In this document: positions 1-64,000 of the stretch, one piece after another
Layout of the letters: every line of letters starts with the position of its first letter
How positions within the stretch are numbered: position 1 is the stretch's first letter
Assembly: GCA_021772915.1 (NCBI GenBank)
Contig: JAJFLB010000009.1
Location: 62,001-126,000, forward strand
Origin: Gammaproteobacteria bacterium
Lineage (GTDB): Bacteria > Pseudomonadota > Gammaproteobacteria > Xanthomonadales > SZUA-36
Direction of reading: 5' to 3'
Length of the DNA stretch: 64,000 bases
The notes under the pieces: model-generated
Told to the model about the DNA's origin: nothing
The model's database searches: none
The model's input: only the letters and a program-made list of their open reading frames with translations
Translations under genes and position numbers: made by a program

Positions 1-930
1 ATTTGGTTGATGATCATCCCGATGCTATTGAAGATCGACCTGGGTGAACTCCGGGGTGTGGCCCGGCACTGGCGGGGCGTCGGTGTAACACTGCTCGTGA
101 ACTGGGGAGTAAAGCCCTTTTCCATGGCGCTGCTGGCCTGGTTATTCATTGGATACCTGTTCCGCCCCTGGTTACCGACGGAACAGATAGAGTCCTATAT
201 CGCCGGATTGATTATTCTGGCGGCGGCACCCTGTACCGCCATGGTCTTCGTGTGGAGCCATCTCATGCGTGGGGAACCACATTTCACCCTCTCTCAGGTG
301 GCTTTAAACGATGTAATCATGGTGTTCGCTTTCGCTCCGGTAGTGGCCCTGTTGCTGGGACTGTCGGCGATTTCCGTACCGTGGGATACCTTGCTGCTAT
401 CGGTTTTGCTCTACATCGTTGTGCCTTTAATTATCGCGGGCTGGTGGCGAAGAGCCGTACAAAAACAACAACAGGGGCAACAACGACTAGCCAAGCTTGT
501 CAGGCGTTTGCAGCCATTCTCGTTGGGGGCCCTGCTGGCTACCCTGGTTTTACTGTTTGGATTTCAGGGTGAGCAAATCCTGGCTCAGCCATTGGTGATC
601 GCGTTACTGGCGATACCGATCCTGATCCAGGTTTTGTTCAATTCGGGATTGGCCTACCTGCTGAACCGACAGGTCCGCTCGCCACATTGTGTGGCCGGGC
701 CTTCGGCCTTGATAGGCGCCAGCAATTTTTTCGAATTAGCCGTTGCAACGGCCATTGCCCTGTTTGGTTTCGAGTCCGGAGCTGCCCTGGCCACGGTGGT
801 GGGTGTGCTGATCGAGGTGCCGGTGATGCTGCTTGCAGTGCGTGTCGTTAACGGGTCACGTGGTTGGTACGAAAGCCGTGATGGTATCGTACCCTACGAG
901 GTTTGTTGCCCTTCTGAAGTTTTGGAATAA
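1..930 (+). CDS. acr3: ACR3-family arsenite efflux permease, 5' truncated by window edge
   Basis: This is the C-terminal three quarters of an ACR3 (Arsenical resistance-3) permease, which expels arsenite across the inner membrane using the proton gradient. The frame is open from base 1 (reading I-W-L-M-I-I-P), so the true start lies outside the window. About 309 residues remain of a family that is normally about 350. Visible family features are a run of hydrophobic helices, the segment AAAPCTAMVFVWSHL with the conserved cysteine of the transport helix, and GASNFFELAVATAIALFG near the end, which is diagnostic of ACR3. It ends with TAA. The next gene lies on the opposite strand 47 bases on. The neighbouring copper genes suggest a metal-resistance island, and an ArsM-like methyltransferase lies 14 kb away. 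The family call is secure; specificity for arsenite rather than antimonite is inferred. Confidence 0.93.
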   Translation: MWLMIIPMLLKIDLGELRGVARHWRGVGVTLLVNWGVKPFSMALLAWLFIGYLFRPWLPTEQIESYIAGLIILAAAPCTAMVFVWSHLMRGEPHFTLSQVALNDVIMVFAFAPVVALLLGLSAISVPWDTLLLSVLLYIVVPLIIAGWWRRAVQKQQQGQQRLAKLVRRLQPFSLGALLATLVLLFGFQGEQILAQPLVIALLAIPILIQVLFNSGLAYLLNRQVRSPHCVAGPSALIGASNFFELAVATAIALFGFESGAALATVVGVLIEVPVMLLAVRVVNGSRGWYESRDGIVPYEVCCPSEVLE

Positions 931-977
931 TCAGAAGGCCCGCGTGTCATACCCACGCCGTGCCTGGTGGCGAGAGA

Positions 978-3326
978 CTATCCATTGGCAACAGCCAACT
1001 CCAACTTGACCCACTCCCCATCTTCAGATACGACTTCCCGGGGCTTTACGATTCTGACCCGATGTTCATCCAGCTTCCCGCTGGCTCGAAATGCGGTTTT
1101 GATGATCTCGGCCCGTGCTTGCGCGAGACCGACAAGCTCATGTTCGCCGATGATTTCGGCCGCCATTAGCCGGTCCTTTAGTTTGGCTACGTAGGCGAGT
1201 TCATCAAGTACGGCTTTGCTTTCAGCTTCATTTGTAGCTGGAGTCATGTATTGGGCTTTGAGAGTTGCCAGTTGGGCATCGGGATAGCGCTCCTTAAACA
1301 AAGATTCCAGCAGGGGGCGGGTTTCGGTATCCAACAGCATGGTTTCATCATCATTTTCCTTGCTGTCCTCACCGAGCAATGTCAGCAAAATGGCATGTAA
1401 GTGAATGTATTTAAGTGCCGGTATGTCAATCGTCGGGTCAATCACCCCGCTGACTTCGACAACAAGATTCGGGCGTAGCCTAAGGGCCTCTTCGAGTTGG
1501 GTAATCTTTTCCAACTCGGGCGGTGTCAGGTCAAAACGTCCGGCGAGAAACTGAAACTCGCCGAGATCCTCGGTATCGCTACTGATCAGCTTGCCCAGTA
1601 ATCGAAACGGTGCCGTTGCCACCCTGGTGATCAACCCCGTGAATGCCTTCCAGATGACACCACCGACTCTAAATTCCGGATCGTTGATATCACCCTCAAC
1701 GGGCAAGTCGATGTCAATGACACCATTTGCATCTTTAAGTAAGGCTACGGCAAGACCCAATGGCAAGCTGGCCGCATCCGGGTGTTCAATTTTGCCACCC
1801 AACAACAAGTCGCTGATGACAATATCATTGCTACCTTGAAGTCGCCCCTCATCAATAGCGTACTGAAGCTCAAGGTCCAGCCGCCCTTCGTCGATCTCAT
1901 GGCCAGCGAACTGGATGGTATACGGCGACAGTTCGGACATCAGCAAGTTACGAAATTCAAGCACAATGCCAGTATGCTGAACCGGATCGAACATGTTAAT
2001 TGTGCCGTCTATCCGGGCCAGACCGTACTCATCAACTTGTCCTTCCAGTTTGATATTGGCTGGCTCAGAACTGTTTGTTGCGATGCTGGAAACGGCTCCG
2101 TTCAGGTTTGTGATGAAAGTGGCAAAAGGCAGGGGCAGTGACAGGTCTGAAAACTCCATGGCACCATCATCTACCCGGATGCCACCAACGATGATATTGA
2201 ATTGATTTGTCTTGGTGGTTTCGGAAGTGTCTTCGTCAGCTTCTGTTGAGCCCTCCGTCGGTTTATTCACAAGACTGGCAAGATTGGTAGACAGGTCTTT
2301 GAATATGACAATACGACTAAAGAGCTGTGCGAATACCAGGTGCGAAAGACGCAGGTTCCCCGCCGTCAAATTCAGGTCAAAATGGTCAATGTCTAACTCG
2401 TTCCAGCCCAGCAACCGCTCATTCTCAATGGTGTCTTTCACCTCCAGGTCAGTAACCTGGATCGCTCCACTGACCGTGATGTCCTCGTTGGCGGTTGCGG
2501 AGATTTCGACATCACTATCCAGATATCCAGTCTCGATCAGCACGCGAGCATATTGCTGCGCATAAGGCTCTCCAGCCGATAGAGCCAGACCCCGGGTTCG
2601 GGCATTTCCGGTAAGTGAGAATTCGGGGGCAATACGCAGTGATCCGTCAAGGCCAAAACCTCCGCCTTCTTCCAGGCTACCGGACAGACTGAGCGGAGAC
2701 CGCTTCCCATCCTGGCTGTTGATGCCGGTGAGTTTGATCTGCAGGCTCCTGATACCGATATTAGCCGTTGGCGTTGTGTTCTGATCAGCCAGGTCCAGAC
2801 TTCCGCCCTCAAGAACCAACTCGTCAATATTAAAGCCCCATGTTGATTTTCCCCCATTTGCCACGGCGGGTTCACCGTGTTGGTCCCTGGCCACGTCAGT
2901 TAATAACCGGTTGAGCCGGGTGTCCGAAGTGTTAAATCGTTCAAAATAGAAATAGAAGCCCACCATTCGGATTTCGCCAAACGTCCATGCCCGGCGCAGC
3001 AAAGTTGAAAGCTGGAAATCGACGGAAAACTCACCGAAGGCCGCGAGCCTCACACCGTCGGTATCGTTCATCTCAAACCCATGTACGCCCAGACTCAGCA
3101 GGTATGGATTGAATTCGACTGCTTCGATGTGTGCGGTGCGACCGAGGTCTTCCTGGATCAGGTCAAGGACACTGTTTTTAACAATAAGCGGTACGACAAA
3201 GAAACCCACCAGTGTATACAGCGCCACCACCACGACAAACCAGAAGCGTTTTCGTCGCGGGTTGAGCCACGGTGACTTGGTACGGAGTGGATGGGTCGAA
3301 TGTCTTGCCGGGTCGGGTGAATTCAT
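978..3326 (-). CDS. DUF748 / AsmA-like envelope protein
   Basis: A 782-residue protein with one N-terminal membrane helix (about residues 30-52, FVVVVALYTLVGFFVVPLIV) after a basic cytoplasmic stretch. A long beta-rich periplasmic region typical of DUF748 proteins follows, in the wider AsmA/TamB-like family. Supporting segments are the opening LGRTAHIEAVEFNPYLLSL, the FEMNDTDG and FSVDFQLSTLL repeats, and the acidic linker around residues 350-365 (EADEDTSETTK). Members are thought to act in envelope lipid traffic or outer-membrane homeostasis; no biochemical role is established for this family. The ATG start is followed directly by the charged leader. It lies convergent to ACR3 and 58 bases downstream of the cupredoxin gene, and is probably unrelated in function to the metal genes. 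An internal FSVDF here is mid-chain and should not be confused with the C-terminal FSVD tag seen elsewhere. Confidence 0.85.
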   Translation of the reverse strand: MNSPDPARHSTHPLRTKSPWLNPRRKRFWFVVVVALYTLVGFFVVPLIVKNSVLDLIQEDLGRTAHIEAVEFNPYLLSLGVHGFEMNDTDGVRLAAFGEFSVDFQLSTLLRRAWTFGEIRMVGFYFYFERFNTSDTRLNRLLTDVARDQHGEPAVANGGKSTWGFNIDELVLEGGSLDLADQNTTPTANIGIRSLQIKLTGINSQDGKRSPLSLSGSLEEGGGFGLDGSLRIAPEFSLTGNARTRGLALSAGEPYAQQYARVLIETGYLDSDVEISATANEDITVSGAIQVTDLEVKDTIENERLLGWNELDIDHFDLNLTAGNLRLSHLVFAQLFSRIVIFKDLSTNLASLVNKPTEGSTEADEDTSETTKTNQFNIIVGGIRVDDGAMEFSDLSLPLPFATFITNLNGAVSSIATNSSEPANIKLEGQVDEYGLARIDGTINMFDPVQHTGIVLEFRNLLMSELSPYTIQFAGHEIDEGRLDLELQYAIDEGRLQGSNDIVISDLLLGGKIEHPDAASLPLGLAVALLKDANGVIDIDLPVEGDINDPEFRVGGVIWKAFTGLITRVATAPFRLLGKLISSDTEDLGEFQFLAGRFDLTPPELEKITQLEEALRLRPNLVVEVSGVIDPTIDIPALKYIHLHAILLTLLGEDSKENDDETMLLDTETRPLLESLFKERYPDAQLATLKAQYMTPATNEAESKAVLDELAYVAKLKDRLMAAEIIGEHELVGLAQARAEIIKTAFRASGKLDEHRVRIVKPREVVSEDGEWVKLELAVANG

Positions 3327-3384
3327 GACGATGCATTATCTTGAGACAGGTGTGACCAGACTAACAAAAAACGAAGCCCACTGA

Positions 3385-3747
3385 CTAGTTGACCAACACA
3401 TGACCGCGATACATACCCATCTGACAGGCAAAGGTATATTCACCGGGTTCGTCATAACGAATTGCCAACTCTACTGCTTTGTTCAAAGGTAATTCACGGC
3501 TAACTGAAAGACCGTCAAACGTCACCACCTCGGCGCAAGCTGTTGGGTCATCCCGCAGAAACCTGAATATGGTTGTTTTTCCAGTCGGAATGGTGACCCG
3601 GTCAGGTTTATACACACCGTCGACCACGTGGATGTCAATCACCCCGTCGCTCGCCGCTACGGCTTTTCTTTTTCCGGCTAGCCAGAACCACCAAACCACG
3701 GCAGCCATGAGTGTCAGTCCTGCGACGTTAACCAGGAAGTCGCTCAC
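3385..3747 (-). CDS. Membrane-anchored cupredoxin-like copper protein
   Basis: A 120-residue protein with an N-terminal helix (about residues 4-25, including LMAAVVWWFWLAG) acting as an anchor or uncleaved signal, followed by a single cupredoxin-like beta-sandwich. The late motif EYTFACQMGMYRGHV resembles the C-terminal copper-ligand loop of plastocyanin-like domains (Cys, Met and a following His), and an earlier cysteine sits in DDPTACAEVV. It overlaps the end of copA by four bases (ATGA), so the two are translationally coupled. The likely role is periplasmic copper binding or hand-over in partnership with the copper ATPase. The usual first His ligand is not obvious, so the site may be a non-classical Cys/Met one. 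The fold is well supported; the exact role is inferred from the neighbour. Confidence 0.82.
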   Translation of the reverse strand: MSDFLVNVAGLTLMAAVVWWFWLAGKRKAVAASDGVIDIHVVDGVYKPDRVTIPTGKTTIFRFLRDDPTACAEVVTFDGLSVSRELPLNKAVELAIRYDEPGEYTFACQMGMYRGHVLVN

Positions 3748-5987
3748 GAGGAAGACCCGCCAAATTCAAATAACCTCAGGCGGTTGGCATTGGTTACGAC
3801 GGTTACCGACGAAAAGGCCATTGCAGCACCCGCGATAATAGGATTGAGTAGCACCCCGATAAAGGGATACAAAACACCCGCAGCAAATGGAATACCTGCT
3901 GCGTTATAGAAAAATGCACCCACCAGGTTTTGCCTGATGTTGCGCAGGGTGGCACGCGACACTGCGATGGCATCGGCCACGCCGTGTAGTGATCCACGCA
4001 TCAGGGTGACATCCGCGCTTTCAATGGCAACATCTGTACCGGTGCCTATTGCGAATCCGACGTTGGCGAGCGCCAGTGCCGGTGCATCGTTGATCCCGTC
4101 ACCGACCATACCCACCTGCTCACCCCGGTGTTGCAATTCCGCAACCAGGTTCTTCTTGTCATCCGGCAACACTTCAGCCCTGACTTCATTAATACCGACC
4201 TGGTCGGCTACCGCATTGGCGGTGCGCTGATTGTCACCGGTCAGCATGACGACCTTAAGACCATCTGAGAGCAAACGCCTGATGGCTTCAACCGAATCCG
4301 GCTTGATAGGATCGGCCACGGCAAGAATGGCTGAAAGCTGGCCGTCTGTTGCAAGAAACATGGGTGTCCATGCTTTTTCTGCCATGTCCTGGCCGATTTT
4401 GGCTGCGCCAGCGTCAAGCGTCACGCCGGCGCCTTGTACCAGCTTTTTGTTACCTAAAAGCACTTCATGGCCATTGACTTTACCCCTGACGCCGTGTCCG
4501 GCTACAGCTTTGAAGTTGTCAGCCTTGGGTATCTCAAGCTCACGGTTTTTTGCGGCATCCATAACAGCCCGGGCCAAAGGATGCTCAGAGCCGGCCTCCA
4601 GCCCCGCAGCCAATCGCAACACCTCACTTTCAGATTGGCCACCAACGGCTACAACCGCCACAACCTCGGGTCGACCGGCGGTGATCGTGCCGGTTTTATC
4701 CAGGACCATGGTGGTCAAGCGGCTGGCGGTCTGCAATGCTTCGCCGTTACGGATCAACACTCCGGCTTCAGCTGCCTTGCCAACACCCACCATGACTGAC
4801 ATGGGTGTCGCAAGTCCGAGTGCGCAGGGGCAGGCGATAATCAAAACAGTAACAGCGGTGACGAGGGCGTAGACTGCCTGGGGTTCGGGTCCGATATTGA
4901 ACCAGACCAGGGCCGCTGCAAGGGCGATCAACATGACAGCAGGTACAAAAACACCAGCAATAACATCGGCCAGTTTGCCAATGGGGGGCTTTGAGTTTTG
5001 CGCCTGGCGAACCATTTTGATGATACGGGCCAGAGCAGTATCTGCGCCGACCCTGGTCGCGCAGTAGAGAATGCTGCCGGTCTTGTTCAGCGTCCCGGCA
5101 GAGACCTCCTCACCAGTTGTTTTTCTTACCGGTACCGGCTCACCGCTCAGCATGGATTCGTCGATATGGGTCTCCCCTTCGGTTACCACGCCATCAACGG
5201 CAATTTTTTCTCCGGGACGTACACGCAACAAATCACCTGCAACAACGACTTGAACGGGAAGATCAATTTCTTGACCGTCACGTACCACCCGGGCCATTTT
5301 TTCCTGCAGATCCAGTAAGCGGCGAATGGCCTGTGAGGTTCGACTGCGGGCTTTTTGCTCGAGTGCCTGGCCCAAATTGATCAAACCAATAATGATGGAG
5401 GCTGCTTCAAAGTAAACATGACGAGCAATTTCGGGCACCAGTTCCGGAAAGCCAACGACGATGGTCGAGTATAGCCATGCCATGCCGGTGCCGAGCGCGA
5501 TCAGGGTGTCCATGGTGGCTGAGTGTGCTTTGAATGCCTGCCAGGCACCGACAAAAAAGTGCCGTCCTGCAAGCATTAACACGCCGAGGGTAAGGACCGC
5601 AGTTAACAGCCAAAACCAACGCAGGGGTGTCCAGCTTGAATCAATTGCTGATTCAAAAAAGCCAAAAATCATCAAGGGGATACCGACGAGCAGTGCCAGC
5701 AATGTATTGCGGATCAACTGACGGTAGTGGTCCCGATTGGCCTTGTCCGCTTCCTCAAAAGACCCCTCCCGGTTAATAATTGCTTCGTAACCGGCTTCTG
5801 CGACGGCGGTGATCAATACGGCATCGCCGGTAGTGCCATCAACGTACACTTCACGATCGGCCAGATTTACACTGATTGTGGAAACGCCGGGCACTTCCTT
5901 TAGCGCCCGCTCAATGGGTGCCTGGCAGGACGCGCAGTGCATGCCGTCTATTTTTAGGACCGTTACCGCAGGCTGGTTGTCATTCAT
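3744..5987 (-). CDS. copA: Cu(+)-exporting P1B-type ATPase CopA
   Basis: This heavy-metal ATPase pumps cuprous ions from the cytoplasm to the periplasm. One N-terminal HMA domain carries GMHCASC. The membrane core contains the metal-translocating motif IACPCALGLATP, the phosphorylation loop DKTGTIT, the nucleotide-binding SEHPLARA, and the hinge GDGINDAPALA. The last helices contain YNAAGIPFAAG and the MAFSSVTVVTNANRLR tail typical of Cu(I) pumps. From the chosen ATG it has 747 residues, normal for one HMA. An upstream GTG at 6002 would add five residues, and neither start has a strong ribosome-binding site. A separate promoter is likely in the 185 bases upstream, but I see no clear CueR-type spacer there. 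It is followed by the coupled cupredoxin gene. Confidence 0.96.
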   Translation of the reverse strand: MNDNQPAVTVLKIDGMHCASCQAPIERALKEVPGVSTISVNLADREVYVDGTTGDAVLITAVAEAGYEAIINREGSFEEADKANRDHYRQLIRNTLLALLVGIPLMIFGFFESAIDSSWTPLRWFWLLTAVLTLGVLMLAGRHFFVGAWQAFKAHSATMDTLIALGTGMAWLYSTIVVGFPELVPEIARHVYFEAASIIIGLINLGQALEQKARSRTSQAIRRLLDLQEKMARVVRDGQEIDLPVQVVVAGDLLRVRPGEKIAVDGVVTEGETHIDESMLSGEPVPVRKTTGEEVSAGTLNKTGSILYCATRVGADTALARIIKMVRQAQNSKPPIGKLADVIAGVFVPAVMLIALAAALVWFNIGPEPQAVYALVTAVTVLIIACPCALGLATPMSVMVGVGKAAEAGVLIRNGEALQTASRLTTMVLDKTGTITAGRPEVVAVVAVGGQSESEVLRLAAGLEAGSEHPLARAVMDAAKNRELEIPKADNFKAVAGHGVRGKVNGHEVLLGNKKLVQGAGVTLDAGAAKIGQDMAEKAWTPMFLATDGQLSAILAVADPIKPDSVEAIRRLLSDGLKVVMLTGDNQRTANAVADQVGINEVRAEVLPDDKKNLVAELQHRGEQVGMVGDGINDAPALALANVGFAIGTGTDVAIESADVTLMRGSLHGVADAIAVSRATLRNIRQNLVGAFFYNAAGIPFAAGVLYPFIGVLLNPIIAGAAMAFSSVTVVTNANRLRLFEFGGSSS

Positions 5988-6172
5988 GCTCGTTTGCACC
6001 ACGCTCAGTAGGAAGAGTTTATATCTTAATCGGCTGGCGTCCTATTTCTTTCGCCCTGTTCAGGGCCCTGGTTGATCCGGCCTTATACATTGGCGTTTTC
6101 GCATTTATGCACCGAAGAAAGCCGTTGCCGGCCGTGGCAGAGATTGCCTGAGCCGGCAACAGTATCGGCTGT

Positions 6173-9100
6173 TCAGCCAGAAGGGTCTCTTTTCAATTTA
6201 GTACCCTGCCAAACCAGAAATATTGCAGGAATAACAGCCAGAGTCAGCACGGTGGCGCTGACCATACCACCGACCATTGGTGCGGCAATGCGACGCATGA
6301 GCTCGGACCCGGTACCGCCACCCAGCATGATGGGCAGCAAACCGGCAATAATGGCAGCGACCGTCATCATGATCGGGCGAACCCGTAACAGGGCACCGTC
6401 GTGCACAGCAATTTCCAGGTCCGAGCGTTGGAACGTTCTGCCCGCCCGCTCTGCTTCCTGTCGGTTTCTTTCCATCGCCTGTTTGAGGTAAACCAGCATA
6501 ATCACGCCGATCTCTACTGCCACACCGGCCAGGGCAATAAAACCCACGCCGACCGCGACTGAAATGTTGTAGTCCAGCAGGTACAACAACCACAGACCCC
6601 CGACCAGGGCCATGGGCAAAGTACCGAGAATGATCAGCACCTCGGCGATGTTCCTGAAGTTCAAAAACAACAACAACATGATGGTTACGAGCGTAATCGG
6701 GACCACGATCGCCAGGTGTTCCTTGGCCCGTTCCATGTATTCATATTGACCGGACCAGGTGATGGAATACCCTGCGGGTAAATCAATCTGCTCCGCCACC
6801 GCCCTGCGGGCTGCGGCGACATAAGTCCCCAGATCCACACCGCTGATATCAACATAAATCCAGCCATTCAAACGGGCGTTTTCGCTCTTGATCATCGGCG
6901 GTCCGTCTTCAATACGCAGCTCAGCCACGGCTTGCAAGGTAATGTGCTGACCAGATGGTGTGACGATGGGTATTCGTTTTAGTTGCTCCAGAGAGTCCCG
7001 CATATAATGAGGGTAGCGCAGGTTAACCGGATAACGTTCGAGCCCCTCGACGGTTTCGGTGACATTCATACCGCCGATAGCGGTGCTTACGACATCCTGG
7101 ACATCAACCATGTTGAGACCGTAACGAGATGCGGCCTCACGATCGATATCCACGGTAACATAGCGCCCCCCGGCGACCCGCTCAGCGTAGGCCGAGGTGG
7201 TTCCCGGTACAGTTGTCAGTACCTTTTCAATATCCTTGCCGATATCCTGGATAACGGCCAGATTTGCGCCACCAACCTTGATACCCACGGGGGTCTTGAT
7301 ACCGGTGGCGAGCATGTCGATGCGGTTTTTGATCGGCCACACCCACACATTGCTTACCCCGGGTAGTTGCAGACGCTGGTCCAACTCTGCCCTGATGCTG
7401 TCGATGGTGGCACCGGTGCGCCATTTAGTTTCCGGCTTGAGTTGAATGACGGTCTCAACCATGGTTAATGGTGCGGGATCAGTCGCGGTCTCGGCCCGAC
7501 CGATTTTACCGAACACGCGCTTTACTTCAGGTACTGATTTGATCAGCTTGTCCGTTTGCTGTAAAAGCTGCTGGGCCTTACCAATGGAAATGCCCGGAAA
7601 CGTTGAGGGCATGTACATTAAATCGCCTTCATTCAGATCCGGCATGAACTCTGAACCCAACTGGGTGGCAGGCCACATCCCGACCACCATGAGTACCGTT
7701 GAAACCGCCAATACCAACAAGGGCCGGTGGGTAACGAAGTTGATCAATGGACGGTAGGCCCAGGTCATTAAGCGGTTAAGTGGGTTTTTGTACTCCGGGG
7801 TGATCCTCCCGCGAATAAAGTAGCCCATCAATACGGGTACCAGGGTTATGGACAACAGTGCTGCGCCGGCCATGGAGTAGGTCTTGGTAAATGCCAGTGG
7901 TGCAAACATCCGGCCCTCCTGGGCTTGTAAAGTAAATACCGGCAAAAAGCTCAGGGTGATGATCAACAATGAGAAAAACAAAGGTGGCCCGACTTCAATG
8001 GCGGCATCGCTGATGACGACCCAGTGCTTCTTCGGGTCGTAATCTGGGTGCTCCATTTTCTTATGCACGGTCTCGATCATGACAATGGCGGCGTCGACCA
8101 TGGCACCGACCGCGATGGCGATTCCACCCAGGGACATGATATTGGCGTTCAGACCCTGGAAGCGCATCACCAGGAAGGCAATGATGATTCCAACCGGCAG
8201 CGACAGGACGATCACCATTGATGAGCGAAAATGGAACAGGAAAAGAATACACACCAGCACCACGACCAGAAACTCCTCCACCAGCTTCACCTTCAGGGTG
8301 TCAACTGAACGGTCGATCAAAGCGGAACGATTGTACGTCTCCACCACTTCAACACCATCCGGCAAGCTAGCATTTAGCTCTGCAAGACGCTGCTCGATAC
8401 CGGCGATTGTAGTCTGGGCATTTTCACCATAACGCATGACCACGACGCCACCTACAACTTCGCCCTCACCGTTTAACTCGGCAATGCCGCGTCTTAGTTG
8501 CGGTCCAAGCCTGACATCGGCAATGTCCTCCAGCCTCACCGGTGTACCCTTGTTATCCATACCGAGTGGGATCTTTTGCAAATCAGCGATGGATGTCAGG
8601 TAGCCGGTAGCACGAACCATGTACTCGGCCTCACCCATTTCGACCACGGAGCCACCGATCTCATGATTACCGTGTTGAATGGCACTGCGTACATGGGCCA
8701 GGGAAAAGTTGTAGGCTTGCAACGCATCCGGGTCGAGAACGACCTGGTATTGCTGGACCATACCGCCAATGGTTGCGACTTCCGCGACACCCGGTACGGT
8801 CTGCAACTCAAATTTCAGAAACCAGTCCTGTATGGAGCGCAATTGGGCAAGATCATGCTCACCCGTCCGGTCGACCAATGCATACTCGTACACCCAACCA
8901 ACCCCGGTGGCATCCGGACCGAGTGCAGACTTGGCCGCTGACGGCAGGTCTCCGGACACCTGGTTCAGATATTCCAGCACCCTTGAGCGAGCCCAGTAAA
9001 GATCAGTACCATCCTCAAAAATAATATAGACAAAGGAATCACCGAAAAATGAATAGCCCCGCACCGTGACGGCACCGGGCACTGCCAGCATGGTAGTCGT

Positions 9101-9307
9101 CAAGGGATAAGTGACCTGGTCTTCGACGACCTGGGGGGCCTGCCCCGGATAACTGGTCTTGATGATTACCTGAACATCCGACAGATCGGGCAAGGCATCA
9201 ATCGGGGTGGTGGCTATCGCCTGCAGGCCACCGAGCACCAGGATGCCGGTCAGCAACAGCACCAGGACGCGGTTGTTCAGCGACCACTGAATAATTGCCT
9301 TGATCAC
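6173..9307 (-). CDS. cusA: Heavy-metal efflux RND transporter CusA
   Basis: The inner-membrane pump of a tripartite Cu(I)/Ag(I) efflux system, 1044 residues, which is full length for HME-RND proteins. It starts [13 protein letters not shown] and has the [16 protein letters not shown] porter segment and the proton-relay helix with [12 protein letters not shown]. The methionine-bearing motifs [12 protein letters not shown] and [15 protein letters not shown] are those of the copper/silver CusA branch rather than the zinc/cobalt CzcA branch. The large periplasmic loops after TM1 and TM7 are present. The start overlaps the end of the adaptor gene by four bases, placing cusC, cusB and cusA in one operon read right to left. 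The pump takes copper from the periplasm, possibly handed over by the CusF-like tail of the adaptor. Confidence in Cu/Ag specificity is good from the methionine motifs. Confidence 0.95.
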
Positions 9308-10842
9308 GAGGCATCCTCCCGGTTTTGTGTCTTGGGTTTTTCTACACCAGCGGGTTCCGGTTGATGAATAACATGGATGACATAGTCACCCACGTCCGAC
9401 TGACCCAGCGAAAAGTGTATGTTTTGGCCAATACTGACGGTGTCCAGATTCACAGCCGGCAGCACGTCGAATTCCATGGTCATGGCGGTCCAACCAAGGG
9501 CTTCAATTGGACCATGACTGATACGGATACGACGGGATATCGAATCTATGGCTTCGATCACGCCAGTACCAAATATCGCTTGCCTGCCATCTTCTTTGTC
9601 AGTCTTGCTGCGGGAATCAAGCCGCCTGATGCTGCCGGCCAGGCTGGCTTCTGAATCGATCAGAAACTGCGCCGAAGTAACCACCTCGTCTCCCTCTTCC
9701 AGACCGGTGATTACTTCCACCCAGTTGCCGCTTTCGATACCACTCATGACCTCATGAACCGTGTATGCACCATTACCCAGCGCCACCACGACACGGTCAA
9801 CCTCCTGGCCGCGAATCAGTGCCTCGCGGGGAATGCTCAGAGCCCCGGGGTGGGATTTTCCAAAAATCGTCACACGGGCGTACATATTGGGCTTGAGTCG
9901 CTCTTCCGGGTTATCAAAGCGCAGTCTTACCTGCAACGTCCTGGTCTTCGGATCAAGCACCGGATATACATAATCAACCCGGCCACTGAAGACTTCACCG
10001 GGCATATAGTTCAGTCGTGCTTCGGCAGATTGTGTTTGTGCTACCCAGTCGATCTGTGATTCAAAAACCTCGGCCTGCAACCACACACTGGAAAGGTCTG
10101 CCAGACTCATGATCTCGGTGGACGGATTGACAAACATGCCTTCTTTAACATTCAAGCTGGTAACCGTGCCATCTTGTGGGGCCAACACCTGCACCGTGTT
10201 GATCACCCGCGACGTTTCAGAAAGTTGTCTTATATCGGCCTGTACCATACCCAGCGCCAACAATTTTTCCTCGGTCGCAGCGACCAATGGATCATCACCG
10301 CGCCGTTTGGCCTGGACATACTCCTTTTGAGCATTGACCAGTTGTGGTGAATAAAACTCAAACAGCAGTTGTCCTTTGGTGACACGCTCACCCTCGTTTT
10401 TAACCACTAAGCGTTCGATCCACCCTTCGGTGCGCAAGTTGATCTGGCTGACGCGGGACTCGTCGAAATCGACATAGCCAGTGGCCTCAACTTTGCGCCA
10501 AAGTGATCGTCGTTCAGCTTTGCTGACGCGTACCCCTAGACTTTGTTCAACGGCTGCGCTGACATGGACAGCATCACTATCCAGCCCTGCATCTGCGTAA
10601 ACGGGAATCAGGTCCATACCCATGGGAGACTTGCCGGGCTCTGCGCGACGAAAGTTCGCGTCCATTGGCGCCACCCAGTAAAGAACTTCTCTGGCAGGGT
10701 TCCCGCTGTTGTCAGTCGTGTCACCAGCGCTCTGGCCTTGCATGGCGAAATGACTAATCAGCACGCCGGTGGCGAGACCGAGCAGCGAAGAAACAAGCAG
10801 CGACAAAATTGCTTTACCTGTCGATCTATTTCTCAAATTCAT
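9304..10842 (-). CDS. cusB: Efflux RND periplasmic adaptor CusB with C-terminal CusF-like domain
   Basis: A 512-residue membrane-fusion protein linking CusA to the outer-membrane channel. After an N-terminal signal/anchor helix there is a short heavy-metal-binding segment ([20 protein letters not shown], then GMDLIPVY). The usual adaptor regions follow: a barrel-sandwich/lipoyl hybrid around [20 protein letters not shown], a helical hairpin ([13 protein letters not shown]), a beta-barrel and the membrane-proximal domain. The last roughly 90 residues (from [20 protein letters not shown] through [11 protein letters not shown]) match CusF, the small periplasmic copper chaperone: a five-stranded barrel with His, Trp and Met ligands. 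Chaperone and adaptor are therefore one polypeptide here. Four-base overlaps with both cusC upstream and cusA downstream show tight co-translation. Confidence 0.94.
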
Positions 10843-12113
10843 GAGGGCTCTCCCTGAAGGTACAGCAGACGGGCGCGGGTCACGACCTCGTCCGCAAGCA
10901 AGGCTGCATGGCTCAATTGAAGCTCAAATTCGGAGATTCGGGCACGCATCAACGCGGTCAGGTCATCGACCGCTTCCTGATAGGCTTCAAAAGCCGCTTC
11001 GGCGTTAAAAGCCGCTTGCGGCAACAGGTGATCTTCATATAGCTCGAGACGTTCCTGTTCACGTGCCAGCGTTGCGGCATTTTGATTTACCCGGGCTCTC
11101 ATTGAGCGGTAAATATCGTCCCGGGCGTACTGAATAGACGATGTATCGGCAATACTGGATGCCAGCACGCGGTCCTGACGGCTTTTCGTAAATAACGGAA
11201 TATCCATCGTGACAAGTACCGACAACATATCGGAACGGTCAGTACCGTCAGGATTTTGCCCACCGCGACCGCCGTACGCCAGGTCAACCGCAAAGCCAGG
11301 CTTATAGGCCTGGCGTGCTATTTCCTCGGTGGTTCTGGACTTGGCAATCTCATGTTGCCAGGCACGTATGCGCGGATGCTCAACGAGACCTGCGACGATC
11401 TGCGGCGCGGGTGCTGGCTGGGCGATATGTGGCCAGTGTGGATCGAGATCACGATAGGCGTCGGAACCAATCCACTCAGTCAGTCGGGCGCGTGCTTCCT
11501 CTTCCTGCTGTTGAATACGGGTCAAGCGCTCTTCAACCTTGGATACTTCCAGTTGCGCCTGCACGGCATCCTGTTGCTGGGCGCGACCGGTGGCGTAGTA
11601 GTCACGGGTGATCTCGGCCAGGTCCGTAAAAACAATCAGGGACTGTTGCAGGATTTTCTGTCGTTCCCGGTGCAGATAGATGTGGGTGTACTCCTCCCGG
11701 ACCGCCAATAGTACGGTGAATTTGCGATCCTCCGCCTCGGCATCACTGCGGGCGACAGATTTGTGCAACCGTGTGCTGTTGAGTGTGCGGGTTTGACCAC
11801 GTGGAAACGATTGCCGAACACCAATGACAGTCTGTGTCATGTTGTCCCGGCCAAGCTGGAAGGTATCTGTCGGCAGGTTGGCAAAACCCAGCTTGAGCTG
11901 AGGATCGGGAAGACTCGCAACGGCTACCGAAAGCTCTGTCAGTGACCGGCTTCTGGCCTTGATGGCCTGTAGTGTGAAGTCATCCTTGAGCGCAAGCTGT
12001 TCGGCCGCCTGTAATGTCAGCTCGGCAGCGGAGACACCGCTTGCAGTAGTCAGTAAAAACAGGACAAGTGCCGTCGCACGGCTAAACGCCTGGTGGGTCA
12101 TTGGTTGATACAT
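10839..12113 (-). CDS. cusC: TolC-family outer-membrane channel of the Cus system
   Basis: A TolC-like outer-membrane efflux protein of 424 residues. It has a signal peptide (ALVLFLLTTASGVSA) and two repeated OEP domains built from long helices, with LTLQAAEQLALKDDFTLQAI opening the first and the PLFTKSRQDRV segment in the second. It has no lipobox cysteine after the signal, unlike E. coli CusC. The chosen ATG has a GGAG six bases upstream; a GTG at 12125 would overlap that site, so the ATG is preferred. It is the first gene of the cusCBA operon and overlaps cusB by four bases. The protein forms the exit duct through which copper leaves the periplasm. Confidence 0.9.
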   Translation of the reverse strand: MYQPMTHQAFSRATALVLFLLTTASGVSAAELTLQAAEQLALKDDFTLQAIKARSRSLTELSVAVASLPDPQLKLGFANLPTDTFQLGRDNMTQTVIGVRQSFPRGQTRTLNSTRLHKSVARSDAEAEDRKFTVLLAVREEYTHIYLHRERQKILQQSLIVFTDLAEITRDYYATGRAQQQDAVQAQLEVSKVEERLTRIQQQEEEARARLTEWIGSDAYRDLDPHWPHIAQPAPAPQIVAGLVEHPRIRAWQHEIAKSRTTEEIARQAYKPGFAVDLAYGGRGGQNPDGTDRSDMLSVLVTMDIPLFTKSRQDRVLASSIADTSSIQYARDDIYRSMRARVNQNAATLAREQERLELYEDHLLPQAAFNAEAAFEAYQEAVDDLTALMRARISEFELQLSHAALLADEVVTRARLLYLQGEPS

Positions 12114-12214
12114 CGTATTCTCCACACCACAGGCACATAAGGTTGGTCAAATGAGCCTGAATAACAAACAATCGAAGGAAGACCGCTGCTAAAGCGATCG
12201 CGGCTATGAATTGT

Positions 12215-12556
12215 CTAGGCGATGGGTGGTCTGAAGGGTGGAGAATGGGGTCTGAACACCGGGATTTTGGCAGCATGTAGGAATGGCCCGGTGGTGGCCG
12301 AAAAACCTAACGACGGTGTCATGTCGTCCGTCGCCGCACTACTTGCCGAACCTGCACCGCAAGCGGACAAAGAATCACAGCTATCCTGCGTGTCGGCAGG
12401 CTCATGATCACAACAGTCCATGGATTGGGCGTCGTGGTCCTGCATGTCACCATGCTGGGAGTGAGACATCTCCTGGTCACCATGCATATCGCAGGTCACG
12501 GCCTGCACAGGCTGCGTCGCGAACAATACAAAAATGGCCAAAAAGACGTATTTCAT
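12215..12556 (-). CDS. Small secreted His/Met/Cys-rich putative metal-binding protein
   Basis: The start is taken at MKYVFLAIFVLFATQPVQA, a clear Sec signal peptide; an upstream in-frame extension has no signal-like character and was dropped. The mature part of about 95 residues is packed with potential metal ligands: CDMHGDQEMSHSQHGDMQDH is followed by DCCDHEP and two further cysteines. The tail is proline-rich (FRPHSPPFRPPIA). Such proteins often sit beside copper efflux genes (CopL-like or CusF-adjacent) and are thought to buffer periplasmic copper. It lies 101 bases upstream of cusC on the same strand and 122 bases downstream of the PepSY gene. I cannot assign it to a named family with certainty; the metal-binding role is inferred from composition and context. 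Confidence 0.72.
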   Translation of the reverse strand: MKYVFLAIFVLFATQPVQAVTCDMHGDQEMSHSQHGDMQDHDAQSMDCCDHEPADTQDSCDSLSACGAGSASSAATDDMTPSLGFSATTGPFLHAAKIPVFRPHSPPFRPPIA

Positions 12557-12620
12557 GCTGACATCATAACATTTGGGGGTACTCACCGTATGGCAGGGCC
12601 CGGTTTGAAAAGTTCCCGGT

Positions 12621-12670
12621 GTCCAAGCTGTCCGTCGCGCTTTGGACATGACCGGTTCGTTCCGGTCATG
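12621..12670. repeat. Two tandem inverted repeats downstream of the PepSY gene
   Basis: A 9-bp perfect inverted repeat with a 6-base loop (CATGACCGG, TTCGTT, CCGGTCATG) at 12647-12670 directly abuts another imperfect one (GTCCAA...TTTGGAC) at 12621-12647. On the minus strand they begin 8 bases after the PepSY stop codon and precede the metal-binding gene. No U-tract follows on the minus strand, so a classical intrinsic terminator is not supported. They could be an mRNA-stabilising or attenuating structure between the two transcription units. Confidence 0.5.
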
Positions 12671-12678
12671 GTCGCTGA

Positions 12679-13455
12679 TCAATCTTGCTTCCGCTGTGTG
12701 CCATTACCCGCACCGTTGCGTCGTCCCCGTAAGAATAGTACCAGACCGGAGACGGCCAGGAACCCGAGAACCAATGCCAAAAGATCGTAAATAATCACGC
12801 CTGCGGTACCGAAAATTCGGCCACTGTGAAAATCCAGCAGTAAACGCTCAAAGCTCAAACTGCGGCCACGATAATGCTGCAATATGTTTTGCCGCAAGGT
12901 CTCTGGTGCAGGTCCGGCGGAAGACCAGGACACCGTCAATGGCTCTTCTGCAGGTCTCCATTGCAAAAAACCAACATCGGTTAACCAAATTTGATGGGCG
13001 GATTTGATAACAGCGTCTCCGTTCTCGAGTTGTCCAAGTGCCTCAATCAGACCCGCACCAGACGGACCCCAGGCCTGCCGTTCTATCAATTCACCGGTTC
13101 GGCTGAGTAGTAGTAATTCGTCGCTGCCGGCGGCAATCAGCATGTTGGTGGTGGCCACTGCCCCGATGCCGTTGGTGGTGGTGGTCACATGCCTGTCATT
13201 GAGGTAGAGCTGCGAACCGGCAAAGCTGAGCCAGTCATCATCCACTGCGAAACTGTTGAACTGCTCAGGCTCGCCAAGACCGTACCAGTCCAGCAGGATT
13301 GAACTCTCAACACGCTGTTGATCAAACCCCAGACCGGGCGCGTGGTTGATGGCCAGACCGCTCAGCACCATAAACAGTACGAATATTGCTGCAAACGCAC
13401 CAAACCAACGGTGTCGGCGACGTGCCGCTGAGGATTGAGAATTGTTACGTGCCAT
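12679..13455 (-). CDS. PepSY-associated transmembrane protein
   Basis: A 258-residue inner-membrane protein with one N-terminal helix (HRWFGAFAAIFVLFMVLSGL) and one C-terminal helix (DFHSGRIFG leading into LVLGFLAVSGLVLFLRGRR), separated by a periplasmic region of about 170 residues. The two helices match the end-helices of the PepSY_TM family, whose members include siderophore reductases and flavin-linked electron carriers. His residues flanking the helices (RHRWFG, INHAP, DFHSG) are placed as possible haem or quinone ligands. It overlaps the FMN-binding gene by 11 bases and is the last gene of the porin / FMN-binding / PepSY operon. The expected role is electron transfer across the inner membrane to the periplasmic flavoprotein. 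That function is inferred. Confidence 0.8.
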   Translation of the reverse strand: MARNNSQSSAARRRHRWFGAFAAIFVLFMVLSGLAINHAPGLGFDQQRVESSILLDWYGLGEPEQFNSFAVDDDWLSFAGSQLYLNDRHVTTTTNGIGAVATTNMLIAAGSDELLLLSRTGELIERQAWGPSGAGLIEALGQLENGDAVIKSAHQIWLTDVGFLQWRPAEEPLTVSWSSAGPAPETLRQNILQHYRGRSLSFERLLLDFHSGRIFGTAGVIIYDLLALVLGFLAVSGLVLFLRGRRNGAGNGTQRKQD

Positions 13456-13972
13456 CGCTACAACCGGTGTCAGAGTGCAGAAAAAGAGCCATGGTAGCTA
13501 ATCGGGTCAATGCGCGCACGGACAGGGTTGCACCCGAAATGCCATCGATTACTGCTCCAAGGTCACCTTCTGGGGTCAGTCCGGTAGCATTAAATTGATC
13601 GGTGAAAGAGGGTGTCGCAACCTCACCCCCTCGGTTTTCCCGGTAAATCAGCACCTGCAAACTCTTGATGAAATCCTTGACGACGATTACGCCAACGGTA
13701 ATGGGTAACTCTTTGCCAATCTCCTCAAGAACCCAGGCCGAACGCCCTGCCTTGCACCAGTAGCGCACGCGCAAGGCCGGGTAATCATGACCCAGCAGTT
13801 TGGTCACCGCCAATTTCCTGGCGCCACTGAGCCAGACCACGGCGGGCTCAGGTGGTAACCCGTTGAACGCTTTGCTGACAAAATCCACCGGGGACTCATA
13901 GACTGATATTGCCGTCGCCGGTAGTGGCATCGCAAGGCTGATTATTGGTAGCAATGATAATACTTTTTTCAT
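13445..13972 (-). CDS. Periplasmic FMN-binding domain protein (covalent flavin type)
   Basis: A 175-residue secreted protein with signal peptide KKVLSLLPIISLAMPLPATA, followed by an FMN-binding domain. The motif DGISGATLSVRALTRLA matches the (S/T)GAT(S/T)-type site at which ApbE attaches FMN by a phosphoester to a Thr; here the sequence SGATLS supplies the Thr. Such domains occur in NqrC, RnfG and extracytosolic electron-transfer proteins. The ATG at 13972 is preferred to a GTG at 13984 because it directly opens the signal peptide. It follows the porin gene by 13 bases and overlaps the PepSY gene, so the three proteins probably form an envelope redox chain. No ApbE gene is visible in the window. 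Confidence 0.85.
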   Translation of the reverse strand: MKKVLSLLPIISLAMPLPATAISVYESPVDFVSKAFNGLPPEPAVVWLSGARKLAVTKLLGHDYPALRVRYWCKAGRSAWVLEEIGKELPITVGVIVVKDFIKSLQVLIYRENRGGEVATPSFTDQFNATGLTPEGDLGAVIDGISGATLSVRALTRLATMALFLHSDTGCSDGT

Positions 13973-13985
13973 CACTTCAATCACG

Positions 13986-15230
13986 TTAAAAGCTGTAACC
14001 CACCCCTAAATCTATACCGGTAAAGTCCCGGCCACTCTCGCCGGCCAAATCATGATTGCGGTCACGGTAGTCGAATTTGAACACCACATTTTCATTCAAC
14101 CACCAGTTCAGCCCCAATTCCCACTGGTCAAAGCGGTCACGGCCGCGGGCGCCCCTGACGTCTTCGAAGCGCGTATACAGGCCGAGCCGGTTAGTGACCC
14201 GGTAACTGGGCTCCACATACCAACCGGTCTGTTTATCAGCGTCTGCGGCTTCCACGGCAGCGCCGGAAAAATCCCACCGGGCGAAGAGGGCACGCAGACC
14301 AAAGTCACCGCGCCGGTAGTCTACGTGAGCTTCCACCAGGGTGCCATCATCAAGCCCGTCGTTGGCGGCCTGTGACGGATCAAACTGGTACTGTACGGTC
14401 ACGGCCGCCTGCAGCCCTGCGATCCCCAGGTAACGTAAACGTGCGGTTATCGCCCCGTCGCTCGCCACCGCCTTGGCAACTTTTTGACGGCCGCTGCGAA
14501 TCCGGAAGGCACTGCCGCCCGAGGTCGGCATTTGTAAGCCGGAACTCAGGGCCAAATCCCAGCTCCAGTCCATTCCCCAGCGACCGTTGAGTCCAGCCCC
14601 CGCTTCCCACCAGGTGCTGGGTACAATGATGTTTTCAACATCATTGCGCTCCACGCCGTAAAAGGTTGGTGGCTCATGGGTCTCATTGAGAATTCCGACC
14701 GGCAGTAAAAACAAGCCTGCTTTGAGGTGCAGCCCCGGGTTCAAGTCGTGCTCGATGAAGGCTTGTTCCAACTCCACTTCACCCGGGGTACCGCCGCCGC
14801 CCCCGATTAATGAGTGTTCTACCTCCAGCTCGGAGTAGAAGCGCGTTTTGTCATTGAACTGGTGACCAAACAAGAGCACAAAGCGATGAAAATCAACCTC
14901 TTCCAGGTCTCGTGACGGATCGCTTGCGTCGAGATTGTTGTAGTGAAGCTCGCCGTAACCGCTAACGATGGACTGTTTGCTGGCAGGTAGCTGCAGGAGT
15001 TCGGCGTCGATCACTTCTGCAACTGCCTCAACCTTTGCTTCAGTTGCAACGCCCTGCTGCCGGGATTGGTCAAGTTGCTGTCTCAGCTCATCGATCTGTT
15101 GTTGCAGTGACGCCAGCGTGGCCAAAAGCTCGGTGTTATCGCCCTGGGCAAATGTGGTCGAACTGGCCAATAAGAAAACCAGCATTCCGGTGCCCAAAAG
15201 ACGGCTAAGTCTGTTGGAAAAGAACATCAT
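13986..15230 (-). CDS. Outer-membrane porin (phosphate-selective porin-like)
   Basis: A 414-residue outer-membrane beta-barrel protein. The signal peptide (LLGTGMLVFLLASSTTFAQG) is followed by a short coiled coil (LLATLASLQQQIDELRQQLD). A long series of amphipathic strands ends in the aromatic terminus GVGYSF needed for Bam recognition. The overall pattern (YGELHYNN, LEQAFIEHDLNPGLHLKAGL, RVTNRLGLYTRFEDV) resembles porin O/P-like proteins. The start ATG has AGGAG five bases upstream. A perfect Fur-like palindrome sits about 50 bases upstream, so expression is probably repressed by iron. It is the first gene of the porin / FMN-binding / PepSY operon. The substrate is unknown; iron complexes are an inference from the Fur-like site. 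Confidence 0.85.
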   Translation of the reverse strand: MMFFSNRLSRLLGTGMLVFLLASSTTFAQGDNTELLATLASLQQQIDELRQQLDQSRQQGVATEAKVEAVAEVIDAELLQLPASKQSIVSGYGELHYNNLDASDPSRDLEEVDFHRFVLLFGHQFNDKTRFYSELEVEHSLIGGGGGTPGEVELEQAFIEHDLNPGLHLKAGLFLLPVGILNETHEPPTFYGVERNDVENIIVPSTWWEAGAGLNGRWGMDWSWDLALSSGLQMPTSGGSAFRIRSGRQKVAKAVASDGAITARLRYLGIAGLQAAVTVQYQFDPSQAANDGLDDGTLVEAHVDYRRGDFGLRALFARWDFSGAAVEAADADKQTGWYVEPSYRVTNRLGLYTRFEDVRGARGRDRFDQWELGLNWWLNENVVFKFDYRDRNHDLAGESGRDFTGIDLGVGYSF

Positions 15231-15282
15231 TATTTCTCCTATATTTAAAATACAAAATACGATGGCTGCATCGTAGTCTAAA

Positions 15283-15297
15283 TGCGAATGATTCGCA
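15283..15297. promoter_or_regulatory. Fur-like operator upstream of the porin operon
   Basis: TGCGAATGATTCGCA is a perfect 7-1-7 inverted repeat, in an A/T-rich setting 53 bases upstream of the porin start. It closely resembles the GAATGATTC-type core of proteobacterial Fur boxes. The location fits the promoter of the porin / FMN-binding / PepSY operon. The assignment is from pattern alone. Confidence 0.65.
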
Positions 15298-15304
15298 ATA
15301 GCAT

Positions 15305-16105
15305 TTACGATTTTAAATTAAAATGGAGATAACGGATGCTGCCCTGCTTGACTTCAGTCTCAAAACGGTCGAGCCAAAACTTGATGGTTTTGAGGTCGAA
15401 ACCCTGAAGATCCTGGTTGGCCAGTAAGGCTCCGGTACCCAGCAGTAGCAGTTTTCTTTTCAGCTTTTTAATAAGGCTGAGTAGTCCGGTACTCTCATCG
15501 GCAAGGGATTGAATTTCGAATCCCGCGGTCTCGAACATCTTGCTGTAGGACGCCTGATCCACTGCGGTGGCCAGACAGGTCCAGGGGGCCAGGATTTCAG
15601 TAATATCGTCGGCCAGGACACCACCCGTGGCCATATCAGTGATCGCCAGACGCCCTCCAGGTTTCAAAACCCGTCTTATTTCAGCCAACACAGTGGTCTG
15701 GTCGCTAAACAGGCTAAAGGTGCACTCGGCAAGCACGGCATCGAGCTCACCGTTATCAAAAGGCAACCCATGGGCGTCTGCCTGGGAAAACCGGACCGAA
15801 ATACCGTCCAGTTCCGCTCGTTCCACAGCTCGCTCAATATTGCTGGAGCTGACGTCTATGGCACTGACGTGAAGTTCAAAATCACGGGCGAGCATCAGGG
15901 CCGTAGTGCCGGTACCACAACCCAGATCGGCGATCCTGGCGTGGGCGGGCAAACCCATGGCCGCAACCGCTCTTCTGCTGAGGTCTTCGCCGCCGGGATG
16001 AAAGACATCCTCAGCCAGCTGCCGAACCCAATCCTGCTCATAGAAAGCCGAGCAGCAAGAATCGGGTTGCGAGCTATTTGTCACGGGTGTTGAGTGACCA
16101 GTCAT
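15305..16105 (-). CDS. ArsM-like SAM-dependent methyltransferase
   Basis: A 266-residue class I methyltransferase. The SAM site is DLGCGTGTTALMLA (about residues 60-73), with AIDVSSSNIERA and FSQADAHGLPFDNGELDAV following. The protein opens with a vicinal pair, SCCSAFY (C17, C18). It also has C128 in LAECTFSLF and C177 in APWTCLATAVDQASY. The last two align with the cysteines of ArsM in its SNCVINL-like and VGCIAGAL-like segments, so a trivalent arsenic or other soft-metalloid substrate is plausible. The second half after residue 200 differs from ArsM. The gene overlaps the DUF547 gene by 32 bases and ends the three-gene radical SAM cassette. Methyltransferase activity is secure; the substrate is inferred from the cysteine pattern. 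Confidence 0.8.
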   Translation of the reverse strand: MTGHSTPVTNSSQPDSCCSAFYEQDWVRQLAEDVFHPGGEDLSRRAVAAMGLPAHARIADLGCGTGTTALMLARDFELHVSAIDVSSSNIERAVERAELDGISVRFSQADAHGLPFDNGELDAVLAECTFSLFSDQTTVLAEIRRVLKPGGRLAITDMATGGVLADDITEILAPWTCLATAVDQASYSKMFETAGFEIQSLADESTGLLSLIKKLKRKLLLLGTGALLANQDLQGFDLKTIKFWLDRFETEVKQGSIRYLHFNLKS

Positions 16106-16868
16106 AGGTCTGGTAGCGTTTGCGGTACCGTTTGTCTTTGGCGGTCTGCAGCTGCTGTTTGAGGTCGTTGTTCGCGTACTGTTGCAAATAGCTGTAGATG
16201 TCCTCAGGAAAGTCTTTCCGGTACCACTTGAAAATACTTGAGAGGACCAGCTTTGTGTCTTTAATCACCACATTTTCAGAATTATTTACAAATTCACGCG
16301 CCGCCTCGTCGAGTTGCTCCTCGGTCCATTCCCAGGGCCGTAACAGCGGGCAGGAGGTGCTGCCGCAATTCAGTGCAAAATGCAGTCGTGGGTCTTTTTG
16401 ATGCTCCAGCACTTCCTGCTCCAGCCGGTAGAGATTGGTTTCCTTGCCTCCAACCACGACCACGCGGTCGTAAAAGAATCCCTTCCCCTGAACCAGTCTT
16501 GAGCTGAGACTGATTTTAACGTCACGAACGCTTGCCAGCGGCCAGTATTCAAGCACAGCGTGCAGGACCAGCGCATTGTAACCGTTAATCCAGAAACTGC
16601 GACGGTGTTTGCTTGTGGGGAACAATTCCGGATGGCTTTGCGGGCTGGTTTTGGCGATCAGGGCAACCTGGTCGTCCAGTGCTGTCAGGTCGACATGGGC
16701 GTCTTTCCAGGCTGCATAATCGACTTTCTCACCCCCGTCGAGGGTATATTTCCTGATCAGCTCATGGATAACCCTATGGGAGAAAATCACGTCTGACTCC
16801 GATGAAACCCCGTTGAGGGCCGGACCAGTACGAGGAGCGCAAAGGAAAACGAACGTACCCTCATGCAT
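16074..16868 (-). CDS. DUF547 domain protein
   Basis: A 264-residue protein whose body is a DUF547 domain. It contains VDYAAWK, the RRSFWINGYNALVLHAVLEYWP block, DPRLHFALNCGSTSCPLLRP with paired cysteines, and a C-terminal FKWYRKDF. No convincing signal peptide is present; the first 30 residues before HRVIHELIRKY are poorly conserved in type. DUF547 has no proven activity, though its conserved Trp-Ile-Asn, Asn-Cys-Gly and His residues look like an active site. The start overlaps the radical SAM stop by eight bases (ATGCATGA), and the gene overlaps the methyltransferase by 32 bases. The three are almost certainly one functional unit. Confidence 0.85.
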   Translation of the reverse strand: MHEGTFVFLCAPRTGPALNGVSSESDVIFSHRVIHELIRKYTLDGGEKVDYAAWKDAHVDLTALDDQVALIAKTSPQSHPELFPTSKHRRSFWINGYNALVLHAVLEYWPLASVRDVKISLSSRLVQGKGFFYDRVVVVGGKETNLYRLEQEVLEHQKDPRLHFALNCGSTSCPLLRPWEWTEEQLDEAAREFVNNSENVVIKDTKLVLSSIFKWYRKDFPEDIYSYLQQYANNDLKQQLQTAKDKRYRKRYQTYDWSLNTRDK

Positions 16869-18408
16869 TGGGTTTCTCGTGGTTTAACCTGGTCTCCGGG
16901 GGTTGTCCCATACGTGGCCGGCTAATCGCATTGTATTCACAAAACGACACCGGGTTACCGTCCTTGTCAAGGACGTGAACACAACACTGATCGATACGAT
17001 CCTGGTCATAGGTCCACGCATCCATGAACGGCTTGATGCTAATGGTGAGTAAATTGTCCCAGATATAGGCGTCCTCGGCCTGGCTCTCGACCAGCAGATC
17101 GAGCAGGTGGTCGACGCCTTCATCATCCAGATCCTGCAACACAGTGCCGATCTGTCCGTCCGAAGTGATCCAGTGAATGGCTTCTGAGATGGCCTGCGGG
17201 CCATCAATGGTGTCCGTGAACGCACCGATCAACGCCTGGGCCTCATCACTGCTCCAGGATTCGTACCGGGGAAAATAGCGCGAAATGGGGAGCAGCCCAT
17301 CGGCCGTGCGAAACGCCACTGCCACGGCAAAACAATTGGGGTCCGAACAGGGTATGGGGGTAAAGTCCCGTGGTGAAAACACACCGAACTGGGTGCAAAT
17401 CAAATCCACTGTATCTGCCAGGGTAATGCGGTCCTGGCGACGGGGATTGTCATAGCGGCCCGAATACATGGCGGGCTGGATGACGACATTCTTGAGGCTG
17501 GGGTTGTCCACCGCCAGTTGCACGAAACGACCCACCTCATCGTCATTGATACCGCGGGTAAGTGTCATCACAGGATGGACGTAGATACCGTTGGCCTGGC
17601 AGTTATCCAGGGCGCGCTGCTTGAGGTCGAGCAAGTCAGCCCGGTCTCGTAAGGCCTTATATGTGCTGCTCTTAAAGCCATCAACTTGCAGATAGACAAA
17701 GACGTAGCCTCCGTTACTTCTGCGCGCACAGTCTGCCAGACGTTCGGCAAAGGCCGGTTGGGCCAGTTTTATACCGTTGGAATTAATGCAAACCTGGCCA
17801 AAGCCACGTTGGAACAGCAGGTCGATCATCGCAAACAGTTGAGGGTGGAGGGTGGGCTCCCCACCGGATAGCTGGATCATGTCCGAGCCACACTTGCCAC
17901 CGGCGACCAGTTGATCCACCTGACGGGTAAATTCCTCCAGGCTCATCATGCTTGCGTGCTGGGGCGAAGATCCGGCGAAACAGGTCGGGCAACTTAGATT
18001 ACAGCGTTCGGTAATTTCGATCAGTATGCTGCAGCTGTGGTTGGCCCACTGTACGGAATCGGCTGACGGCGAAATGTTGGGAGATGTGGAGCTTGCCGGC
18101 TCGACGGGCGAAGGAGCGCAACTGCTGCCACAGCAGGATGTCCCGGGAAGTGACGGCACCGAAGACTCGAAGTAATGGTCAATATCGGTTGACAGTAGTG
18201 CGGAAAACCGGCCATGGCGGGTACAGCTCTTGTCCATCCAGACTTTGCCGTGCCGCTCAAATACCTGCGCATCCACCGGCACCAGGCAATGGGGGCAAAT
18301 ACTGGTGGTTTGCTTGATACGTCTTCCTTCACCATGGGAATCGGACCCATCTGGGCCCGATCCGGCTTCCGTAACAGTTCCTATTAGGTTCGGTTCATCA
18401 AAATTCAT
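16861..18408 (-). CDS. Radical SAM protein with N-terminal cysteine-rich domain (Tes/MJ0619-like)
   Basis: A 515-residue radical SAM enzyme. The cluster motif is C136-N-L-S-C140-P-T-C143, followed by QLSGGEPTLHPQ and CINSNGIKL, typical of a TIM-barrel core. The N-terminus has a zinc-ribbon-like set (CPHC at 38-41, C62 in DKSCTRHGRF), the layout found in MJ0619/tetraether-lipid-synthase-like proteins. Between them lies an unusual SCCGSSC knot (C92, C93, C97). C-terminal cysteines (CSDPNC, QCC, FCEY) could hold auxiliary clusters. It is the first gene of the cassette with DUF547 and the ArsM-like methyltransferase. The divergent thioesterase gene starts 141 bases away. A radical-based carbon or heteroatom transfer is likely; the substrate is unknown. 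Confidence 0.85.
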   Translation of the reverse strand: MNFDEPNLIGTVTEAGSGPDGSDSHGEGRRIKQTTSICPHCLVPVDAQVFERHGKVWMDKSCTRHGRFSALLSTDIDHYFESSVPSLPGTSCCGSSCAPSPVEPASSTSPNISPSADSVQWANHSCSILIEITERCNLSCPTCFAGSSPQHASMMSLEEFTRQVDQLVAGGKCGSDMIQLSGGEPTLHPQLFAMIDLLFQRGFGQVCINSNGIKLAQPAFAERLADCARRSNGGYVFVYLQVDGFKSSTYKALRDRADLLDLKQRALDNCQANGIYVHPVMTLTRGINDDEVGRFVQLAVDNPSLKNVVIQPAMYSGRYDNPRRQDRITLADTVDLICTQFGVFSPRDFTPIPCSDPNCFAVAVAFRTADGLLPISRYFPRYESWSSDEAQALIGAFTDTIDGPQAISEAIHWITSDGQIGTVLQDLDDEGVDHLLDLLVESQAEDAYIWDNLLTISIKPFMDAWTYDQDRIDQCCVHVLDKDGNPVSFCEYNAISRPRMGQPPETRLNHEKPNA

Positions 18409-18549
18409 TGGTTCGCAGGCAGACCCCTGCCTCCCTGGTCTGGTACATGGCTAAAAGGACCATCGGCAAAGGACATATATTTCAATACTCGCCAAAGGTC
18501 TGTACATTGGTGCGAAATGCGGAGACTGTAGCTACACCTTGGAATAAAT

Positions 18550-18984
18550 ATGGATGATTTACTTGGAAAATACCCGATCGTGTTGACGCAGGAATTGCAC
18601 TGGGGCGATATGGATGCCTTTCAGCACCTCAACAACACGGTCTATTTTCGATATTTCGAAGACGTCAGGATTGCATATTTTGAAAAAATGAAAGTTGTTG
18701 ATCACAAGGACAAGACCCAGATCGGGCCAATACTGGCCTCCACCCGTTGTGACTTTCGGGCACCCCTGACCTATCCGGATACGATCCAGATTGCCACCGT
18801 GATCGAGGATATTCGGGCCCGGCGTTTCACCATGAAATACCTCGTGTGCAGCCAAAGACTCAGGCAGGTCGCTGCCGAGGGTGAGGGACTCATTGTCTAT
18901 TACGATTACCAGCGACAGGTAAGCTGTGAAATCCCTGCTGTTATCCTGGCGACAATAAGTACTTTACAAACGGGTGACTCATGA
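18550..18984 (+). CDS. 4HBT-family acyl-CoA thioesterase
   Basis: A 144-residue hot-dog-fold thioesterase of the YbgC/FcbC (4-hydroxybenzoyl-CoA thioesterase) type. The active-site segment is WGDMDAFQHLNNTVYFRYFE, in which the Asp and the HLNN stretch are the usual catalytic and CoA-contact residues. Length is normal for the family. It hydrolyses acyl-CoA thioesters in the cytoplasm, with the substrate not predictable here. It overlaps the following DUF711 gene by four bases (ATGA). The 141 bases upstream are a divergent intergenic region shared with the radical SAM gene. Confidence 0.9.
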   Translation: MDDLLGKYPIVLTQELHWGDMDAFQHLNNTVYFRYFEDVRIAYFEKMKVVDHKDKTQIGPILASTRCDFRAPLTYPDTIQIATVIEDIRARRFTMKYLVCSQRLRQVAAEGEGLIVYYDYQRQVSCEIPAVILATISTLQTGDS

Positions 18985-20246
18985 CCAGACCGACACTCAA
19001 TCTGACCAGACGTGAATTCACCGGTTTGCTTGGTCTGGGTCTGACCTGGCCATTTGCTGGAGCGCTTGGCACCAGTAGTGCGAGCCGGGACTTTCGTATC
19101 AGGACAATCACCGCCGGGGTGGTATTTCAAAACGGCATCAAACTCTCCCCGGCCGAATCCGCCGTGGCCTTTCTGAGGCAGGCTCGCAAGGCATATGCGG
19201 ACGAGGGGTATGAAGTTCAGACTTTACGTATCGCGACCCAGCCAGTGGCGGAATACCTGCCGGACTGGAAAAAACCTTCGGTACTGCAAGCCCTGCGGAT
19301 GCTCGACAAGTTTGCCGTAGACAACAACGTCATGTGCAGCATTGGTCCGGTTATCACCGATGATCAACATCACCGGGAATTTGCAGCCTGGGCAGCGGAA
19401 CTGGTCCAACAGACCAAAAATATCAGTTTCACGGTGCGTGTCGCCTCACGCGAAAAGGGAGTACACCACCAAAGTCTTCGCGCGGCGGCGGAAACAATCC
19501 GGGCCATTGCGCAGTCCACCCCCGGAGGGGAGGGCAATTTTCGTTTTGCCGCCGTGGCCTTTGTCCCGGAAGGGACGCCATTCTTCCCGGCCGCCTATTT
19601 TTCGTCAGCCAGGGCCTTCAGTATTGGTCTTGAATCCCCGAACCTGTTAACGGCTGCATTTCAGGGTGCAGATGGTTTCCAACAGGCGCAGCGGCAACTC
19701 AAGGCGCGTATGGAAAACGCACTTGGCCCCGTGGCAGCGCGTGGGCAAGAACTCGCAAGGCAACATCGATGGAATTACCTCGGTATTGATGCCTCACCTG
19801 CACCCGGGTTGGACGCCAGCATTGGTCAGGCGATCGAAGCACTGACCGGGGCGCCCTTCGGAGGCCATTCGACGCTTGCTGGTTGTGCAGCAGTTACGGA
19901 TGTACTCAAGAACCTGGACGTACAAACCTGTGGCTACTCCGGTCTGATGTTGCCCGTACTGGAGGACTCCGTCCTGGCGAAGCGGGCCAGCGAGGGCAGG
20001 TATGGGATTTCCGAGTTGTTGTTGTATTCAAGTGTGTGTGGCACCGGTCTGGATGTCGTCCCCCTGCCGGGTGATACGTCGGTTAAAAACCTGAGGGCCA
20101 TGATCGGAGACGTGGCAGCGCTTGCCACCAAGTACCAGAAACCACTTTCGGCCCGGCTCTTTCCCATACCCGGTAAGCGGGCTGGTGAGCGAGTGAGTTT
20201 TGACAACCCCTTTCTGACTGATACCAACGTAATGTCACCTGAATAG
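18981..20246 (+). CDS. DUF711 family protein with Tat-type signal
   Basis: A 421-residue DUF711 (UPF0210) protein. Family hallmarks are FRIRTITAGV near the start, YEVQTLRIATQP, YLGIDASPAPGLDASIG, GGHSTLAGCAAVTDVLKNL, CGYSGLMLPVLEDSVLAKRA and CGTGLDVVPLPGD near the end. Unusually, the N-terminus carries a twin-arginine leader (LTRREFTGLLGLGLTWPFAG) predicting export as a folded protein. The family is structurally related to glycyl-radical/PFL-like folds but lacks a defined reaction. The ATGA overlap with the thioesterase gene implies co-translation. An M20 hydrolase follows 85 bases later. Confidence 0.88.
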   Translation: MTRPTLNLTRREFTGLLGLGLTWPFAGALGTSSASRDFRIRTITAGVVFQNGIKLSPAESAVAFLRQARKAYADEGYEVQTLRIATQPVAEYLPDWKKPSVLQALRMLDKFAVDNNVMCSIGPVITDDQHHREFAAWAAELVQQTKNISFTVRVASREKGVHHQSLRAAAETIRAIAQSTPGGEGNFRFAAVAFVPEGTPFFPAAYFSSARAFSIGLESPNLLTAAFQGADGFQQAQRQLKARMENALGPVAARGQELARQHRWNYLGIDASPAPGLDASIGQAIEALTGAPFGGHSTLAGCAAVTDVLKNLDVQTCGYSGLMLPVLEDSVLAKRASEGRYGISELLLYSSVCGTGLDVVPLPGDTSVKNLRAMIGDVAALATKYQKPLSARLFPIPGKRAGERVSFDNPFLTDTNVMSPE

Positions 20247-20331
20247 CACACTACAAAGCCCAGATTGAACTTTCTATGCGTTTACAGCTCTGCTAGCCTA
20301 CGCACTCCTAGAAACATACAAGGGTAGGTTT

Positions 20332-21657
20332 ATGCGCTATTTACCAGGAAAATTACTCGCTGCAATCGGTTTTGTCGGCGTATTACATGTGCAGCCGATC
20401 GCTGCGGATGAACTATCTACAGTGGTTGAAAAAGACTACCAACAACATCTTGGAGCATTGTTCGAATATTTTCACCGTAATCCGGAATTGTCAGCCCTGG
20501 AGACGGAGACTGCGGCGCGTCTGGCCAAAGAACTGCGTGCAGCGGGGTTCGAGGTCACCGAAGGTGTCGGTGGCACGGGTGTTGTTGCCATTATGGAAAA
20601 CGGCCCTGGCCCCCTGGTCATGATGCGTGCAGATATGGACGGCCTGCCGGTGCAGGAAAAATCCGGTCTGTCGTATGCATCCAAAGCCATGCAGGAAGAC
20701 TGGGACGGCAACCAGGTTTGGGTCATGCACGCCTGTGGACACGACGTACATATCACCAGCCTGGTGGGTACCGCGAGGGCCATGGCGAATTCAAAAGACA
20801 CCTGGTCTGGCACCTTGATGTTGGTCGGCCAACCTGCAGAAGAGCGGGTAGGTGGTGCGAAGATGATGATGGAAGATGGTATCTGGAAGCGCTTTGGCCA
20901 GCCGGATTACGCACTGGCGTTTCATGTCACCTCTGGCGCACCGACCGGCAAGTTAATCGCGGTTGTTGGCTCTCCTTATTCAGGTGCGGACACTGTCGAC
21001 ATTGAAATACAAGGCATTGGCGCCCACGGTGCCAGTCCGCACCGGGGTGTGGACCCGGTGTTACTGGGCTCCCAGATTGTAGTGGCATTGCAGACCGTGA
21101 TCAGCCGCGAGCTGGCGCCACGTGAGCCGGGTGTCATTACGGTGGGTTCTTTTCACGCCGGCACCAAGCACAATATCATTTCAGACCAGGCCCACCTGCA
21201 ACTGACGGTACGCTCCGAAAGCGCTGCAACCCGCAAGTTGCTGCTGGATGGGATCGAGCGTGTGGCCGTAAACCTGGGTAAGGTTGCGGGCCTGCCCGAC
21301 GACATGCTGCCGGAAGTGACGGTGTCACATGAAGGGGTGCCGCCGACACTGAACGATACCGAGCTAACCCAGAGGCTCAGGGGTGTGTGGCGCAAGAAAT
21401 TGGGTGAAGATATATTCCACGAGGTCAAACGTGAAGGTATGGGGGCGGAAGATTTTCCATTCTTCGTCGCTGATCCATATATTCCGAGTACCTATTTTGC
21501 CGTGGGTGGCACGCCGCAGGCTGACTTTGATACAGAAAAAGCCGGTGGCAAGGCTGTTCCTTCCCACCATTCGCCTTTATTCAAGGTCAAGGGCGAAGCG
21601 TCGGTGCGTTTGGGTGTGGAAGCCACTGTCCATGCGTTGCGGGAGCTGTTGCAGTAA
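20332..21657 (+). CDS. Secreted M20-family amidohydrolase
   Basis: A 441-residue metallo-amidohydrolase of the M20D (hippurate hydrolase / IAA-amino-acid hydrolase) group, with a signal peptide (LLAAIGFVGVLHVQPIAA). Metal-binding and catalytic segments are visible: MRADMDGLPVQE, MHACGHDVHI, GQPAEERVGGAKMM, the dimerisation lid GIGAHGASPHRGVDP, and MGAEDFPFF. It probably cleaves an N-acyl amino acid or peptide amide in the periplasm. AGGG lies about ten bases before the ATG start. It follows the DUF711 gene by 85 bases and may belong to the same unit. Confidence 0.92.
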   Translation: MRYLPGKLLAAIGFVGVLHVQPIAADELSTVVEKDYQQHLGALFEYFHRNPELSALETETAARLAKELRAAGFEVTEGVGGTGVVAIMENGPGPLVMMRADMDGLPVQEKSGLSYASKAMQEDWDGNQVWVMHACGHDVHITSLVGTARAMANSKDTWSGTLMLVGQPAEERVGGAKMMMEDGIWKRFGQPDYALAFHVTSGAPTGKLIAVVGSPYSGADTVDIEIQGIGAHGASPHRGVDPVLLGSQIVVALQTVISRELAPREPGVITVGSFHAGTKHNIISDQAHLQLTVRSESAATRKLLLDGIERVAVNLGKVAGLPDDMLPEVTVSHEGVPPTLNDTELTQRLRGVWRKKLGEDIFHEVKREGMGAEDFPFFVADPYIPSTYFAVGGTPQADFDTEKAGGKAVPSHHSPLFKVKGEASVRLGVEATVHALRELLQ

Positions 21658-21730
21658 TGATTTTCATTTACGGTGATGCTATGCTAGACACTGGATGATC
21701 ATGTATTTTAATGATGGCGGGGATAATTTT

Positions 21731-22144
21731 ATGAAAAAGAACGGATTATATGTACTTGGCAGTTTGGTCTTTGTGCTCCTTATCGGGATAACGGGGTCTG
21801 CCCTGGCGCAGGATCGAAGGGCTGAACCAGCACCTGTAACAGTTGCGTACCTGAATACCGAAACCGGTGTGGTAACACGTAACCTGCTCGCTGGATCGAA
21901 ATCCATACCCCTTACCATGGAATTGCTGCAGGGCTTACGTACCGATAGTGGCGATCTGGGGGCGAAAGCGGGAGTGAACGGGGCATCAGTCGTTGATCTC
22001 CATGGTCGTTTTCAACACGTGATGGTTGGCAGTGTCGGAGCGGACGGGAAAGTTACGGTGGGGCATGCCGGAGCTTCGGCAGGTGCTCATGAGCTTGGTG
22101 AATTTCTGCAAGCCGAACAAGAAGCCAGGGTTGGGGATCAATAA
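21731..22144 (+). CDS. Small secreted protein coupled to a metalloprotease
   Basis: A 137-residue protein with a signal peptide (KKNGLYVLGSLVFVLLIGI, ending near ALAQ). The start is taken at the ATG opening that signal; a longer frame from 21695 adds 12 unlikely residues. The mature part has VTVAYLNTETGVVTRN and then VVDLHGRFQHVMVGSVGADG. That second block resembles the short domain that automated pipelines call post-PEP-CTERM-1, though I cannot verify the match. Its stop codon overlaps the start of the metalloprotease by one base (TAATG), so the two are co-translated. It may be a chaperone, inhibitor or surface partner of the protease. Confidence 0.65.
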   Translation: MKKNGLYVLGSLVFVLLIGITGSALAQDRRAEPAPVTVAYLNTETGVVTRNLLAGSKSIPLTMELLQGLRTDSGDLGAKAGVNGASVVDLHGRFQHVMVGSVGADGKVTVGHAGASAGAHELGEFLQAEQEARVGDQ

Positions 22145-23235
22145 TGACTAATATCAATGCGAGGAGTAACAATATAAGTGGTCGCAATGTGACCGCTGGT
22201 CTGTTTCTGGCCACGATTTTGGTGGCCGGAGTGGGTCAGGTCCAGGCTGCAGCGACGATAACCATGGATTATAGTTTGGACGGCGCTACGGAAGGATTTA
22301 AATCTACCGCTACCGCTCACGCCCCTTCAACCGCTGCAGGCAATCCCGGAGCCGATCTGGGGGCACAACGCAGGGCATCAATTGAGGCCGCCGCCGCCGT
22401 ATGGGGCGTTGCACTCAATAGTACTATAACGACTGTCGTGCAAGCCAAAATGGACCCTCAGGGTACTTGCGTGGGGACCTTTACGCTTGGTTCTGCCGGA
22501 AGCAATAATGTTCACTCGAACTTCGCCAATGCTCCAGCAGCCAATATGTGGTTTCCGGGGCCTCTGGCCAACAAAATTGCCCTTTCAGATTTAAACGCTG
22601 GCACACAAGACATCAATGCGACTTTTAACAGTCAGCTTGATAGTCATGCTAGCTGCATAGGTACCTCCCAATGGTTTTACGCGCTGGATAACCGGGTGGC
22701 TCCTGCGAACCACGTATCTTTTTTCAGCACGGCACTCCACGAAATCGGCCACGGCCTGTGCGTTTCTTCGTTTATGAACGGTGCTACCGGGGAGCTCTTT
22801 AACGACGGGGACGGACCTGATACCGGGGCCTTCGGTCAAACTGACTACTACTCCAGGTTCATGGAGCTCCACGGGACTGGTTTGCTCCCCGCGATGGGGA
22901 CGGATGCTGCGCGTCTGGCTGCTTTCACTTCTGATCCCCTGTTGCACTGGACCAGCACTAACGTTGATGCAAATATTGCCGGTGCAAATTTGTCTGGCGG
23001 CATAAATGGCGGTCATGCGATGCTGTATGGTCCCAGTCCCTTCGAAGGTGGTAGTTCACTCAGCCACTGGGACGAAACTTTTCTCCAGAACGTTACGAGC
23101 AAGCATGAGTTTATGGAGCCCAGTGCCGATGCCCTCTCAGGCGACTTGCTCACCCGGTTTATGTGTCAGGATGCCGGCTGGGGAGCAACAAATGCTAACG
23201 TGCCCGTCCAACTCAAGAGCTTTTCTGTCGACTAA
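22144..23235 (+). CDS. Secreted zinc metalloprotease ending in PVQLKSFSVD
   Basis: A 363-residue secreted protein. An extended signal region (residues 15-36, ending VQA) is followed by a zincin-like domain containing STALHEIGHGLCVSSF, with H199, E200 and H203 as zinc ligand, catalytic base and zinc ligand. Six cysteines suggest disulfides. The extreme C-terminus reads VPVQLKSFSVD and matches the terminus of the secreted repeat protein at 30.9 kb (TPVELLEFSVD) at seven of eleven positions. There is no membrane helix or basic tail after the motif. It is coupled to the small secreted protein upstream, and a strong hairpin follows. Protease identity is good; the tail's sorting role is inferred. 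Confidence 0.82.
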   Translation: MTNINARSNNISGRNVTAGLFLATILVAGVGQVQAAATITMDYSLDGATEGFKSTATAHAPSTAAGNPGADLGAQRRASIEAAAAVWGVALNSTITTVVQAKMDPQGTCVGTFTLGSAGSNNVHSNFANAPAANMWFPGPLANKIALSDLNAGTQDINATFNSQLDSHASCIGTSQWFYALDNRVAPANHVSFFSTALHEIGHGLCVSSFMNGATGELFNDGDGPDTGAFGQTDYYSRFMELHGTGLLPAMGTDAARLAAFTSDPLLHWTSTNVDANIAGANLSGGINGGHAMLYGPSPFEGGSSLSHWDETFLQNVTSKHEFMEPSADALSGDLLTRFMCQDAGWGATNANVPVQLKSFSVD

Positions 23236-23243
23236 GATTGACC

Positions 23244-23281
23244 GTCTCCCGCTTGCTCAAAGTGTTGAGTAAGCGGGAGAC
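23244..23281. terminator. Strong hairpin between convergent genes
   Basis: A 17-bp stem with a single mismatch and a 4-base AGTG loop starts 8 bases after the metalloprotease stop codon. The arms are GTCTCCCGCTTGCTCAA and TTGAGTAAGCGGGAGAC. It lies between the plus-strand metalloprotease gene and the end of the minus-strand SDR gene. Only a weak pyrimidine-rich stretch follows on the plus strand, so termination efficiency is uncertain. Confidence 0.75.
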
Positions 23282-23371
23282 ACCCCCTCCTTCTACCCTC
23301 CTTTTTCTCTAGTAACTCAATCGATTGCCCGGACACCCGGGTGTTGGTTGGTGTGCAATCTAGCTTGTGGT

Positions 23372-24121
23372 CTAAATACCAAGCCGCTGAACAAGAATAT
23401 CTGGTAGCACCCGGACAACCCCCATAATGGGTCGCCAATAGGCTGGCAAGTAAACCGTGCCATGATGTCTTGCAAGCTTTCCATCCATGGCGTGGGCAAC
23501 ACGTTCCGGCGTGGACCACAGCAGACCCTTTGAGAGTCCCGCAGTCATCGGTGTATCAACCGGACCCAGGCGCAAGTCGAGCACCCGCACACCAGTTGCT
23601 GCAAGGCGGTGCTGCAGACCACCGAGGTAGCAGGAAAGCCCCGCCTTGGTGGCACCATAGATGTAATTGGATGGTCGGCCACGATCCCCCGCCACGGAAC
23701 TGATAGCCGCCAGGCAACCACTGTGTTGCTGCTCAAATCTGTTTGCCAGCAAGGTGAGGAGTGACAGGGGGCTGATGAGATTGGTCTGGATGAGCGTGCG
23801 TTGTTGTTTCCAGTCAGTTTCACCCTCGCTTTGACTACCCAGCGTGGCGTGGGCCAACAATGCGAGATCAGGCTCACCGAGGCTTTCCCAGCCCTCGGTG
23901 ACGAGTTTTTTGTGTTGTTCTGTGTCACACAAATCCGCCACAGCGACGGAAACCTTTGTCGCTCCACGCAAATCAAGATCGCCGGCCAGGTTTTGTAATG
24001 CATCGTGATCGCGGCCGACCAGGTGCAAAACAGCCCCACGTGAGGCCAGTATGCGGCAATAAGCGGTTGCGATGGCAGAGGTCGCACCAAACACCAAGGC
24101 TGCTTTAATAGGTCTCTTCAT
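23372..24121 (-). CDS. DprE2-like short-chain dehydrogenase
   Basis: A 249-residue SDR with the N-terminal Rossmann motif FGATSAIATAYCRIL, the catalytic serine in AAISSVAGDRGRPSN, and the YxxxK pair in YIYGATKAGLSCYL. These segments are those of DprE2, which with DprE1 converts decaprenylphosphoryl-ribose to decaprenylphosphoryl-arabinose by oxidation then reduction at C2. The ATG at 24121 overlaps the stop of the DprE1-like gene by four bases; the longer frame from 24145 is not needed. It is the last gene of the C25 peptidase operon. Assignment as the C2 keto-reductase rests on motif similarity plus the adjacent DprE1-like partner and nearby UbiA-type enzyme. Confidence 0.85.
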   Translation of the reverse strand: MKRPIKAALVFGATSAIATAYCRILASRGAVLHLVGRDHDALQNLAGDLDLRGATKVSVAVADLCDTEQHKKLVTEGWESLGEPDLALLAHATLGSQSEGETDWKQQRTLIQTNLISPLSLLTLLANRFEQQHSGCLAAISSVAGDRGRPSNYIYGATKAGLSCYLGGLQHRLAATGVRVLDLRLGPVDTPMTAGLSKGLLWSTPERVAHAMDGKLARHHGTVYLPAYWRPIMGVVRVLPDILVQRLGI

Positions 24122-25431
24122 CCTGATTGCTCCATCCGGCGCCAAAAGTCCGAAGCAAAGAGCGGATCATGTTGTTGGGTGAATTGTTCCAGTTTGGGGT
24201 AACCGCTAGTGAACAGTGTTGGCGACATTCTGGCATCCTTGGCAGGGTAGAGTTTGCCACCGCAGTCCGCAACAACACCGTCGAGTGTATCCAGCAGCTT
24301 GTGGGTTTTCGTGCCATGGTTGGCAAGGTCCAGGGCTATGGAAAACCCGGGGACCGGAAATGACATCAGTCCGGGTGAGGATCGGGGTCCAAACCATTTT
24401 CCCACCGCCAGTAACACGCGTTGACCGCTAGTTTCAATGACGCTCAACAGTTCATCCAGAGCAGACTCCGCGACTGCCGTCGGCAATACACTCTGGTGTT
24501 GAAAAAAGCCGGGTTTGCCAAACAGCGCATTCCAATCGGGTAGGCGGTCCAGTGGGTAAAGTACCGCATCCGCCGTTGTCTCCTGGGCACCGGACCTGAT
24601 TCCCCTTCTATACCAGAGATTGCCGGTCTTCATCACCAGTCGGCCCGGTAGGTCAGAGGGAAATCCAGCCATCACTCCAAATCGGATACGTCGTTTGGCT
24701 GGCCATGTCAGATTGCCTTGCCTCTGCGAGTGATTGGCCATGATGTAATGGCCTTTGCGACAACCAGTGGCAGGGTCCAGCCAGACACTATGGTATTCCC
24801 AGGCCTCAAAATGCTCGTCCGCCAGGGAAAAAAGTGTGGACAGTTGATCAAATGGAATTCGCCGGGCTTTCATGGTGAGGGATTGTATGCGTCGCAATTG
24901 CAGTTTGGCACTCAGGATCAATCCAGTTAAACCCAGACCGCCGATTGTGGCAGCAAATAACTCGTTATTGCTCTCGAGGCTGCAGTCGAACACCTCACCG
25001 TTGGACCGGGCTAGTTTCAGGGCAATCAAGTGCGCACCGAAACAGCCTTCCTGCACATGATTCTTGCCATGCACATCATTGGCAATTGCACCACCAATGG
25101 TAACCCACTGGGTGCCGGGGACCACTGGTAGCATCCAGCCAGTGGTGGACAACAGGCGGTTGACATTCAGGATACTGACGCCTGCCTCACATTTCAGAAT
25201 TCCAGTTTCGGGATCAAAAGATAAAAGACGATTCAGAAAGCGGCAATCGATCAGTGCCCCGTCGGTATTGAGTGCGCAGTCACCATAGGACCGACCCAGA
25301 CCACGACCCAGGAAGGATTTGTGTTCTCCGGAGCTGAAAATTTGCTTTAGGTCTCTGACTGATGTGGGCGCAAAAGTATAAGCAGGGGTACCGGTGCTAA
25401 CACCGCCCCAGCCGTACGTACTGCGGTCCAT
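24118..25431 (-). CDS. DprE1-like FAD-dependent oxidase
   Basis: A 437-residue VAO/FAD_binding_4 flavoprotein. The pyrophosphate-binding loop SFLGRGLGRSYGDCALN is nearly that of mycobacterial DprE1. The FAD domain continues with PGTQWVTIGGAIANDVHGKNH, and the C-terminal segment GGKLYPAKDARMSPTLF is also DprE1-like. Where, from memory, DprE1 has the benzothiazinone-targeted cysteine (NICVDF), this protein reads SIALDL, so that residue appears to be Ala. The start is the ATG at 25431, one base overlapping the GT-C stop (TAATG); a longer frame upstream lies inside the GT-C gene. The predicted reaction is oxidation of polyprenyl-phosphoryl-ribose at C2. Confidence 0.88.
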   Translation of the reverse strand: MDRSTYGWGGVSTGTPAYTFAPTSVRDLKQIFSSGEHKSFLGRGLGRSYGDCALNTDGALIDCRFLNRLLSFDPETGILKCEAGVSILNVNRLLSTTGWMLPVVPGTQWVTIGGAIANDVHGKNHVQEGCFGAHLIALKLARSNGEVFDCSLESNNELFAATIGGLGLTGLILSAKLQLRRIQSLTMKARRIPFDQLSTLFSLADEHFEAWEYHSVWLDPATGCRKGHYIMANHSQRQGNLTWPAKRRIRFGVMAGFPSDLPGRLVMKTGNLWYRRGIRSGAQETTADAVLYPLDRLPDWNALFGKPGFFQHQSVLPTAVAESALDELLSVIETSGQRVLLAVGKWFGPRSSPGLMSFPVPGFSIALDLANHGTKTHKLLDTLDGVVADCGGKLYPAKDARMSPTLFTSGYPKLEQFTQQHDPLFASDFWRRMEQSG

Positions 25432-26699
25432 TACAGGGTTTCGCCGGTATCTGGACGAACCCGGAATAACACCAAGGTAACAGCAAGACCAACACCAGCG
25501 ATCCACTCCACAGTACTCTGGGTGCTCAATAGCGTTGGCCAAAAATTGGGTTCGTAAACAGTCGAGACAAGCAACAGTGCAGCACCCGGCAGCCATGCCT
25601 GGCGATAACGGGTGCGGTTGTGAATCAGACTGGCTGCTGCCAGTGCCAGGGTCGGCCAGAGTATGACGGGTGTCGTTGACCCGGACACCAGTAGCGCCAA
25701 AAACGTCGCCGAAGTAAACAGCGGAAAGGCGAGTACCAAAACAATTTGTAATGGGTAAAGAAGACGAGGGGAAATTTCAGGATAACCCAAGCCAGTGGGG
25801 GGCAGTAACCGGTGCAACACAAAACTGTCTGGCCCCAGGCTTGCCCACGCTCGCAATAGCACACTCCAGAAGGTTCGAAACGGCCGCACCAACAGCCTGC
25901 GAAGACTGGTGACGCTATGGGTAAGCCGGTCAGGGTGGGTCATCCCATTCCAGACTGAAATGGTCTTTAGAACTTCTCCTTCGACACGAAGCTTGCCCCC
26001 TTGTTGCCCTTCGGTCTCGCCTGCCGCAATCATCAGGTTAAACATCCATGTGGTGTCTGGCCAGGGAATTTGATAGCGACGGGCATTGCGTACGGACGAG
26101 TAGGCAAAAACAAGCAATGTTGGCGCCAGAACAAAGATCCAATCCCGGATTGGCCCGGGTGTCAGGGCAAAGCCTGCGAAGGGTGCCAGCAGCAGGGCGT
26201 CAAATCGGGTCATAAAGGCCAGGGCAGACACTATACCCAACAATGCTGCCCGCAGGTTTGACGGCAGATCAGGGTAAACCAGGATCAGGCAGGCCAGTGA
26301 CAACCACAGACCCAGCCAGATGTCCGGCCAGACATGCTGGCTGAGGATGAGCCGACCGGGCATGAGCACGAGTAACAACCCGATGACGAGTGCGGCTTGA
26401 GTACCACCAATAAGCTGTGCACTTAGCATACTTGCCAGGGAGGTCAGTGCTGAAGCAGCAGTGGTGGCAGAACGTAGCGTTTGTTCAGGATTAGTACTGT
26501 AACAGTGTGCCTGTTTTGACAACCAGGCCATCAACGGGACCCTGAGAAATTGCCCCGGGGCATAGGGGTCGGTCTGCGCACCGCATTGCACATAGCTACA
26601 CTCATCACCCACTCCCACGACCGGACCCAGGGCGCGCCGGATTGTCAGCCGGACAAAAACCAGAACCAATAAAACCAGGAGATAGGGAAGCCAGGTCAC
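25431..26699 (-). CDS. GT-C-like multi-membrane glycosyltransferase
   Basis: A 422-residue protein with roughly ten hydrophobic helices. An early periplasmic loop carries an acidic pair (GVGDECSYVQCG, about residues 30-41) positioned like the catalytic Asp/Glu of ArnT/PMT-type GT-C transferases. A later loop (residues about 220-290) holds TWMFNLMIAAGETEGQQG. GT-C enzymes take sugars from polyprenyl-phosphate donors. With DprE1/DprE2-like enzymes immediately downstream, a pentofuranosyl-phosphate lipid donor is the natural candidate. It begins 27 bases after the fibronectin-like gene. Sequence similarity to a defined transferase is low; a transporter or polymerase role cannot be excluded. Confidence 0.72.
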   Translation of the reverse strand: MTWLPYLLVLLVLVFVRLTIRRALGPVVGVGDECSYVQCGAQTDPYAPGQFLRVPLMAWLSKQAHCYSTNPEQTLRSATTAASALTSLASMLSAQLIGGTQAALVIGLLLVLMPGRLILSQHVWPDIWLGLWLSLACLILVYPDLPSNLRAALLGIVSALAFMTRFDALLLAPFAGFALTPGPIRDWIFVLAPTLLVFAYSSVRNARRYQIPWPDTTWMFNLMIAAGETEGQQGGKLRVEGEVLKTISVWNGMTHPDRLTHSVTSLRRLLVRPFRTFWSVLLRAWASLGPDSFVLHRLLPPTGLGYPEISPRLLYPLQIVLVLAFPLFTSATFLALLVSGSTTPVILWPTLALAAASLIHNRTRYRQAWLPGAALLLVSTVYEPNFWPTLLSTQSTVEWIAGVGLAVTLVLFRVRPDTGETL

Positions 26700-26726
26700 T
26701 TTTGACTGGCTAGGCCGACGTCAAAA

Positions 26727-27089
26727 TCAAGGCTCCGTAGCCGGAAATTTTGGTTTGGACTGAAAGGTTGGAGTGAATTTCTCACGCTCGCCCGACATGG
26801 AGATACTCTCCACATAGTACCAATAGGCTTTTCCGGTTTCTATGCTGGCATCAACGAATTCATAGCGGTTGGGTGTGTCGGAGTTGCCGGCACCGGCGAT
26901 GGTGCGTGGGCTGATCTTATCAAATGGACCTTCTTCGGCGTCACCACGAAATACATCAAAGCCAAAATTGTTCAGCTCACTGGCGGTGGACCATTTGATG
27001 CGGTTGGACACCTCGTTGTTTTCCGCTGTGCCGCCAGAAGCGGAAGCCAGCAACAGGATTACCAGAGCGGGGATTATCATATTTCGCAT
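26727..27089 (-). CDS. Small secreted fibronectin-III-like protein
   Basis: A 120-residue secreted protein with signal peptide MRNMIIPALVILLLASASGG. It then has a single beta-sandwich segment: NRIKWSTASELNNFGFDVFR, a central RYEFVDASIETGKAYWYYVE strand pair, and a Pro-rich tail. In the widespread C-terminal domains of type IX secretion cargo and similar proteins, the segment WTTASE-NNFGFEV is normally preceded by a strand of the form PVELTSFSA. That first strand is absent here, the mature chain starting ENNEVSN. The same strand appears as the C-terminus of two other secreted proteins in the window. It lies 9 bases downstream of the C25 peptidase gene in the same operon. Confidence 0.75.
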   Translation of the reverse strand: MRNMIIPALVILLLASASGGTAENNEVSNRIKWSTASELNNFGFDVFRGDAEEGPFDKISPRTIAGAGNSDTPNRYEFVDASIETGKAYWYYVESISMSGEREKFTPTFQSKPKFPATEP

Positions 27090-27098
27090 ATTAGCTTC

Positions 27099-29756
27099 CT
27101 AGTCTCCAACCAGGGGTTTTGATGTGCCGGCGCGGCTGACCTGCCGGGGAGCCCCGACAGATTTGCTGGAGGCCATTGCCGGTGACACCTCAATGCTGCC
27201 CATAGCGTCGATGTGACGTTTCGGGTTCCAGGCATAGGCCCGAATCTCGCCAACCGGCTCCACCGGGTCATTTGGCACTCGCAGCTTGAATTTGCCCCGT
27301 CGTAACTTTGCTTGCCTGCTTTGGATCAGGTTGCCCAGGGTGTCTTGCAAGTCGATCACCACCTGGCCGCTGAAAGCGGCGTCCACTACCTTGCCCTTGA
27401 TCTCAATGTAATCGTTGCGCTGCTTGATGGTGAGATTGATATGGTGTCCCGGCAAGGCCAGACGCGCAGCTGGATCACCGAGAAGGTTGTAGGTTTCAAT
27501 CATCATCCGGCTCGATTGTGACTTTTGCTTCGCGCGCATCACGGCCTCGCCCATGGTTCCCGGCCGGGTCAGCTCGTTGAGCATGACCTGGCTGAAATTC
27601 TGAGTGGGTGAATTGCGCCAGGAAGCAGCCAGAATGCCTATTGCTCCACGGTCAGGCATACGCAGAAACTTTTCACCGATCGAATCGGCTGTTGGGTGAT
27701 CAAAGGGTGCCGAGTAACAGGTCATGCTCAACACAAACGGCAGTCGTGTGGTGGGGGTGAGCTGATCCAGATGATCCAGGGTAAAAAGGTCGTGGTTCTT
27801 GCGAAAATCGGGTGGGCCGGTACGCCAGATATAGCGTCCACCGTGACCCAGAAAATGGACGATTAACTGACCGTCGTTAAAGGCGTCTTGCAACTCCTCC
27901 TGATGCCTGACGTTGTCTTTTTCTTGTGCCGATGGATAGATTTTGGTACCGCTAAAGCCGTTCTCTCCCAGGGTTTGATCCAGCTGATTGCTGGTCCACT
28001 GGAAACCCGTTTGCTCGTTGGTTATCCACAACACCTTGCGTCGCCACGGCCCGACTTCAGACTGCTGGTGATAGTTTATTGTCTTGTTGACAATGGCGCT
28101 GACATCGAGCGGGTCGCTGACCGGAAATCTGCCGATGGCCAAATCAGGCAGATAATCATCGCCATCCACGGTCACAAAAACGTTATCACTGGCGGCATAG
28201 CCTTCGTAGGTGTCGACTTGCCAGGTCGGCATCAGGTTGCGATCGGCTGCGATCAGACTGTCCGCATACGCATCACTCCCGTTCTTGGCAAATTGGCTTT
28301 TCTCGTGTTGTCTGAAAGTCCAGTCGGCGTAGTTCCGGTCGTTCCCAACAGCGTTGTGTACCTCCCAACTGGCGTCACCGACCAGTAATACAAAGCGAGG
28401 CTTGGGTTGTTGCCAGTTGTGGTAGGCGTGACTGATGAATTCACGAATGGCAGTTGGTGCCAGTACACCTTCATTGAACTCGTCGTAGACATCCTCGATA
28501 TCGATAACCTGGACAGTCAGGCCCTGTTGCCGATGAAAATCGGCGAGTGGCTCGACGGCCTCACGCAAACGCCGATGGGTAAGCATCAGGTAGTCTGCCT
28601 GTTGATTGGTATTGCGCAGGTTTGACGGATTATCAGCAACCATGGCAACCGGCTGGTGAAAGACATCACCCACCACTGCCACGTAAGTCGAGGTGTCTTG
28701 AAGCGTCGCATAACGGTGCCAGAACTGATTGTCACGCTGATACGACTCAATGGGCTTCAGTTGTTGACCCGTCTCACCCACCAGCACCGGGGGCGTTTTA
28801 CTCTCACCAGACATTTGAAACCATCCTCCTTCCTGGTGCTTGACGTGCAGCTTGTGTTGACCGGCGGGTAGCAATCCTGTGTGGGGGTAGTTCACCTCCA
28901 CCCAATTCAGCAGGACAGCATCGGCCAGTGGATTCAAGCTGGATTCAGGGGTTCGTTCCGGAACGCCAAGTGACAGGCTATTGGGGCCGGCGTCATTGAG
29001 TACTTCGACAGGTATCGACTGGATATCAATTATGAATTCTTCCTGACCCTGCCACTCTCCAGAGCCTATCAGTTGGCCATTCAGAAACACCTCGACCCGG
29101 TGATCGGACATATCGGAGAGGATCCAAGTGGGTGGTGTAGACCACCCGCGTAACCCGATCCTGATCGTGGGTGAGGAATCGGTTTGTATTTGCTGTAAGT
29201 CCAGCGGGACCACAAACGGTTCAGGATCAATCGAGTTGAGTCTCGCCCAATACCAGACTTCGGGTTGCGGAGCATCGGCATGACCGGGAAAACGCACCCG
29301 CAGTTCGTCCTTCTCAAGGTGCGTCCAGGACCGCAGGACGGAAGCATCTTGATGACGCCCGCCCTGCAGTGCCGGGATGATCCGACTGGCCGGTTCTTCT
29401 GCCTGCGTGAGCCAGTAGGTATTGTATGGGCTGAACTCGTTGTAATAGGAGTTCGATCCGGCAAGGTGGTGGGCGTAAAACACCAGATCCCCCGGCGTGC
29501 TTGGCGTTATGCCCACCACTGAATAAGGTGTTGATTCGCCCCCGCTGGATAGCCGTAGCTGCTCCAGCTTTAAGGCAGCGCAGCCGAAAACTTCACGCAG
29601 ATCACCACCCGGGATACGATATATACCTGAGTTTGTGACCCTTACCTTAACCGATGGTGCATTTTCACACGGGCGCTCATCCGTTGTTGCGCCCAGTGCC
29701 TGGATGGTAAACAGACCACCCGACAACAATAAACCATAAGCAAGACGCTGAATCAT
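27099..29756 (-). CDS. C25 (gingipain/PorU-like) cysteine peptidase
   Basis: An 885-residue secreted protein with signal peptide (IQRLAYGLLLSGGLFTIQA). It has a PorU-like N-terminal region (VRVTNSGIYRIPGGDLREVFG), a jelly-roll-like stretch to about residue 370, then a Peptidase_C25 domain (about 385-765). Active-site segments are IVHFLGHGGRYIW with H638 and LSMTCYSAPFDHP with C680. PRFVLLVGDASW and DGDDYLPDLAIGRFPV are also characteristic. A C-terminal Ig-like domain covers about 765-860. C25 includes gingipains and PorU, the sortase of the type IX system. No T9SS core gene is in the window. The ATG at 29756 opens the signal peptide. It heads a five-gene operon. Confidence 0.88.
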   Translation of the reverse strand: MIQRLAYGLLLSGGLFTIQALGATTDERPCENAPSVKVRVTNSGIYRIPGGDLREVFGCAALKLEQLRLSSGGESTPYSVVGITPSTPGDLVFYAHHLAGSNSYYNEFSPYNTYWLTQAEEPASRIIPALQGGRHQDASVLRSWTHLEKDELRVRFPGHADAPQPEVWYWARLNSIDPEPFVVPLDLQQIQTDSSPTIRIGLRGWSTPPTWILSDMSDHRVEVFLNGQLIGSGEWQGQEEFIIDIQSIPVEVLNDAGPNSLSLGVPERTPESSLNPLADAVLLNWVEVNYPHTGLLPAGQHKLHVKHQEGGWFQMSGESKTPPVLVGETGQQLKPIESYQRDNQFWHRYATLQDTSTYVAVVGDVFHQPVAMVADNPSNLRNTNQQADYLMLTHRRLREAVEPLADFHRQQGLTVQVIDIEDVYDEFNEGVLAPTAIREFISHAYHNWQQPKPRFVLLVGDASWEVHNAVGNDRNYADWTFRQHEKSQFAKNGSDAYADSLIAADRNLMPTWQVDTYEGYAASDNVFVTVDGDDYLPDLAIGRFPVSDPLDVSAIVNKTINYHQQSEVGPWRRKVLWITNEQTGFQWTSNQLDQTLGENGFSGTKIYPSAQEKDNVRHQEELQDAFNDGQLIVHFLGHGGRYIWRTGPPDFRKNHDLFTLDHLDQLTPTTRLPFVLSMTCYSAPFDHPTADSIGEKFLRMPDRGAIGILAASWRNSPTQNFSQVMLNELTRPGTMGEAVMRAKQKSQSSRMMIETYNLLGDPAARLALPGHHINLTIKQRNDYIEIKGKVVDAAFSGQVVIDLQDTLGNLIQSRQAKLRRGKFKLRVPNDPVEPVGEIRAYAWNPKRHIDAMGSIEVSPAMASSKSVGAPRQVSRAGTSKPLVGD

Positions 29757-30026
29757 GTAGTTTGCTACCAAGGACCCAAAAAGAGCCCATTGTAGCCGAG
29801 AATCTGTGCAACCTGAAAGAGCGGTAATCCGTTGCGAACATTACACAAAAATGGTTGCGTTACATGCTTGCCACTTCCTCAGCCGTTGCGTCGTCGGGAT
29901 AAACACTCCGCAGCCGGTACCGGGAGTCCAACATGCCGCCGGTATTGATAATCGACAGATTCCTGACGTTTGTTTATACTTTCCTCTGTGTTGCGCAGGG
30001 GCGCTTTTCGATTTTGGAGCATTAGT
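29757..30026. promoter_or_regulatory. Divergent promoter region of the C25 / UbiA locus
   Basis: This 270-base intergenic region separates the start of the C25 operon (minus) from the start of the secreted repeat protein (plus) and must hold both promoters. An A/T-rich stretch (TTGTTTATACTTTCCTCTGTG near 29969) lies close upstream of the plus-strand gene, and a GGAG at 30016-30019 precedes its ATG. I see no convincing operator palindrome. Confidence 0.5.
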
Positions 30027-30884
30027 ATGAAGTTTGGGAAACAAACAATAGTTGTTGGGTTAATTGCCGTTTTCTCGTATGCCGGACCGCTGAATGCGGG
30101 CAACATGCAGGCTTATTTCCAGCCCCCCGTCGGAGGCGGAACGCTCGACGATATCAATGCAGCCACCGCCGCCACCACTGTGCCACCGGCCTACACTACT
30201 TGCGCTACTCCGCCACCGACAAACAAAGTTTTTGGGGTTGGTTTCACCTCGGGTCTGGCCTACAACGGTGCCGGTGTGCTGTATGGACTGAATTGGTCGG
30301 GGGGTGCCGCCGGCTCACCGATTTTTTTGCACACCTTTTCAGCCGGTCCCTGCGCAACCGGCACCAATGTGGGTGCCGTTGCGGTCGGCCCGGTTAATCT
30401 CGAAAGTCTGGCCTTTTGCGCCATCGATGGATTGTTTTACAGTGTTGACTGGGACGCCACGCCACCACACCAGGGTCAACTGTTGAGCATCGTCGCGGCG
30501 ACCGGTATCGGTACACTGATCGGCGGACACCTGACCTTTGATCGGCGTGTCGTCGGTATGGTCTGTGACGCAACCGGGCAGTTGTGGGCGGTGACTTCCG
30601 GTTTTGCTACAAAGGGTTCTGAGTTACTCAAGATCAACCGCACAACGGGTGTTGAAACGCCGGTGGGGTCATTGGGTCTGGCGCCCAATGAGGTAGAAAG
30701 TCTGGCCGCAGAACCGGGTGATACCACCAAATTGTTCGCAGCAGGCAAAGGCCTCCATGAGATCAACAAGACAACCGGCGCTGCGGGGCCCAAGATCGGT
30801 GCTGCAACTTACGCCCAGTACTGGGCCATGGCAGGGACGGCGACCGCTACCCCGGTAGAACTACTTGAATTCTCAGTAGACTAG
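30027..30884 (+). CDS. Secreted repeat (propeller-like) protein ending in PVELLEFSVD
   Basis: A 285-residue secreted protein with signal peptide KFGKQTIVVGLIAVFSYAG (cleavage near NAG). Repeated blade-like segments follow (GVGFTSGLAYNGAGVLYGLN, LESLAFCAIDGLFYSVDW, GMVCDATGQLWAVTSG, VESLAAEPGDTTKLFAAG), suggesting a small beta-propeller of the kind seen in surface proteins. It ends TPVELLEFSVD with nothing after the motif, matching the metalloprotease tail. The start is the ATG with GGAG seven bases upstream. The UbiA-family gene begins 14 bases after its stop, so this cargo-like protein and a lipid-sugar enzyme share an operon. Function unknown; a surface or matrix protein is likely. Confidence 0.78.
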   Translation: MKFGKQTIVVGLIAVFSYAGPLNAGNMQAYFQPPVGGGTLDDINAATAATTVPPAYTTCATPPPTNKVFGVGFTSGLAYNGAGVLYGLNWSGGAAGSPIFLHTFSAGPCATGTNVGAVAVGPVNLESLAFCAIDGLFYSVDWDATPPHQGQLLSIVAATGIGTLIGGHLTFDRRVVGMVCDATGQLWAVTSGFATKGSELLKINRTTGVETPVGSLGLAPNEVESLAAEPGDTTKLFAAGKGLHEINKTTGAAGPKIGAATYAQYWAMAGTATATPVELLEFSVD

Positions 30885-30898
30885 CAGGCAACAGCAGG

Positions 30899-31846
30899 GT
30901 GAAATCACCCGTTCGAACCGCAGATATCGCGACGGATCAGAGGCTGAGTTCAAATCTACGCACCGGACCGATCGTCTGGTTGGTAGAGCTCCGCGTGCAT
31001 CATTGGGTAAAGAACACTTTGGTGTTCCTGCCGCTCGCCTTGACGCCCCAGTTACTTTCCTCCCAAACCGTGATGCAATGTTTGTTGGGTTTCCTTGCCC
31101 TCAGCCTTGTCTGTTCGGGAACCTACGTGTTGAACGACTTGCTCGACCGCGAGGCTGATCAGCACCACAAGTCCAAATCCCAACGCCCTCTGGCCAGCGG
31201 CCGCATTACGACATCAGCAGCAGCGCTGGGCGCTGTCGGCCTGTGTATCTTTGGATTGGCATGGGCCGTTACCATCAATGGTGTATTCGCGGCGTTTCTA
31301 GCCGGTTACATGCTCCTATCCCTGATCTATTCCTATTACCTCAAAACCCTGGTGTTACTGGACCTGGTTACGCTGGCAAGTATGTATACCTTGCGCATGG
31401 CGATGGGTGTCGCTTTGATCGGTGGCGCGTTTAAACCGTGGTTGCCGGTATTCGTTTTTCTGTTTTTTGGTGGTCTGTCTGCGGTTAAGCGAACGACAGA
31501 ACTGGTGAAAAGGACCAGGCGTGACGACCACTCAGATAATCGACGCGGTTACCAGGAAGAGGATCTTCCTCTGCTGATTGCCCTGGGTATAAGTTTCAGT
31601 GTTGGTGCGTTGATCGTGCTGGGTATGTTCCTTTCCGTGGTGGCGGTGCCTGAGCTGGTCTATCGCTCACCACAACGGCTTTGGTTTGCGCTCTCCTTGC
31701 TGCTCGTGTGGACCTTGCGGTTTTGGGTGCTCTCGGTACGTGGCACCTTACCGGATGATCCGGTCTTGTATTCCCTGAAGGACCAGTTTTCACTTATTGT
31801 GGGTATTTTGTTGTGCTTGTCCATACTTGCCACTCATCTCCCATGA
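30899..31846 (+). CDS. UbiA-family prenyltransferase, DPPR-synthase-like
   Basis: A 315-residue integral membrane prenyltransferase. The first metal motif is VLNDLLDREADQHHKSKSQR (N79, D80, D83, D87 of the NDxxDxxxD type), followed by PLASGRI. The second region, around YSYYLKTLVLLDLVTLASMYTLR, and the loop ending RRGYQEEDLPLL resemble decaprenyl-phosphate phosphoribose (DPPR) synthase rather than quinone UbiA. DPPR synthase joins phosphoribosyl pyrophosphate to polyprenyl phosphate, the step before DprE1/DprE2. Having all three activities within 9 kb is the main support for that reading. The start is a GTG preceded by AGCAGG. It follows the FSVD-tailed protein by 14 bases and precedes DsbB by 52. 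Confidence 0.85.
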   Translation: MKSPVRTADIATDQRLSSNLRTGPIVWLVELRVHHWVKNTLVFLPLALTPQLLSSQTVMQCLLGFLALSLVCSGTYVLNDLLDREADQHHKSKSQRPLASGRITTSAAALGAVGLCIFGLAWAVTINGVFAAFLAGYMLLSLIYSYYLKTLVLLDLVTLASMYTLRMAMGVALIGGAFKPWLPVFVFLFFGGLSAVKRTTELVKRTRRDDHSDNRRGYQEEDLPLLIALGISFSVGALIVLGMFLSVVAVPELVYRSPQRLWFALSLLLVWTLRFWVLSVRGTLPDDPVLYSLKDQFSLIVGILLCLSILATHLP

Positions 31847-31898
31847 GTTCACCTGCTGCATAGTCACGGGAATTCTGTCTTCTAACAGGAACAGGTCA

Positions 31899-32333
31899 GT
31901 GAACAGTCCCCAGAAAACTCAACCTGGCTGGCCCTTGCTTTTTGCCACCTGGATCGTGGTCGCTGTCGCGACCTTGGGCAGCCTTTTTTCCAGTGAGGTA
32001 ATGGATATTCCTGTATGTGTTCTTTGTTGGTATCAACGCATCGCCATGTATCCCCTGGTACTGGTTCTGGCGATTGGATTGTTTCCGTATGATCCCAAGG
32101 TGGTACGGATTGCGGGAGCGTTGGCGGCTTTGGGGTGGGTCATTGCGTTATACCATGTCTTGCTGGTAGCCGGGATCATCCCTGAAGCTGCCCAGCCTTG
32201 TGTACAGGGCATCCCCTGTTCGGAGACCCACATCTCTTTATTTGGGTTTTTGAATTTACCAACGCTTTCTTTGTTGACGTTTACGCTGGTCTGTATTTTG
32301 TTGCTTTATACACATAGGATTGAATCATCATGA
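31899..32333 (+). CDS. DsbB/BdbC-like disulfide-forming membrane protein
   Basis: A 144-residue four-helix membrane protein that reoxidises a DsbA-type partner using quinone. Two redox pairs are visible: CVLC (C40, C43) after the first helix and CVQGIPC (C101, C107) in the second periplasmic loop. The short length and spacing fit the BdbC/DsbI branch. The GTG start has an AGGA eight bases upstream; the frame extends further upstream without a good start. It overlaps the DsbA-like gene by four bases (ATGA). Its place in this operon suggests a dedicated oxidative-folding pair for exported proteins of the locus, several of which have cysteines. Confidence 0.9.
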   Translation: MNSPQKTQPGWPLLFATWIVVAVATLGSLFSSEVMDIPVCVLCWYQRIAMYPLVLVLAIGLFPYDPKVVRIAGALAALGWVIALYHVLLVAGIIPEAAQPCVQGIPCSETHISLFGFLNLPTLSLLTFTLVCILLLYTHRIESS

Positions 32334-32980
32334 GCAGGAAAACACTATTTGTTTCCGTCGCCGGGCTGGTCTTGGTCGGCTTTGTTGTTGCCACGGTACT
32401 ATTCCAAAATAACCAGGCCACACAGCGGGGATCATCGGGGGGTCAAAACCAGGGAGTGGTGGAACGGGCAGGGGCTCCCGTCAAGGGCGCCGAAGATGCC
32501 AGGGTCACCATTGTCGAATTTTTTGACCCGGCTTGCGGTACTTGTCGGGATTTCTATCCCCTGGTGAAACAGTTGATTGACCGGTATCCGGGGAAAGTCA
32601 GGCTGATGGTGCGCTACGCACCACTCCACACGGGTTCGGACCAGGTTGTAAAAATGCTGGAGGCGGCCCATCAGCAGGGTAAGTTTTGGCAGGCCCTGGA
32701 GCTGTTATTCGACAGCCAGCATCGTTGGGTCGCCAACCACGTGTCTCAACCCATGCGGGCCAGGGGCATATTGAACGGCATGGCAATGGACCACAAGAAA
32801 CTGATGGTTGATATGAATGGTCCCGCCGTTGCGGGCGTGGTTCAGCAGGATGTGAGGGATGGCAAAACCCTTAAAGTCCGGGCCACACCGGAGTTCTTTG
32901 TCAATGGTCGTCCCTTGCCCAGCTTTGGTTACAAGCAACTGCGCGAGCTGGTAGCTGACGCCGTGGACAAAGCATACTGA
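32330..32980 (+). CDS. DsbA-like thiol:disulfide oxidoreductase
   Basis: A 216-residue membrane-anchored thioredoxin-fold protein. After the N-terminal helix (LFVSVAGLVLVGFVVATVLF) and a linker, the catalytic site is FFDPACGTCRDFYP (C69, C72), with the cis-proline loop RATPEFFVNGRPLP. The inserted helical domain has DsbA_2/BdbD-like size. It oxidises cysteines of exported proteins and is recycled by the overlapping DsbB-like gene. It is the last gene before the palindromic element copy 1. Confidence 0.9.
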   Translation: MSRKTLFVSVAGLVLVGFVVATVLFQNNQATQRGSSGGQNQGVVERAGAPVKGAEDARVTIVEFFDPACGTCRDFYPLVKQLIDRYPGKVRLMVRYAPLHTGSDQVVKMLEAAHQQGKFWQALELLFDSQHRWVANHVSQPMRARGILNGMAMDHKKLMVDMNGPAVAGVVQQDVRDGKTLKVRATPEFFVNGRPLPSFGYKQLRELVADAVDKAY

Positions 32981-33002
32981 CAATCACCCTTGTGGGCGGG
33001 AA

Positions 33003-33295
33003 CTAGTACTCCTTCAAGGTGATATTGCCGTGTTCAGCGAGTTGGGAAGTGGTTGACCGTAAGAGGCGCTTCGCGGGTAATGGCCCGGTCCTTGCCAAGA
33101 AGCGCACCAAGAGTAGGCGCCTTCAGCCGACGCCACGGACGACGGCTTCCCGGCTCGCCCGAAGGGAGCTAAGCAGATGATCCAATACGGCGTTACAGCC
33201 CTTAACAAGGACCAGCCATTGTCTGCGGACTGTGCCTTGTCTTGGATCATCTGCTTAGCTCTGAACATGGCAATATCACCTTGAAGGGGCACTAG
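33003..33295. repeat. 293-bp palindromic element, copy 1
   Basis: The element is bounded by CTAG at each end. Its terminal inverted repeats of about 33 bp begin AGTACTCCTTCAAGGTGATA and pair with TATCACCTTGAAGGGGCACT, with three mismatches over the full arms. Inside are further stems: AGCTAAGCAGATGATCCAA (33167-33185) is perfectly complementary to 33242-33260, and GGTCCTTG near 33110 pairs with CAAGGACC near 33212. It has no coding capacity. It aligns end to end with the 52194-52486 element read in reverse and has the same length. It fills the gap between the dsbA-like gene and the fused transporter/synthase gene. Confidence 0.9.
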
Positions 33296-33321
33296 GTATA
33301 CCCGATGGAGTCATATTCCCG

Positions 33322-36012
33322 TTGAAAACGAACCAACAGCAAACACAGACGCCGCGCATTGCGCTTGTCCTGTTGTTGTTTTTTACTTCCGGCGTCCTGG
33401 CGCTGACCTACGAAGTCGTTTGGACCCGTATGATGGTGAGTGTGTTCGGGTCGACCGCAGTTGCGGTTGGAACCGTGTTGGCTGCGTTTATGGCGGGTTT
33501 GGCCATAGGCGGTTGGCAGATTGGTAAATTTGCCGACAAAAGCCGACATTGTTTACGGCTTTATGCCTGGCTCGAACTCAGCATTGCCCTGGTCGCACTT
33601 GCTTCTCATCTGGTTTTAAGCCAGATAGGTCCTGCGCACACGGTCATCTACGAACTTGTTAGTTCGTCCGCTGCCAGTTTTGGTTTCGTCCGCTTTGTGC
33701 TGGCATTTGCACTTGTCATGTTACCCACCCTGCTGATGGGGGCAACGTTACCCGTACTAAGCCGATTTCTGCTGGGCAGGACGAACACGGTGGGGATCAA
33801 TCTCAGTACGCTATACGCGGTCAATACATTGGGCGCAGTGGTAGGTGTGCTGATTACCGGGTTTTTCCTGATCGGCAGATACGGCGTCCATGTTCCGGTC
33901 TACGGTGCGGTGATGGGTAACCTGATGGTCGGGGTCATCGCCTGGATTGCATCCTTTCGCATACCAGCGACATTGTCCGGCAAACTGTCGGCCCCAAAGG
34001 ATTTGGACGAAGTCGTTGCCAGTAAGATTGGCCCCCCCGGCCCCGTCACCACCAGGATTATCCTGCTGGGATTGGGGTTATCCGGTTTCACTTCCTTTGC
34101 TTATGAGATTTACTGGACAAGATCGCTAGTTTTTGTGCTTGGAAACTCAACCTATGCACTCACAACCATGTTGAGTTCCTTTCTAACCGGTATAGCGCTG
34201 GGCGGCTATCTGATCCGATTCCTGTTGCGAAGAAGCGTAGATAGATGTGTCATTTTTGGCTGGGTCCAGGTGCTGCTCGGTACCTTTTCAGCACTGGCAT
34301 TACCGCTGTTGTTTTTGGTTTCAGACACCCGCTCCCTGAACCAATATCTGGTGGACACGGCGGGCCAGATTTTCCCACTTGTCTTTGCTGGCTTTGGTGT
34401 GGCCTTCCTGGTCATGCTGATTCCCGCCATGCTCATTGGGGCGACCTTCCCGCTGGTGGGGCAAATATGTGTCAAAGATCCACAACATGCCGGCGCATCG
34501 GTGGGTAGGGTCTACGCCGTCAACACGTTTGGAAACGTGTTGGGAGCGCTGGCGCCTGGATTTATCCTGCTCAACTGGCTGGGCATTCAAAAGGGAATAC
34601 TGGCCATGGCGGCGCTCAATGCGGGCTTGGGTTTTGTTATTCTGTTCTTACGGCTGACACCCCGGTCAAGACATCCGGCCTGGCGGTTGGTTTTGCCCAC
34701 GTTGCTGGTTCTGTCAGCGTTCACCATGAGTCGCGCGCCGCTTGATTTTCAGTTTCCATCGGAAGGCGAAACCAGTAATCAGCAAACACTTTTCTATCGT
34801 GAGGGCCCGTCAGCGACGACCAAGGTGTTTTGGGACCCCGCAAAGCAAGAAAAGCACATGAGTGTGGACGGCATCGTCATTGGCGGCACCGGGATGGTCG
34901 AGTTCAAGCAGCTGCTACTGGCACATTTGCCAAAGCTGCTGCTGCAGGACGTTGCCACTGAGCTTTCCATCGGTGTGGGTTCGGGTATCCTCCTGGGTGA
35001 AAGCTTTCGTCACCCCAGGGTAGAGAACATCACCGGGGTGGAGATCGAACCCGGTGTAGTCGAGGGTGCCGACTGGTTTTCTGAAGAAAACCATCGTGTC
35101 CTGCAACACCCGGGCCTGGAAATTGTAAATGATGATATCGGTAACTTTCTGCGTACGACATCAAAAACCTACCAGGTCATTACGGCAGATGAAAAGACCG
35201 CTGATGAATATGCATCCAATGGATTTTCATACTCCCTCGAATATTATGAACTTCTGAACCGGCACCTGGCACCCGGCGGCCTGGTTGCGCAGTGGATTCC
35301 GACAACATTGCCACCCGAACAGTATCAAATGATCCTTAGAACGTTTTCCGACAGCTTTGCCCATGTACAACTATGGTACTTTTTACCTGCGCGCAAGAGA
35401 GGGCCCTTCAATTCCATTTTAATTGGTTCCAAACAGGCCATTCCGATTAGCATCAATCACATGAGTCGGCAGTTTGCAGAAAACCACCAGGCATACCAAA
35501 GCCTCGCACCGTATGGTCTAAGCTCGGCCGAGGCCGTTGTGCCACATTTTGTGGCCGATGAAAAACATATTCGGGAAGCGGTCAGCACAGCCGTTGTTAA
35601 CAGCCTTGATTACCCCCGTTATGAGTTTTATTACCCGTGGGACTACAAGACTGAAGAGCAAAACAAGTTTGTTTCAAATCACCAGTTTATTATTGAGCTC
35701 AAACGAAAGGCGTATGCGGGATACCTGGCAGCGCTTGTGGCGGATAGTCCGGAGAGTGCCCGGCTCGGCTTGACACTTACTGCAGAAGATATCTTTCTCG
35801 TGGGGTTTGAAAAATTTCTGCTGGGGTTGTCGCTAACTGAGACTTATCGCATTTTCGACTATGTGCTTTCGCTGGCACCCTGGAATGAGAGTCTCAGATC
35901 CCGTATTTACGTTATATATGCTCATATCGCGGCCAGTGGTGGCAGCCCAATGGAGCGGACACAACGAATGAAGCGAGCAGACTCTTTGTATGAGGAAGCA
36001 CCAGGACCCTAA
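33322..36012 (+). CDS. Fused membrane transporter-like / spermidine-synthase-like protein
   Basis: An 896-residue protein. The N-terminal half (to about residue 460) has about 12 hydrophobic helices of the MFS-like module found in fused spermidine synthases; FTSGVLALTYEVVWTRMM and YEIYWTRSLVFVLGNSTYAL are two repeat halves. The C-terminal half has a Rossmann-like aminopropyltransferase domain: IGVGSGILLGESFRHPRV, GVEIEPGVVEGADWF, EIVNDDIGNFLR and YQVITADEK. The usual catalytic DxxD region is modified, so true spermidine synthesis is doubtful. A TTG start is inferred, with a GGAG 11 bases upstream. The end of the palindromic element lies 26 bases before it. Function unknown. Confidence 0.82.
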   Translation: MKTNQQQTQTPRIALVLLLFFTSGVLALTYEVVWTRMMVSVFGSTAVAVGTVLAAFMAGLAIGGWQIGKFADKSRHCLRLYAWLELSIALVALASHLVLSQIGPAHTVIYELVSSSAASFGFVRFVLAFALVMLPTLLMGATLPVLSRFLLGRTNTVGINLSTLYAVNTLGAVVGVLITGFFLIGRYGVHVPVYGAVMGNLMVGVIAWIASFRIPATLSGKLSAPKDLDEVVASKIGPPGPVTTRIILLGLGLSGFTSFAYEIYWTRSLVFVLGNSTYALTTMLSSFLTGIALGGYLIRFLLRRSVDRCVIFGWVQVLLGTFSALALPLLFLVSDTRSLNQYLVDTAGQIFPLVFAGFGVAFLVMLIPAMLIGATFPLVGQICVKDPQHAGASVGRVYAVNTFGNVLGALAPGFILLNWLGIQKGILAMAALNAGLGFVILFLRLTPRSRHPAWRLVLPTLLVLSAFTMSRAPLDFQFPSEGETSNQQTLFYREGPSATTKVFWDPAKQEKHMSVDGIVIGGTGMVEFKQLLLAHLPKLLLQDVATELSIGVGSGILLGESFRHPRVENITGVEIEPGVVEGADWFSEENHRVLQHPGLEIVNDDIGNFLRTTSKTYQVITADEKTADEYASNGFSYSLEYYELLNRHLAPGGLVAQWIPTTLPPEQYQMILRTFSDSFAHVQLWYFLPARKRGPFNSILIGSKQAIPISINHMSRQFAENHQAYQSLAPYGLSSAEAVVPHFVADEKHIREAVSTAVVNSLDYPRYEFYYPWDYKTEEQNKFVSNHQFIIELKRKAYAGYLAALVADSPESARLGLTLTAEDIFLVGFEKFLLGLSLTETYRIFDYVLSLAPWNESLRSRIYVIYAHIAASGGSPMERTQRMKRADSLYEEAPGP

Positions 36013-36047
36013 AGTCAGCCACGACCGATTACTCTGAGGAGCACAAA

Positions 36048-36620
36048 GTGAACAACAGTACAACAGTCGATTATGGACCATTAACGGAACTCATTGGTAC
36101 CTGGAAGGGTGATAAAGGTCAGGATGTCGCGCCTGGGCCGGATGGCGTGGAGAACAAGGCCTATTATGAAACCATTACGTTTACTGCCGCAGGGAACGTA
36201 AGCAACGCCAAACTACAGGTTTTGAGTGTCGTCTCTTACGAGCAAGTCGTTAAGCGCAAGTCGGACCACGAGATATTTCACGACGAGACGGGTTATTGGT
36301 TGTGGGATGCAGACCGCAAAACCATTATGCATTCACTGGCCATTCCCCGTGCAGTTTGCGTGCTTGCCGGTGGGCCCCATAATGGTGAGGCGAACCCTGA
36401 CGGCAACACGGTACTGGAAGTGTCTGCCGGGCTGGATGACGAGGACTGGCAAATAATCCAATCACCCTTCATGCGGGATAACGCCCGTACCACAGCGTTC
36501 AACCACAAAATTACTGTGGGCAATAACACACTCACTTACACCGAGACCACCTGGGTGGATATCTATGGCAAAGCTTTTGAACACACGGACCAGAATGAAT
36601 TGGAGAAACAGGCAGTCTAG
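36048..36620 (+). CDS. Nitrobindin-like haem-binding beta-barrel protein
   Basis: A 190-residue protein with the FABP-like/nitrobindin (THAP4 C-terminal, DUF1794) pattern. It opens YGPLTELIGTWKGDKGQD, followed by a series of beta-strands (YYETITFTAAG, HEIFHDETGYWLWD, RTTAFNHKITVGNNTLTYTE). Family members bind haem in a small barrel and may isomerise peroxynitrite or sense NO. The proximal histidine may be in TTAFNHKITV, but I cannot be sure. The GTG start has AGGAG six bases upstream. It follows the fused transporter gene by 35 bases and may be co-transcribed. Confidence 0.75.
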   Translation: MNNSTTVDYGPLTELIGTWKGDKGQDVAPGPDGVENKAYYETITFTAAGNVSNAKLQVLSVVSYEQVVKRKSDHEIFHDETGYWLWDADRKTIMHSLAIPRAVCVLAGGPHNGEANPDGNTVLEVSAGLDDEDWQIIQSPFMRDNARTTAFNHKITVGNNTLTYTETTWVDIYGKAFEHTDQNELEKQAV

Positions 36621-36668
36621 CTGCACATAAGTAGTTCGAATCAGATATTGCACCAGATTATAAAAGCC

Positions 36669-37223
36669 ATGAAAGATCCAAAAAAAATAACTATCAGACA
36701 GGCAGCCCTCAACGATTCCACTGCCATCTTGGCTGTTATCGATCAATCCGCCAGAGCAATTGCAGAAAGCGACTATACCCCAGAGCAGATTGAGCTTGCC
36801 TTGCAGGGTGCATTTGGGCTGGACACACAGCTAGTAAAAGATGGGACCTATTTCGTGGCGGAGCTTGACGGTTTGATTGTCGGCTGTGGTGGTTGGAGTT
36901 GGCGTAAGACGTTGTTTGGTGGAGATGCCATCACCGGTAAAGATGATGAGCCGCGGGATCCGGCCACTGAATCGGGAAGGATTCGGGCGTTTTTTGTTCA
37001 TCCGGACCATATGCGTAAGGGTATTGGACGCCAAATTGTGGAACGATGTGAATCAGAAGCATGGGGTTTCGGTTTCAGACGTCTGGAGTTAGGTGCCACG
37101 TTGCCCGGGGAACGGTTGTACCGTTCGCTCGGTTACATTGCCGCGGAACCGTACGAGTATGAATGTGAGCCTGGCAAATTCATGACTGTAATACCCATGA
37201 GCAAGGACATACTTGAAAAATAG
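36669..37223 (+). CDS. GNAT-family N-acetyltransferase
   Basis: A 184-residue GNAT acetyltransferase starting MKDPKKITIRQAALNDSTAI. The acetyl-CoA-binding motif A is RAFFVHPDHMRKGIGRQIVE, which includes the R-x-x-G-x-G-type loop. The C-terminal strand LGATLPGERLYRSLGYIAAE is also typical. The acceptor is unknown. The ATG chosen fits the fold's first strand; an upstream TTG at 36648 is less likely. There is no clear ribosome-binding site. Confidence 0.88.
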   Translation: MKDPKKITIRQAALNDSTAILAVIDQSARAIAESDYTPEQIELALQGAFGLDTQLVKDGTYFVAELDGLIVGCGGWSWRKTLFGGDAITGKDDEPRDPATESGRIRAFFVHPDHMRKGIGRQIVERCESEAWGFGFRRLELGATLPGERLYRSLGYIAAEPYEYECEPGKFMTVIPMSKDILEK

Positions 37224-37282
37224 GGGCAACTCAACGAAACCACATTTTGAGCCATGCACTGCAAGACCAAATGTGTCGTACC

Positions 37283-37315
37283 AAAAAAAGGGTCGGCAAG
37301 CCTCCTTGCCGGCCC
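37283..37315 (-). terminator. Intrinsic terminator of the trypsin-like gene
   Basis: On the minus strand an 11-bp near-perfect stem (GGGCCGGCAAG, loop GAGG, CTTGCCGACCC) is followed by seven U residues. It lies 20 bases beyond the stop codon of the protease gene. This is a textbook rho-independent terminator. GNAT ends convergent to it at 37223. Confidence 0.88.
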
Positions 37316-37335
37316 AGGGCTAAAGAATTGGTGTT

Positions 37336-38613
37336 CTACGGGGTAATTGTTGCCCGCAACATTACATTGTTGAACGCTTCGTAGCCATGCAAGGTGATGT
37401 GCCAACGACCCGCGGGCGGATTGTTCACTCTGACCTTCTCCGTGTTGCCAAACAGGTAAGGAGCGTAGTCGTGGTCGTCCGGTGAAGCTTCACGCCCTCT
37501 CGCCACGTACAGATCGACGTCGCCGCTGCCAGACCAGGTCTTGATCACGAGCCGGCTTTGTCCACTGGGAACGTCGATATAGTACTGGCGGACTGTGCCT
37601 TCTGCACCACTCAGACCAGCGATAGTCTCACCAGTGTCAAGGGCGTTTTCAGCCACGGGTGGTAGTGGATCCGGTGGGGCCGGATTCGGACAGCTGTCAC
37701 CGGGGTCGGTCGGATCAGTCGGATCGGTTGGATTGGTTGGATCGGTTGGGTCAGTCGGATCCGTGGGTCCGCCGTTACTGCCGATCCTATCAAGGATCCA
37801 GTCACGATGGCTGTAGGTACGCGTGTAAACGCCGTACTTATTGGGCTGGGCACAGCCCTCTCCCCAACTCACTACACCGATGTGATATTCGCTACTGCCA
37901 CTGGTCACCCACAGCGGCCCGCCACTGTCTCCATAACAGGAGTCTTTGCCGCCTTCGGCCAGACCGGCGCAGATCTGCGCGCTGTTGATTTCACCGTCAT
38001 AAGCTGAGGGTGAATTACACTCGGAATTGGTAACGATAGGCAGGGTAACCTGGTGCATTTGATCGGGTGAACCCCCATTTTCCGATAACGCGCCCCATCC
38101 CGAGACCGTTGCCGGTTGATTGGGTGCCCCGGCGCCACTCATCACCGCCATGGTTGGCAGTAAAACGGTGGGTATTGAATCGGGTAACGACGATGCCAAT
38201 CTCAGCAGTGCAATATCATTTTCCAGCGTCGAGTCGTTGTATTGGCTGTGGACGATGATCTGTACGACATCACGGCGGAACCCCTGATCGGTCAGAAACA
38301 GGTCATGGCCCCCAACCCAGACACTCAGTCCCGGGTCGCCGGCCGTCTCACCAACCGTGCAATGGGCGGCGGTCAATATCCACTCGCTGCCTACGACTGC
38401 CCCACCGCAAAAGTGTTCGCCTTCATACTGGAGCGAGGTAATCCACCGCTGCTGTCCTTCGGTAGAGGGACCACCACCCACGATTTTCACCGTTCCACCC
38501 GTTGTTGTGTCCGGGGCCATTCTGGTCTTGTTGAGGTAGTCACCTGCAACTGATAGTTGGGCAACCAGCAATAGCGATAAAGTGCTGGCGAATTGCGTTA
38601 ATCTCGTAGTCAT
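37336..38613 (-). CDS. Secreted trypsin-like serine protease with C-terminal PPC domain
   Basis: A 425-residue secreted S1A protease. The signal peptide (TQFASTLSLLLVAQLSVAG) is followed by a short propeptide and the activation site VKIVGGGP. The triad is visible in LTAAHC (His), ENDIALLRL (Asp) and CYGDSGGPLWV (Ser), with VVSWGEGC. The Asp in GGKDSCYGDSGG predicts trypsin-like Arg/Lys preference. A linker of repeated T-D-P units leads to a roughly 100-residue prepeptidase C-terminal domain (QYYIDVPSGQSRLVIKTWSG, GDVDLYVARG, GRWHITLHGYEAFNNV). GGAG lies seven bases before the ATG. A two-component system lies just upstream on the same strand. Confidence 0.93.
   Translation of the reverse strand: MTTRLTQFASTLSLLLVAQLSVAGDYLNKTRMAPDTTTGGTVKIVGGGPSTEGQQRWITSLQYEGEHFCGGAVVGSEWILTAAHCTVGETAGDPGLSVWVGGHDLFLTDQGFRRDVVQIIVHSQYNDSTLENDIALLRLASSLPDSIPTVLLPTMAVMSGAGAPNQPATVSGWGALSENGGSPDQMHQVTLPIVTNSECNSPSAYDGEINSAQICAGLAEGGKDSCYGDSGGPLWVTSGSSEYHIGVVSWGEGCAQPNKYGVYTRTYSHRDWILDRIGSNGGPTDPTDPTDPTNPTDPTDPTDPGDSCPNPAPPDPLPPVAENALDTGETIAGLSGAEGTVRQYYIDVPSGQSRLVIKTWSGSGDVDLYVARGREASPDDHDYAPYLFGNTEKVRVNNPPAGRWHITLHGYEAFNNVMLRATITP
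37702..37768. repeat. In-frame 9-bp tandem repeats encoding a T-D-P linker
   Basis: About seven degenerate copies of a 9-base unit (GGATCGGTT-like on the plus strand) encode the repeated Pro-Thr-Asp spacer between the protease and PPC domains. Copies differ mostly at silent positions. Such repeats can change linker length by slippage. Confidence 0.8.
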
Positions 38614-38792
38614 GAGCTGTCTCCTGTTTGCTAGAGTCAGGACCAGTTAGCTTTTCTACCTGGCCATGTACCCATTTCAACAGCTCAACGACGCCGTCTG
38701 TAGCGTGTTTTAGTAGCTCAATTGTTGTGATATTCGAGGCTTTTGTAGCGTTTTGTGTGGATCAGGACTGGATGGCGATACGCTACACTGGG

Positions 38793-40106
38793 TTATCGTG
38801 GCCAGGTCAGAAGGAACTGGGCACCACCTTGTTCGCTTTCTTCACACACGACACTGCCCTGGTGTTGTTGCATGATGGCTCGCACGATCGCCAACCCCAG
38901 CCCGCTACCACCTGAGTCGCGTGAACGACTGGCATCCAGGCGGGTAAATGGCTCGAAAATACGGTCCCTTTTACCCGGTGCAATCCCGGGTCCGTCGTCA
39001 CCGATAATGACCTCGGTTTGCTGGCTATCAGCACGCAATTCTATGTTGACGCGCCGAGCGGCGTAGCGTGCCGCATTCCTCACAACATTGATGACCGCCC
39101 TTTCAGTTAAGCGTTCATCGACGTAAACCGAGTGACTCTCACTGTCGGGATGTACCACAATCTCCACCGTCGGGTACACCTGTCTGACTTTAGCGCAAAC
39201 CCCATCCAGCAAGCTGTCGAGATCCACGTCAACGTGTTGTAGCCGGTATCCTCCGTGACGCACACGTGAGTAGCCGAGCACCTCGCGTACCAGGTCATCC
39301 AGTTCTGCTATTGATGCATCCATCTTTTCGACCAACCCGCGCCGCTCTTCATCGTCGGTAGTCTCAGCCAACATGTCCTGGGCGAAACGCAGTCGGGCAA
39401 TCGGGCCGCGGAACTCATGGGCGACCGCGTGCAACAGGTCGCGTTGCGCGGAAAGACTTTCTTGCCACTCGCTGATTGCGCTGACCAGTTGCTCAGTCAC
39501 CCGGTTGAGGCTCGACTCGACACTGCCCAGTGCACCGTCACCCTGCACGATGAGTGGTGGGGTGGTTGGACCGTCATCGAACAGCTGATCAAGTGTCTGT
39601 GACACTTTGTGCATGCGATTTCGAACCGGCAACACAAGCCACCACAATAGCCCCCCAGGCACGACCAACGCCACCACTACAAACAACCAGAGCGCAATAT
39701 CCAGCGAGGGCTCCAGATCGAAATAAAACACCTCGTTTCGAAGCATGCTGCGGTCGTCTGGAAGCAGAATGAGTGCTACGCCATCCTCTCCATCGACGTA
39801 CAGACCGTCCAGACCCTTGGCGATCAACATGGCGTAAAGTTCTGCCCACTTTGCGTCAGAATCTCTCACCAACTCCAGAAAATCGTTTGAACTCTGGTTG
39901 TAGGCGCTCACTGCCGATTCCCATTGGTCGGTTGACAGGTTTGCGAATTGTTGCTTGAGCGCACCGGAGCGGGTTACAACCTCTGCCTCCATGGACTCGG
40001 TTTGCAAGTCGTAGGCGTAAGGCAGCCACACCCACTCGTACACCTGCCATATCAGTACCGTTGACCCAACAGTGGCCAGAAACAGTTTCAGCCACAGGCC
40101 TTTCAT
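38793..40106 (-). CDS. Two-component sensor histidine kinase
   Basis: A 437-residue membrane sensor kinase. The N-terminal helix (LFLATVGSTVLIWQVYEWVW) and a periplasmic sensor of about 110 residues lead to a second helix (LWLFVVVALVVPGGLLWWLV). HAMP, HisKA with LLHAVAHEFRGPIARLRFAQ (phospho-acceptor His) and an HATPase_c domain follow (NVVRNAARYA N-box, IIGDDGPGIAPGKRDRIFEP, GGSGLGLAIV). The layout resembles RstB/EnvZ-class kinases. It overlaps the response regulator stop by four bases. The signal is unknown. It sits 179 bases upstream of the trypsin-like gene on the same strand. Confidence 0.93.
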   Translation of the reverse strand: MKGLWLKLFLATVGSTVLIWQVYEWVWLPYAYDLQTESMEAEVVTRSGALKQQFANLSTDQWESAVSAYNQSSNDFLELVRDSDAKWAELYAMLIAKGLDGLYVDGEDGVALILLPDDRSMLRNEVFYFDLEPSLDIALWLFVVVALVVPGGLLWWLVLPVRNRMHKVSQTLDQLFDDGPTTPPLIVQGDGALGSVESSLNRVTEQLVSAISEWQESLSAQRDLLHAVAHEFRGPIARLRFAQDMLAETTDDEERRGLVEKMDASIAELDDLVREVLGYSRVRHGGYRLQHVDVDLDSLLDGVCAKVRQVYPTVEIVVHPDSESHSVYVDERLTERAVINVVRNAARYAARRVNIELRADSQQTEVIIGDDGPGIAPGKRDRIFEPFTRLDASRSRDSGGSGLGLAIVRAIMQQHQGSVVCEESEQGGAQFLLTWPR

Positions 40107-40813
40107 CGGTCCACCAGGAGGTAGCCGCGACCGCGTACGGTTTTAATTTTCTGGGGTTGCTTTGGATCATCGCCAATTTTGCGTCTCAGGCGCGAGACAC
40201 GAAGGTCAATGGTGCGGTCCAATCCGTCATAGATGGTGTGTAACGTCTTGTCGTGCAAATGCTCACGACTGACTACATGCCCGCATTCCAGTGCCAATAA
40301 CCACAGCAACTCAAATTCTGCAGCCGTCAGATCTACCAATACGCCATCGCTGCGCACCTCGCGTGCCCCACGGTCAATATTGAGAGGACCCGCTTCTATG
40401 CAACGTGGGGCGGTTTGATCATCTGCAACCCCATCGGCGCGCCGCAAAAGCGCCCTGATACGTGCCAACAATACCCGTGGACGAATCGGTTTGGCCAGAT
40501 AGTCGTCTGCACCAACTTCGAGGCCTGTGACTTCATCAATATCATCGGCCAACGCTGTCAACATCAAAATCGGACCGTCATAGTATTGCCGCACCTGCCG
40601 GCAAACACTCAGCCCATCAATGCCGGGCAGCATCAAATCAAGCACGATCAAACGAGGTGGTTCCGCCTCAATCAAACCAACTGCTTTTGCACCGTCGCCA
40701 ACGACCCGCACGTCGAACCCATTTGATGTTAGAAAACTGCGGATTAATTCCGACAAAGCTTCATCATCATCGACAATCAGGATGTGGTTGTTATGAGTTT
40801 TTGGTTGCGACAT
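40103..40813 (-). CDS. OmpR-family response regulator
   Basis: A 236-residue response regulator. The receiver domain has the acidic pocket ILIVDDDEALSE, the phospho-acceptor Asp in LIVLDLMLPGIDG, and the conserved Lys in DYLAKPIRPRVLL. It is joined to a winged-helix DNA-binding domain (DLTAAEFELLWLLALECGHV, then RTIDLRVSRLRRKIGD, ending VRGRGYLLVDR). It is cotranslated with the downstream sensor kinase through an ATGA overlap. Targets cannot be read from sequence. The long intergenic region upstream probably holds its promoter. Confidence 0.94.
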   Translation of the reverse strand: MSQPKTHNNHILIVDDDEALSELIRSFLTSNGFDVRVVGDGAKAVGLIEAEPPRLIVLDLMLPGIDGLSVCRQVRQYYDGPILMLTALADDIDEVTGLEVGADDYLAKPIRPRVLLARIRALLRRADGVADDQTAPRCIEAGPLNIDRGAREVRSDGVLVDLTAAEFELLWLLALECGHVVSREHLHDKTLHTIYDGLDRTIDLRVSRLRRKIGDDPKQPQKIKTVRGRGYLLVDR

Positions 40814-41362
40814 CGGTGTTAGTTTGAACTGCCCTTGCTCAATCTGCCAGCAGCGATTCGTCGTGGTTATGTATCAAACTGTAGCGTAGTTTCAACCTTT
40901 AAGGTAACCCTTGTGTCGGGCAATAGAGATGGAAAGGGCTGGGTTTGATATGTATTACAGCTCAATAAACGCACGGTGTTTTCAGGTGCAGGTGACGGGT
41001 TGATGATCTTCCTTGTGGATGGTCAACACTTTATCAGGAGAGACCTGGGTAATATTATTTAGCCTGACGCGCACACTTACCAGCAGTATTCGCTGGTCGT
41101 CTTGCACGTCTCACGTGTGTTGGACTCAAGTGTGAGCAGCGACTCCAGTGGGCAGCTTTTCCGGCTATAATGCCAGTGCCTTAGCGGTTTTCGTATCACA
41201 GTTTAATGAGCAAAGGCCACTGCCGGTCATTGGTGTTTGCGCCGTGAGTGATGTGTTCGTGACAAAACGGGTCCTCCAACGTCGACGCGGATTTTGACCT
41301 ACTTAGAGGGCTGCTTTGATGATGCATTGGAATTGAGATTTTATAAGTAAGGAGGGGTTGCG
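40814..41362. other. Intergenic region without a recognised gene
   Basis: This 549-base gap separates the divergent response-regulator gene and the methyltransferase gene. I see no credible ORF, tRNA or repeat. A GGAGG at 41351-41355 serves the TTG start of the next gene. The rest presumably holds both promoters. Confidence 0.6.
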
Positions 41363-42085
41363 TTGAAACAGAAACGTGAACACACTCTCCCGATTGCCAA
41401 AGGTGACCCCGGAGGTCAAGACGATAATCCGCTACAGGTCGCGAGCCCTAACGATGCGCTACGTAACGTGTCTTTCGGTTGGCCCCTCTACCGCTACCGG
41501 TCACTGTTTCACCTTTTGCTACGTATCGAGTACGGGCGTTTTTTCGTAGCGCGTTATGAGGCGCTGGCTCGGTTGATCCCACGAGGTTCCTCTGTTGTGG
41601 AAGTATGTTGTGGCGATTGTCTGCTCTTTCTGAAGTATCTCAAGACAAAGGACGTGGATTATGTCGGTCTTGACAATTCGCCCGCACTTGTAGCCTGGGC
41701 AAGAAAGCGCGGGGTCAGGGCTCGGGTCTTTAATGTCCTTGAGGATTCGATCCCCAAGGCTGATTACGTTGTGCTGCACGCGAGCCTTTACCAATTCGAT
41801 CCCAGGTCCGAGGAAGTGGCCCGTAAGCTGATCTGCGCGGCACGTGAAAAGGCGATTATCGCGGAGACAGTGCGAAATCTCTCGCACTCCAGAGTCTCCC
41901 CTGTGAGCGCTTTGGCCAACTACTTCACCCGGCCGATCGGCGTTGGAGCCAACTACACCGGTCGTCGATTCGACAGTGCAACACTGGTCGGTTTTTTTGA
42001 CCGGCTTGGTGGACTTGAAAACCACTTCTTGATCGCCGGTGGCCGTGAAATGGTCGGTGTGTTCACCGGCAGGGCGGCGGAATGA
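41363..42085 (+). CDS. Class I SAM-dependent methyltransferase
   Basis: A 240-residue methyltransferase. Its SAM pocket is SVVEVCCGDCLLFLKYLK (with GD in place of the usual GxG), then DYVGLDNSPALVAWARKRG and the catalytic-loop region DYVVLHASLYQF. The C-terminus (YTGRRFDSATLVGFFDRLGG) is typical of small-molecule or glycan methyltransferases. The TTG start is supported by GGAGG seven bases upstream and the absence of a better start. It overlaps the next membrane-protein gene by four bases (ATGA). Likely role: methylation of a lipid-linked sugar or precursor made by the island. Confidence 0.83.
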   Translation: MKQKREHTLPIAKGDPGGQDDNPLQVASPNDALRNVSFGWPLYRYRSLFHLLLRIEYGRFFVARYEALARLIPRGSSVVEVCCGDCLLFLKYLKTKDVDYVGLDNSPALVAWARKRGVRARVFNVLEDSIPKADYVVLHASLYQFDPRSEEVARKLICAAREKAIIAETVRNLSHSRVSPVSALANYFTRPIGVGANYTGRRFDSATLVGFFDRLGGLENHFLIAGGREMVGVFTGRAAE

Positions 42086-44730
42086 TGCCCTCACTGGAGC
42101 GTCACTGGAATGCCCTCGCTGCTCTAGCCATGGTCGTGTCGGTGTATCTGCTCGATCTATTCGTGACCCACTACCGGTTTTTCGAGGATGAGGTGCCGCC
42201 CTCTGCTAGCGATATCTTCCTCGTGCGGACAACCCTGCTGGCAGTCGCTGCGGTTCTCTCGCTGCGTTGGTTGGTAAAGCGCCCGGGGCCATCGATGTCG
42301 AATGCTCCGAGGGCCGGCCCGCAATTTTTGAGGAGGTTGCCCTGGCTGACCGCAATACTCGCTGTGTTTTTCACGTTCGTGTTCTACCTGTCGCCGCGGG
42401 AGTTCTACAGCCTGGGAAGAGAAGACAGACTCATCGAGCACGCATCGGCGATGGCGAGCTTTGCAGCAGCCGGTTACTTCCTTTGGCTGATTATGCGGAT
42501 GAGAGCCACACGACCACGACCGGGCCTGGCAGCCCAGGTCTGTGGATTGGGGTTGGCTGTGGTATTCCTGCTAATCGGATTTGAGGAAGTATCATGGTTT
42601 CAGCGTGCTCTCAAATTCGACACACCAGAATTCGTGCTGCAATTGAGCCAACGTAATGAACTTAACTTCCACAACATGTACACGGCGCTGGCTGAGGCGG
42701 TTTACTACGTCGGTTCGTTTGTTTTACTGATTGTCTTACCGCTTGTCCGCGAACGAACCTCTTGGCTCAAGCGGTTTGAAAACTGGGGGGCATGGTTGCC
42801 GGACCGCACGGTGTTGCTGGCAGCGGCCCCCGCCTTTGCTTTCAACTATGTGTACTGGAACGCACCCTTCGCGCAGTTCCCATTCTGGTTTACCCTGGCG
42901 GTGCTCGTCATGTACGCATGGGAGGCAGTACGGAAACCGGACCTGTCAAGCGGTGAACGTGCCCTCCCTGTGTCGGTCCTTGCTGTGTTTGTCTTCGTGC
43001 AAGTCGTCTTCCTGCTGGGAGGAAGCGAGTTCGTCCGTATTTGGGACGCGAGTGAATACAAGGAGTTACTCATACCACTGGGTTTTCTAGTCTATGCAAT
43101 TAACGCCTCCAGACGCATTGCTATGCAGTTGGGCCTAACGGAAACAGGCCCACTGCTTGCCTCTCTGCCGATGATGGTGGCAAGCGTCTTTGCGTTGCTC
43201 TCCATCAACTTTGCAGTGGGTGAGAATGTCACGCAGAGCGAACTCGATGTGTTGGCGTTGGCCAAGCAATTCGCGAACCCGGACTGGCTACCAGGGGACT
43301 GGCAGCTCAATGAGCCGGTTACTGCCAGGCTTGCCTTCGTGGTGGTGCTCTATCCGTTAGTCAAGTTCCTGCCCCTGGTAGCGGTATCGATAATCGGTCG
43401 TCTGACCGGCTTTGCCATTTTGAGCCTGGGTCTTGCCATGATTGGAAGAAGAATCAGGCTCAATGCACCCACGGTTTGCGTCGCCGTGGGTATCTACATC
43501 TGGCTAGGTCAATCCTTTTTGGATGCCAGCGACTCTCTTTTCAAGCGCTTCGAGGCGCATGTGCTGGCCTACGGTTTTCTGTTGCTCGCTCTGAACGCAC
43601 TGCTGGATCGCAGGTTGAAACGAACTGCCGTCTTTGCGGGGCTGGCAACCAGCTTCCACTTTTTGGTTGGCGGATGGGGTACGCTCGCTCTTGCTCTCAC
43701 TGCATGGAGCCAGGGTGTGGGTGTGCGTCGGGAGCGTCTCATTGCCATCGGGTATTGGTTCGCGGCAGCTTCGGTGGCCATGTACTATGTAGCAACGGTT
43801 CTTCTCGAGCCCACTGTCGACACCATCTACGACCTCGACCACGTCTACATCTTTTATCGCAATGCGGGTGCCCTGGTGCCGCAGACCTGGAACTGGGAGC
43901 TCGCTGAGGTGGCGGCCGCCGCCGCGCTCGGCTGGGTATTGGTGCGGGCGCGGTTTCTCGACCCCGTGCACTCTGCATCGCGCCTGGTTTCAGAGTTCGT
44001 ACTCTGGACGCTTGTGTCGTATTTCGTAGCACTTTTGCTCTCTCCCTTCGACTTCGCCCTGAAGATCCTCCACACCTATCCATTTCGGGTGCCAACGACA
44101 CTGCTTCAGGTAATTGGCCTGCTGTTTCTCGTGCGCTGGCTCGCGAGGTGGCTGGTACACGCAGATAGGCGCAACTTGCTGGCCCTGGTGGCTGCCGGCT
44201 TTTTCTTCTGGGTCGGGGCTGAACGTTTCGCCGATGGCTTTGTAAAATTACAGGCATTCCCACGTGGCGCCTACTCCCAGAATGGGGGTGGGTCGAGCCG
44301 TGCACGAGCCATTTACGATGTCTGCGAATGGATCGACGCCAACACCGAGCGCAACGCTGTAGTGCTCACAACTCCCACTCGTGGTCTGGTGGCCTATCTA
44401 TGCAATCGTGCCGTCGCGGTGCGTTGGAAGAGCGTGGCCTACACCCAGGCTGGGCTGGCAAAATGGTACGGGCGTTTGACCGCCTTCAATGGTGGTGACG
44501 AACCGGGGCGGAATACCAACATCACAAAAACGTTCCGTAGGCTCGAAGCAGACGACTACAGGCGACTTGCCCGCGACTATGGCGGTTACTACTTGCTGAT
44601 CAAGAGGGAAATGATCATGGGTCTGGAGAGGATCTACGCTAACGATCGTTATTCAGTATATTGGCTCGGTGAGCATGATTGGCCAGGCCGCCCGGAGGAA
44701 TGCGGGCCCGTCAACTGCTCTGATCATTGA
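42082..44730 (+). CDS. Large GT-C-like polytopic membrane protein
   Basis: An 882-residue membrane protein with about 18-20 hydrophobic helices and a C-terminal soluble region of about 150 residues. That region (ARAIYDVCEWIDANTERNAV, YLCNRAVAVRWKSVAYTQAG, GGYYLLIKREM) resembles the tail of DUF6798-type predicted membrane glycosyltransferases, which bind the acceptor outside the membrane. Helical loops include LGREDRLIEHASAMASFAAA and VSWFQRALKFDTPEF. No motif proves a reaction. The ATG overlaps the methyltransferase stop, so the two form a two-gene unit. It converges on the DegT operon with a 20-base 3' overlap. Confidence 0.7.
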   Translation: MMPSLERHWNALAALAMVVSVYLLDLFVTHYRFFEDEVPPSASDIFLVRTTLLAVAAVLSLRWLVKRPGPSMSNAPRAGPQFLRRLPWLTAILAVFFTFVFYLSPREFYSLGREDRLIEHASAMASFAAAGYFLWLIMRMRATRPRPGLAAQVCGLGLAVVFLLIGFEEVSWFQRALKFDTPEFVLQLSQRNELNFHNMYTALAEAVYYVGSFVLLIVLPLVRERTSWLKRFENWGAWLPDRTVLLAAAPAFAFNYVYWNAPFAQFPFWFTLAVLVMYAWEAVRKPDLSSGERALPVSVLAVFVFVQVVFLLGGSEFVRIWDASEYKELLIPLGFLVYAINASRRIAMQLGLTETGPLLASLPMMVASVFALLSINFAVGENVTQSELDVLALAKQFANPDWLPGDWQLNEPVTARLAFVVVLYPLVKFLPLVAVSIIGRLTGFAILSLGLAMIGRRIRLNAPTVCVAVGIYIWLGQSFLDASDSLFKRFEAHVLAYGFLLLALNALLDRRLKRTAVFAGLATSFHFLVGGWGTLALALTAWSQGVGVRRERLIAIGYWFAAASVAMYYVATVLLEPTVDTIYDLDHVYIFYRNAGALVPQTWNWELAEVAAAAALGWVLVRARFLDPVHSASRLVSEFVLWTLVSYFVALLLSPFDFALKILHTYPFRVPTTLLQVIGLLFLVRWLARWLVHADRRNLLALVAAGFFFWVGAERFADGFVKLQAFPRGAYSQNGGGSSRARAIYDVCEWIDANTERNAVVLTTPTRGLVAYLCNRAVAVRWKSVAYTQAGLAKWYGRLTAFNGGDEPGRNTNITKTFRRLEADDYRRLARDYGGYYLLIKREMIMGLERIYANDRYSVYWLGEHDWPGRPEECGPVNCSDH

Positions 44731-45856
44731 GTACCCGATGGAGAGAGTTGCAGACGAAGTCTACGTCATCGTTGGTCATTGCAGGATATAGTGGCAGTGT
44801 CAGCTCGCGTCGCCCGACCTCCTCGGTGTTGGGAAGCTGCCCAGAAATGCTCCCCAAACGGTCCCGGTAGTAGGAGAAAAGGTGGATCGGCGGGTAATGG
44901 ATGCTGGTTTGGATGCCCCGATCCTTGAGCGCAAGCATCAGGGCGGAACGGTCCACGTGCGGTGCCACGAGTACCGGCATAATGTGGTAACTCGGAGTGT
45001 CAGCTGATTCGGTGAACGGTATCGTCACGTCTTTCAGCGGCTTTAACATGCTGTGGTAGCGGGCGGTGACCCGTGCCCGCTGCTTGTTGTTGTCTGAAAG
45101 CTTGTCCATCTGGACCAGACCGATTGCCGAGCGGATCTCGTCGAGGCGGTAGTTGTAGCCAGCCGCCTTCACGTCGTAGCTGAATGCGTGTCCGCGGTGG
45201 CGGTCCAGTGTCAATGACGTCATGCCGTGGGTTCGCAAAAGCCTGATTTCTTCTGCCAGGCTGTCGTCATCGGTTGTCAGCATGCCACCTTCACCCGTTG
45301 TCATGTTCTTATTGGAGAAGAAACTGAAACAACCAACGTCGCCGATCGCACCGCAGTGGCGACCATTGCTTAGGGCTCCGGGCGCATGTGCACAGTCTTC
45401 GATCAAAGCCAACCCGTGGTGTCGAGCGATCCTGGCGAGTTGATCGGCCGGGGCCGGATAGCCGGCGTAATGCACGACCTGGATTGCACGAGTGCGTGGT
45501 GTGATCCTGGCCTCGACGTCGTTGGGAGAGAGATTCAAGTTGTCGAGGCTCTCAACATCAGCAAAGACCGGCCTTGCGCCGAGACAAGCAATCGAGTTGG
45601 CACTCGCAACAAATGTCAAGGCAGGGCAGATGACCTCGTCCCCGGGTTTAACTCCCACGGCTCGATTGGCCAGGTGCAGCGCTGCGGTGCAGTTGGCTAC
45701 GGCGATGGCGTGCCTCACTCCGACCAGGTCGGCGAAACGCCGTTCGAAATTCTCGGTAATCTCGCCCATGGTGAGCCAACCCGAGTCCAGCACATCATGT
45801 ACGGCTTCGTGTTCTCTTGCGTCAAAATCAATATCAAACAAGGGAATCTTCCACAT
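44711..45856 (-). CDS. DegT/DnrJ/EryC1/StrS sugar aminotransferase
   Basis: A 381-residue PLP-dependent aminotransferase or dehydratase acting on nucleotide-linked keto-sugars. Motifs are SGWLTMGEITENFERRFADL near the start, CTAALHLANRAVGVKPGDEV, IEDCAHAPGALSNGRHCGAI, and the PLP lysine in CFSFFSNKNMTTGEGGML. The C-terminal SIHYPPIHLFSYYR is characteristic. It begins 5 bases after the deacetylase stop and is the last gene of the five-gene sugar operon. The sugar is not identifiable. Confidence 0.93.
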   Translation of the reverse strand: MWKIPLFDIDFDAREHEAVHDVLDSGWLTMGEITENFERRFADLVGVRHAIAVANCTAALHLANRAVGVKPGDEVICPALTFVASANSIACLGARPVFADVESLDNLNLSPNDVEARITPRTRAIQVVHYAGYPAPADQLARIARHHGLALIEDCAHAPGALSNGRHCGAIGDVGCFSFFSNKNMTTGEGGMLTTDDDSLAEEIRLLRTHGMTSLTLDRHRGHAFSYDVKAAGYNYRLDEIRSAIGLVQMDKLSDNNKQRARVTARYHSMLKPLKDVTIPFTESADTPSYHIMPVLVAPHVDRSALMLALKDRGIQTSIHYPPIHLFSYYRDRLGSISGQLPNTEEVGRRELTLPLYPAMTNDDVDFVCNSLHRVLNDQSS

Positions 45857-45861
45857 ATCGG

Positions 45862-46704
45862 CTAGCGTATCCGTTTGTAGTTGATCAACTCAACCTTGTG
45901 CTTTACCAGAGCGTCCCGCACACGGGGGTCCAGCAAGGCTGCGAGCTCGGTGTCCCAGCGATAACCCCAAGAGGCCAGATCTGGGTGTGGCGGGCCAACC
46001 CCAACAGCGGGGTGCAGCGCCAGCTCGGTGACACCTTCCTTGAGAGAGAGGACACGCTCAACCAGGGACTCAGCATCAATTCTACCGGCTCCAAGGAAGC
46101 CAGAGAACCGATCTGGAAACAACAAGCCGGCGCGCCGGGCGGAACTGGCAGCGCGCCGCGCCATCATGTTCAGCAGCGACCGTTTGAGACGGCGGGTCCA
46201 GCCGGCTCGTGCCGGAGTGCCTAGCTCGAGTGGTATACGCAACCGCCCAATACCGGCGTGTTGCATTTCCCGGACGACAAGGTCGGTCAGCCCGGGGAGC
46301 ACGTGGAGGTGCTGATGGGAGTCGAGGTGGGTGGGTTCAATTCCGAGTTCGCCGCACCTCTCGAGTTGTCGACGAATCTCCAGACGAACCTCGTCCCTCC
46401 GAATCAACCCTCTGGTCCAGCGCTGGGCGAAGGTAGTGGCACTGGAACAGAATCGACCGTCGGCACCAACGAGGGTTGGAACGTCGTTCAATGCCGAGAG
46501 TGGGCGTTCTGCTACCAGGGTCAGGTGCAGGCCAACACCGAGTTTCGGATGGTCGAGGGCTGCCGCTGCAGCCTCTTCGGCAGCCGATCCGACGACGATT
46601 AAAGATGCGCTGGTCAGGCAACCATGCACATGCGCTTTGAGGATGCCCTCGTTGATCGCCGGTGCGAGCCCGAAATCGTCACCGCTAACGATTGCCGCGA
46701 TCAC
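45862..46704 (-). CDS. ChbG/YdjC-family carbohydrate deacetylase
   Basis: A 280-residue member of the YdjC/ChbG/HpnK deacetylase family. The metal site is visible in IVSGDDFGLAPAINEGI (Asp-Asp) and THLDSHQHLHVLPGL (His residues), with GVGLHLTLVAERPL. The start is assigned to the GTG at 46704, which overlaps the GT2 stop in a GTGA arrangement like the other joints in this operon and matches the family start; a GTG at 46740 would lie inside the GT2 gene. It would remove an N-acetyl group from a sugar on a lipid or oligosaccharide. Confidence 0.88.
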   Translation of the reverse strand: MIAAIVSGDDFGLAPAINEGILKAHVHGCLTSASLIVVGSAAEEAAAAALDHPKLGVGLHLTLVAERPLSALNDVPTLVGADGRFCSSATTFAQRWTRGLIRRDEVRLEIRRQLERCGELGIEPTHLDSHQHLHVLPGLTDLVVREMQHAGIGRLRIPLELGTPARAGWTRRLKRSLLNMMARRAASSARRAGLLFPDRFSGFLGAGRIDAESLVERVLSLKEGVTELALHPAVGVGPPHPDLASWGYRWDTELAALLDPRVRDALVKHKVELINYKRIR

Positions 46705-47417
46705 GACAGTCCGGGGTGCCGGCGAATGCGTTCTGACCACCAGAACGACAGGAGATCGCGTAGCAGGTAAAAGGGTGTGGAGAAGGTCACGGATGAAGTG
46801 CCAACTTGTCTGTCGATCAGTTGAACGGGAATCTCAGTAAAGACGACGTTCATCTGCTGTAGCCGGTAGATGATTTCACCCTCGACGAGCCAGCCACGGG
46901 AGCGGAAAACAACAGACTGGACGACGGATCGCCTGAACACTCGAAAGGCGGAATTGACATGCTTAACCCTTATGCCGAGCAGGAATTTTGCCAGCGAGTT
47001 GTAGATCACGGATTGAGCACGGCGAAACAGAGCCCTGTCATCTGGCGAGCGATAGCTCAGCACGACATCGTGGTCGTCAAGGTAGGGTACGGCGCGTGCG
47101 ATTGACTCGATTGGAAAGGGGAGATCGATCCAGGTCGTGCAGACCAGGTCCTTGACGGCGTTTTCGAATCCAAGCTGGAGTGCTGAGCCGGCGCCGTTGC
47201 GCTCGGTTTCGTGGATCACGGAGATCTCGGTTCGCCCGGTGGCGAAAGCGTCGCAAGCAGCGGCACTGCCGTCAGTGCTGCCGCTCTCAACGATGACGAT
47301 CTCAAAGTCGGCGAACGTAGATTCCAGGTACGAGTATATCTCTTCAAGTGTGGCGGGCAGGCAATCAATTTCGTTGTACAGCGGGATAATTGCAGAGAAA
47401 GATCGACTCGTAATCAT
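46701..47417 (-). CDS. GT2-family glycosyltransferase (dolichol-phosphate-sugar-synthase-like)
   Basis: A 238-residue family 2 glycosyltransferase starting RSFSAIIPLYNEIDCLPATL. The nucleotide-binding segment is FEIVIVESGSTDGSAAA, and TWIDLPFPIES occupies the DxD-like position. Missing C-terminal membrane helices suggest it loads a sugar onto a polyprenyl phosphate like DPM1-type enzymes. The nearby GtrA gene is a common partner of such synthases. Four-base overlaps join it to the nucleotidyltransferase upstream and the deacetylase downstream. Confidence 0.88.
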   Translation of the reverse strand: MITSRSFSAIIPLYNEIDCLPATLEEIYSYLESTFADFEIVIVESGSTDGSAAACDAFATGRTEISVIHETERNGAGSALQLGFENAVKDLVCTTWIDLPFPIESIARAVPYLDDHDVVLSYRSPDDRALFRRAQSVIYNSLAKFLLGIRVKHVNSAFRVFRRSVVQSVVFRSRGWLVEGEIIYRLQQMNVVFTEIPVQLIDRQVGTSSVTFSTPFYLLRDLLSFWWSERIRRHPGLS

Positions 47418-48133
47418 TCGTCCACTTGCCCTTCGGAGAGGTGTACGAAGTGTTCGTCGTAAGCCTCCTGCGCCACCTGGTAATCATCGACCTGGCCGAT
47501 GTCGAGCCAGTAGTCTTCGATAAGGTAGCGTGCAACGGGCATTTTTTGCGCCAGCATGTCCTTGATCAGGTTATCGATCCCGTAATACGTGTTCTCTGGA
47601 ATCAAGTCCAACAATGCCGGCTTGATCACGTAGATTCCGCCGACCACCTGGTGCTCGAGATCTGGTTTTTCCTCCACGGTCGTTATGTAGTCACCCTCAG
47701 AGATGACTTTGCCGAGATTGAAGGGTGTCGTGATGTTTTTCGTGACGACGGTAAGGTCAGCGTTGACGCCGAGAGCGAACTCGTAGAGTTTGCCGAAGTC
47801 CAGGGTGGTCAGAATGTCTCCGTTCATCATGAAGAACGGCTCGGCAAGGTGCTCCTTCAGCAGGCTCAGTGGACCGCAGGTACCCAGTGGTTTCGACTCA
47901 ACGCTGTAATGCAGATTAAGACCGTAATTTGACCCGTCGCCGAAGAATGCCTGCACGTAGTCCGCTCGATAGTAAGTGGCGACGAAGATGTCGGTGACGC
48001 CGAAGGTCTTGAGGCTGAGCACGGCGATCTCCAAAACCGAACTCTCCCCCACCGGCAGCATTGGCTTGGGGATGATCTCGGTAAACGGGCGGAGCCGCTG
48101 CCCCAATCCGCCGGCAAGAATGATCGCCTTCAC
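47414..48133 (-). CDS. Sugar-1-phosphate nucleotidyltransferase
   Basis: A 239-residue NTP-transferase that activates a sugar phosphate to a nucleotide sugar. The signature AIILAGGLGQRLRPFTEIIP followed by KPMLPVG is at the N-terminus. FMMNGDILTTLDFGK carries the metal Asp, and TTVEEKPDLEHQVVGGIYVI is typical. It lacks a left-handed helix domain. It overlaps the epimerase gene by four bases and the GT2 gene by four bases. Substrate unknown. Confidence 0.92.
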   Translation of the reverse strand: MKAIILAGGLGQRLRPFTEIIPKPMLPVGESSVLEIAVLSLKTFGVTDIFVATYYRADYVQAFFGDGSNYGLNLHYSVESKPLGTCGPLSLLKEHLAEPFFMMNGDILTTLDFGKLYEFALGVNADLTVVTKNITTPFNLGKVISEGDYITTVEEKPDLEHQVVGGIYVIKPALLDLIPENTYYGIDNLIKDMLAQKMPVARYLIEDYWLDIGQVDDYQVAQEAYDEHFVHLSEGQVDE

Positions 48134-49122
48134 AGCTGGGCTCCGCGGCTGTTATTGTAAACATCGGCGTCGGGGTCGTTAAAGGTACCGGCCACCAGGT
48201 GTTCGTATATCTCTTTTATGCCGTCACTGACCCGTCGTGTGATCTTGAAAGACAAGGTCGTGGCGATGTGGTCGAAATTAACTTTGTAGTCTCGCGGATC
48301 CTCCTGCTTGTGAACGTAGGAAATCCGTGCACTCGGGGAGAGTTCGGTGAGAATGGCTGCAAGCTGTTCCTTAGTGTAGTTCTCATCGGTATCGCCAACA
48401 TTGAAGACCGTCTGGTGGATCAGCTTGCGGTCGGCCTCCAACACTCTTGCGCAGGCTTCGGCCAGGTCTTCCGTGTGGCAGTAGGGCCGCCAGAATTGCT
48501 GTCCATAGATCTCAAGTTCCCGCCCGAGCGCAATTTCGCGAGTGAACTCGTTCACGGTGAGATCGAACCGCATGCGCGGTGCAAGACCATATGCAGTGGC
48601 GAAGCGCAGGGCAGTCGGCGAGAAATCGGGACGTACCGGTGTCTGCAGGATGTAATTTTCGAACTCGACCTTGGTTTCGGCGTAAAGCGACAACGGTGCC
48701 AATGGGGTTGATTCATGGCAGTAGTCTTCGTCCTGCTGCCGCCCGTAATTACTGCAGGTTGAAGAGAAAACAAAACGTTTGACATTACCACCGTCACGCG
48801 CGGCCCGAAAGAGAACCTTTGAGGCGTCAAGGTTGGTTTTCCGAGCCAATCCGGGGGAGAGCGAGCAGGCCGGGTCGCCGACAATGGCTGCCAGGTGAAC
48901 GACAGCGTCTACCTCCGCCAATGGCGAGACCCAGGTCTCGGGATCGACAATGTCACCCTCAATAAAGTGGAAGAGCGGATGATTGTGGAGATCCGCGATC
49001 GCGGCACCGCCGAAAAGCAGGCGATCGATACCCCATACCACATGACCTCGATCCAGTAGTTTGCGAGAGAGGATTGCGCCTATGTAGCCCGCCGCCCCAG
49101 TGACAAGAATCTTTGTCCTCAC
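48130..49122 (-). CDS. NAD-dependent sugar epimerase/dehydratase
   Basis: A 330-residue extended SDR. The NAD motif is KILVTGAAGYIGAILSRKLL, the Ser is in FVFSSTCSNYGR, and the catalytic YxxxK is in LSLYAETKVEFENYI. C-terminal segments (QFWRPYCHTEDLAEACARVL, FNVGDTDENYTKEQLA) place it with UDP/dTDP-sugar epimerases. The start is a GTG with AAGG upstream. It is the first gene of the five-gene sugar operon, all joined by overlaps or a 5-base gap. Confidence 0.92.
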   Translation of the reverse strand: MRTKILVTGAAGYIGAILSRKLLDRGHVVWGIDRLLFGGAAIADLHNHPLFHFIEGDIVDPETWVSPLAEVDAVVHLAAIVGDPACSLSPGLARKTNLDASKVLFRAARDGGNVKRFVFSSTCSNYGRQQDEDYCHESTPLAPLSLYAETKVEFENYILQTPVRPDFSPTALRFATAYGLAPRMRFDLTVNEFTREIALGRELEIYGQQFWRPYCHTEDLAEACARVLEADRKLIHQTVFNVGDTDENYTKEQLAAILTELSPSARISYVHKQEDPRDYKVNFDHIATTLSFKITRRVSDGIKEIYEHLVAGTFNDPDADVYNNSRGAQL

Positions 49123-49289
49123 AAGCAGATGCCTTTTGGTCGTAACAGTTTCGGCTTAATTACTGTTCCCTCCTACGTTGATGAGGTAAAGACAGACAGA
49201 AGCTATTCTTCCACAAATACACGCCCATGAGTAATTGATTTTCCCAACTTGGTGTTATGGCGCTGGAAGAACATCGGCGTAACCGGTAC

Positions 49290-49721
49290 CTACCCAGCGC
49301 ACTGGTCTTTTTCCTGTTGTGCAAAAACAAAGTGCTTCATCATTAAGAAACTGGAAAAAGCAGTTACAAACTCCGAAAAAATAACCCCGAAGTAGGGTGT
49401 AAGACCCAATAGTTCAACCGTTGCGGTTGTTACACCCAGCAGAATCAGGTAATTGACAAACAGCATGAAGGCGTACCTTATCGTGCTGGGAATCTCAGGC
49501 ATACCTACAAGGCCGTAAGTAAACGAACGATTTAGCATAAAGTGAGCAATAATTGTGAGTGTGTAGGCAATAGAGACAGCAATACGATAATCGAGCCCGA
49601 CTACGCCATAAAATAACCACACCAGAACAAAATTCAATGCGAACGTTGTCAAACCTACTATGCTGAAACGTAGCAGTTGCCACTTGTTAGCAGTCACATA
49701 TGAGACGATGACAGTCAGCAT
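49290..49721 (-). CDS. GtrA-like flippase-type membrane protein
   Basis: A 143-residue GtrA family protein with four membrane helices (LLRFSIVGLTTFALNFVLVW; YRIAVSIAYTLTIIAHFMLN; YAFMLFVNYLILLGV; FGVIFSEFVTAFSSFLMMKH). The motif FMLNRSFTY is characteristic. GtrA-like proteins are thought to flip polyprenyl-phosphate-linked sugars made by GT2 synthases. It lies 167 bases upstream of the epimerase on the same strand and probably works with the GT2 enzyme. Confidence 0.88.
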   Translation of the reverse strand: MLTVIVSYVTANKWQLLRFSIVGLTTFALNFVLVWLFYGVVGLDYRIAVSIAYTLTIIAHFMLNRSFTYGLVGMPEIPSTIRYAFMLFVNYLILLGVTTATVELLGLTPYFGVIFSEFVTAFSSFLMMKHFVFAQQEKDQCAG

Positions 49722-49807
49722 TTCAAAATTGCGTAAACTTGAGTTTGACCTGTGCGACTATCCTGGTGTGTGGGTAAGTAGCCATTGTTTGGTCCGGTTA
49801 AAATTGA

Positions 49808-49884
49808 TGGTGGTGATGGGTGGACTTGAACCACCGACCTCAGCATTATGAATGCCGCGCTCTAACCAGCTGAGCTACATCACC
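49808..49884 (-). tRNA. tRNA-Met (CAT), elongator type
   Basis: A 77-base cloverleaf on the minus strand. The acceptor stem GGTGATG pairs with CATCACC. The D-arm has AGCTCAGCTGGTTAGAGC, the anticodon loop is TTCATAA (CAT), and the T-arm is GGTGGTTCAAGTCCACC. CCA is encoded. It resembles elongator tRNA-Met; a tRNA-Ile2 with modified CAU cannot be wholly excluded. Confidence 0.94.
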
Positions 49885-49978
49885 TTTACCTTGACCAGAC
49901 CATTGCGGCCGGGGGCGTGAATTTTCCATTCGCCGGGATCGGTTGTCAACTGAAAAAGCGGTCCCTGATTTTCTTTTC

Positions 49979-50917
49979 TTAGCTTATAAAATCATACCCA
50001 AACGCGTTTTTGAAGCAATTTGTAATCTCATCCGGTGTTGGAGTGTGGTTTTGTGGACCCTGTACAGCGATTTTCAACGCGCCCATGACTGAACCTATGC
50101 GACAGGCTGTGACCAGGCCCAGGTCGTTTTGCAAGCCATAAATCAATCCGGAACGATAAGCGTCGCCACAGCCCGTCGGATCCTTAACGCTTACAGGTGT
50201 TACTGCCTCTATGTTTTCCTCACCATTGCGGGTGATCAGGCTGGAGCCATCTCCTCCACGGGTGATAATCAAAGCCTCCACCTGTTCGGCAACCTGTTCC
50301 TGGCTCAAGCCGGTACGCTCCTGGATTAACTGGAACTCATAGTCGTTGGCGACCAGCCAGTCGGCCTGCTGAATGAAGGTCTTCAGATCTTCACCATCAA
50401 ACAGGGTCATGGCCTGACCAGGATCGAAAATGTGTGGGATACCCAGGCTTTTAAAATCCCGGCTGTGCTGCAGCATTGCCTGCCTGCTGTCAGGTGCCAC
50501 GATACCGAGGGTCATGCCTTTGGTGTCGCTTACCTTGTTCAAGTGGCTTTCCTGCATGGCCCCCGGGTGAAATGCTGTGATCTGGTTGTCATCGACGTCC
50601 GTGGTGATGAAAGCCTGTGGAGTGAACTCTCCCTCAAGATGACGGACGTAGCGGGTCGAGATACCAAGGGTATCCAGACGTCTCTGATAGGGACCAAAAT
50701 CATCGCCAACGGTTGCCATCGGAAAGGGCTCACCACCCAGAAGCTTCAGATTATAGGCAATATTGCCGGCTACTCCGCCGTATTGACGACGCATTTCCGG
50801 AACCACAAAGGCCACGTTCAGGATGTGCACTTTGTCTGGCAAGATGTGGTCTTTGAAACGCTCCGGGAATACCATGATGGTGTCGTAGGCCAGGGAGCCA
50901 CAGATTAATGCTGACAT
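49979..50917 (-). CDS. PfkB-family carbohydrate/adenosine kinase
   Basis: A 312-residue ribokinase-fold kinase. The start is at MSALICGSLAYDTIM with GGA upstream; the frame extends a further 16 residues without support. The N-terminal PfkB signature is RQYGGVAGNIAYNLKLLGGE. The C-terminal signature is VKDPTGCGDAYRSGLIYGL, with the catalytic Asp in GCGDAY. The substrate looks like adenosine or a related sugar nucleoside, from the adenosine-kinase-like body. It sits alone between the tRNA and the divergent mreB. Confidence 0.88.
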   Translation of the reverse strand: MSALICGSLAYDTIMVFPERFKDHILPDKVHILNVAFVVPEMRRQYGGVAGNIAYNLKLLGGEPFPMATVGDDFGPYQRRLDTLGISTRYVRHLEGEFTPQAFITTDVDDNQITAFHPGAMQESHLNKVSDTKGMTLGIVAPDSRQAMLQHSRDFKSLGIPHIFDPGQAMTLFDGEDLKTFIQQADWLVANDYEFQLIQERTGLSQEQVAEQVEALIITRGGDGSSLITRNGEENIEAVTPVSVKDPTGCGDAYRSGLIYGLQNDLGLVTACRIGSVMGALKIAVQGPQNHTPTPDEITNCFKNAFGYDFIS

Positions 50918-51147
50918 GCTAGTTTTCCGTACTGTTATCGAATGTCGGGTAGGTGAAGGCGGCATTTTAGCGGATTTTCAGGCGGTGGCTGCAAATTTAT
51001 CAAAAACAGCTTCGTGGTGAACCGGATTAGCCTGTGTAGCGCACGGTAAATACACGATGCAAACCACCAGCGCTGCTTGCTGAAATGTAAGCTGACTGCT
51101 ACATTATCCAGCCCTGATCATGGCTTTTTCCACCGGAACATAACAAT

Positions 51148-52197
51148 ATGGTTTTCAAGAGTCTGCGTGGTCTTTTTTCCAATGACCTTTCGATTGACCT
51201 GGGTACTGCCAATACGCTTGTGTTTGTACGTGGTCAGGGCATCGTCCTGAACGAGCCTTCGGTCGTTGCCGTGCGTATGGATCGTGGTCCAGGTGGGCCG
51301 CAGTCGGTGGCCGCCGTGGGTATGGCGGCCAAACTCATGTTGGGCCGTACGCCGGGAAACATACGTACGATCAGACCGTTGAAGGATGGTGTCATTGCTG
51401 ACTTCAACATGACCGAGGCCATGCTGCAGCACTTTATCAAGAAGGTGCATGAATCGCGGTTTTTGCGCCCCAGTCCAAGGGTGTTGGTGTGTGTGCCTTG
51501 TAGTTCCACCCAGGTGGAACGCAAAGCCATCAAGGAGTCGGCTGAGGGCGCGGGTGCACGTGAGGTTTTCCTGGTGGAAGAACCTATGGCGGCCGCAATC
51601 GGTGCCGGCATTCCCGTGCACGAGGCCCGTGGCGCGATGGTGCTGGATATCGGTGGTGGCACCTCGGAGGTGGCGGTGATATCGCTCAACGGCTTGGTGT
51701 ATTCCAACTCCGTGCGGGTTGGCGGTGATCAGTTTGATGAGTCTATTGTCAATTTTGTGCGACGCAATTACGGCACGTTGATTGGCGAGTCCACGGCGGA
51801 AAAGATCAAGATCGAGATCGGTCGCGCCTTTCCTGACGATGAAATGCAGGAGATGGCGGTATCCGGACGCAATCTGGCCGAAGGTGTGCCGCGGAGGATT
51901 ACTATCAACTGCAACGAGGTGCTGGAAGCCTTGACAGAGAATCTGACCAGCGTCCTTGACGCGGTCAAGGCCGCACTGGAGCAAACACCACCTGAGTTGT
52001 GCTCGGATGTGGTGGAAACCGGCATCGTGTTAACCGGCGGAGGTGCATTACTAAAAGGAATGGATCGGTTGATCAGCTCAGAGACCGGGTTGCCCGTATT
52101 CGTGGCCGACGATCCACTGACCTGTGTCGCCAGAGGTGGTGGCCGAGCGTTGGAATTAATAGATGAGAGCCGCGGCGATTTTTTCACCACCAGCTAG
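51148..52197 (+). CDS. mreB: Rod-shape actin-like protein MreB
   Basis: MreB polymerises on the inner membrane and positions the elongation machinery. The 349-residue protein has all actin-fold sites: the N-terminal amphipathic helix [12 protein letters not shown], phosphate 1 in [12 protein letters not shown], connect 1/phosphate 2 in [15 protein letters not shown], and adenosine [13 protein letters not shown]. The C-terminus ends GDFFTTS instead of the usual GGDLF-type tail. Its TAG stop coincides with the CTAG boundary of the 293-bp element, which may have rewritten the last residues. The element separates it from mreC by 381 bases. Confidence 0.98.
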
Positions 52198-52486
52198 TGC
52201 TCCGTCCATGTGATAACTACGGATTCAGAGGTACCCAGATGTTTCAGGACAAGACGCAGACCGCAGAGAATGGCCTGGTCCTTCTCAAGGGCTGCACCAA
52301 GAGTAGGCGCCCTCAGGCGACGCAGTGGGGACATCTGGGTAGCTCCCTGCGGGCGAGCTGGGAAGCGGTTGACCGTGGTGCCGCATCACTTGGCAAGGAC
52401 CGGGCCATTACCTGCATGCTGCAACCCCACGGTCAACCACTTCCCAACTCGCTGAACTCGCAGTTATCACATGGACGGAGTACTAG
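52194..52486. repeat. 293-bp palindromic element, copy 2 (between mreB and mreC)
   Basis: CTAG at each end bounds an element exactly 293 bases long. Terminal inverted repeats of about 26 bp (AGTGCTCCGTCCATGTGATA against TATCACATGGACGGAGTACT) differ in sequence from those of copy 1 except for the outer ten bases. Internal stems include ACGGTCAACC(A/G)CTTCCCA in both senses and the CCAGATG/CATCTGG pair. Read as its reverse complement, the element aligns with copy 1 along its whole length. Its left CTAG supplies the mreB stop. Confidence 0.9.
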
Positions 52487-52578
52487 TGGTCCCCCAAACC
52501 TACCTTCTTGGATCACTGGGGAAGTAATTTTTTCGGGTCACGTGATCAGACCCGGCCTTCTGGATATACGACAAGACA

Positions 52579-53436
52579 TTGGTACATAAGGAATCACCAG
52601 ATTCAAGTCGCTGGTTTGGCGGGGAAGGCAAACGTACGGCGCGGCTGATGCTGTATGTTCTGCTGGCCATTGTACTGATGTCGATGGATCAGCGGGGACA
52701 CTATGTACCCCGGATACGCAACGTGATGGAGTTGGCAGCCGAACCGGTGTTCCGCCTGCTTGGGTGGCCAGCCGTGGTCCTGCGGTCATTGCAACAACTC
52801 ACCCGAAGCCAAACAAAACTGATCACGGAAAACCGGCAGTTGCTGGAGCAGCAGTTGAAAACGGCGGGTGCAGTGCAAACCCAGGCATCCCTGGTACAGG
52901 AAAACCAAAGACTGAGAAACCTGCTCGAGACGACCCGGGGACGCAGCTACAATTTTCAGTTTGCAGAAATGATCCGTGTTGACCTGGATCCGTTCTCGCA
53001 CAAAGTCTGGATTGACCGAGGCGCCAATGAGGGAGTGGTTGTCGGACAAGCCGTTATTGATGGTCTGGGTATTGTGGGTCAGGTTGAAAACGTGCTTCAG
53101 CACACCGCAACGGTACGGCTGATATCCGATCCGGATCATGCATTGCCGGTACAGATCAACCGGACAGGGTTGCGTACGGTAGCCTACGGTGCCGGGTCAA
53201 CTGATCACTTATTAATGCCGGATGTACCACTGCAGGCAGATGTCGGTGTGGGTGACATGATCGTGACCTCAGGTCTCGGTGGCCGCTTTCCCGCAGGCTT
53301 CCCCGTGGGCGAGGTGGGAGGGGTAGACCGCGACAGCGGTGATACCTTTGCCAAGGTTTATGTGCTGCCTTATGCGGCGCTTGACCGTGGGCGGGAAGTA
53401 TTGTTGATTATTCCGTCTGAGGCGGAACAGCCGTGA
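52579..53436 (+). CDS. mreC: Rod-shape-determining protein MreC
   Basis: MreC is a bitopic scaffold linking MreB to PBP2. The 285-residue chain has a short basic N-terminus, one membrane helix (ARLMLYVLLAIVLMSMDQ), a coiled coil (TENRQLLEQQLKTAGAVQT) and the C-terminal double beta-barrel (HKVWIDRGANEGVVVGQAVI, MIVTSGLGGRFPAGFPVGEV). The TTG start is inferred from the expected leader length; an ATG near 52648 would cut into the helix. It overlaps mreD by four bases (GTGA). Because the element lies just upstream, its expression may depend on read-through or a promoter beyond the element. Confidence 0.95.
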   Translation: MVHKESPDSSRWFGGEGKRTARLMLYVLLAIVLMSMDQRGHYVPRIRNVMELAAEPVFRLLGWPAVVLRSLQQLTRSQTKLITENRQLLEQQLKTAGAVQTQASLVQENQRLRNLLETTRGRSYNFQFAEMIRVDLDPFSHKVWIDRGANEGVVVGQAVIDGLGIVGQVENVLQHTATVRLISDPDHALPVQINRTGLRTVAYGAGSTDHLLMPDVPLQADVGVGDMIVTSGLGGRFPAGFPVGEVGGVDRDSGDTFAKVYVLPYAALDRGREVLLIIPSEAEQP

Positions 53437-53924
53437 ACCTTGGTCGGGAAAGCCGCGGCCTGGTCGTGTTGACCATAGTGTCAGCTGTTTTGTTATCGAT
53501 GGTGAAATTGCCGGAAATGCTGCTGCCATTCAAGCCCTACTGGGTGGCGCTGGTGGTGGTTTACTGGACCCTTGAGACGCCTGGTGTAATTAACCTGGGG
53601 TTGGCTTTCCTGGTGGGTTTGGTGGTGGACATTCTGAGCGGGAGCTTGATGGGGCTACATGCGTTGAGTTTGGTTGTGATGGTATTTCTGGTGCAACGGT
53701 TTCGGTACCGATTGCGTTTTTTCCCACCCTGGCAACAGGCGCTAAGTGTATTGGGCTTGCTGGTCAATGATCGTATCATCCTGATTTGGATTATCGTGCT
53801 ACTTGGCGAGCCCATACCCACATGGGAGCACTGGCTGCCGCCACTGATAGGTATGGCCCTGTGGCCCTGGCTATTTCTGTTGCTGGATCGGCTACGAGCC
53901 CGCATGCGCTCGGGGCGGTCGTGA
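53433..53924 (+). CDS. mreD: Rod-shape-determining protein MreD
   Basis: A 163-residue inner-membrane protein with five to six helices (LVVLTIVSAVLLSMVKLPEM, WVALVVVYWTLETPGVINLG, VVDILSGSLMGLHALSLVVM). It completes the MreBCD complex and tunes MreC-PBP2 interaction. The GTG start overlaps the mreC stop and its own stop overlaps the mrdA start, both as GTGA. Confidence 0.95.
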   Translation: MNLGRESRGLVVLTIVSAVLLSMVKLPEMLLPFKPYWVALVVVYWTLETPGVINLGLAFLVGLVVDILSGSLMGLHALSLVVMVFLVQRFRYRLRFFPPWQQALSVLGLLVNDRIILIWIIVLLGEPIPTWEHWLPPLIGMALWPWLFLLLDRLRARMRSGRS

Positions 53925-55795
53925 TCGGTCGATCCGACACACGTTCCATCAAAGATTCCCGGGAGGAGCGGCGCCTGTTTGAACACCGGGCCAGAACCGG
54001 CTTGGCCTTTGTGATCGTTTTTCTCTTGGCATTGGTCGGACGCTATGTGTGGTTGCAGGTTATCGCCTACGAAAATTTTTCTACCCGATCTGAGAGCAAC
54101 CGTGTAAATGTACGGCCGTTGGTTCCCAATCGTGGCCTAATTTACGACCGTCGTGGACGGGTAATTGCAGAAAATCGCCCGGCCTACCGACTGGAAATAG
54201 TGCCGGAGAAGGTGCCGGGAAAAACCGATGGTCTCGATGCCCTGCTGGATGAGTTGTCCACTCTGGTTGAGCTCAATGAAGACGTCCGAAGGAGTTTCCA
54301 CAAAACACGTCGCCACTACCAGATGTTTGACAGTGTGCCGGTGAAGTTCAACTTGAGTGAACAGGAAGTTGCGCGCTTCGCGGTCAACCGACATCGCTTT
54401 GCAGGCGCGGACGTGGTTTCCTACCTATCAAGAAGTTATCCGTATGGTGAACTTTTGACACATGTACTCGGGTATGTCGGCCGAGTTGACGAGCACGACA
54501 TCGCCCGGTTGGACAAGGGTAATTACCGTGGTACACGTACGATCGGCAAAATTGGTGTTGAGCGGTATCGGGAAAAAATACTGCATGGCACCAGTGGCTT
54601 TGAACGGGTTGAGTCCAATGTACGGGGTCGGGTTGTGCGGGTACTGGAACGGCGTGGTGCAATCGCAGGAACCGACCTCGTGCTGTCGATCGATGTCGCC
54701 GTTCAACAGGCCGCGTGGGACGCGCTGGGCGAGCGGCCGGGCTCTGTGGTGGCCATTGATCCTGCAGATGGCAGCATCATCGCGTTGGTCAGCAAGCCCG
54801 CCTACAATCCCAATGATTTTGTGAGCGGAATCAGTCAACGAGCTTACAAGGCCATACTCGACACACCCTACCGCCCGTTATTCAACCGCGCGCTTATGGG
54901 TACCTACGGGCCTGGGTCTACCCTCAAACCTTTCATTGGTCTGGCGGGTCTGGAGTTAGAAGTGGTTTCACCACAAACGCGGATGTTTTCCAGTGGAACA
55001 TTTTATATTGAAGGTTTCAGCAGACCCTATCATGACTGGAAGGATGGTGGACACGGCTGGGTAACGATGAAAACGGCATTGGAGCAATCAGTCAACACCT
55101 ATTTTTATCAGCTGGCACTGGATCTGGGTATTGACCGCATGCACGCCTATCTGAGCCAGTTTGGTTTTGGCTCGATCACGGGTGTGGACATGACGGGTGA
55201 GGGCGAGGGTTTATTACCGTCTCGCGAATGGAAACAAAACAGCCATGGCGAGCCCTGGTATCCCGGTGAAACAGTAATTGCCGGTATTGGCCAGGGTTTC
55301 AACCTGGTAACACCATTGCAGCTGGCCAATGCTGTAGCAACACTTGTCAATGGCGGCAAAAGGCATGCGCCCAGGCTGCTGTATGCTGCTAAGAAGGCCG
55401 GTGATGAGCGGGCTGAACGTACCAACGCCCCAATTGCGTTCGAGGTGCCGGTGAAAGATACACGGGCCTGGCAAACGGTTCTCAGTGGCATGGATCGGGT
55501 GGTCAATGGCCCGCTTGGAACCGCAAAGGAGGTTGCTGTGAATACCCGCTACAGAGTGGGCGGTAAAACGGGTACAGCTCAGGTCTACATGCTCGACCAA
55601 GACGCAACTGTCACAGACGAAGAGGTGGCTCAACATCTTCGTGACCATGCGCTTTTCGTTGCTTTTGCGCCCGTAAATGTACCGAGGATTGCAATTGCTG
55701 TGGTGGTAGAACATGGTGGCGCCGGTTCAAAAGTGGCGGCGCCTGTGGCGCGGGCGACACTGGATGCCTGGCTTGACCAGGAGCTTACTCCGTGA
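53921..55795 (+). CDS. mrdA: Penicillin-binding protein 2 (elongasome transpeptidase)
   Basis: A 624-residue class B PBP that cross-links peptidoglycan with RodA. One N-terminal helix (ARTGLAFVIVFLLALVGRYV) and the dimerisation domain (NRGLIYDRRGRVIAENRPAY) precede the transpeptidase domain. Catalytic motifs are GPGSTLKPFIG (SxxK), EQSVNTYFYQ (SxN) and VGGKTGTAQVY (KTG). The GTG start at 53921 overlaps mreD by four bases and gives the normal length; an earlier frame start at 53786 would lie inside mreD. Its stop overlaps the rodA start (GTGA). Confidence 0.97.
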   Translation: MIGRSDTRSIKDSREERRLFEHRARTGLAFVIVFLLALVGRYVWLQVIAYENFSTRSESNRVNVRPLVPNRGLIYDRRGRVIAENRPAYRLEIVPEKVPGKTDGLDALLDELSTLVELNEDVRRSFHKTRRHYQMFDSVPVKFNLSEQEVARFAVNRHRFAGADVVSYLSRSYPYGELLTHVLGYVGRVDEHDIARLDKGNYRGTRTIGKIGVERYREKILHGTSGFERVESNVRGRVVRVLERRGAIAGTDLVLSIDVAVQQAAWDALGERPGSVVAIDPADGSIIALVSKPAYNPNDFVSGISQRAYKAILDTPYRPLFNRALMGTYGPGSTLKPFIGLAGLELEVVSPQTRMFSSGTFYIEGFSRPYHDWKDGGHGWVTMKTALEQSVNTYFYQLALDLGIDRMHAYLSQFGFGSITGVDMTGEGEGLLPSREWKQNSHGEPWYPGETVIAGIGQGFNLVTPLQLANAVATLVNGGKRHAPRLLYAAKKAGDERAERTNAPIAFEVPVKDTRAWQTVLSGMDRVVNGPLGTAKEVAVNTRYRVGGKTGTAQVYMLDQDATVTDEEVAQHLRDHALFVAFAPVNVPRIAIAVVVEHGGAGSKVAAPVARATLDAWLDQELTP

Positions 55796-56883
55796 GGCGT
55801 CGAATGCCGGTGTGGATGGGGGTGCCCCGGCTGGATCCGGTTTTGCTGGTCTTGCTCGTGCTGGTTATCTTTTTTGGGTTGCTGGTGTTGTACAGTGCGT
55901 CTGGTAAAGATTTGGAGATGGTTTATCGCCAGTCTGTACGCCTCGGTGTGGGGATTGTTGCCATGTTGGCGATCTCCCAGGTGCCTCCGCACACCCTGAG
56001 AATTTGGACGCCGTGGCTATATGTCATTGGCATAATCATGTTACTGGCGACCTGGGCCCTGGGTGTTGGACGTGGCACACAACGTTGGCTTGATCTTGGT
56101 CTGATTCGGTTTCAACCCTCCGAGCTGATGAAGTTGGCGGTGCCGATGATGGTGGCCTGGTACTTACACGCCAGGGTGTTACCACCTGCGCTCAAAGCGG
56201 TCATGGTTGCGTTGTTGATTCTGTTAGTTCCAACCTTGCTGATTGCGCGGCAACCTGATCTTGGAACCGCGTTACTGGTTGCAGCCTCCGGTGTATTCAC
56301 CCTGTATCTGGCCGGTTTAAGGTGGCGTGTATTGTTGGGTTTAGGCGCCGTTATGGCTGCGGCCATGCCGGTGCTTTGGCTGATTATGAAGGAGTACCAA
56401 CGTGATCGAGTGCGTACGTTTCTGAACCCTGAGGCCGATCCACTGGGGCACGGCTGGAATATTATCCAGTCCAAGATTGCAGTGGGTTCGGGTGGTCTTT
56501 CCGGCAAGGGTTGGCTGCAGGGAACACAGTCAAATCTTGAGTTTATTCCTGAAAGACATACGGACTTTATCCTGGCTGTACTGTCTGAAGAATTTGGCTT
56601 GATCGGTGTCATGGGTTTAATGTTGGTTTATATTCTATTGATCGCCAGGGGACTGCACATTGCCAGTAACGCACGTGATACAGGCTCCAGGTTGCTGGCC
56701 GGCAGTCTTAGCCTGACATTGTTCGTTTATGTGCTGGTTAATGGTGGCATGGTGTCCGGGGTATTGCCGGTCGTTGGTGTAGCCTTGCCGTTGATCAGTT
56801 ATGGTGGGACATCGGCCGTGACACTTTTGATAGGTTTCGGCGTCTTAATGTCCATCCACGGTCACAGGAAATTCATAAGGTAA
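55792..56883 (+). CDS. mrdB: RodA (SEDS peptidoglycan glycosyltransferase)
   Basis: A 363-residue SEDS protein with ten helices that polymerises lipid II in partnership with PBP2. Motifs include GRGTQRWLDLGLIRFQPSEL, the catalytic-region segment ARQPDLGTALLVAASG, QSKIAVGSGGLSGKGWLQGT, EFIPERHTDFILAVLSEEFG and LPLISYGGTSAVTLL. The GTG start overlaps mrdA by four bases, and the stop shares a base with the mltB start (TAATG). Confidence 0.97.
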   Translation: MRRRMPVWMGVPRLDPVLLVLLVLVIFFGLLVLYSASGKDLEMVYRQSVRLGVGIVAMLAISQVPPHTLRIWTPWLYVIGIIMLLATWALGVGRGTQRWLDLGLIRFQPSELMKLAVPMMVAWYLHARVLPPALKAVMVALLILLVPTLLIARQPDLGTALLVAASGVFTLYLAGLRWRVLLGLGAVMAAAMPVLWLIMKEYQRDRVRTFLNPEADPLGHGWNIIQSKIAVGSGGLSGKGWLQGTQSNLEFIPERHTDFILAVLSEEFGLIGVMGLMLVYILLIARGLHIASNARDTGSRLLAGSLSLTLFVYVLVNGGMVSGVLPVVGVALPLISYGGTSAVTLLIGFGVLMSIHGHRKFIR

Positions 56884-57887
56884 TGTTCAAAGCAGGTGTT
56901 CATAAAGCAATGAGAAAACTGGTCTTGTGTTTGTTTTTCTGTACCTCGGTGCTTGCAAACGAGCATCCTGGAATGGACGCTTTCCTGGAGCGTGTCGCTG
57001 AAGAAGGTGGTTTGTCCGAGAGTGATGTTAAAGCTTTACTCAACAAGGCCGAATACAAGCAATCGATAGTAGATGCCATCAGCCGTCCTGCGGAAGGCAA
57101 ACCGTGGCATGAATACCGGCCTATATTTCTGACCAGCAAGCGAATTCACGAGGGAATCGATTTCTGGGAAGAGAACCGTGAGCTGATAAGGACGGCAGCA
57201 AGGCAGTTCGGTGTGGACGAGGCCATCATCGTGGCCATCATCGGAGTAGAAACATTTTACGGGCGCATCACCGGTAGCTACCGGATCATTGATGCTTTGG
57301 TGACGCTCGGCTTTTATTATCCACAGAATCTATCCCGGGACAGGACACCCTTCTTTTCCGCGGAGTTGTTGCACTATCTCAATCTTGCCAACGAGGAAGG
57401 GTTGCCAGCCGATGAAATAACCGGGTCCTATGCCGGGGCGATGGGGATGGGTCAGTTCATGCCCAGTAGTTATCGCGAATACGCCGTGGATTTTGACCAA
57501 GACGGTCGCCGTGACCTGTGGCGCTCAACAGCAGATGTCGTTGGCAGTGTTGCAAATTACCTCCACCGGCACGGGTGGCAATTGGGTCAGCCGGTGACCA
57601 GCAGCGTTCGGATATCTGCAGATACGGCACTTGAGAAAGTATCAACCCAGAGCTTTAAACCAACACTGAGTGTGGCTGAGTGGCAGGAGTTGGGATTCGA
57701 GGGCTCGAGCGCTTTACGCCGGGGATTACCAGCGGCGGTGTTGAAATTGGCTGAGAAAAACCACGATACGTACTGGCTGACTTTCAGAAATTTTTATGTC
57801 ATCACCCGTTATAACAGAAGCCCACGTTACGCCATGGCAGTTTACGAATTGAGTCGGGAAATTCTTAAGGGTATGGACGGTCCCTGA
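56883..57887 (+). CDS. mltB: Lytic murein transglycosylase B
   Basis: A 334-residue MltB-family enzyme that cleaves the glycan strand to give 1,6-anhydro ends. A signal peptide (RKLVLCLFFCTSVLAN) lacks a clear lipobox, so it is probably soluble rather than a lipoprotein. The catalytic Glu is in IIVAIIGVETFYGRITGSYR, and GSYAGAMGMGQFMPSSYREY is the family signature. It starts inside the rodA stop and shares a base with rlpA (TGATG). Confidence 0.94.
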   Translation: MFKAGVHKAMRKLVLCLFFCTSVLANEHPGMDAFLERVAEEGGLSESDVKALLNKAEYKQSIVDAISRPAEGKPWHEYRPIFLTSKRIHEGIDFWEENRELIRTAARQFGVDEAIIVAIIGVETFYGRITGSYRIIDALVTLGFYYPQNLSRDRTPFFSAELLHYLNLANEEGLPADEITGSYAGAMGMGQFMPSSYREYAVDFDQDGRRDLWRSTADVVGSVANYLHRHGWQLGQPVTSSVRISADTALEKVSTQSFKPTLSVAEWQELGFEGSSALRRGLPAAVLKLAEKNHDTYWLTFRNFYVITRYNRSPRYAMAVYELSREILKGMDGP

Positions 57888-58660
57888 TGAAGAGATTGGC
57901 GTTTCCCGCAGCGGTGTCGGTATTGCTATTGATGGGTTGTGCGGGGGAAAAGCACCGGGAAAAAGCTAAAAGTGATGGCCCTTCAAGCCGGAATATCAGG
58001 GCTTCGGATGTCCGGGATGCCGTCCCCAGAGACGAACCACTGGCCCGATATGGGAATCGTTCGCCGTATACGGTGTTGGGAAAGACCTATAGGGTATTGT
58101 CATCCAGCAAGGGTTATCACGAACGTGGGGTTGCATCCTGGTACGGCAGCAAGTTTCATGGCCGACGCACTTCCAGTGGTGAGTTGTTCGACATGCATTT
58201 GGCGACGGCAGCGCACAAAAGCCTGCCCTTGCCGACCTATGCAAAAGTCACTAATCTTGATAACGGCAAAAAAATGATTGTAAAAATCAACGACCGTGGC
58301 CCGTTTCACGCCGGTCGCATCATTGATCTGTCATACGGGGCAGCCATCAGGTTGGGAGTAGACAAAACCGGGACCGCGCGGGTCGACGTACGTGCCATCG
58401 ATGTCGAGACCCGCAGAAGATCGTCGGTTAAAATTGCGGATGGAACGTTTTTGCAGGTCGGCGCATTCAAAAAGCGTAAAGCTGCCAACAAACTGGCGGG
58501 GAAACTATTGGCCGCGCACCTGAAGCCGGTTTCGGTACAGAAAAGCCGTGGATTGTACAAGGTGTGGATAGGGCCTTATGCTTCAAAAACGGAGATAGAA
58601 TTCGGTGTACGTCGTGTCGTTGAACTCGGTTACGAGCGGCCGCACACAGTTAAGCGCTGA
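57887..58660 (+). CDS. rlpA: Septal/rare lipoprotein RlpA
   Basis: A 257-residue lipoprotein with the lipobox LLMGC (Cys after residues LLLMG). The double-psi beta-barrel carries VASWYGSKFHGRRTSSGELF and KINDRGPFHAGRIIDLSYGA, the lytic-transglycosylase core of RlpA. A C-terminal SPOR domain (GTFLQVGAFKKRKAANKLAG ... YKVWIGPYASK) binds denuded glycan strands. The gene overlaps the mltB stop by one base. Confidence 0.94.
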   Translation: MKRLAFPAAVSVLLLMGCAGEKHREKAKSDGPSSRNIRASDVRDAVPRDEPLARYGNRSPYTVLGKTYRVLSSSKGYHERGVASWYGSKFHGRRTSSGELFDMHLATAAHKSLPLPTYAKVTNLDNGKKMIVKINDRGPFHAGRIIDLSYGAAIRLGVDKTGTARVDVRAIDVETRRRSSVKIADGTFLQVGAFKKRKAANKLAGKLLAAHLKPVSVQKSRGLYKVWIGPYASKTEIEFGVRRVVELGYERPHTVKR

Positions 58661-58697
58661 TACTTCGGTTAAGAGATTTAGGGAAACACAGTTGATC

Positions 58698-59873
58698 ATG
58701 AACAAGTTCTGGCCATTGATGGTGTTAATAATGGTGATGTCTTTTGGCTCACTGGCGCAAAGCCCATCAGTTTCACCGATAAGGATACCCACACCGGCAG
58801 CACCGGAACTGGGTGCAAACAGCTATATATTGATGGATTTCAACAGTGGTCGCGTGCTGGTTGAAAAAAGTCCGGACAGCCCTGTTGAACCCGCCAGCAT
58901 TACCAAGCTGATGACCAGTTATGTCATCTTTGCGGAGCTCGCCAATGGCAACATCAAGCTGGGAGATGCCGTAGCCATCAGCGAAAAGGCTTGGCGTACG
59001 GGCGGCTCTCGTATGTTCATTGAGCCTGGTATGGAGGTGACGGTTGAACAGTTGATAAAAGGTATGGTAATCCAATCCGGCAATGACGCCAGCGTTGCGC
59101 TGGCAGAGCACCTGGCGGGTACTGAAGAGGCATTTGCTGCTTTGATGAACCTGTATGCCGAGCAATTGGGGATACCAAACAGTCATTTCATGAATGCAAC
59201 CGGTTTACCGCAAGAGGGCCATTACACCACGGCGCGAGATGTTGCAGTGCTGAGTGCTGCTTTGATTGCGGATTTTCCGGATTACTATCGTTGGTATTCT
59301 GAAAAAGAATATAGTTTCAATGAGATACGCCAGCATAACCGTAACAACCTTTTGTGGCGTGACCCGGCGGTTGACGGTTTGAAAACCGGTCACACCCAGG
59401 CTGCAGGTTATTGCCTGGCCGCTTCGGCCAAACGCGATGGTATGCGTCTGATCAGCGTGGTGCTGGGTTCCGGTTCAGAGTCATCACGGGTTAGTGAGAG
59501 CCAGAGTCTGTTGGGTTATGGATTTCGGTACTTCGAAACCGTGCAGTTGTATAAAGCCGGTCAGGAGTTGGCTCATGGCAAAGTCTGGAAAGGTGCACAG
59601 GATCAAATCACCCTGGGGATTCTTGATGATCTGTTCGTAACCATTCCACGTGGTCGTTACAATGATCTGGATGCACAGGTTGAAATGCGGCCGGAGTTGA
59701 TCGCGCCGTTGGCCAAGGATGAACAGGTGGGGCAGATATCCATCCGGCTTGAGCAAGAGGTCATTGCCAATCGGGGGTTGATCGTCCTCGAGTCCGTGGC
59801 AGAGGCGGGATTTTTTGGCCGTACCTGGGATGGCATCAGCATGTGGGTCGGTAGCCTGTTTGGTGACGATTGA
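58698..59873 (+). CDS. dacA: D-alanyl-D-alanine carboxypeptidase (PBP5/6 type)
   Basis: A 391-residue class C PBP that trims the terminal D-Ala from pentapeptides. The signal peptide starts NKFWPLMVLIMVMSFGSLAQ. Motifs are EPASITKLMTSY (SxxK), VIQSGNDASVALAE (SxN) and VDGLKTGHTQAAGY (KTG). The C-terminal domain ends in an amphipathic anchor (FFGRTWDGISMWVGSLFG). The start is the ATG opening the signal; a longer frame back to 58605 overlaps rlpA. Confidence 0.95.
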   Translation: MNKFWPLMVLIMVMSFGSLAQSPSVSPIRIPTPAAPELGANSYILMDFNSGRVLVEKSPDSPVEPASITKLMTSYVIFAELANGNIKLGDAVAISEKAWRTGGSRMFIEPGMEVTVEQLIKGMVIQSGNDASVALAEHLAGTEEAFAALMNLYAEQLGIPNSHFMNATGLPQEGHYTTARDVAVLSAALIADFPDYYRWYSEKEYSFNEIRQHNRNNLLWRDPAVDGLKTGHTQAAGYCLAASAKRDGMRLISVVLGSGSESSRVSESQSLLGYGFRYFETVQLYKAGQELAHGKVWKGAQDQITLGILDDLFVTIPRGRYNDLDAQVEMRPELIAPLAKDEQVGQISIRLEQEVIANRGLIVLESVAEAGFFGRTWDGISMWVGSLFGDD

Positions 59874-60181
59874 TGAACTCCGGTCATTCGATTACAGACT
59901 CGCCGGTGCCGGGGGAGTCGAAGACAGAAACCCTGCTTGAATTTCCCTGTCGTTTCCCGGTCAAGATCATGGGTAAGAATAAAAACGACTTTACTTCGCT
60001 GGTTACAAGTATCGTGCTGAATCACGCAAGTATTTTTGAGGATGAGGCAATAACTACCAACAGCAGCGGTGAGGGTAACTTTGTTTCTGTAACAATCACC
60101 ATTGACGCACAATCAAAAACCCAACTGGATCTCATTTACCAGGAACTCGTAGATTGCGAACAGGTATTGGTGGCATTGTGA
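59873..60181 (+). CDS. ybeD: YbeD/DUF493 family protein
   Basis: A 102-residue UPF0250 protein with the ferredoxin-like fold of YbeD. Key segments are LLEFPCRFPVKIMGKNKNDF, ITTNSSGEGNFVSVTITIDA and the C-terminal IYQELVDCEQVLVAL. The fold resembles allosteric ACT-like domains, and the gene is conserved between dacA and lipB in this group. The ATG overlaps the dacA stop (TGATG). Confidence 0.93.
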   Translation: MNSGHSITDSPVPGESKTETLLEFPCRFPVKIMGKNKNDFTSLVTSIVLNHASIFEDEAITTNSSGEGNFVSVTITIDAQSKTQLDLIYQELVDCEQVLVAL

Positions 60182-60187
60182 CGCAGT

Positions 60188-60347
60188 GTAGGACCGACGA
60201 GCTTGCTCGTCGGGAACATCGCAGTTGTGTAAACTGTTCCCGAAGAGCAAGCTCGTCGGTCCTACGAATCTTTCCAGGTTTCCGGCGAGTGATTTCGTCA
60301 GTCCCGTGGCCCTCTGTTGGGTTGCCGGAGAACAAGCTCGTCGGTAC
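60188..60347. repeat. REP-like palindromic repeat cluster between ybeD and lipB
   Basis: Two inverted copies of a GTAGGACCGACGAGCTTGCT-type unit (60188-60217 and 60235-60264) form a large hairpin pair. A third, partial copy (AACAAGCTCGTCGGTAC, 60331-60347) follows. This resembles REP/BIME elements mobilised by RAYT transposases. No RAYT gene is in the window. Confidence 0.8.
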
Positions 60348-60406
60348 TGGGTGATATGCTCTCTAAGCCCAAAAGCAACAGGAAGTTTATTGAAACCGCT
60401 CACCTG

Positions 60407-61066
60407 ATGGTCCGTCGTCTGGGTTTATCAGACTATGAGCCGGTCTGGCGTGCCATGCAGGAATTTACAGATCAACGCAATGAATCCACGCCCGATGAGT
60501 TGTGGCTGGTTGAACACCCGCCGGTTTTTACGCAGGGTCAGGCGGGTCGTGCAGAGCACTTGCTCGCACCTGGTGACATACCGGTAATTCAGGTGGACCG
60601 GGGTGGTCAGGTAACTTATCACGGCCCAGGTCAGATCGTTGCCTATCCTTTAGTCGACATTCGCAGGCTGGGTATGAGTGTGCGGGAACTGGTGACCGGC
60701 ATCGAGCAGTCAATCATTGACGTGTTAAACAGTTACGCGATTGACGCGGAGCGTGTCAAAGGTGCCCCGGGCGTGTATGTCGATGGTGTCAAGATTGCCG
60801 CATTGGGACTCAGGGTGCGCAAGGGCAAATCTTTTCACGGTCTCGCGCTCAACATCAAAATGGATCTCGAGCCATTTCAGCGCATCAATCCCTGCGGGTT
60901 CGAAGGATTGCAGGTGACAAATCTGGTGGCGTTTGCAGAGACTTCAATGGCAGAGGCGGAAGACAGGCTGATTAGATGCCTGAGTAATTTCCTGGGCTAC
61001 TACGACAGTGTCTGTCAGTCGGAAGACGGTCTCAACTCACGCACAAGCCGGAAGGTCGTCGGGTGA
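60407..61066 (+). CDS. lipB: Octanoyltransferase LipB
   Basis: LipB transfers octanoate from acyl-ACP to lipoyl domains. The family start [20 protein letters not shown] leads to the active-site segments [20 protein letters not shown] and [20 protein letters not shown], followed by [20 protein letters not shown] with the catalytic Cys in [13 protein letters not shown]. From the chosen ATG it has 219 residues; an ATG at 60356 would add 17. It overlaps lipA by four bases (GTGA). The REP cluster lies just upstream. Confidence 0.95.
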
Positions 61067-62052
61067 CTGGGAAAAGCAAAATTCCCATTCGTGTTAGTGG
61101 TCGGAAGAAGCCCGGCAGCAAGGAATTGGGGGCCGATAAACTGGCACGGAACAAGTCTCGGTTTGCATCGGGTAAGCCCGCATTAAGTAAGCCGCCCTGG
61201 ATCCGGGTTCGGTTGCCAGCGGGTAATGCAGTGGCAGAACTCAAATCACGTTTGCGTGACAAGGGGCTTGTGACCGTTTGCGAAGCGGCCACCTGCCCTA
61301 ATATTCACGAATGTTTCAACAAGGGCACCGCCACCTTCATGATATTGGGCGAGATATGTACCCGCAGGTGCTCCTTTTGTGATGTGGCGCATGGCCGGCC
61401 GAAGCCACCCGATTCCAACGAGCCGGAAAACCTGGCACGCACCATCCGGGATATGCAGTTGCGTTACGTGGTTATAACGTCTGTGGACCGGGACGACCTG
61501 CGTGATGGTGGCGCCGGACACTACACCCGCTGCCTGGACCGCATTCGTGAATTGAACCCAGCTATCAAGCTGGAAATACTGGTGCCTGATTTTCGCGGCA
61601 AGGGCCGTATGGAAAGGGCATTGAAGATTCTGGCGGACTCGCTGCCGGACGTGTTTAACCACAACCTCGAAACCGTCGAGCCCTTATACCCGAATGTAAG
61701 ACCGGGCGCAGACTATGCCTGGTCGCTGGAACTGCTCAATCGCTTTAAGGCACAGCACCCGGATATTCCGACTAAATCAGGGATCATGTTAGGTCTCGGC
61801 GAAACTTTCGAGCAGGTGGAGCAGGCTCTGAGAGACCTGCGCTCGCACGCCGTGGACATGCTTACACTGGGACAGTATTTGCAGCCGACTCCGCACCACC
61901 ATCCGGTCTTGCGCTTTTGGTTGCCGGAAGAATTTGAAGCCCTGGCCGAGTTGGGTTACGGTTTGGGCTTTACACACGTGGCTTCGGGCCCTTTGGTCAG
62001 ATCTTCTTATCATGCCGATTTGATGGCTGAAGAGTCAGGGCTGATCGCCTGA
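61063..62052 (+). CDS. lipA: Lipoyl synthase LipA
   Basis: A 329-residue radical SAM enzyme that inserts two sulfurs into octanoyl domains. The auxiliary cluster uses [12 protein letters not shown]. The radical SAM cluster is in [15 protein letters not shown]. The C-terminal [18 protein letters not shown] is the conserved RSSYHAD loop whose Ser caps the auxiliary cluster. The GTG start overlaps the lipB stop. Confidence 0.97.
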
Positions 62053-62269
62053 TTTGGTCCGAGTGTAGTGTACCGTTGATGGGTTCCATTTATGCGTTAC
62101 GCTACACCGGACAAAGATCGTCTAAACTTTTGACCCTTGCGTTACCGAGCCGGCCAGTGCTTAAATAGTTGCGAATTTAACCGGGCCCGGCAACTCAAAG
62201 CCGGGTTTGTGGTCTGTAAGTTAGCGAAAAAGGGTTTAAGGTCGCAATTAACTGTTGGAGTAAATAGGT

Positions 62270-64000
62270 TTGAGAGTATTCAAGTTCTTATTATTTGTCA
62301 TTATCAGCGCGTCTGTATGGGCCACAACTCAGCCGCAAGAACAGGTGCAGTTCAAGCCTAGCGTGGAGCAACGGGTTCGTAGCAGCATTACGACTAGGTT
62401 CCTGTCCAATTGGCATTACAAGGATACAAGTCTGGACGATGAGCTCTCGAAGAAGATTTTTGATCGGTATCTCGAATTACTGGATCCCAATTTCAGTTTT
62501 TTCCTGGCTTCCGACATCGAGGAGTTCGCGTCTTATCGCCTGCTTCTGGACGATGCGTTGCAGCATTCCAATCCAGCGCCTGCCTACGAAATATTTAATG
62601 TTTACGTTCAGCGTGTACGCAATCGAGTGGAATTTGCTCGCGAGGAGCTGAAGAAGCCAATGGATTTCACCATTGACGAGAGCTACATATGGGATCGCAG
62701 TGAAATCAAGTGGGCGAAATCTGAGAAGGAGCTTGACGAGTTTTGGCGTCAGCGGGTAAAAAATGATTTTCTGCGGTTACGATTGACCGATAAGGAAGAC
62801 ACGGCAACGGTTGAGGCGCTTGATGACCGCTATGTGAATCTCAACCGGCGTATTACTGAACTCAATTCAGATGACATTTTCCAGTTTTTCATGAATTCAT
62901 TTGCGCAATCGATAGAGCCGCATACGGCCTATATGTCACCCCGAAGTTCTGCAAATTTTGAAATTTCGATGCGTTTATCGCTGGAGGGTATCGGTGCATT
63001 ACTGGGGCGTGAAAACGAATACACCAGTATCGCCAGGGTGGTTCCCGGTGGACCCGCTGACAAAGACGGTCGTCTCAAGGCTGGCGATCGCGTGACTGCA
63101 GTAGGGCAAGGGCCTGAAGGTAAACTGAAGGATGTCATTGGCTGGCGGGTCGATGATGTGGTGGATCTGATCCGCGGGCCGAAGCATACAATTGTGCGTC
63201 TCGAAGTTTTGCATGAGGACACAGGTGTTGGTGGTCCTTCAACGATCATTGATATCGTACGTGATGAGGTCAAACTGGAAGAGCAGGCCGCCAAAAGCCG
63301 CATCATAGAAGTGCCTGGTGAGGCTGAAAGTGCGCTTAAGATCGGCGTGATTGACCTGCCGGTGTTTTATTTGGACTTCAGCGGCCGGGCAAATAACCTG
63401 CCGGATTACCGGTCCTCAACTCGTGATGTAAGGCGCTTAATAGATGACATGAAGGCCGAGGGCATCCAGGGTCTGATTGTGGACCTGCGAAATAATGGCG
63501 GTGGTTCATTACTCGAGGCCACTACGCTGACCGGTCTGTTCATTGATGAGGGCCCTGTGGTGCAGGTACGCAATGCCAATGGCCGCATCAGCACCGAAGA
63601 AGACAATGAGCCGGGAATGACCTGGGAAGGCCCGCTTGCAGTTCTTGTGAACCGTTACAGTGCCTCCGCCTCTGAGATTTTTGCGGCGGCGATTCAGGAT
63701 TATGGCAGGGGTCTGATCATAGGTGAAACCACCTTTGGTAAGGGCACGGTGCAAAACCTGGTTGATCTTGATGATTATGCCAAGCCCAGTGAGAACGGTA
63801 AAATGGGACAGCTGAAAATCACAATGGCCCAGTTCTTCCGTGTAAACGGGGGTTCTACCCAGAATCGGGGCGTGGAGCCAGATATTCATTTTCCTTCCGC
63901 CGGAGATCCTGAAGACTACGGTGAGCGTTCACTTGATAATGCCCTGCCATGGACCAGTATCGCTCCGGCCAGTTTTGAGGCTGATGGTGATTTGGAACGC
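62270..64000 (+). CDS. prc: S41 carboxy-terminal processing protease (Prc/Tsp), 3' truncated
   Basis: The first 577 residues of a periplasmic tail-specific protease run off the right edge. An inferred TTG start (GGAG nine bases upstream) opens a signal peptide (RVFKFLLFVIISASVWA). The N-terminal helical domain contains LLDPNFSFFLASDIEEF. The PDZ domain is around GIGALLGRENEYTSIARVVP and RLKAGDRVTAVGQG. The S41 core has VDLRNNGGGSLLEATTLTGL, the catalytic Ser in NRYSASASEIFAAAI and the Lys in TTFGKGTVQNL. Prc trims C-termini of envelope proteins such as PBP3. The stop codon is outside the window. Confidence 0.93.
   Translation, partial: MRVFKFLLFVIISASVWATTQPQEQVQFKPSVEQRVRSSITTRFLSNWHYKDTSLDDELSKKIFDRYLELLDPNFSFFLASDIEEFASYRLLLDDALQHSNPAPAYEIFNVYVQRVRNRVEFAREELKKPMDFTIDESYIWDRSEIKWAKSEKELDEFWRQRVKNDFLRLRLTDKEDTATVEALDDRYVNLNRRITELNSDDIFQFFMNSFAQSIEPHTAYMSPRSSANFEISMRLSLEGIGALLGRENEYTSIARVVPGGPADKDGRLKAGDRVTAVGQGPEGKLKDVIGWRVDDVVDLIRGPKHTIVRLEVLHEDTGVGGPSTIIDIVRDEVKLEEQAAKSRIIEVPGEAESALKIGVIDLPVFYLDFSGRANNLPDYRSSTRDVRRLIDDMKAEGIQGLIVDLRNNGGGSLLEATTLTGLFIDEGPVVQVRNANGRISTEEDNEPGMTWEGPLAVLVNRYSASASEIFAAAIQDYGRGLIIGETTFGKGTVQNLVDLDDYAKPSENGKMGQLKITMAQFFRVNGGSTQNRGVEPDIHFPSAGDPEDYGERSLDNALPWTSIAPASFEADGDLER

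Follow-up and report, generated by a model that had tools for sequence, protein, structure and literature searches.

A candidate split-domain system for C-terminal protein sorting beside a PorU-like C25 peptidase

The window, by which we mean the whole stretch of 64,000 nucleotides of gammaproteobacterial DNA that was analysed, carries two divergent groups of genes. The minus strand encodes a PorU-like C25 peptidase of 890 aa (27099..29771), a small secreted protein (26727..27089), a GT-C/PMT_2-like multi-pass protein whose gene adjoins that of the small protein (25431..26699), a DprE1-like FAD oxidoreductase (24118..25596) whose uncertain start is probably near 25440, with an overlap with the preceding gene, and a DprE2-like SDR (23372..24145). 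On the plus strand, divergent from the C25 gene, lie the genes for a secreted protein (29970..30884), a UbiA prenyltransferase resembling DPPR synthase (30899..31846), a DsbB-like thiol oxidase of uncertain start (31797..32333) and a DsbA-like thioredoxin-fold protein (32330..32980); the last two are neighbours with a possible link to the system. A further secreted protein is encoded on the plus strand at 22144..23235 and weakly matches the metalloprotease model NF038122. Pfam, NCBIfam and a check of the open reading frames place every gene named in a preliminary description of this DNA where that description had put it, and the UbiA, DsbB and DsbA-like assignments in its divergent operon are confirmed by Pfam.

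The two secreted proteins of the plus strand end in similar short tags, both of which were overlooked in the preliminary description. The protein at 29970..30884, which had been listed as a secreted repeat protein, ends in PVELLEFSVD and a stop codon (30852..30884, plus strand), and the protein at 22144..23235 ends in PVQLKSFSVD and a stop codon (23203..23235, plus strand), just outside 23372-32980. The consensus of the ten-residue tag is [LVT]PVELQSFS[IV][DE]-stop. In the loci collected, 94 distinct ORFs, one chance match (L204) included, fit the search pattern, which allows at most six residues after [VI]; exactly one residue follows in 87/94, and 76/94 end in Asp or Glu. By a crude rule, a signal-peptide-like start is present in 82 of the 88 tagged ORFs with a complete 5' end. 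Neither NCBIfam (E<=10) nor Pfam has a model that matched the tag on seven tagged proteins, while a single genome yields 40 tag-profile matches at E<=0.05.

The small secreted protein, called the partner in the following, falls into no Pfam family, matches NCBIfam models only below threshold and finds nothing at E<=1 in a PDB sequence search. Its AlphaFold2 model is an all-beta domain with largely Fn3 domains among its Foldseek neighbours, which agrees with the small beta-sandwich protein described before; the top match (E=4.8e-3) is 4m6a, in which the N-terminal strands of an Fn3 scaffold are swapped. A relation to a complete domain emerges from a tblastn search with the partner alone, which found 6 plasmids among 72,556, all from Bacteroidota. 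These matches are singly weak (E 2e-3 to 0.7), and in 6/6 chains the motif LP[VI][EQ]L..F stands directly before the partner-matching part. The order in these proteins is cargo, intact domain, then C-terminal region, and the annotation of 3/6 includes a T9SS type A sorting domain; the tag strand and the partner-like part form one chain in Bacteroidota type IX cargo. The “LPVELLSF...” domain of Bacteroidota was the initial lead and was then found by tblastn and by reading of the chains.

Profile comparisons divide the intact domain between the two proteins. Of its alignment, the partner profile takes up columns 16-92 (E=3.4e-13) and a profile of 74 tags columns 1-12 (E=2.3e-6). The intact-domain set A8 was collected by peptide patterns including the LPVEL motif and comprises 38 of the 74 loci found, so that its tag columns are biased; the unbiased count is that of the 6/6 tblastn chains. 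The tag-to-intact-domain score was reached by 0/150 column permutations of either alignment, and the tag and partner profiles gave no match to each other. The model of the intact domain has its first strand at 4-13 (pLDDT 91), and a PDB sequence search with this domain gave matches only at E>=0.018. A complete Fn3/Ig domain is a seven-strand sandwich that includes strand A, whereas the partner profile starts only beyond strand A in the intact-domain alignment and the partner has its first modelled strand at 29-35; a PV.L..F motif before the anchor Trp occurs in 0/26 partners read. Against a split-domain reading, the strand varies elsewhere: giant C25 proteins from the window's order have a different one, with the strict motif in 3/8 segments, and the strand upstream in long proteins of Myxococcota is more like PFDLASF. 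It is this small protein, left without a function in the preliminary description, that seems to receive the tag of the cargo.

Tag and partner also occur together across genomes. Tags (E<=1e-3) are present in 15/220 genomes of the window's order, all within the 19 that bear a partner (Fisher p=6e-20), a count that is partly circular because the tag profile used, A4, includes sequences from the tested genomes; the six-seed and Myxococcota counts are less so. With the six-seed profile, built from five tags of the window's own genome and one of L003, 13/14 other genomes at E<0.03 are partner-bearing. In Myxococcota, tags at E<=0.003 are found in 7/247 genomes, which are exactly the seven with a stand-alone partner. 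In two of the 19 partner-bearing genomes of the order, G009 and G178, the tag profile finds nothing at E<=0.05, although G009 has one tag by motif. At the same threshold 12 partner-free genomes give matches, which in 10/12 are not C-terminal; those at L095, L196, L197 and L201 look internal to one protein family. At L092 the sole fitting frame was one of 15 residues on the opposite strand, and the match at L204, PVALQHFAIAA* at the end of a 145-aa frame lacking a signal-peptide-like start, was set aside as a chance match.

The C25 peptidase is the second constant element. Its catalytic domain matches Pfam Peptidase_C25 at E=4.9e-87 (293 bits against a cut-off of 23) and contains both His and Cys; the NCBIfam PorU and PorU2 models match below their cut-offs, with 243.8 bits against 420 for the PorU model NF033707, and a PDB sequence search retrieved PorU (6za2, E=6.7e-18) and gingipains. 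The His of the GHGG motif and the Cys of the TCYS motif align with PorU and with gingipain, in which we take them to be the catalytic residues. The putative catalytic residues of the window protein, His643 (codon 27843-27845) and Cys685 (codon 27717-27719), are kept in 20/20 aligned homologues, in line with the intact motifs reported earlier. C25 genes occur in 19/19 partner-bearing genomes of the order as compared with 39/201 others, and in a tree the C25s of the partner-bearing genomes form one clade with that of the window (support 100/100). There are 14 loci, in 13/19 partner-bearing genomes, where partner and C25 genes are linked within 14 kb; in G214 and G031 a long distance separates the two, and in G010, G113, G177 and G178 they are on separate contigs. 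In Myxococcota the two genes are adjacent in 7/7 partner-bearing genomes. As the enzyme is PorU-like, has invariant putative catalytic residues and belongs to a clade found with tag-sharing sets of secreted proteins in two phyla, it is very likely part of a system for sorting or for surface proteins, and to this extent the earlier claim of a surface-protein sorting locus is supported.

We regard it as probable that proteins are sorted here by their C-termini through a recognition domain divided between two chains: a strand of the cargo would complete the partner, and the PorU-like C25 peptidase would act on the complex. Exported cargo would end in the ten-residue strand, while a separate secreted protein or lipoprotein would bear the remainder of the Fn3/Ig-like domain. 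The first step, strongly supported at the level of sequence, would be that the tag takes the place of strand A and completes the partner fold in a manner like Fn3 strand swapping. From the linkage, the single C25 clade and the conserved catalytic residues we infer that the C25 peptidase would then recognise the completed domain and either cleave or cleave and transfer. Finally, the cargo-partner unit might be fixed at the cell surface by the lipid anchor of the partner where this is a lipoprotein, or else C25-catalysed joining to a glycan or lipid might take place, perhaps with a contribution from the neighbouring GT-C enzyme; cleavage, ligation and acceptor are what we infer within the scheme as a whole. 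A more specific version, in which the tag is a sorting signal in trans, nothing but the reassembled domain is a substrate of the C25 sortase, and cargo is joined to a lipid-linked glycan made by the GT-C protein and the polyprenyl-phosphate-pentose enzymes of the lineage, is speculative and rather doubtful as a whole.

Strand complementation could also suffice for anchoring. In that case the tag would be held without a covalent bond by the partner, which is often a lipoprotein or else forms part of a larger Ig-repeat protein, and the C25 peptidase would trim cargo or partner in maturation without forming a covalent link. This has an appreciable chance of being correct, though it falls short of probable. 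Nine diverged partner-like domains in five genomes have a tagged gene within 2 kb in 9/9 cases and no C25 match listed beside them, so tag binding may not need C25. By a crude rule, 14/26 partners have a lipobox-like N-terminus; Fn3 strand swapping is known from 4m6a, to go by the title of that entry, and strand swapping of the T9SS sorting domain is reported and likened to pilus assembly in PMC4804311. Set against this are the 7/7 adjacency in Myxococcota and the invariance of the putative catalytic residues, which suggest that the complex is acted on by an enzyme. For the long partner-like frames of five genomes, a fusion of tag and partner was considered and rejected, as the motif does not stand before the domain and separate tagged genes adjoin. 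G012 carries a second small partner-like gene (L037) with no tagged gene listed beside it.

The C25 peptidase could instead cut and anchor the C-terminal tail of the partner, with the cargo hanging on by its tag, just as PorU cuts type IX cargo after an Ig-like domain at the CTD linker. The order of cargo, intact domain and C-terminal region in the Bacteroidota proteins, three of six with the type A annotation, is consistent with this, as is the dependence of A-LPS attachment of the gingipain RgpB on the IgSF-CTD linker, which is stated in PMC4804311. Partner tails, however, are short, variable and without a CTD, and more than half of the partners read already look like lipoproteins by the rule above. 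Attachment through the tail is the less likely reading.

According to the preliminary description, UbiA, DprE1 and DprE2 might supply a polyprenyl-derived pentofuranose lipid to which cargo is attached by the C25 peptidase. In the window and in G077, a genome of the same family, the C25, partner, GT-C, DprE1 and DprE2 genes are indeed collinear, with 54% (DprE1) and 65% (DprE2) identity between the two. The enzymes are present as described, although all score below the NCBIfam equivalog cut-offs: the DprE1 model reaches 298.9 bits of the 500 needed, the SDR is matched best by PRK07102 and then by DprE2 (164.9 of 250 bits), and the DPPR synthase model gives 130 of 234 bits on UbiA. Genome-wide, DprE1 is found in 13/19 partner-bearing genomes (3 of the 13 weak, and elsewhere in the genome) as compared with 24/201 others, an enrichment that may reflect ancestry or genome size. 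Within the stretches fetched, DprE1/DprE2 homologues lie in only 2/14 linked partner-C25 loci, those of the window and G077, and other clusters carry O-antigen-type genes (by eye) or sulfatase and FG-GAP genes instead. The proposed conserved link between C25 and the UbiA/DprE1/DprE2 set is not borne out; of the co-occurrence suggested earlier, the part concerning C25 and the small Fn3-like gene holds (19/19), while linkage of the DprE pair is limited to those two loci. DprE1/DprE2 as the genome-wide core of the system were set aside on this ground, and the pentofuranose lipid as acceptor is decidedly improbable. In G214 the C25 gene is immediately followed by one for UbiA, and the same is probably true of G031 to judge from a blastp frame.

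The GT-C-like gene, which adjoins the partner in ten loci, is commoner there than the DprE pair. Its window product matches PMT_2 at E=1e-3, below the cut-off, and a positional relative beside another partner gene passes the cut-off with 43 bits, which agrees with the GT-C-like membrane protein named before. Since this PMT-like gene is the more widespread neighbour of the partner, a polyprenyl-phosphate sugar donor remains plausible. That the tag is a functionless remnant on degraded type IX cargo which lost the rest of the domain is barely credible, for although the tag corresponds to the opening strand of the domain before the type IX CTD, tag-partner co-occurrence contradicts this: the same end residue position recurs on unrelated proteins (87/94), tags at strict thresholds are confined to partner-bearing genomes in two phyla, and they adjoin diverged partner domains in all nine cases.

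The proposed split-domain system resembles type IX secretion in a C25 peptidase that matches the PorU models below their cut-offs, in a recognition element at the C-terminus of the cargo and in the Fn3/Ig-like domain that is also found near the C-terminus of Bacteroidota cargo, three of the six proteins being annotated as type IX. It differs in that cargo and a separate gene each supply one piece of the domain, and in that a ten-residue tag takes the place of the CTD; the 94 distinct ORFs end at the tag and not in a C-terminal sorting domain of about 75 aa. The SprA model matched 0/22 genomes and also 0/14 control genomes, which leaves this count without a positive control. CTERM tags consist of a motif, then a transmembrane helix, then basic residues, and each has one dedicated protease, namely exosortase for PEP-CTERM, rhombosortase for GlyGly-CTERM and myxosortase for MYXO-CTERM. 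The proposed system would likewise combine a short C-terminal tag on many secreted proteins with one dedicated protease. This, however, is a C25 enzyme of soluble type, the signal would be completed by a protein receptor, and the helix and basic tail are absent, with a TM-like segment in 2/94 and Lys/Arg after Phe in 8/94 tagged ORFs. The three CTERM tags are treated in PMC1569441, PMC3237569 and PMC11980579. In donor-strand complementation of chaperone-usher pili and in Fn3 A-strand swapping (4m6a), a strand of one chain also completes the Ig-like fold of another; here, by contrast, many unrelated cargos would each donate their C-terminal strand, and the gene of the acceptor is linked to that of a C25 enzyme. 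The decaprenyl-phosphoryl-arabinose pathway has homologues of all three of its enzymes in the window, all below equivalog level, and linkage of the DprE pair to C25 and partner is confined to the window's family.

These findings suggest a route for the labelling and capture of exported proteins that seems undescribed; the open-licence PMC literature gave no description of the tag, the partner or this C25 group. If the split-domain reading is true, the window's order and Myxococcota would have a new class of C-terminal sorting tag, and dozens of uncharacterised secreted proteins would share a common destination. Nature would thereby offer a short peptide together with its protein receptor, a pair that might serve as a display tag, the relation of the pre-CTD type IX domain and PorU-type sortases to simpler systems would come into view, and the role of C25 enzymes outside Bacteroidota would become directly testable. 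Downstream of the DsbA-like gene, the plus strand encodes a membrane protein with a spermine-synthase-like domain (33322..36012, Pfam PF01564), which by blastp has homologues in three other partner-C25 clusters (L110, L111 and L113).

Two secreted proteins of the window carry nearly identical ten-residue C-terminal tags, a feature which the preliminary description overlooked: the product of 22144-23235 ends in PVQLKSFSVD and that of 29970-30884 in PVELLEFSVD. A secreted protein with the C-terminus IIPVELQSFSIE is encoded at L003, the best homologous locus by small-gene search, whose genome is labelled Myxococcota by the tree tool. Within the window's own genome, a profile built from three tags finds five, each C-terminal, and a six-seed profile (these five and one tag from L003) adds a weak sixth place, LPVELMNFEVN, at E = 0.42. 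Among 94 distinct tag ORFs from loci of the order and the genome of L003, with the chance hit L204 counted in, PVxL is present in all 94 although the pattern permitted V or I at the second residue and any of LMFIV at the fourth; exactly one residue follows [VI] in 87, and D or E is the final residue in 76. The consensus is PVELQSF.ID, preceded mostly by L, V or T. A signal-peptide-like start was recognised by a crude rule in 82 of the 88 ORFs having a complete 5' end, and just 2 of the 94 contain a TM-like segment within their last 45 residues. The bodies of the scanned proteins are diverse (metalloprotease-like, with a PPC domain, or without a family), and the tag region of seven tagged proteins was reached by no NCBIfam or Pfam match, even at E ≤ 10.

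When the partner, the small secreted protein encoded at 26727-27089 (-), was searched alone against 72,556 plasmids, six records matched, all from Bacteroidota; the annotation of three names a T9SS type A sorting domain. The motif LP[VI][EQ]L..F immediately precedes the partner-matching part in the same chain in 6/6 records, and this part sits near the protein end; one such chain reads LPVELLSFTTEVKNTDVHIVWTTAQELNNDGFVIEKS, and the window's partner begins at about ..NRIKWSTASELNNFGFDVFRG. In profile comparisons this intact domain is tiled by the tag (columns 1-12) and the partner (columns 16-92), with a tag score that was not reached when the columns of either alignment, intact or tag, were permuted (150 times each). 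As the intact alignment was partly collected with the motif itself, the unbiased count is that of the six Bacteroidota records. The tag profile does not match the partner profile, and the motif is absent from the 60 residues before the anchor Trp in all 26 partners scanned (of 30 listed); in one partner (L266), eleven residues separate a hydrophobic stretch from this Trp. At the level of sequence, these comparisons show the tag and the partner to be complementary parts of a domain that elsewhere is one chain.

The Bacteroidota-type intact domain (L258-L263, L284-L357) has no clear Pfam model, each family matching at most 5 of 38 members and the best E being 7e-4. Long proteins of the order (L032, L042, L033, L238, L239, L241, L243 and L255) also contain an apparent intact domain including the first strand, followed in most by a C25 domain; the strict motif is fitted by three of their eight typed segments.

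AlphaFold2 predicts the intact domain (38 natural sequences) with a pLDDT of 91.3 and places its first strand where the tag falls, at residues 4-13. The partner (six sequences) is predicted at 76.4, with residues 1-22 below 50 and a first strand at 29-35. Foldseek neighbours of the partner model are mostly Fn3 domains, the top match being 4m6a, an Fn3-type scaffold with N-terminal strand swapping according to its title. With best values of 4.8e-3 for the partner and 9e-4 for the intact domain, the E-values are modest, and many other Ig-like chains score similarly to the top matches.

Profile searches of the same 220 genomes of the order show that tag and partner co-occur. A stand-alone partner (E < 1e-30) was found in 19 genomes; at E ≤ 1e-3 there are 23, the additional four having weak matches in long frames only. 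All 15 genomes with a tag at E ≤ 1e-3 are among the 19 (Fisher p = 6e-20). Relaxing the tag threshold to E ≤ 0.05 gives 29 genomes, of which 17 are partner-bearing; in the other 12, a single locus (L204) has a tag-like C-terminus at the match, without a signal peptide. With the six-seed profile (E < 0.03), 14 of 15 genomes are partner-bearing, or 13 of 14 excluding the own genome, so that enrichment is not the sole basis of the co-occurrence. All four genomes of loci L003-L006 have tags, L006 lying within G010.

This pattern is repeated in a second phylum, represented by 247 Myxococcota genomes. The stand-alone partner (E < 1e-30) is present in seven, and the tag (E ≤ 0.003) in the identical seven (Fisher p = 1e-13), found with a 74-row profile of which one row (L003) came from these genomes. 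The tag matches listed number 33, and 21 of the 23 tag loci newly retrieved for them are C-terminal by the pattern used. A C25 match adjoins the partner on the same strand in 7/7 genomes; C25 by itself is unspecific, as 67 of the 247 have it at E ≤ 1e-60.

In the order, any C25 is found in 19/19 partner-bearing genomes versus 39/201 others; in 13 of these 19 genomes it lies within 14 kb of the partner, at 14 sites in total. The two are far apart in G214 and G031 and on separate contigs in G010, G113, G177 and G178. A tree of 34 C25 cores comprised 15 near a partner (the 14 linked loci and L003), the best 7 from partner-bearing genomes in which the two are apart, and 12 others chosen from available loci, two of these being further C25s of the partner-bearing G010 and G004. 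The 22 cores of the first two groups all fall on the same side of a branch supported at 100/100; since the labels of the seven were set by similarity, the independent test is the 15 alone. By this tree, the C25s that accompany the partner belong to one clade.

Five genomes, all from family f12, contain nine more partner-like domains, which are diverged (E 1e-12 to 1e-18). They are encoded at L038-L041 and L114-L117 in frames of 344-569 aa, some terminating a long repeat-like protein. A tag match lies within 2 kb of each of the nine, and no C25 match is among those listed at these places. The tag is thus tied to the partner domain independently of C25.

We infer a mechanism in which the tag would dock in the partner as strand A and C25 would act on the complex. 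PMC4804311 describes how PorU of P. gingivalis removes the CTD and A-LPS is attached, and how for RgpB this attachment depends on the linker that joins the Ig domain to the CTD. By analogy with this topology, the bond cleaved here could be located immediately ahead of the tag or within the tail of the partner. The system would resemble others in which a dedicated protease serves a C-terminal sorting tag, but its tagged proteins lack the CTD of type IX cargo, and the tag lacks the TM helix and basic tail of CTERM tags. A search of 22 genomes that had no positive control gave no SprA match, and searches of the open PMC literature turned up no description of the tag system. We class it as a sorting tag with a recognition domain divided between the cargo and its proposed receptor.

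The genes named in the preliminary description are all in place in the window: DprE2-like, DprE1-like, GT-C-like, partner and C25 (27099-29771) lie on the minus strand, while the plus strand carries UbiA, DsbB and DsbA together with the secreted protein. Among PDB sequences, PorU and gingipains are matched by the C25 enzyme, and its putative active-site His and Cys, described as intact, are invariant in 20/20 aligned sequences. A conserved linkage to DprE1/DprE2 is not supported, with homologues in 2 of the 14 linked loci (the window and G077). Genome-wide, DprE1 occurs in 13/19 partner-bearing versus 24/201 other genomes, an enrichment which may reflect ancestry. UbiA directly follows C25 in G214 (L119:7240-11061) and, from a blastp frame, probably in G031 (L180).

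GT-C-like genes adjoining the partner are of two weakly similar types (hhalign probability 34%), the first in the window, G077 and G004, the second in L004, L005, L007, G110, G214, G031 and G012; in G150 such a gene lies about 4 kb from the partner, and in G010 it adjoins C25. PMT_2 is above cut-off in G214, the remaining scanned proteins giving weak PMT-type matches or none. By eye, the surroundings of the pair in L004 and G110 include genes resembling glycosyltransferases and one resembling an exporter ATPase. In three other families, varying sets of sulfatase-TPR or phosphodiesterase, PPIase, FG-GAP/UnbV and DUF11 proteins recur (L108, L110, L111, L113). A membrane protein with a spermine-synthase-like domain (window 33322-36012) recurs near pairs at L110, L111 and L113.

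The own genome holds a second C25/partner pair, in which the C25 has 699 aa and the small relative starts like a lipoprotein; an MBOAT acyltransferase gene comes next in the row (L121:7544-11599). A tagged protein encoded about 20 kb away (L011) has NPT repeats and, by eye, a twin-arginine-like start. The window also encodes a secreted trypsin-like protease without a tag (37336-38613), as judged by eye from its ORFs.
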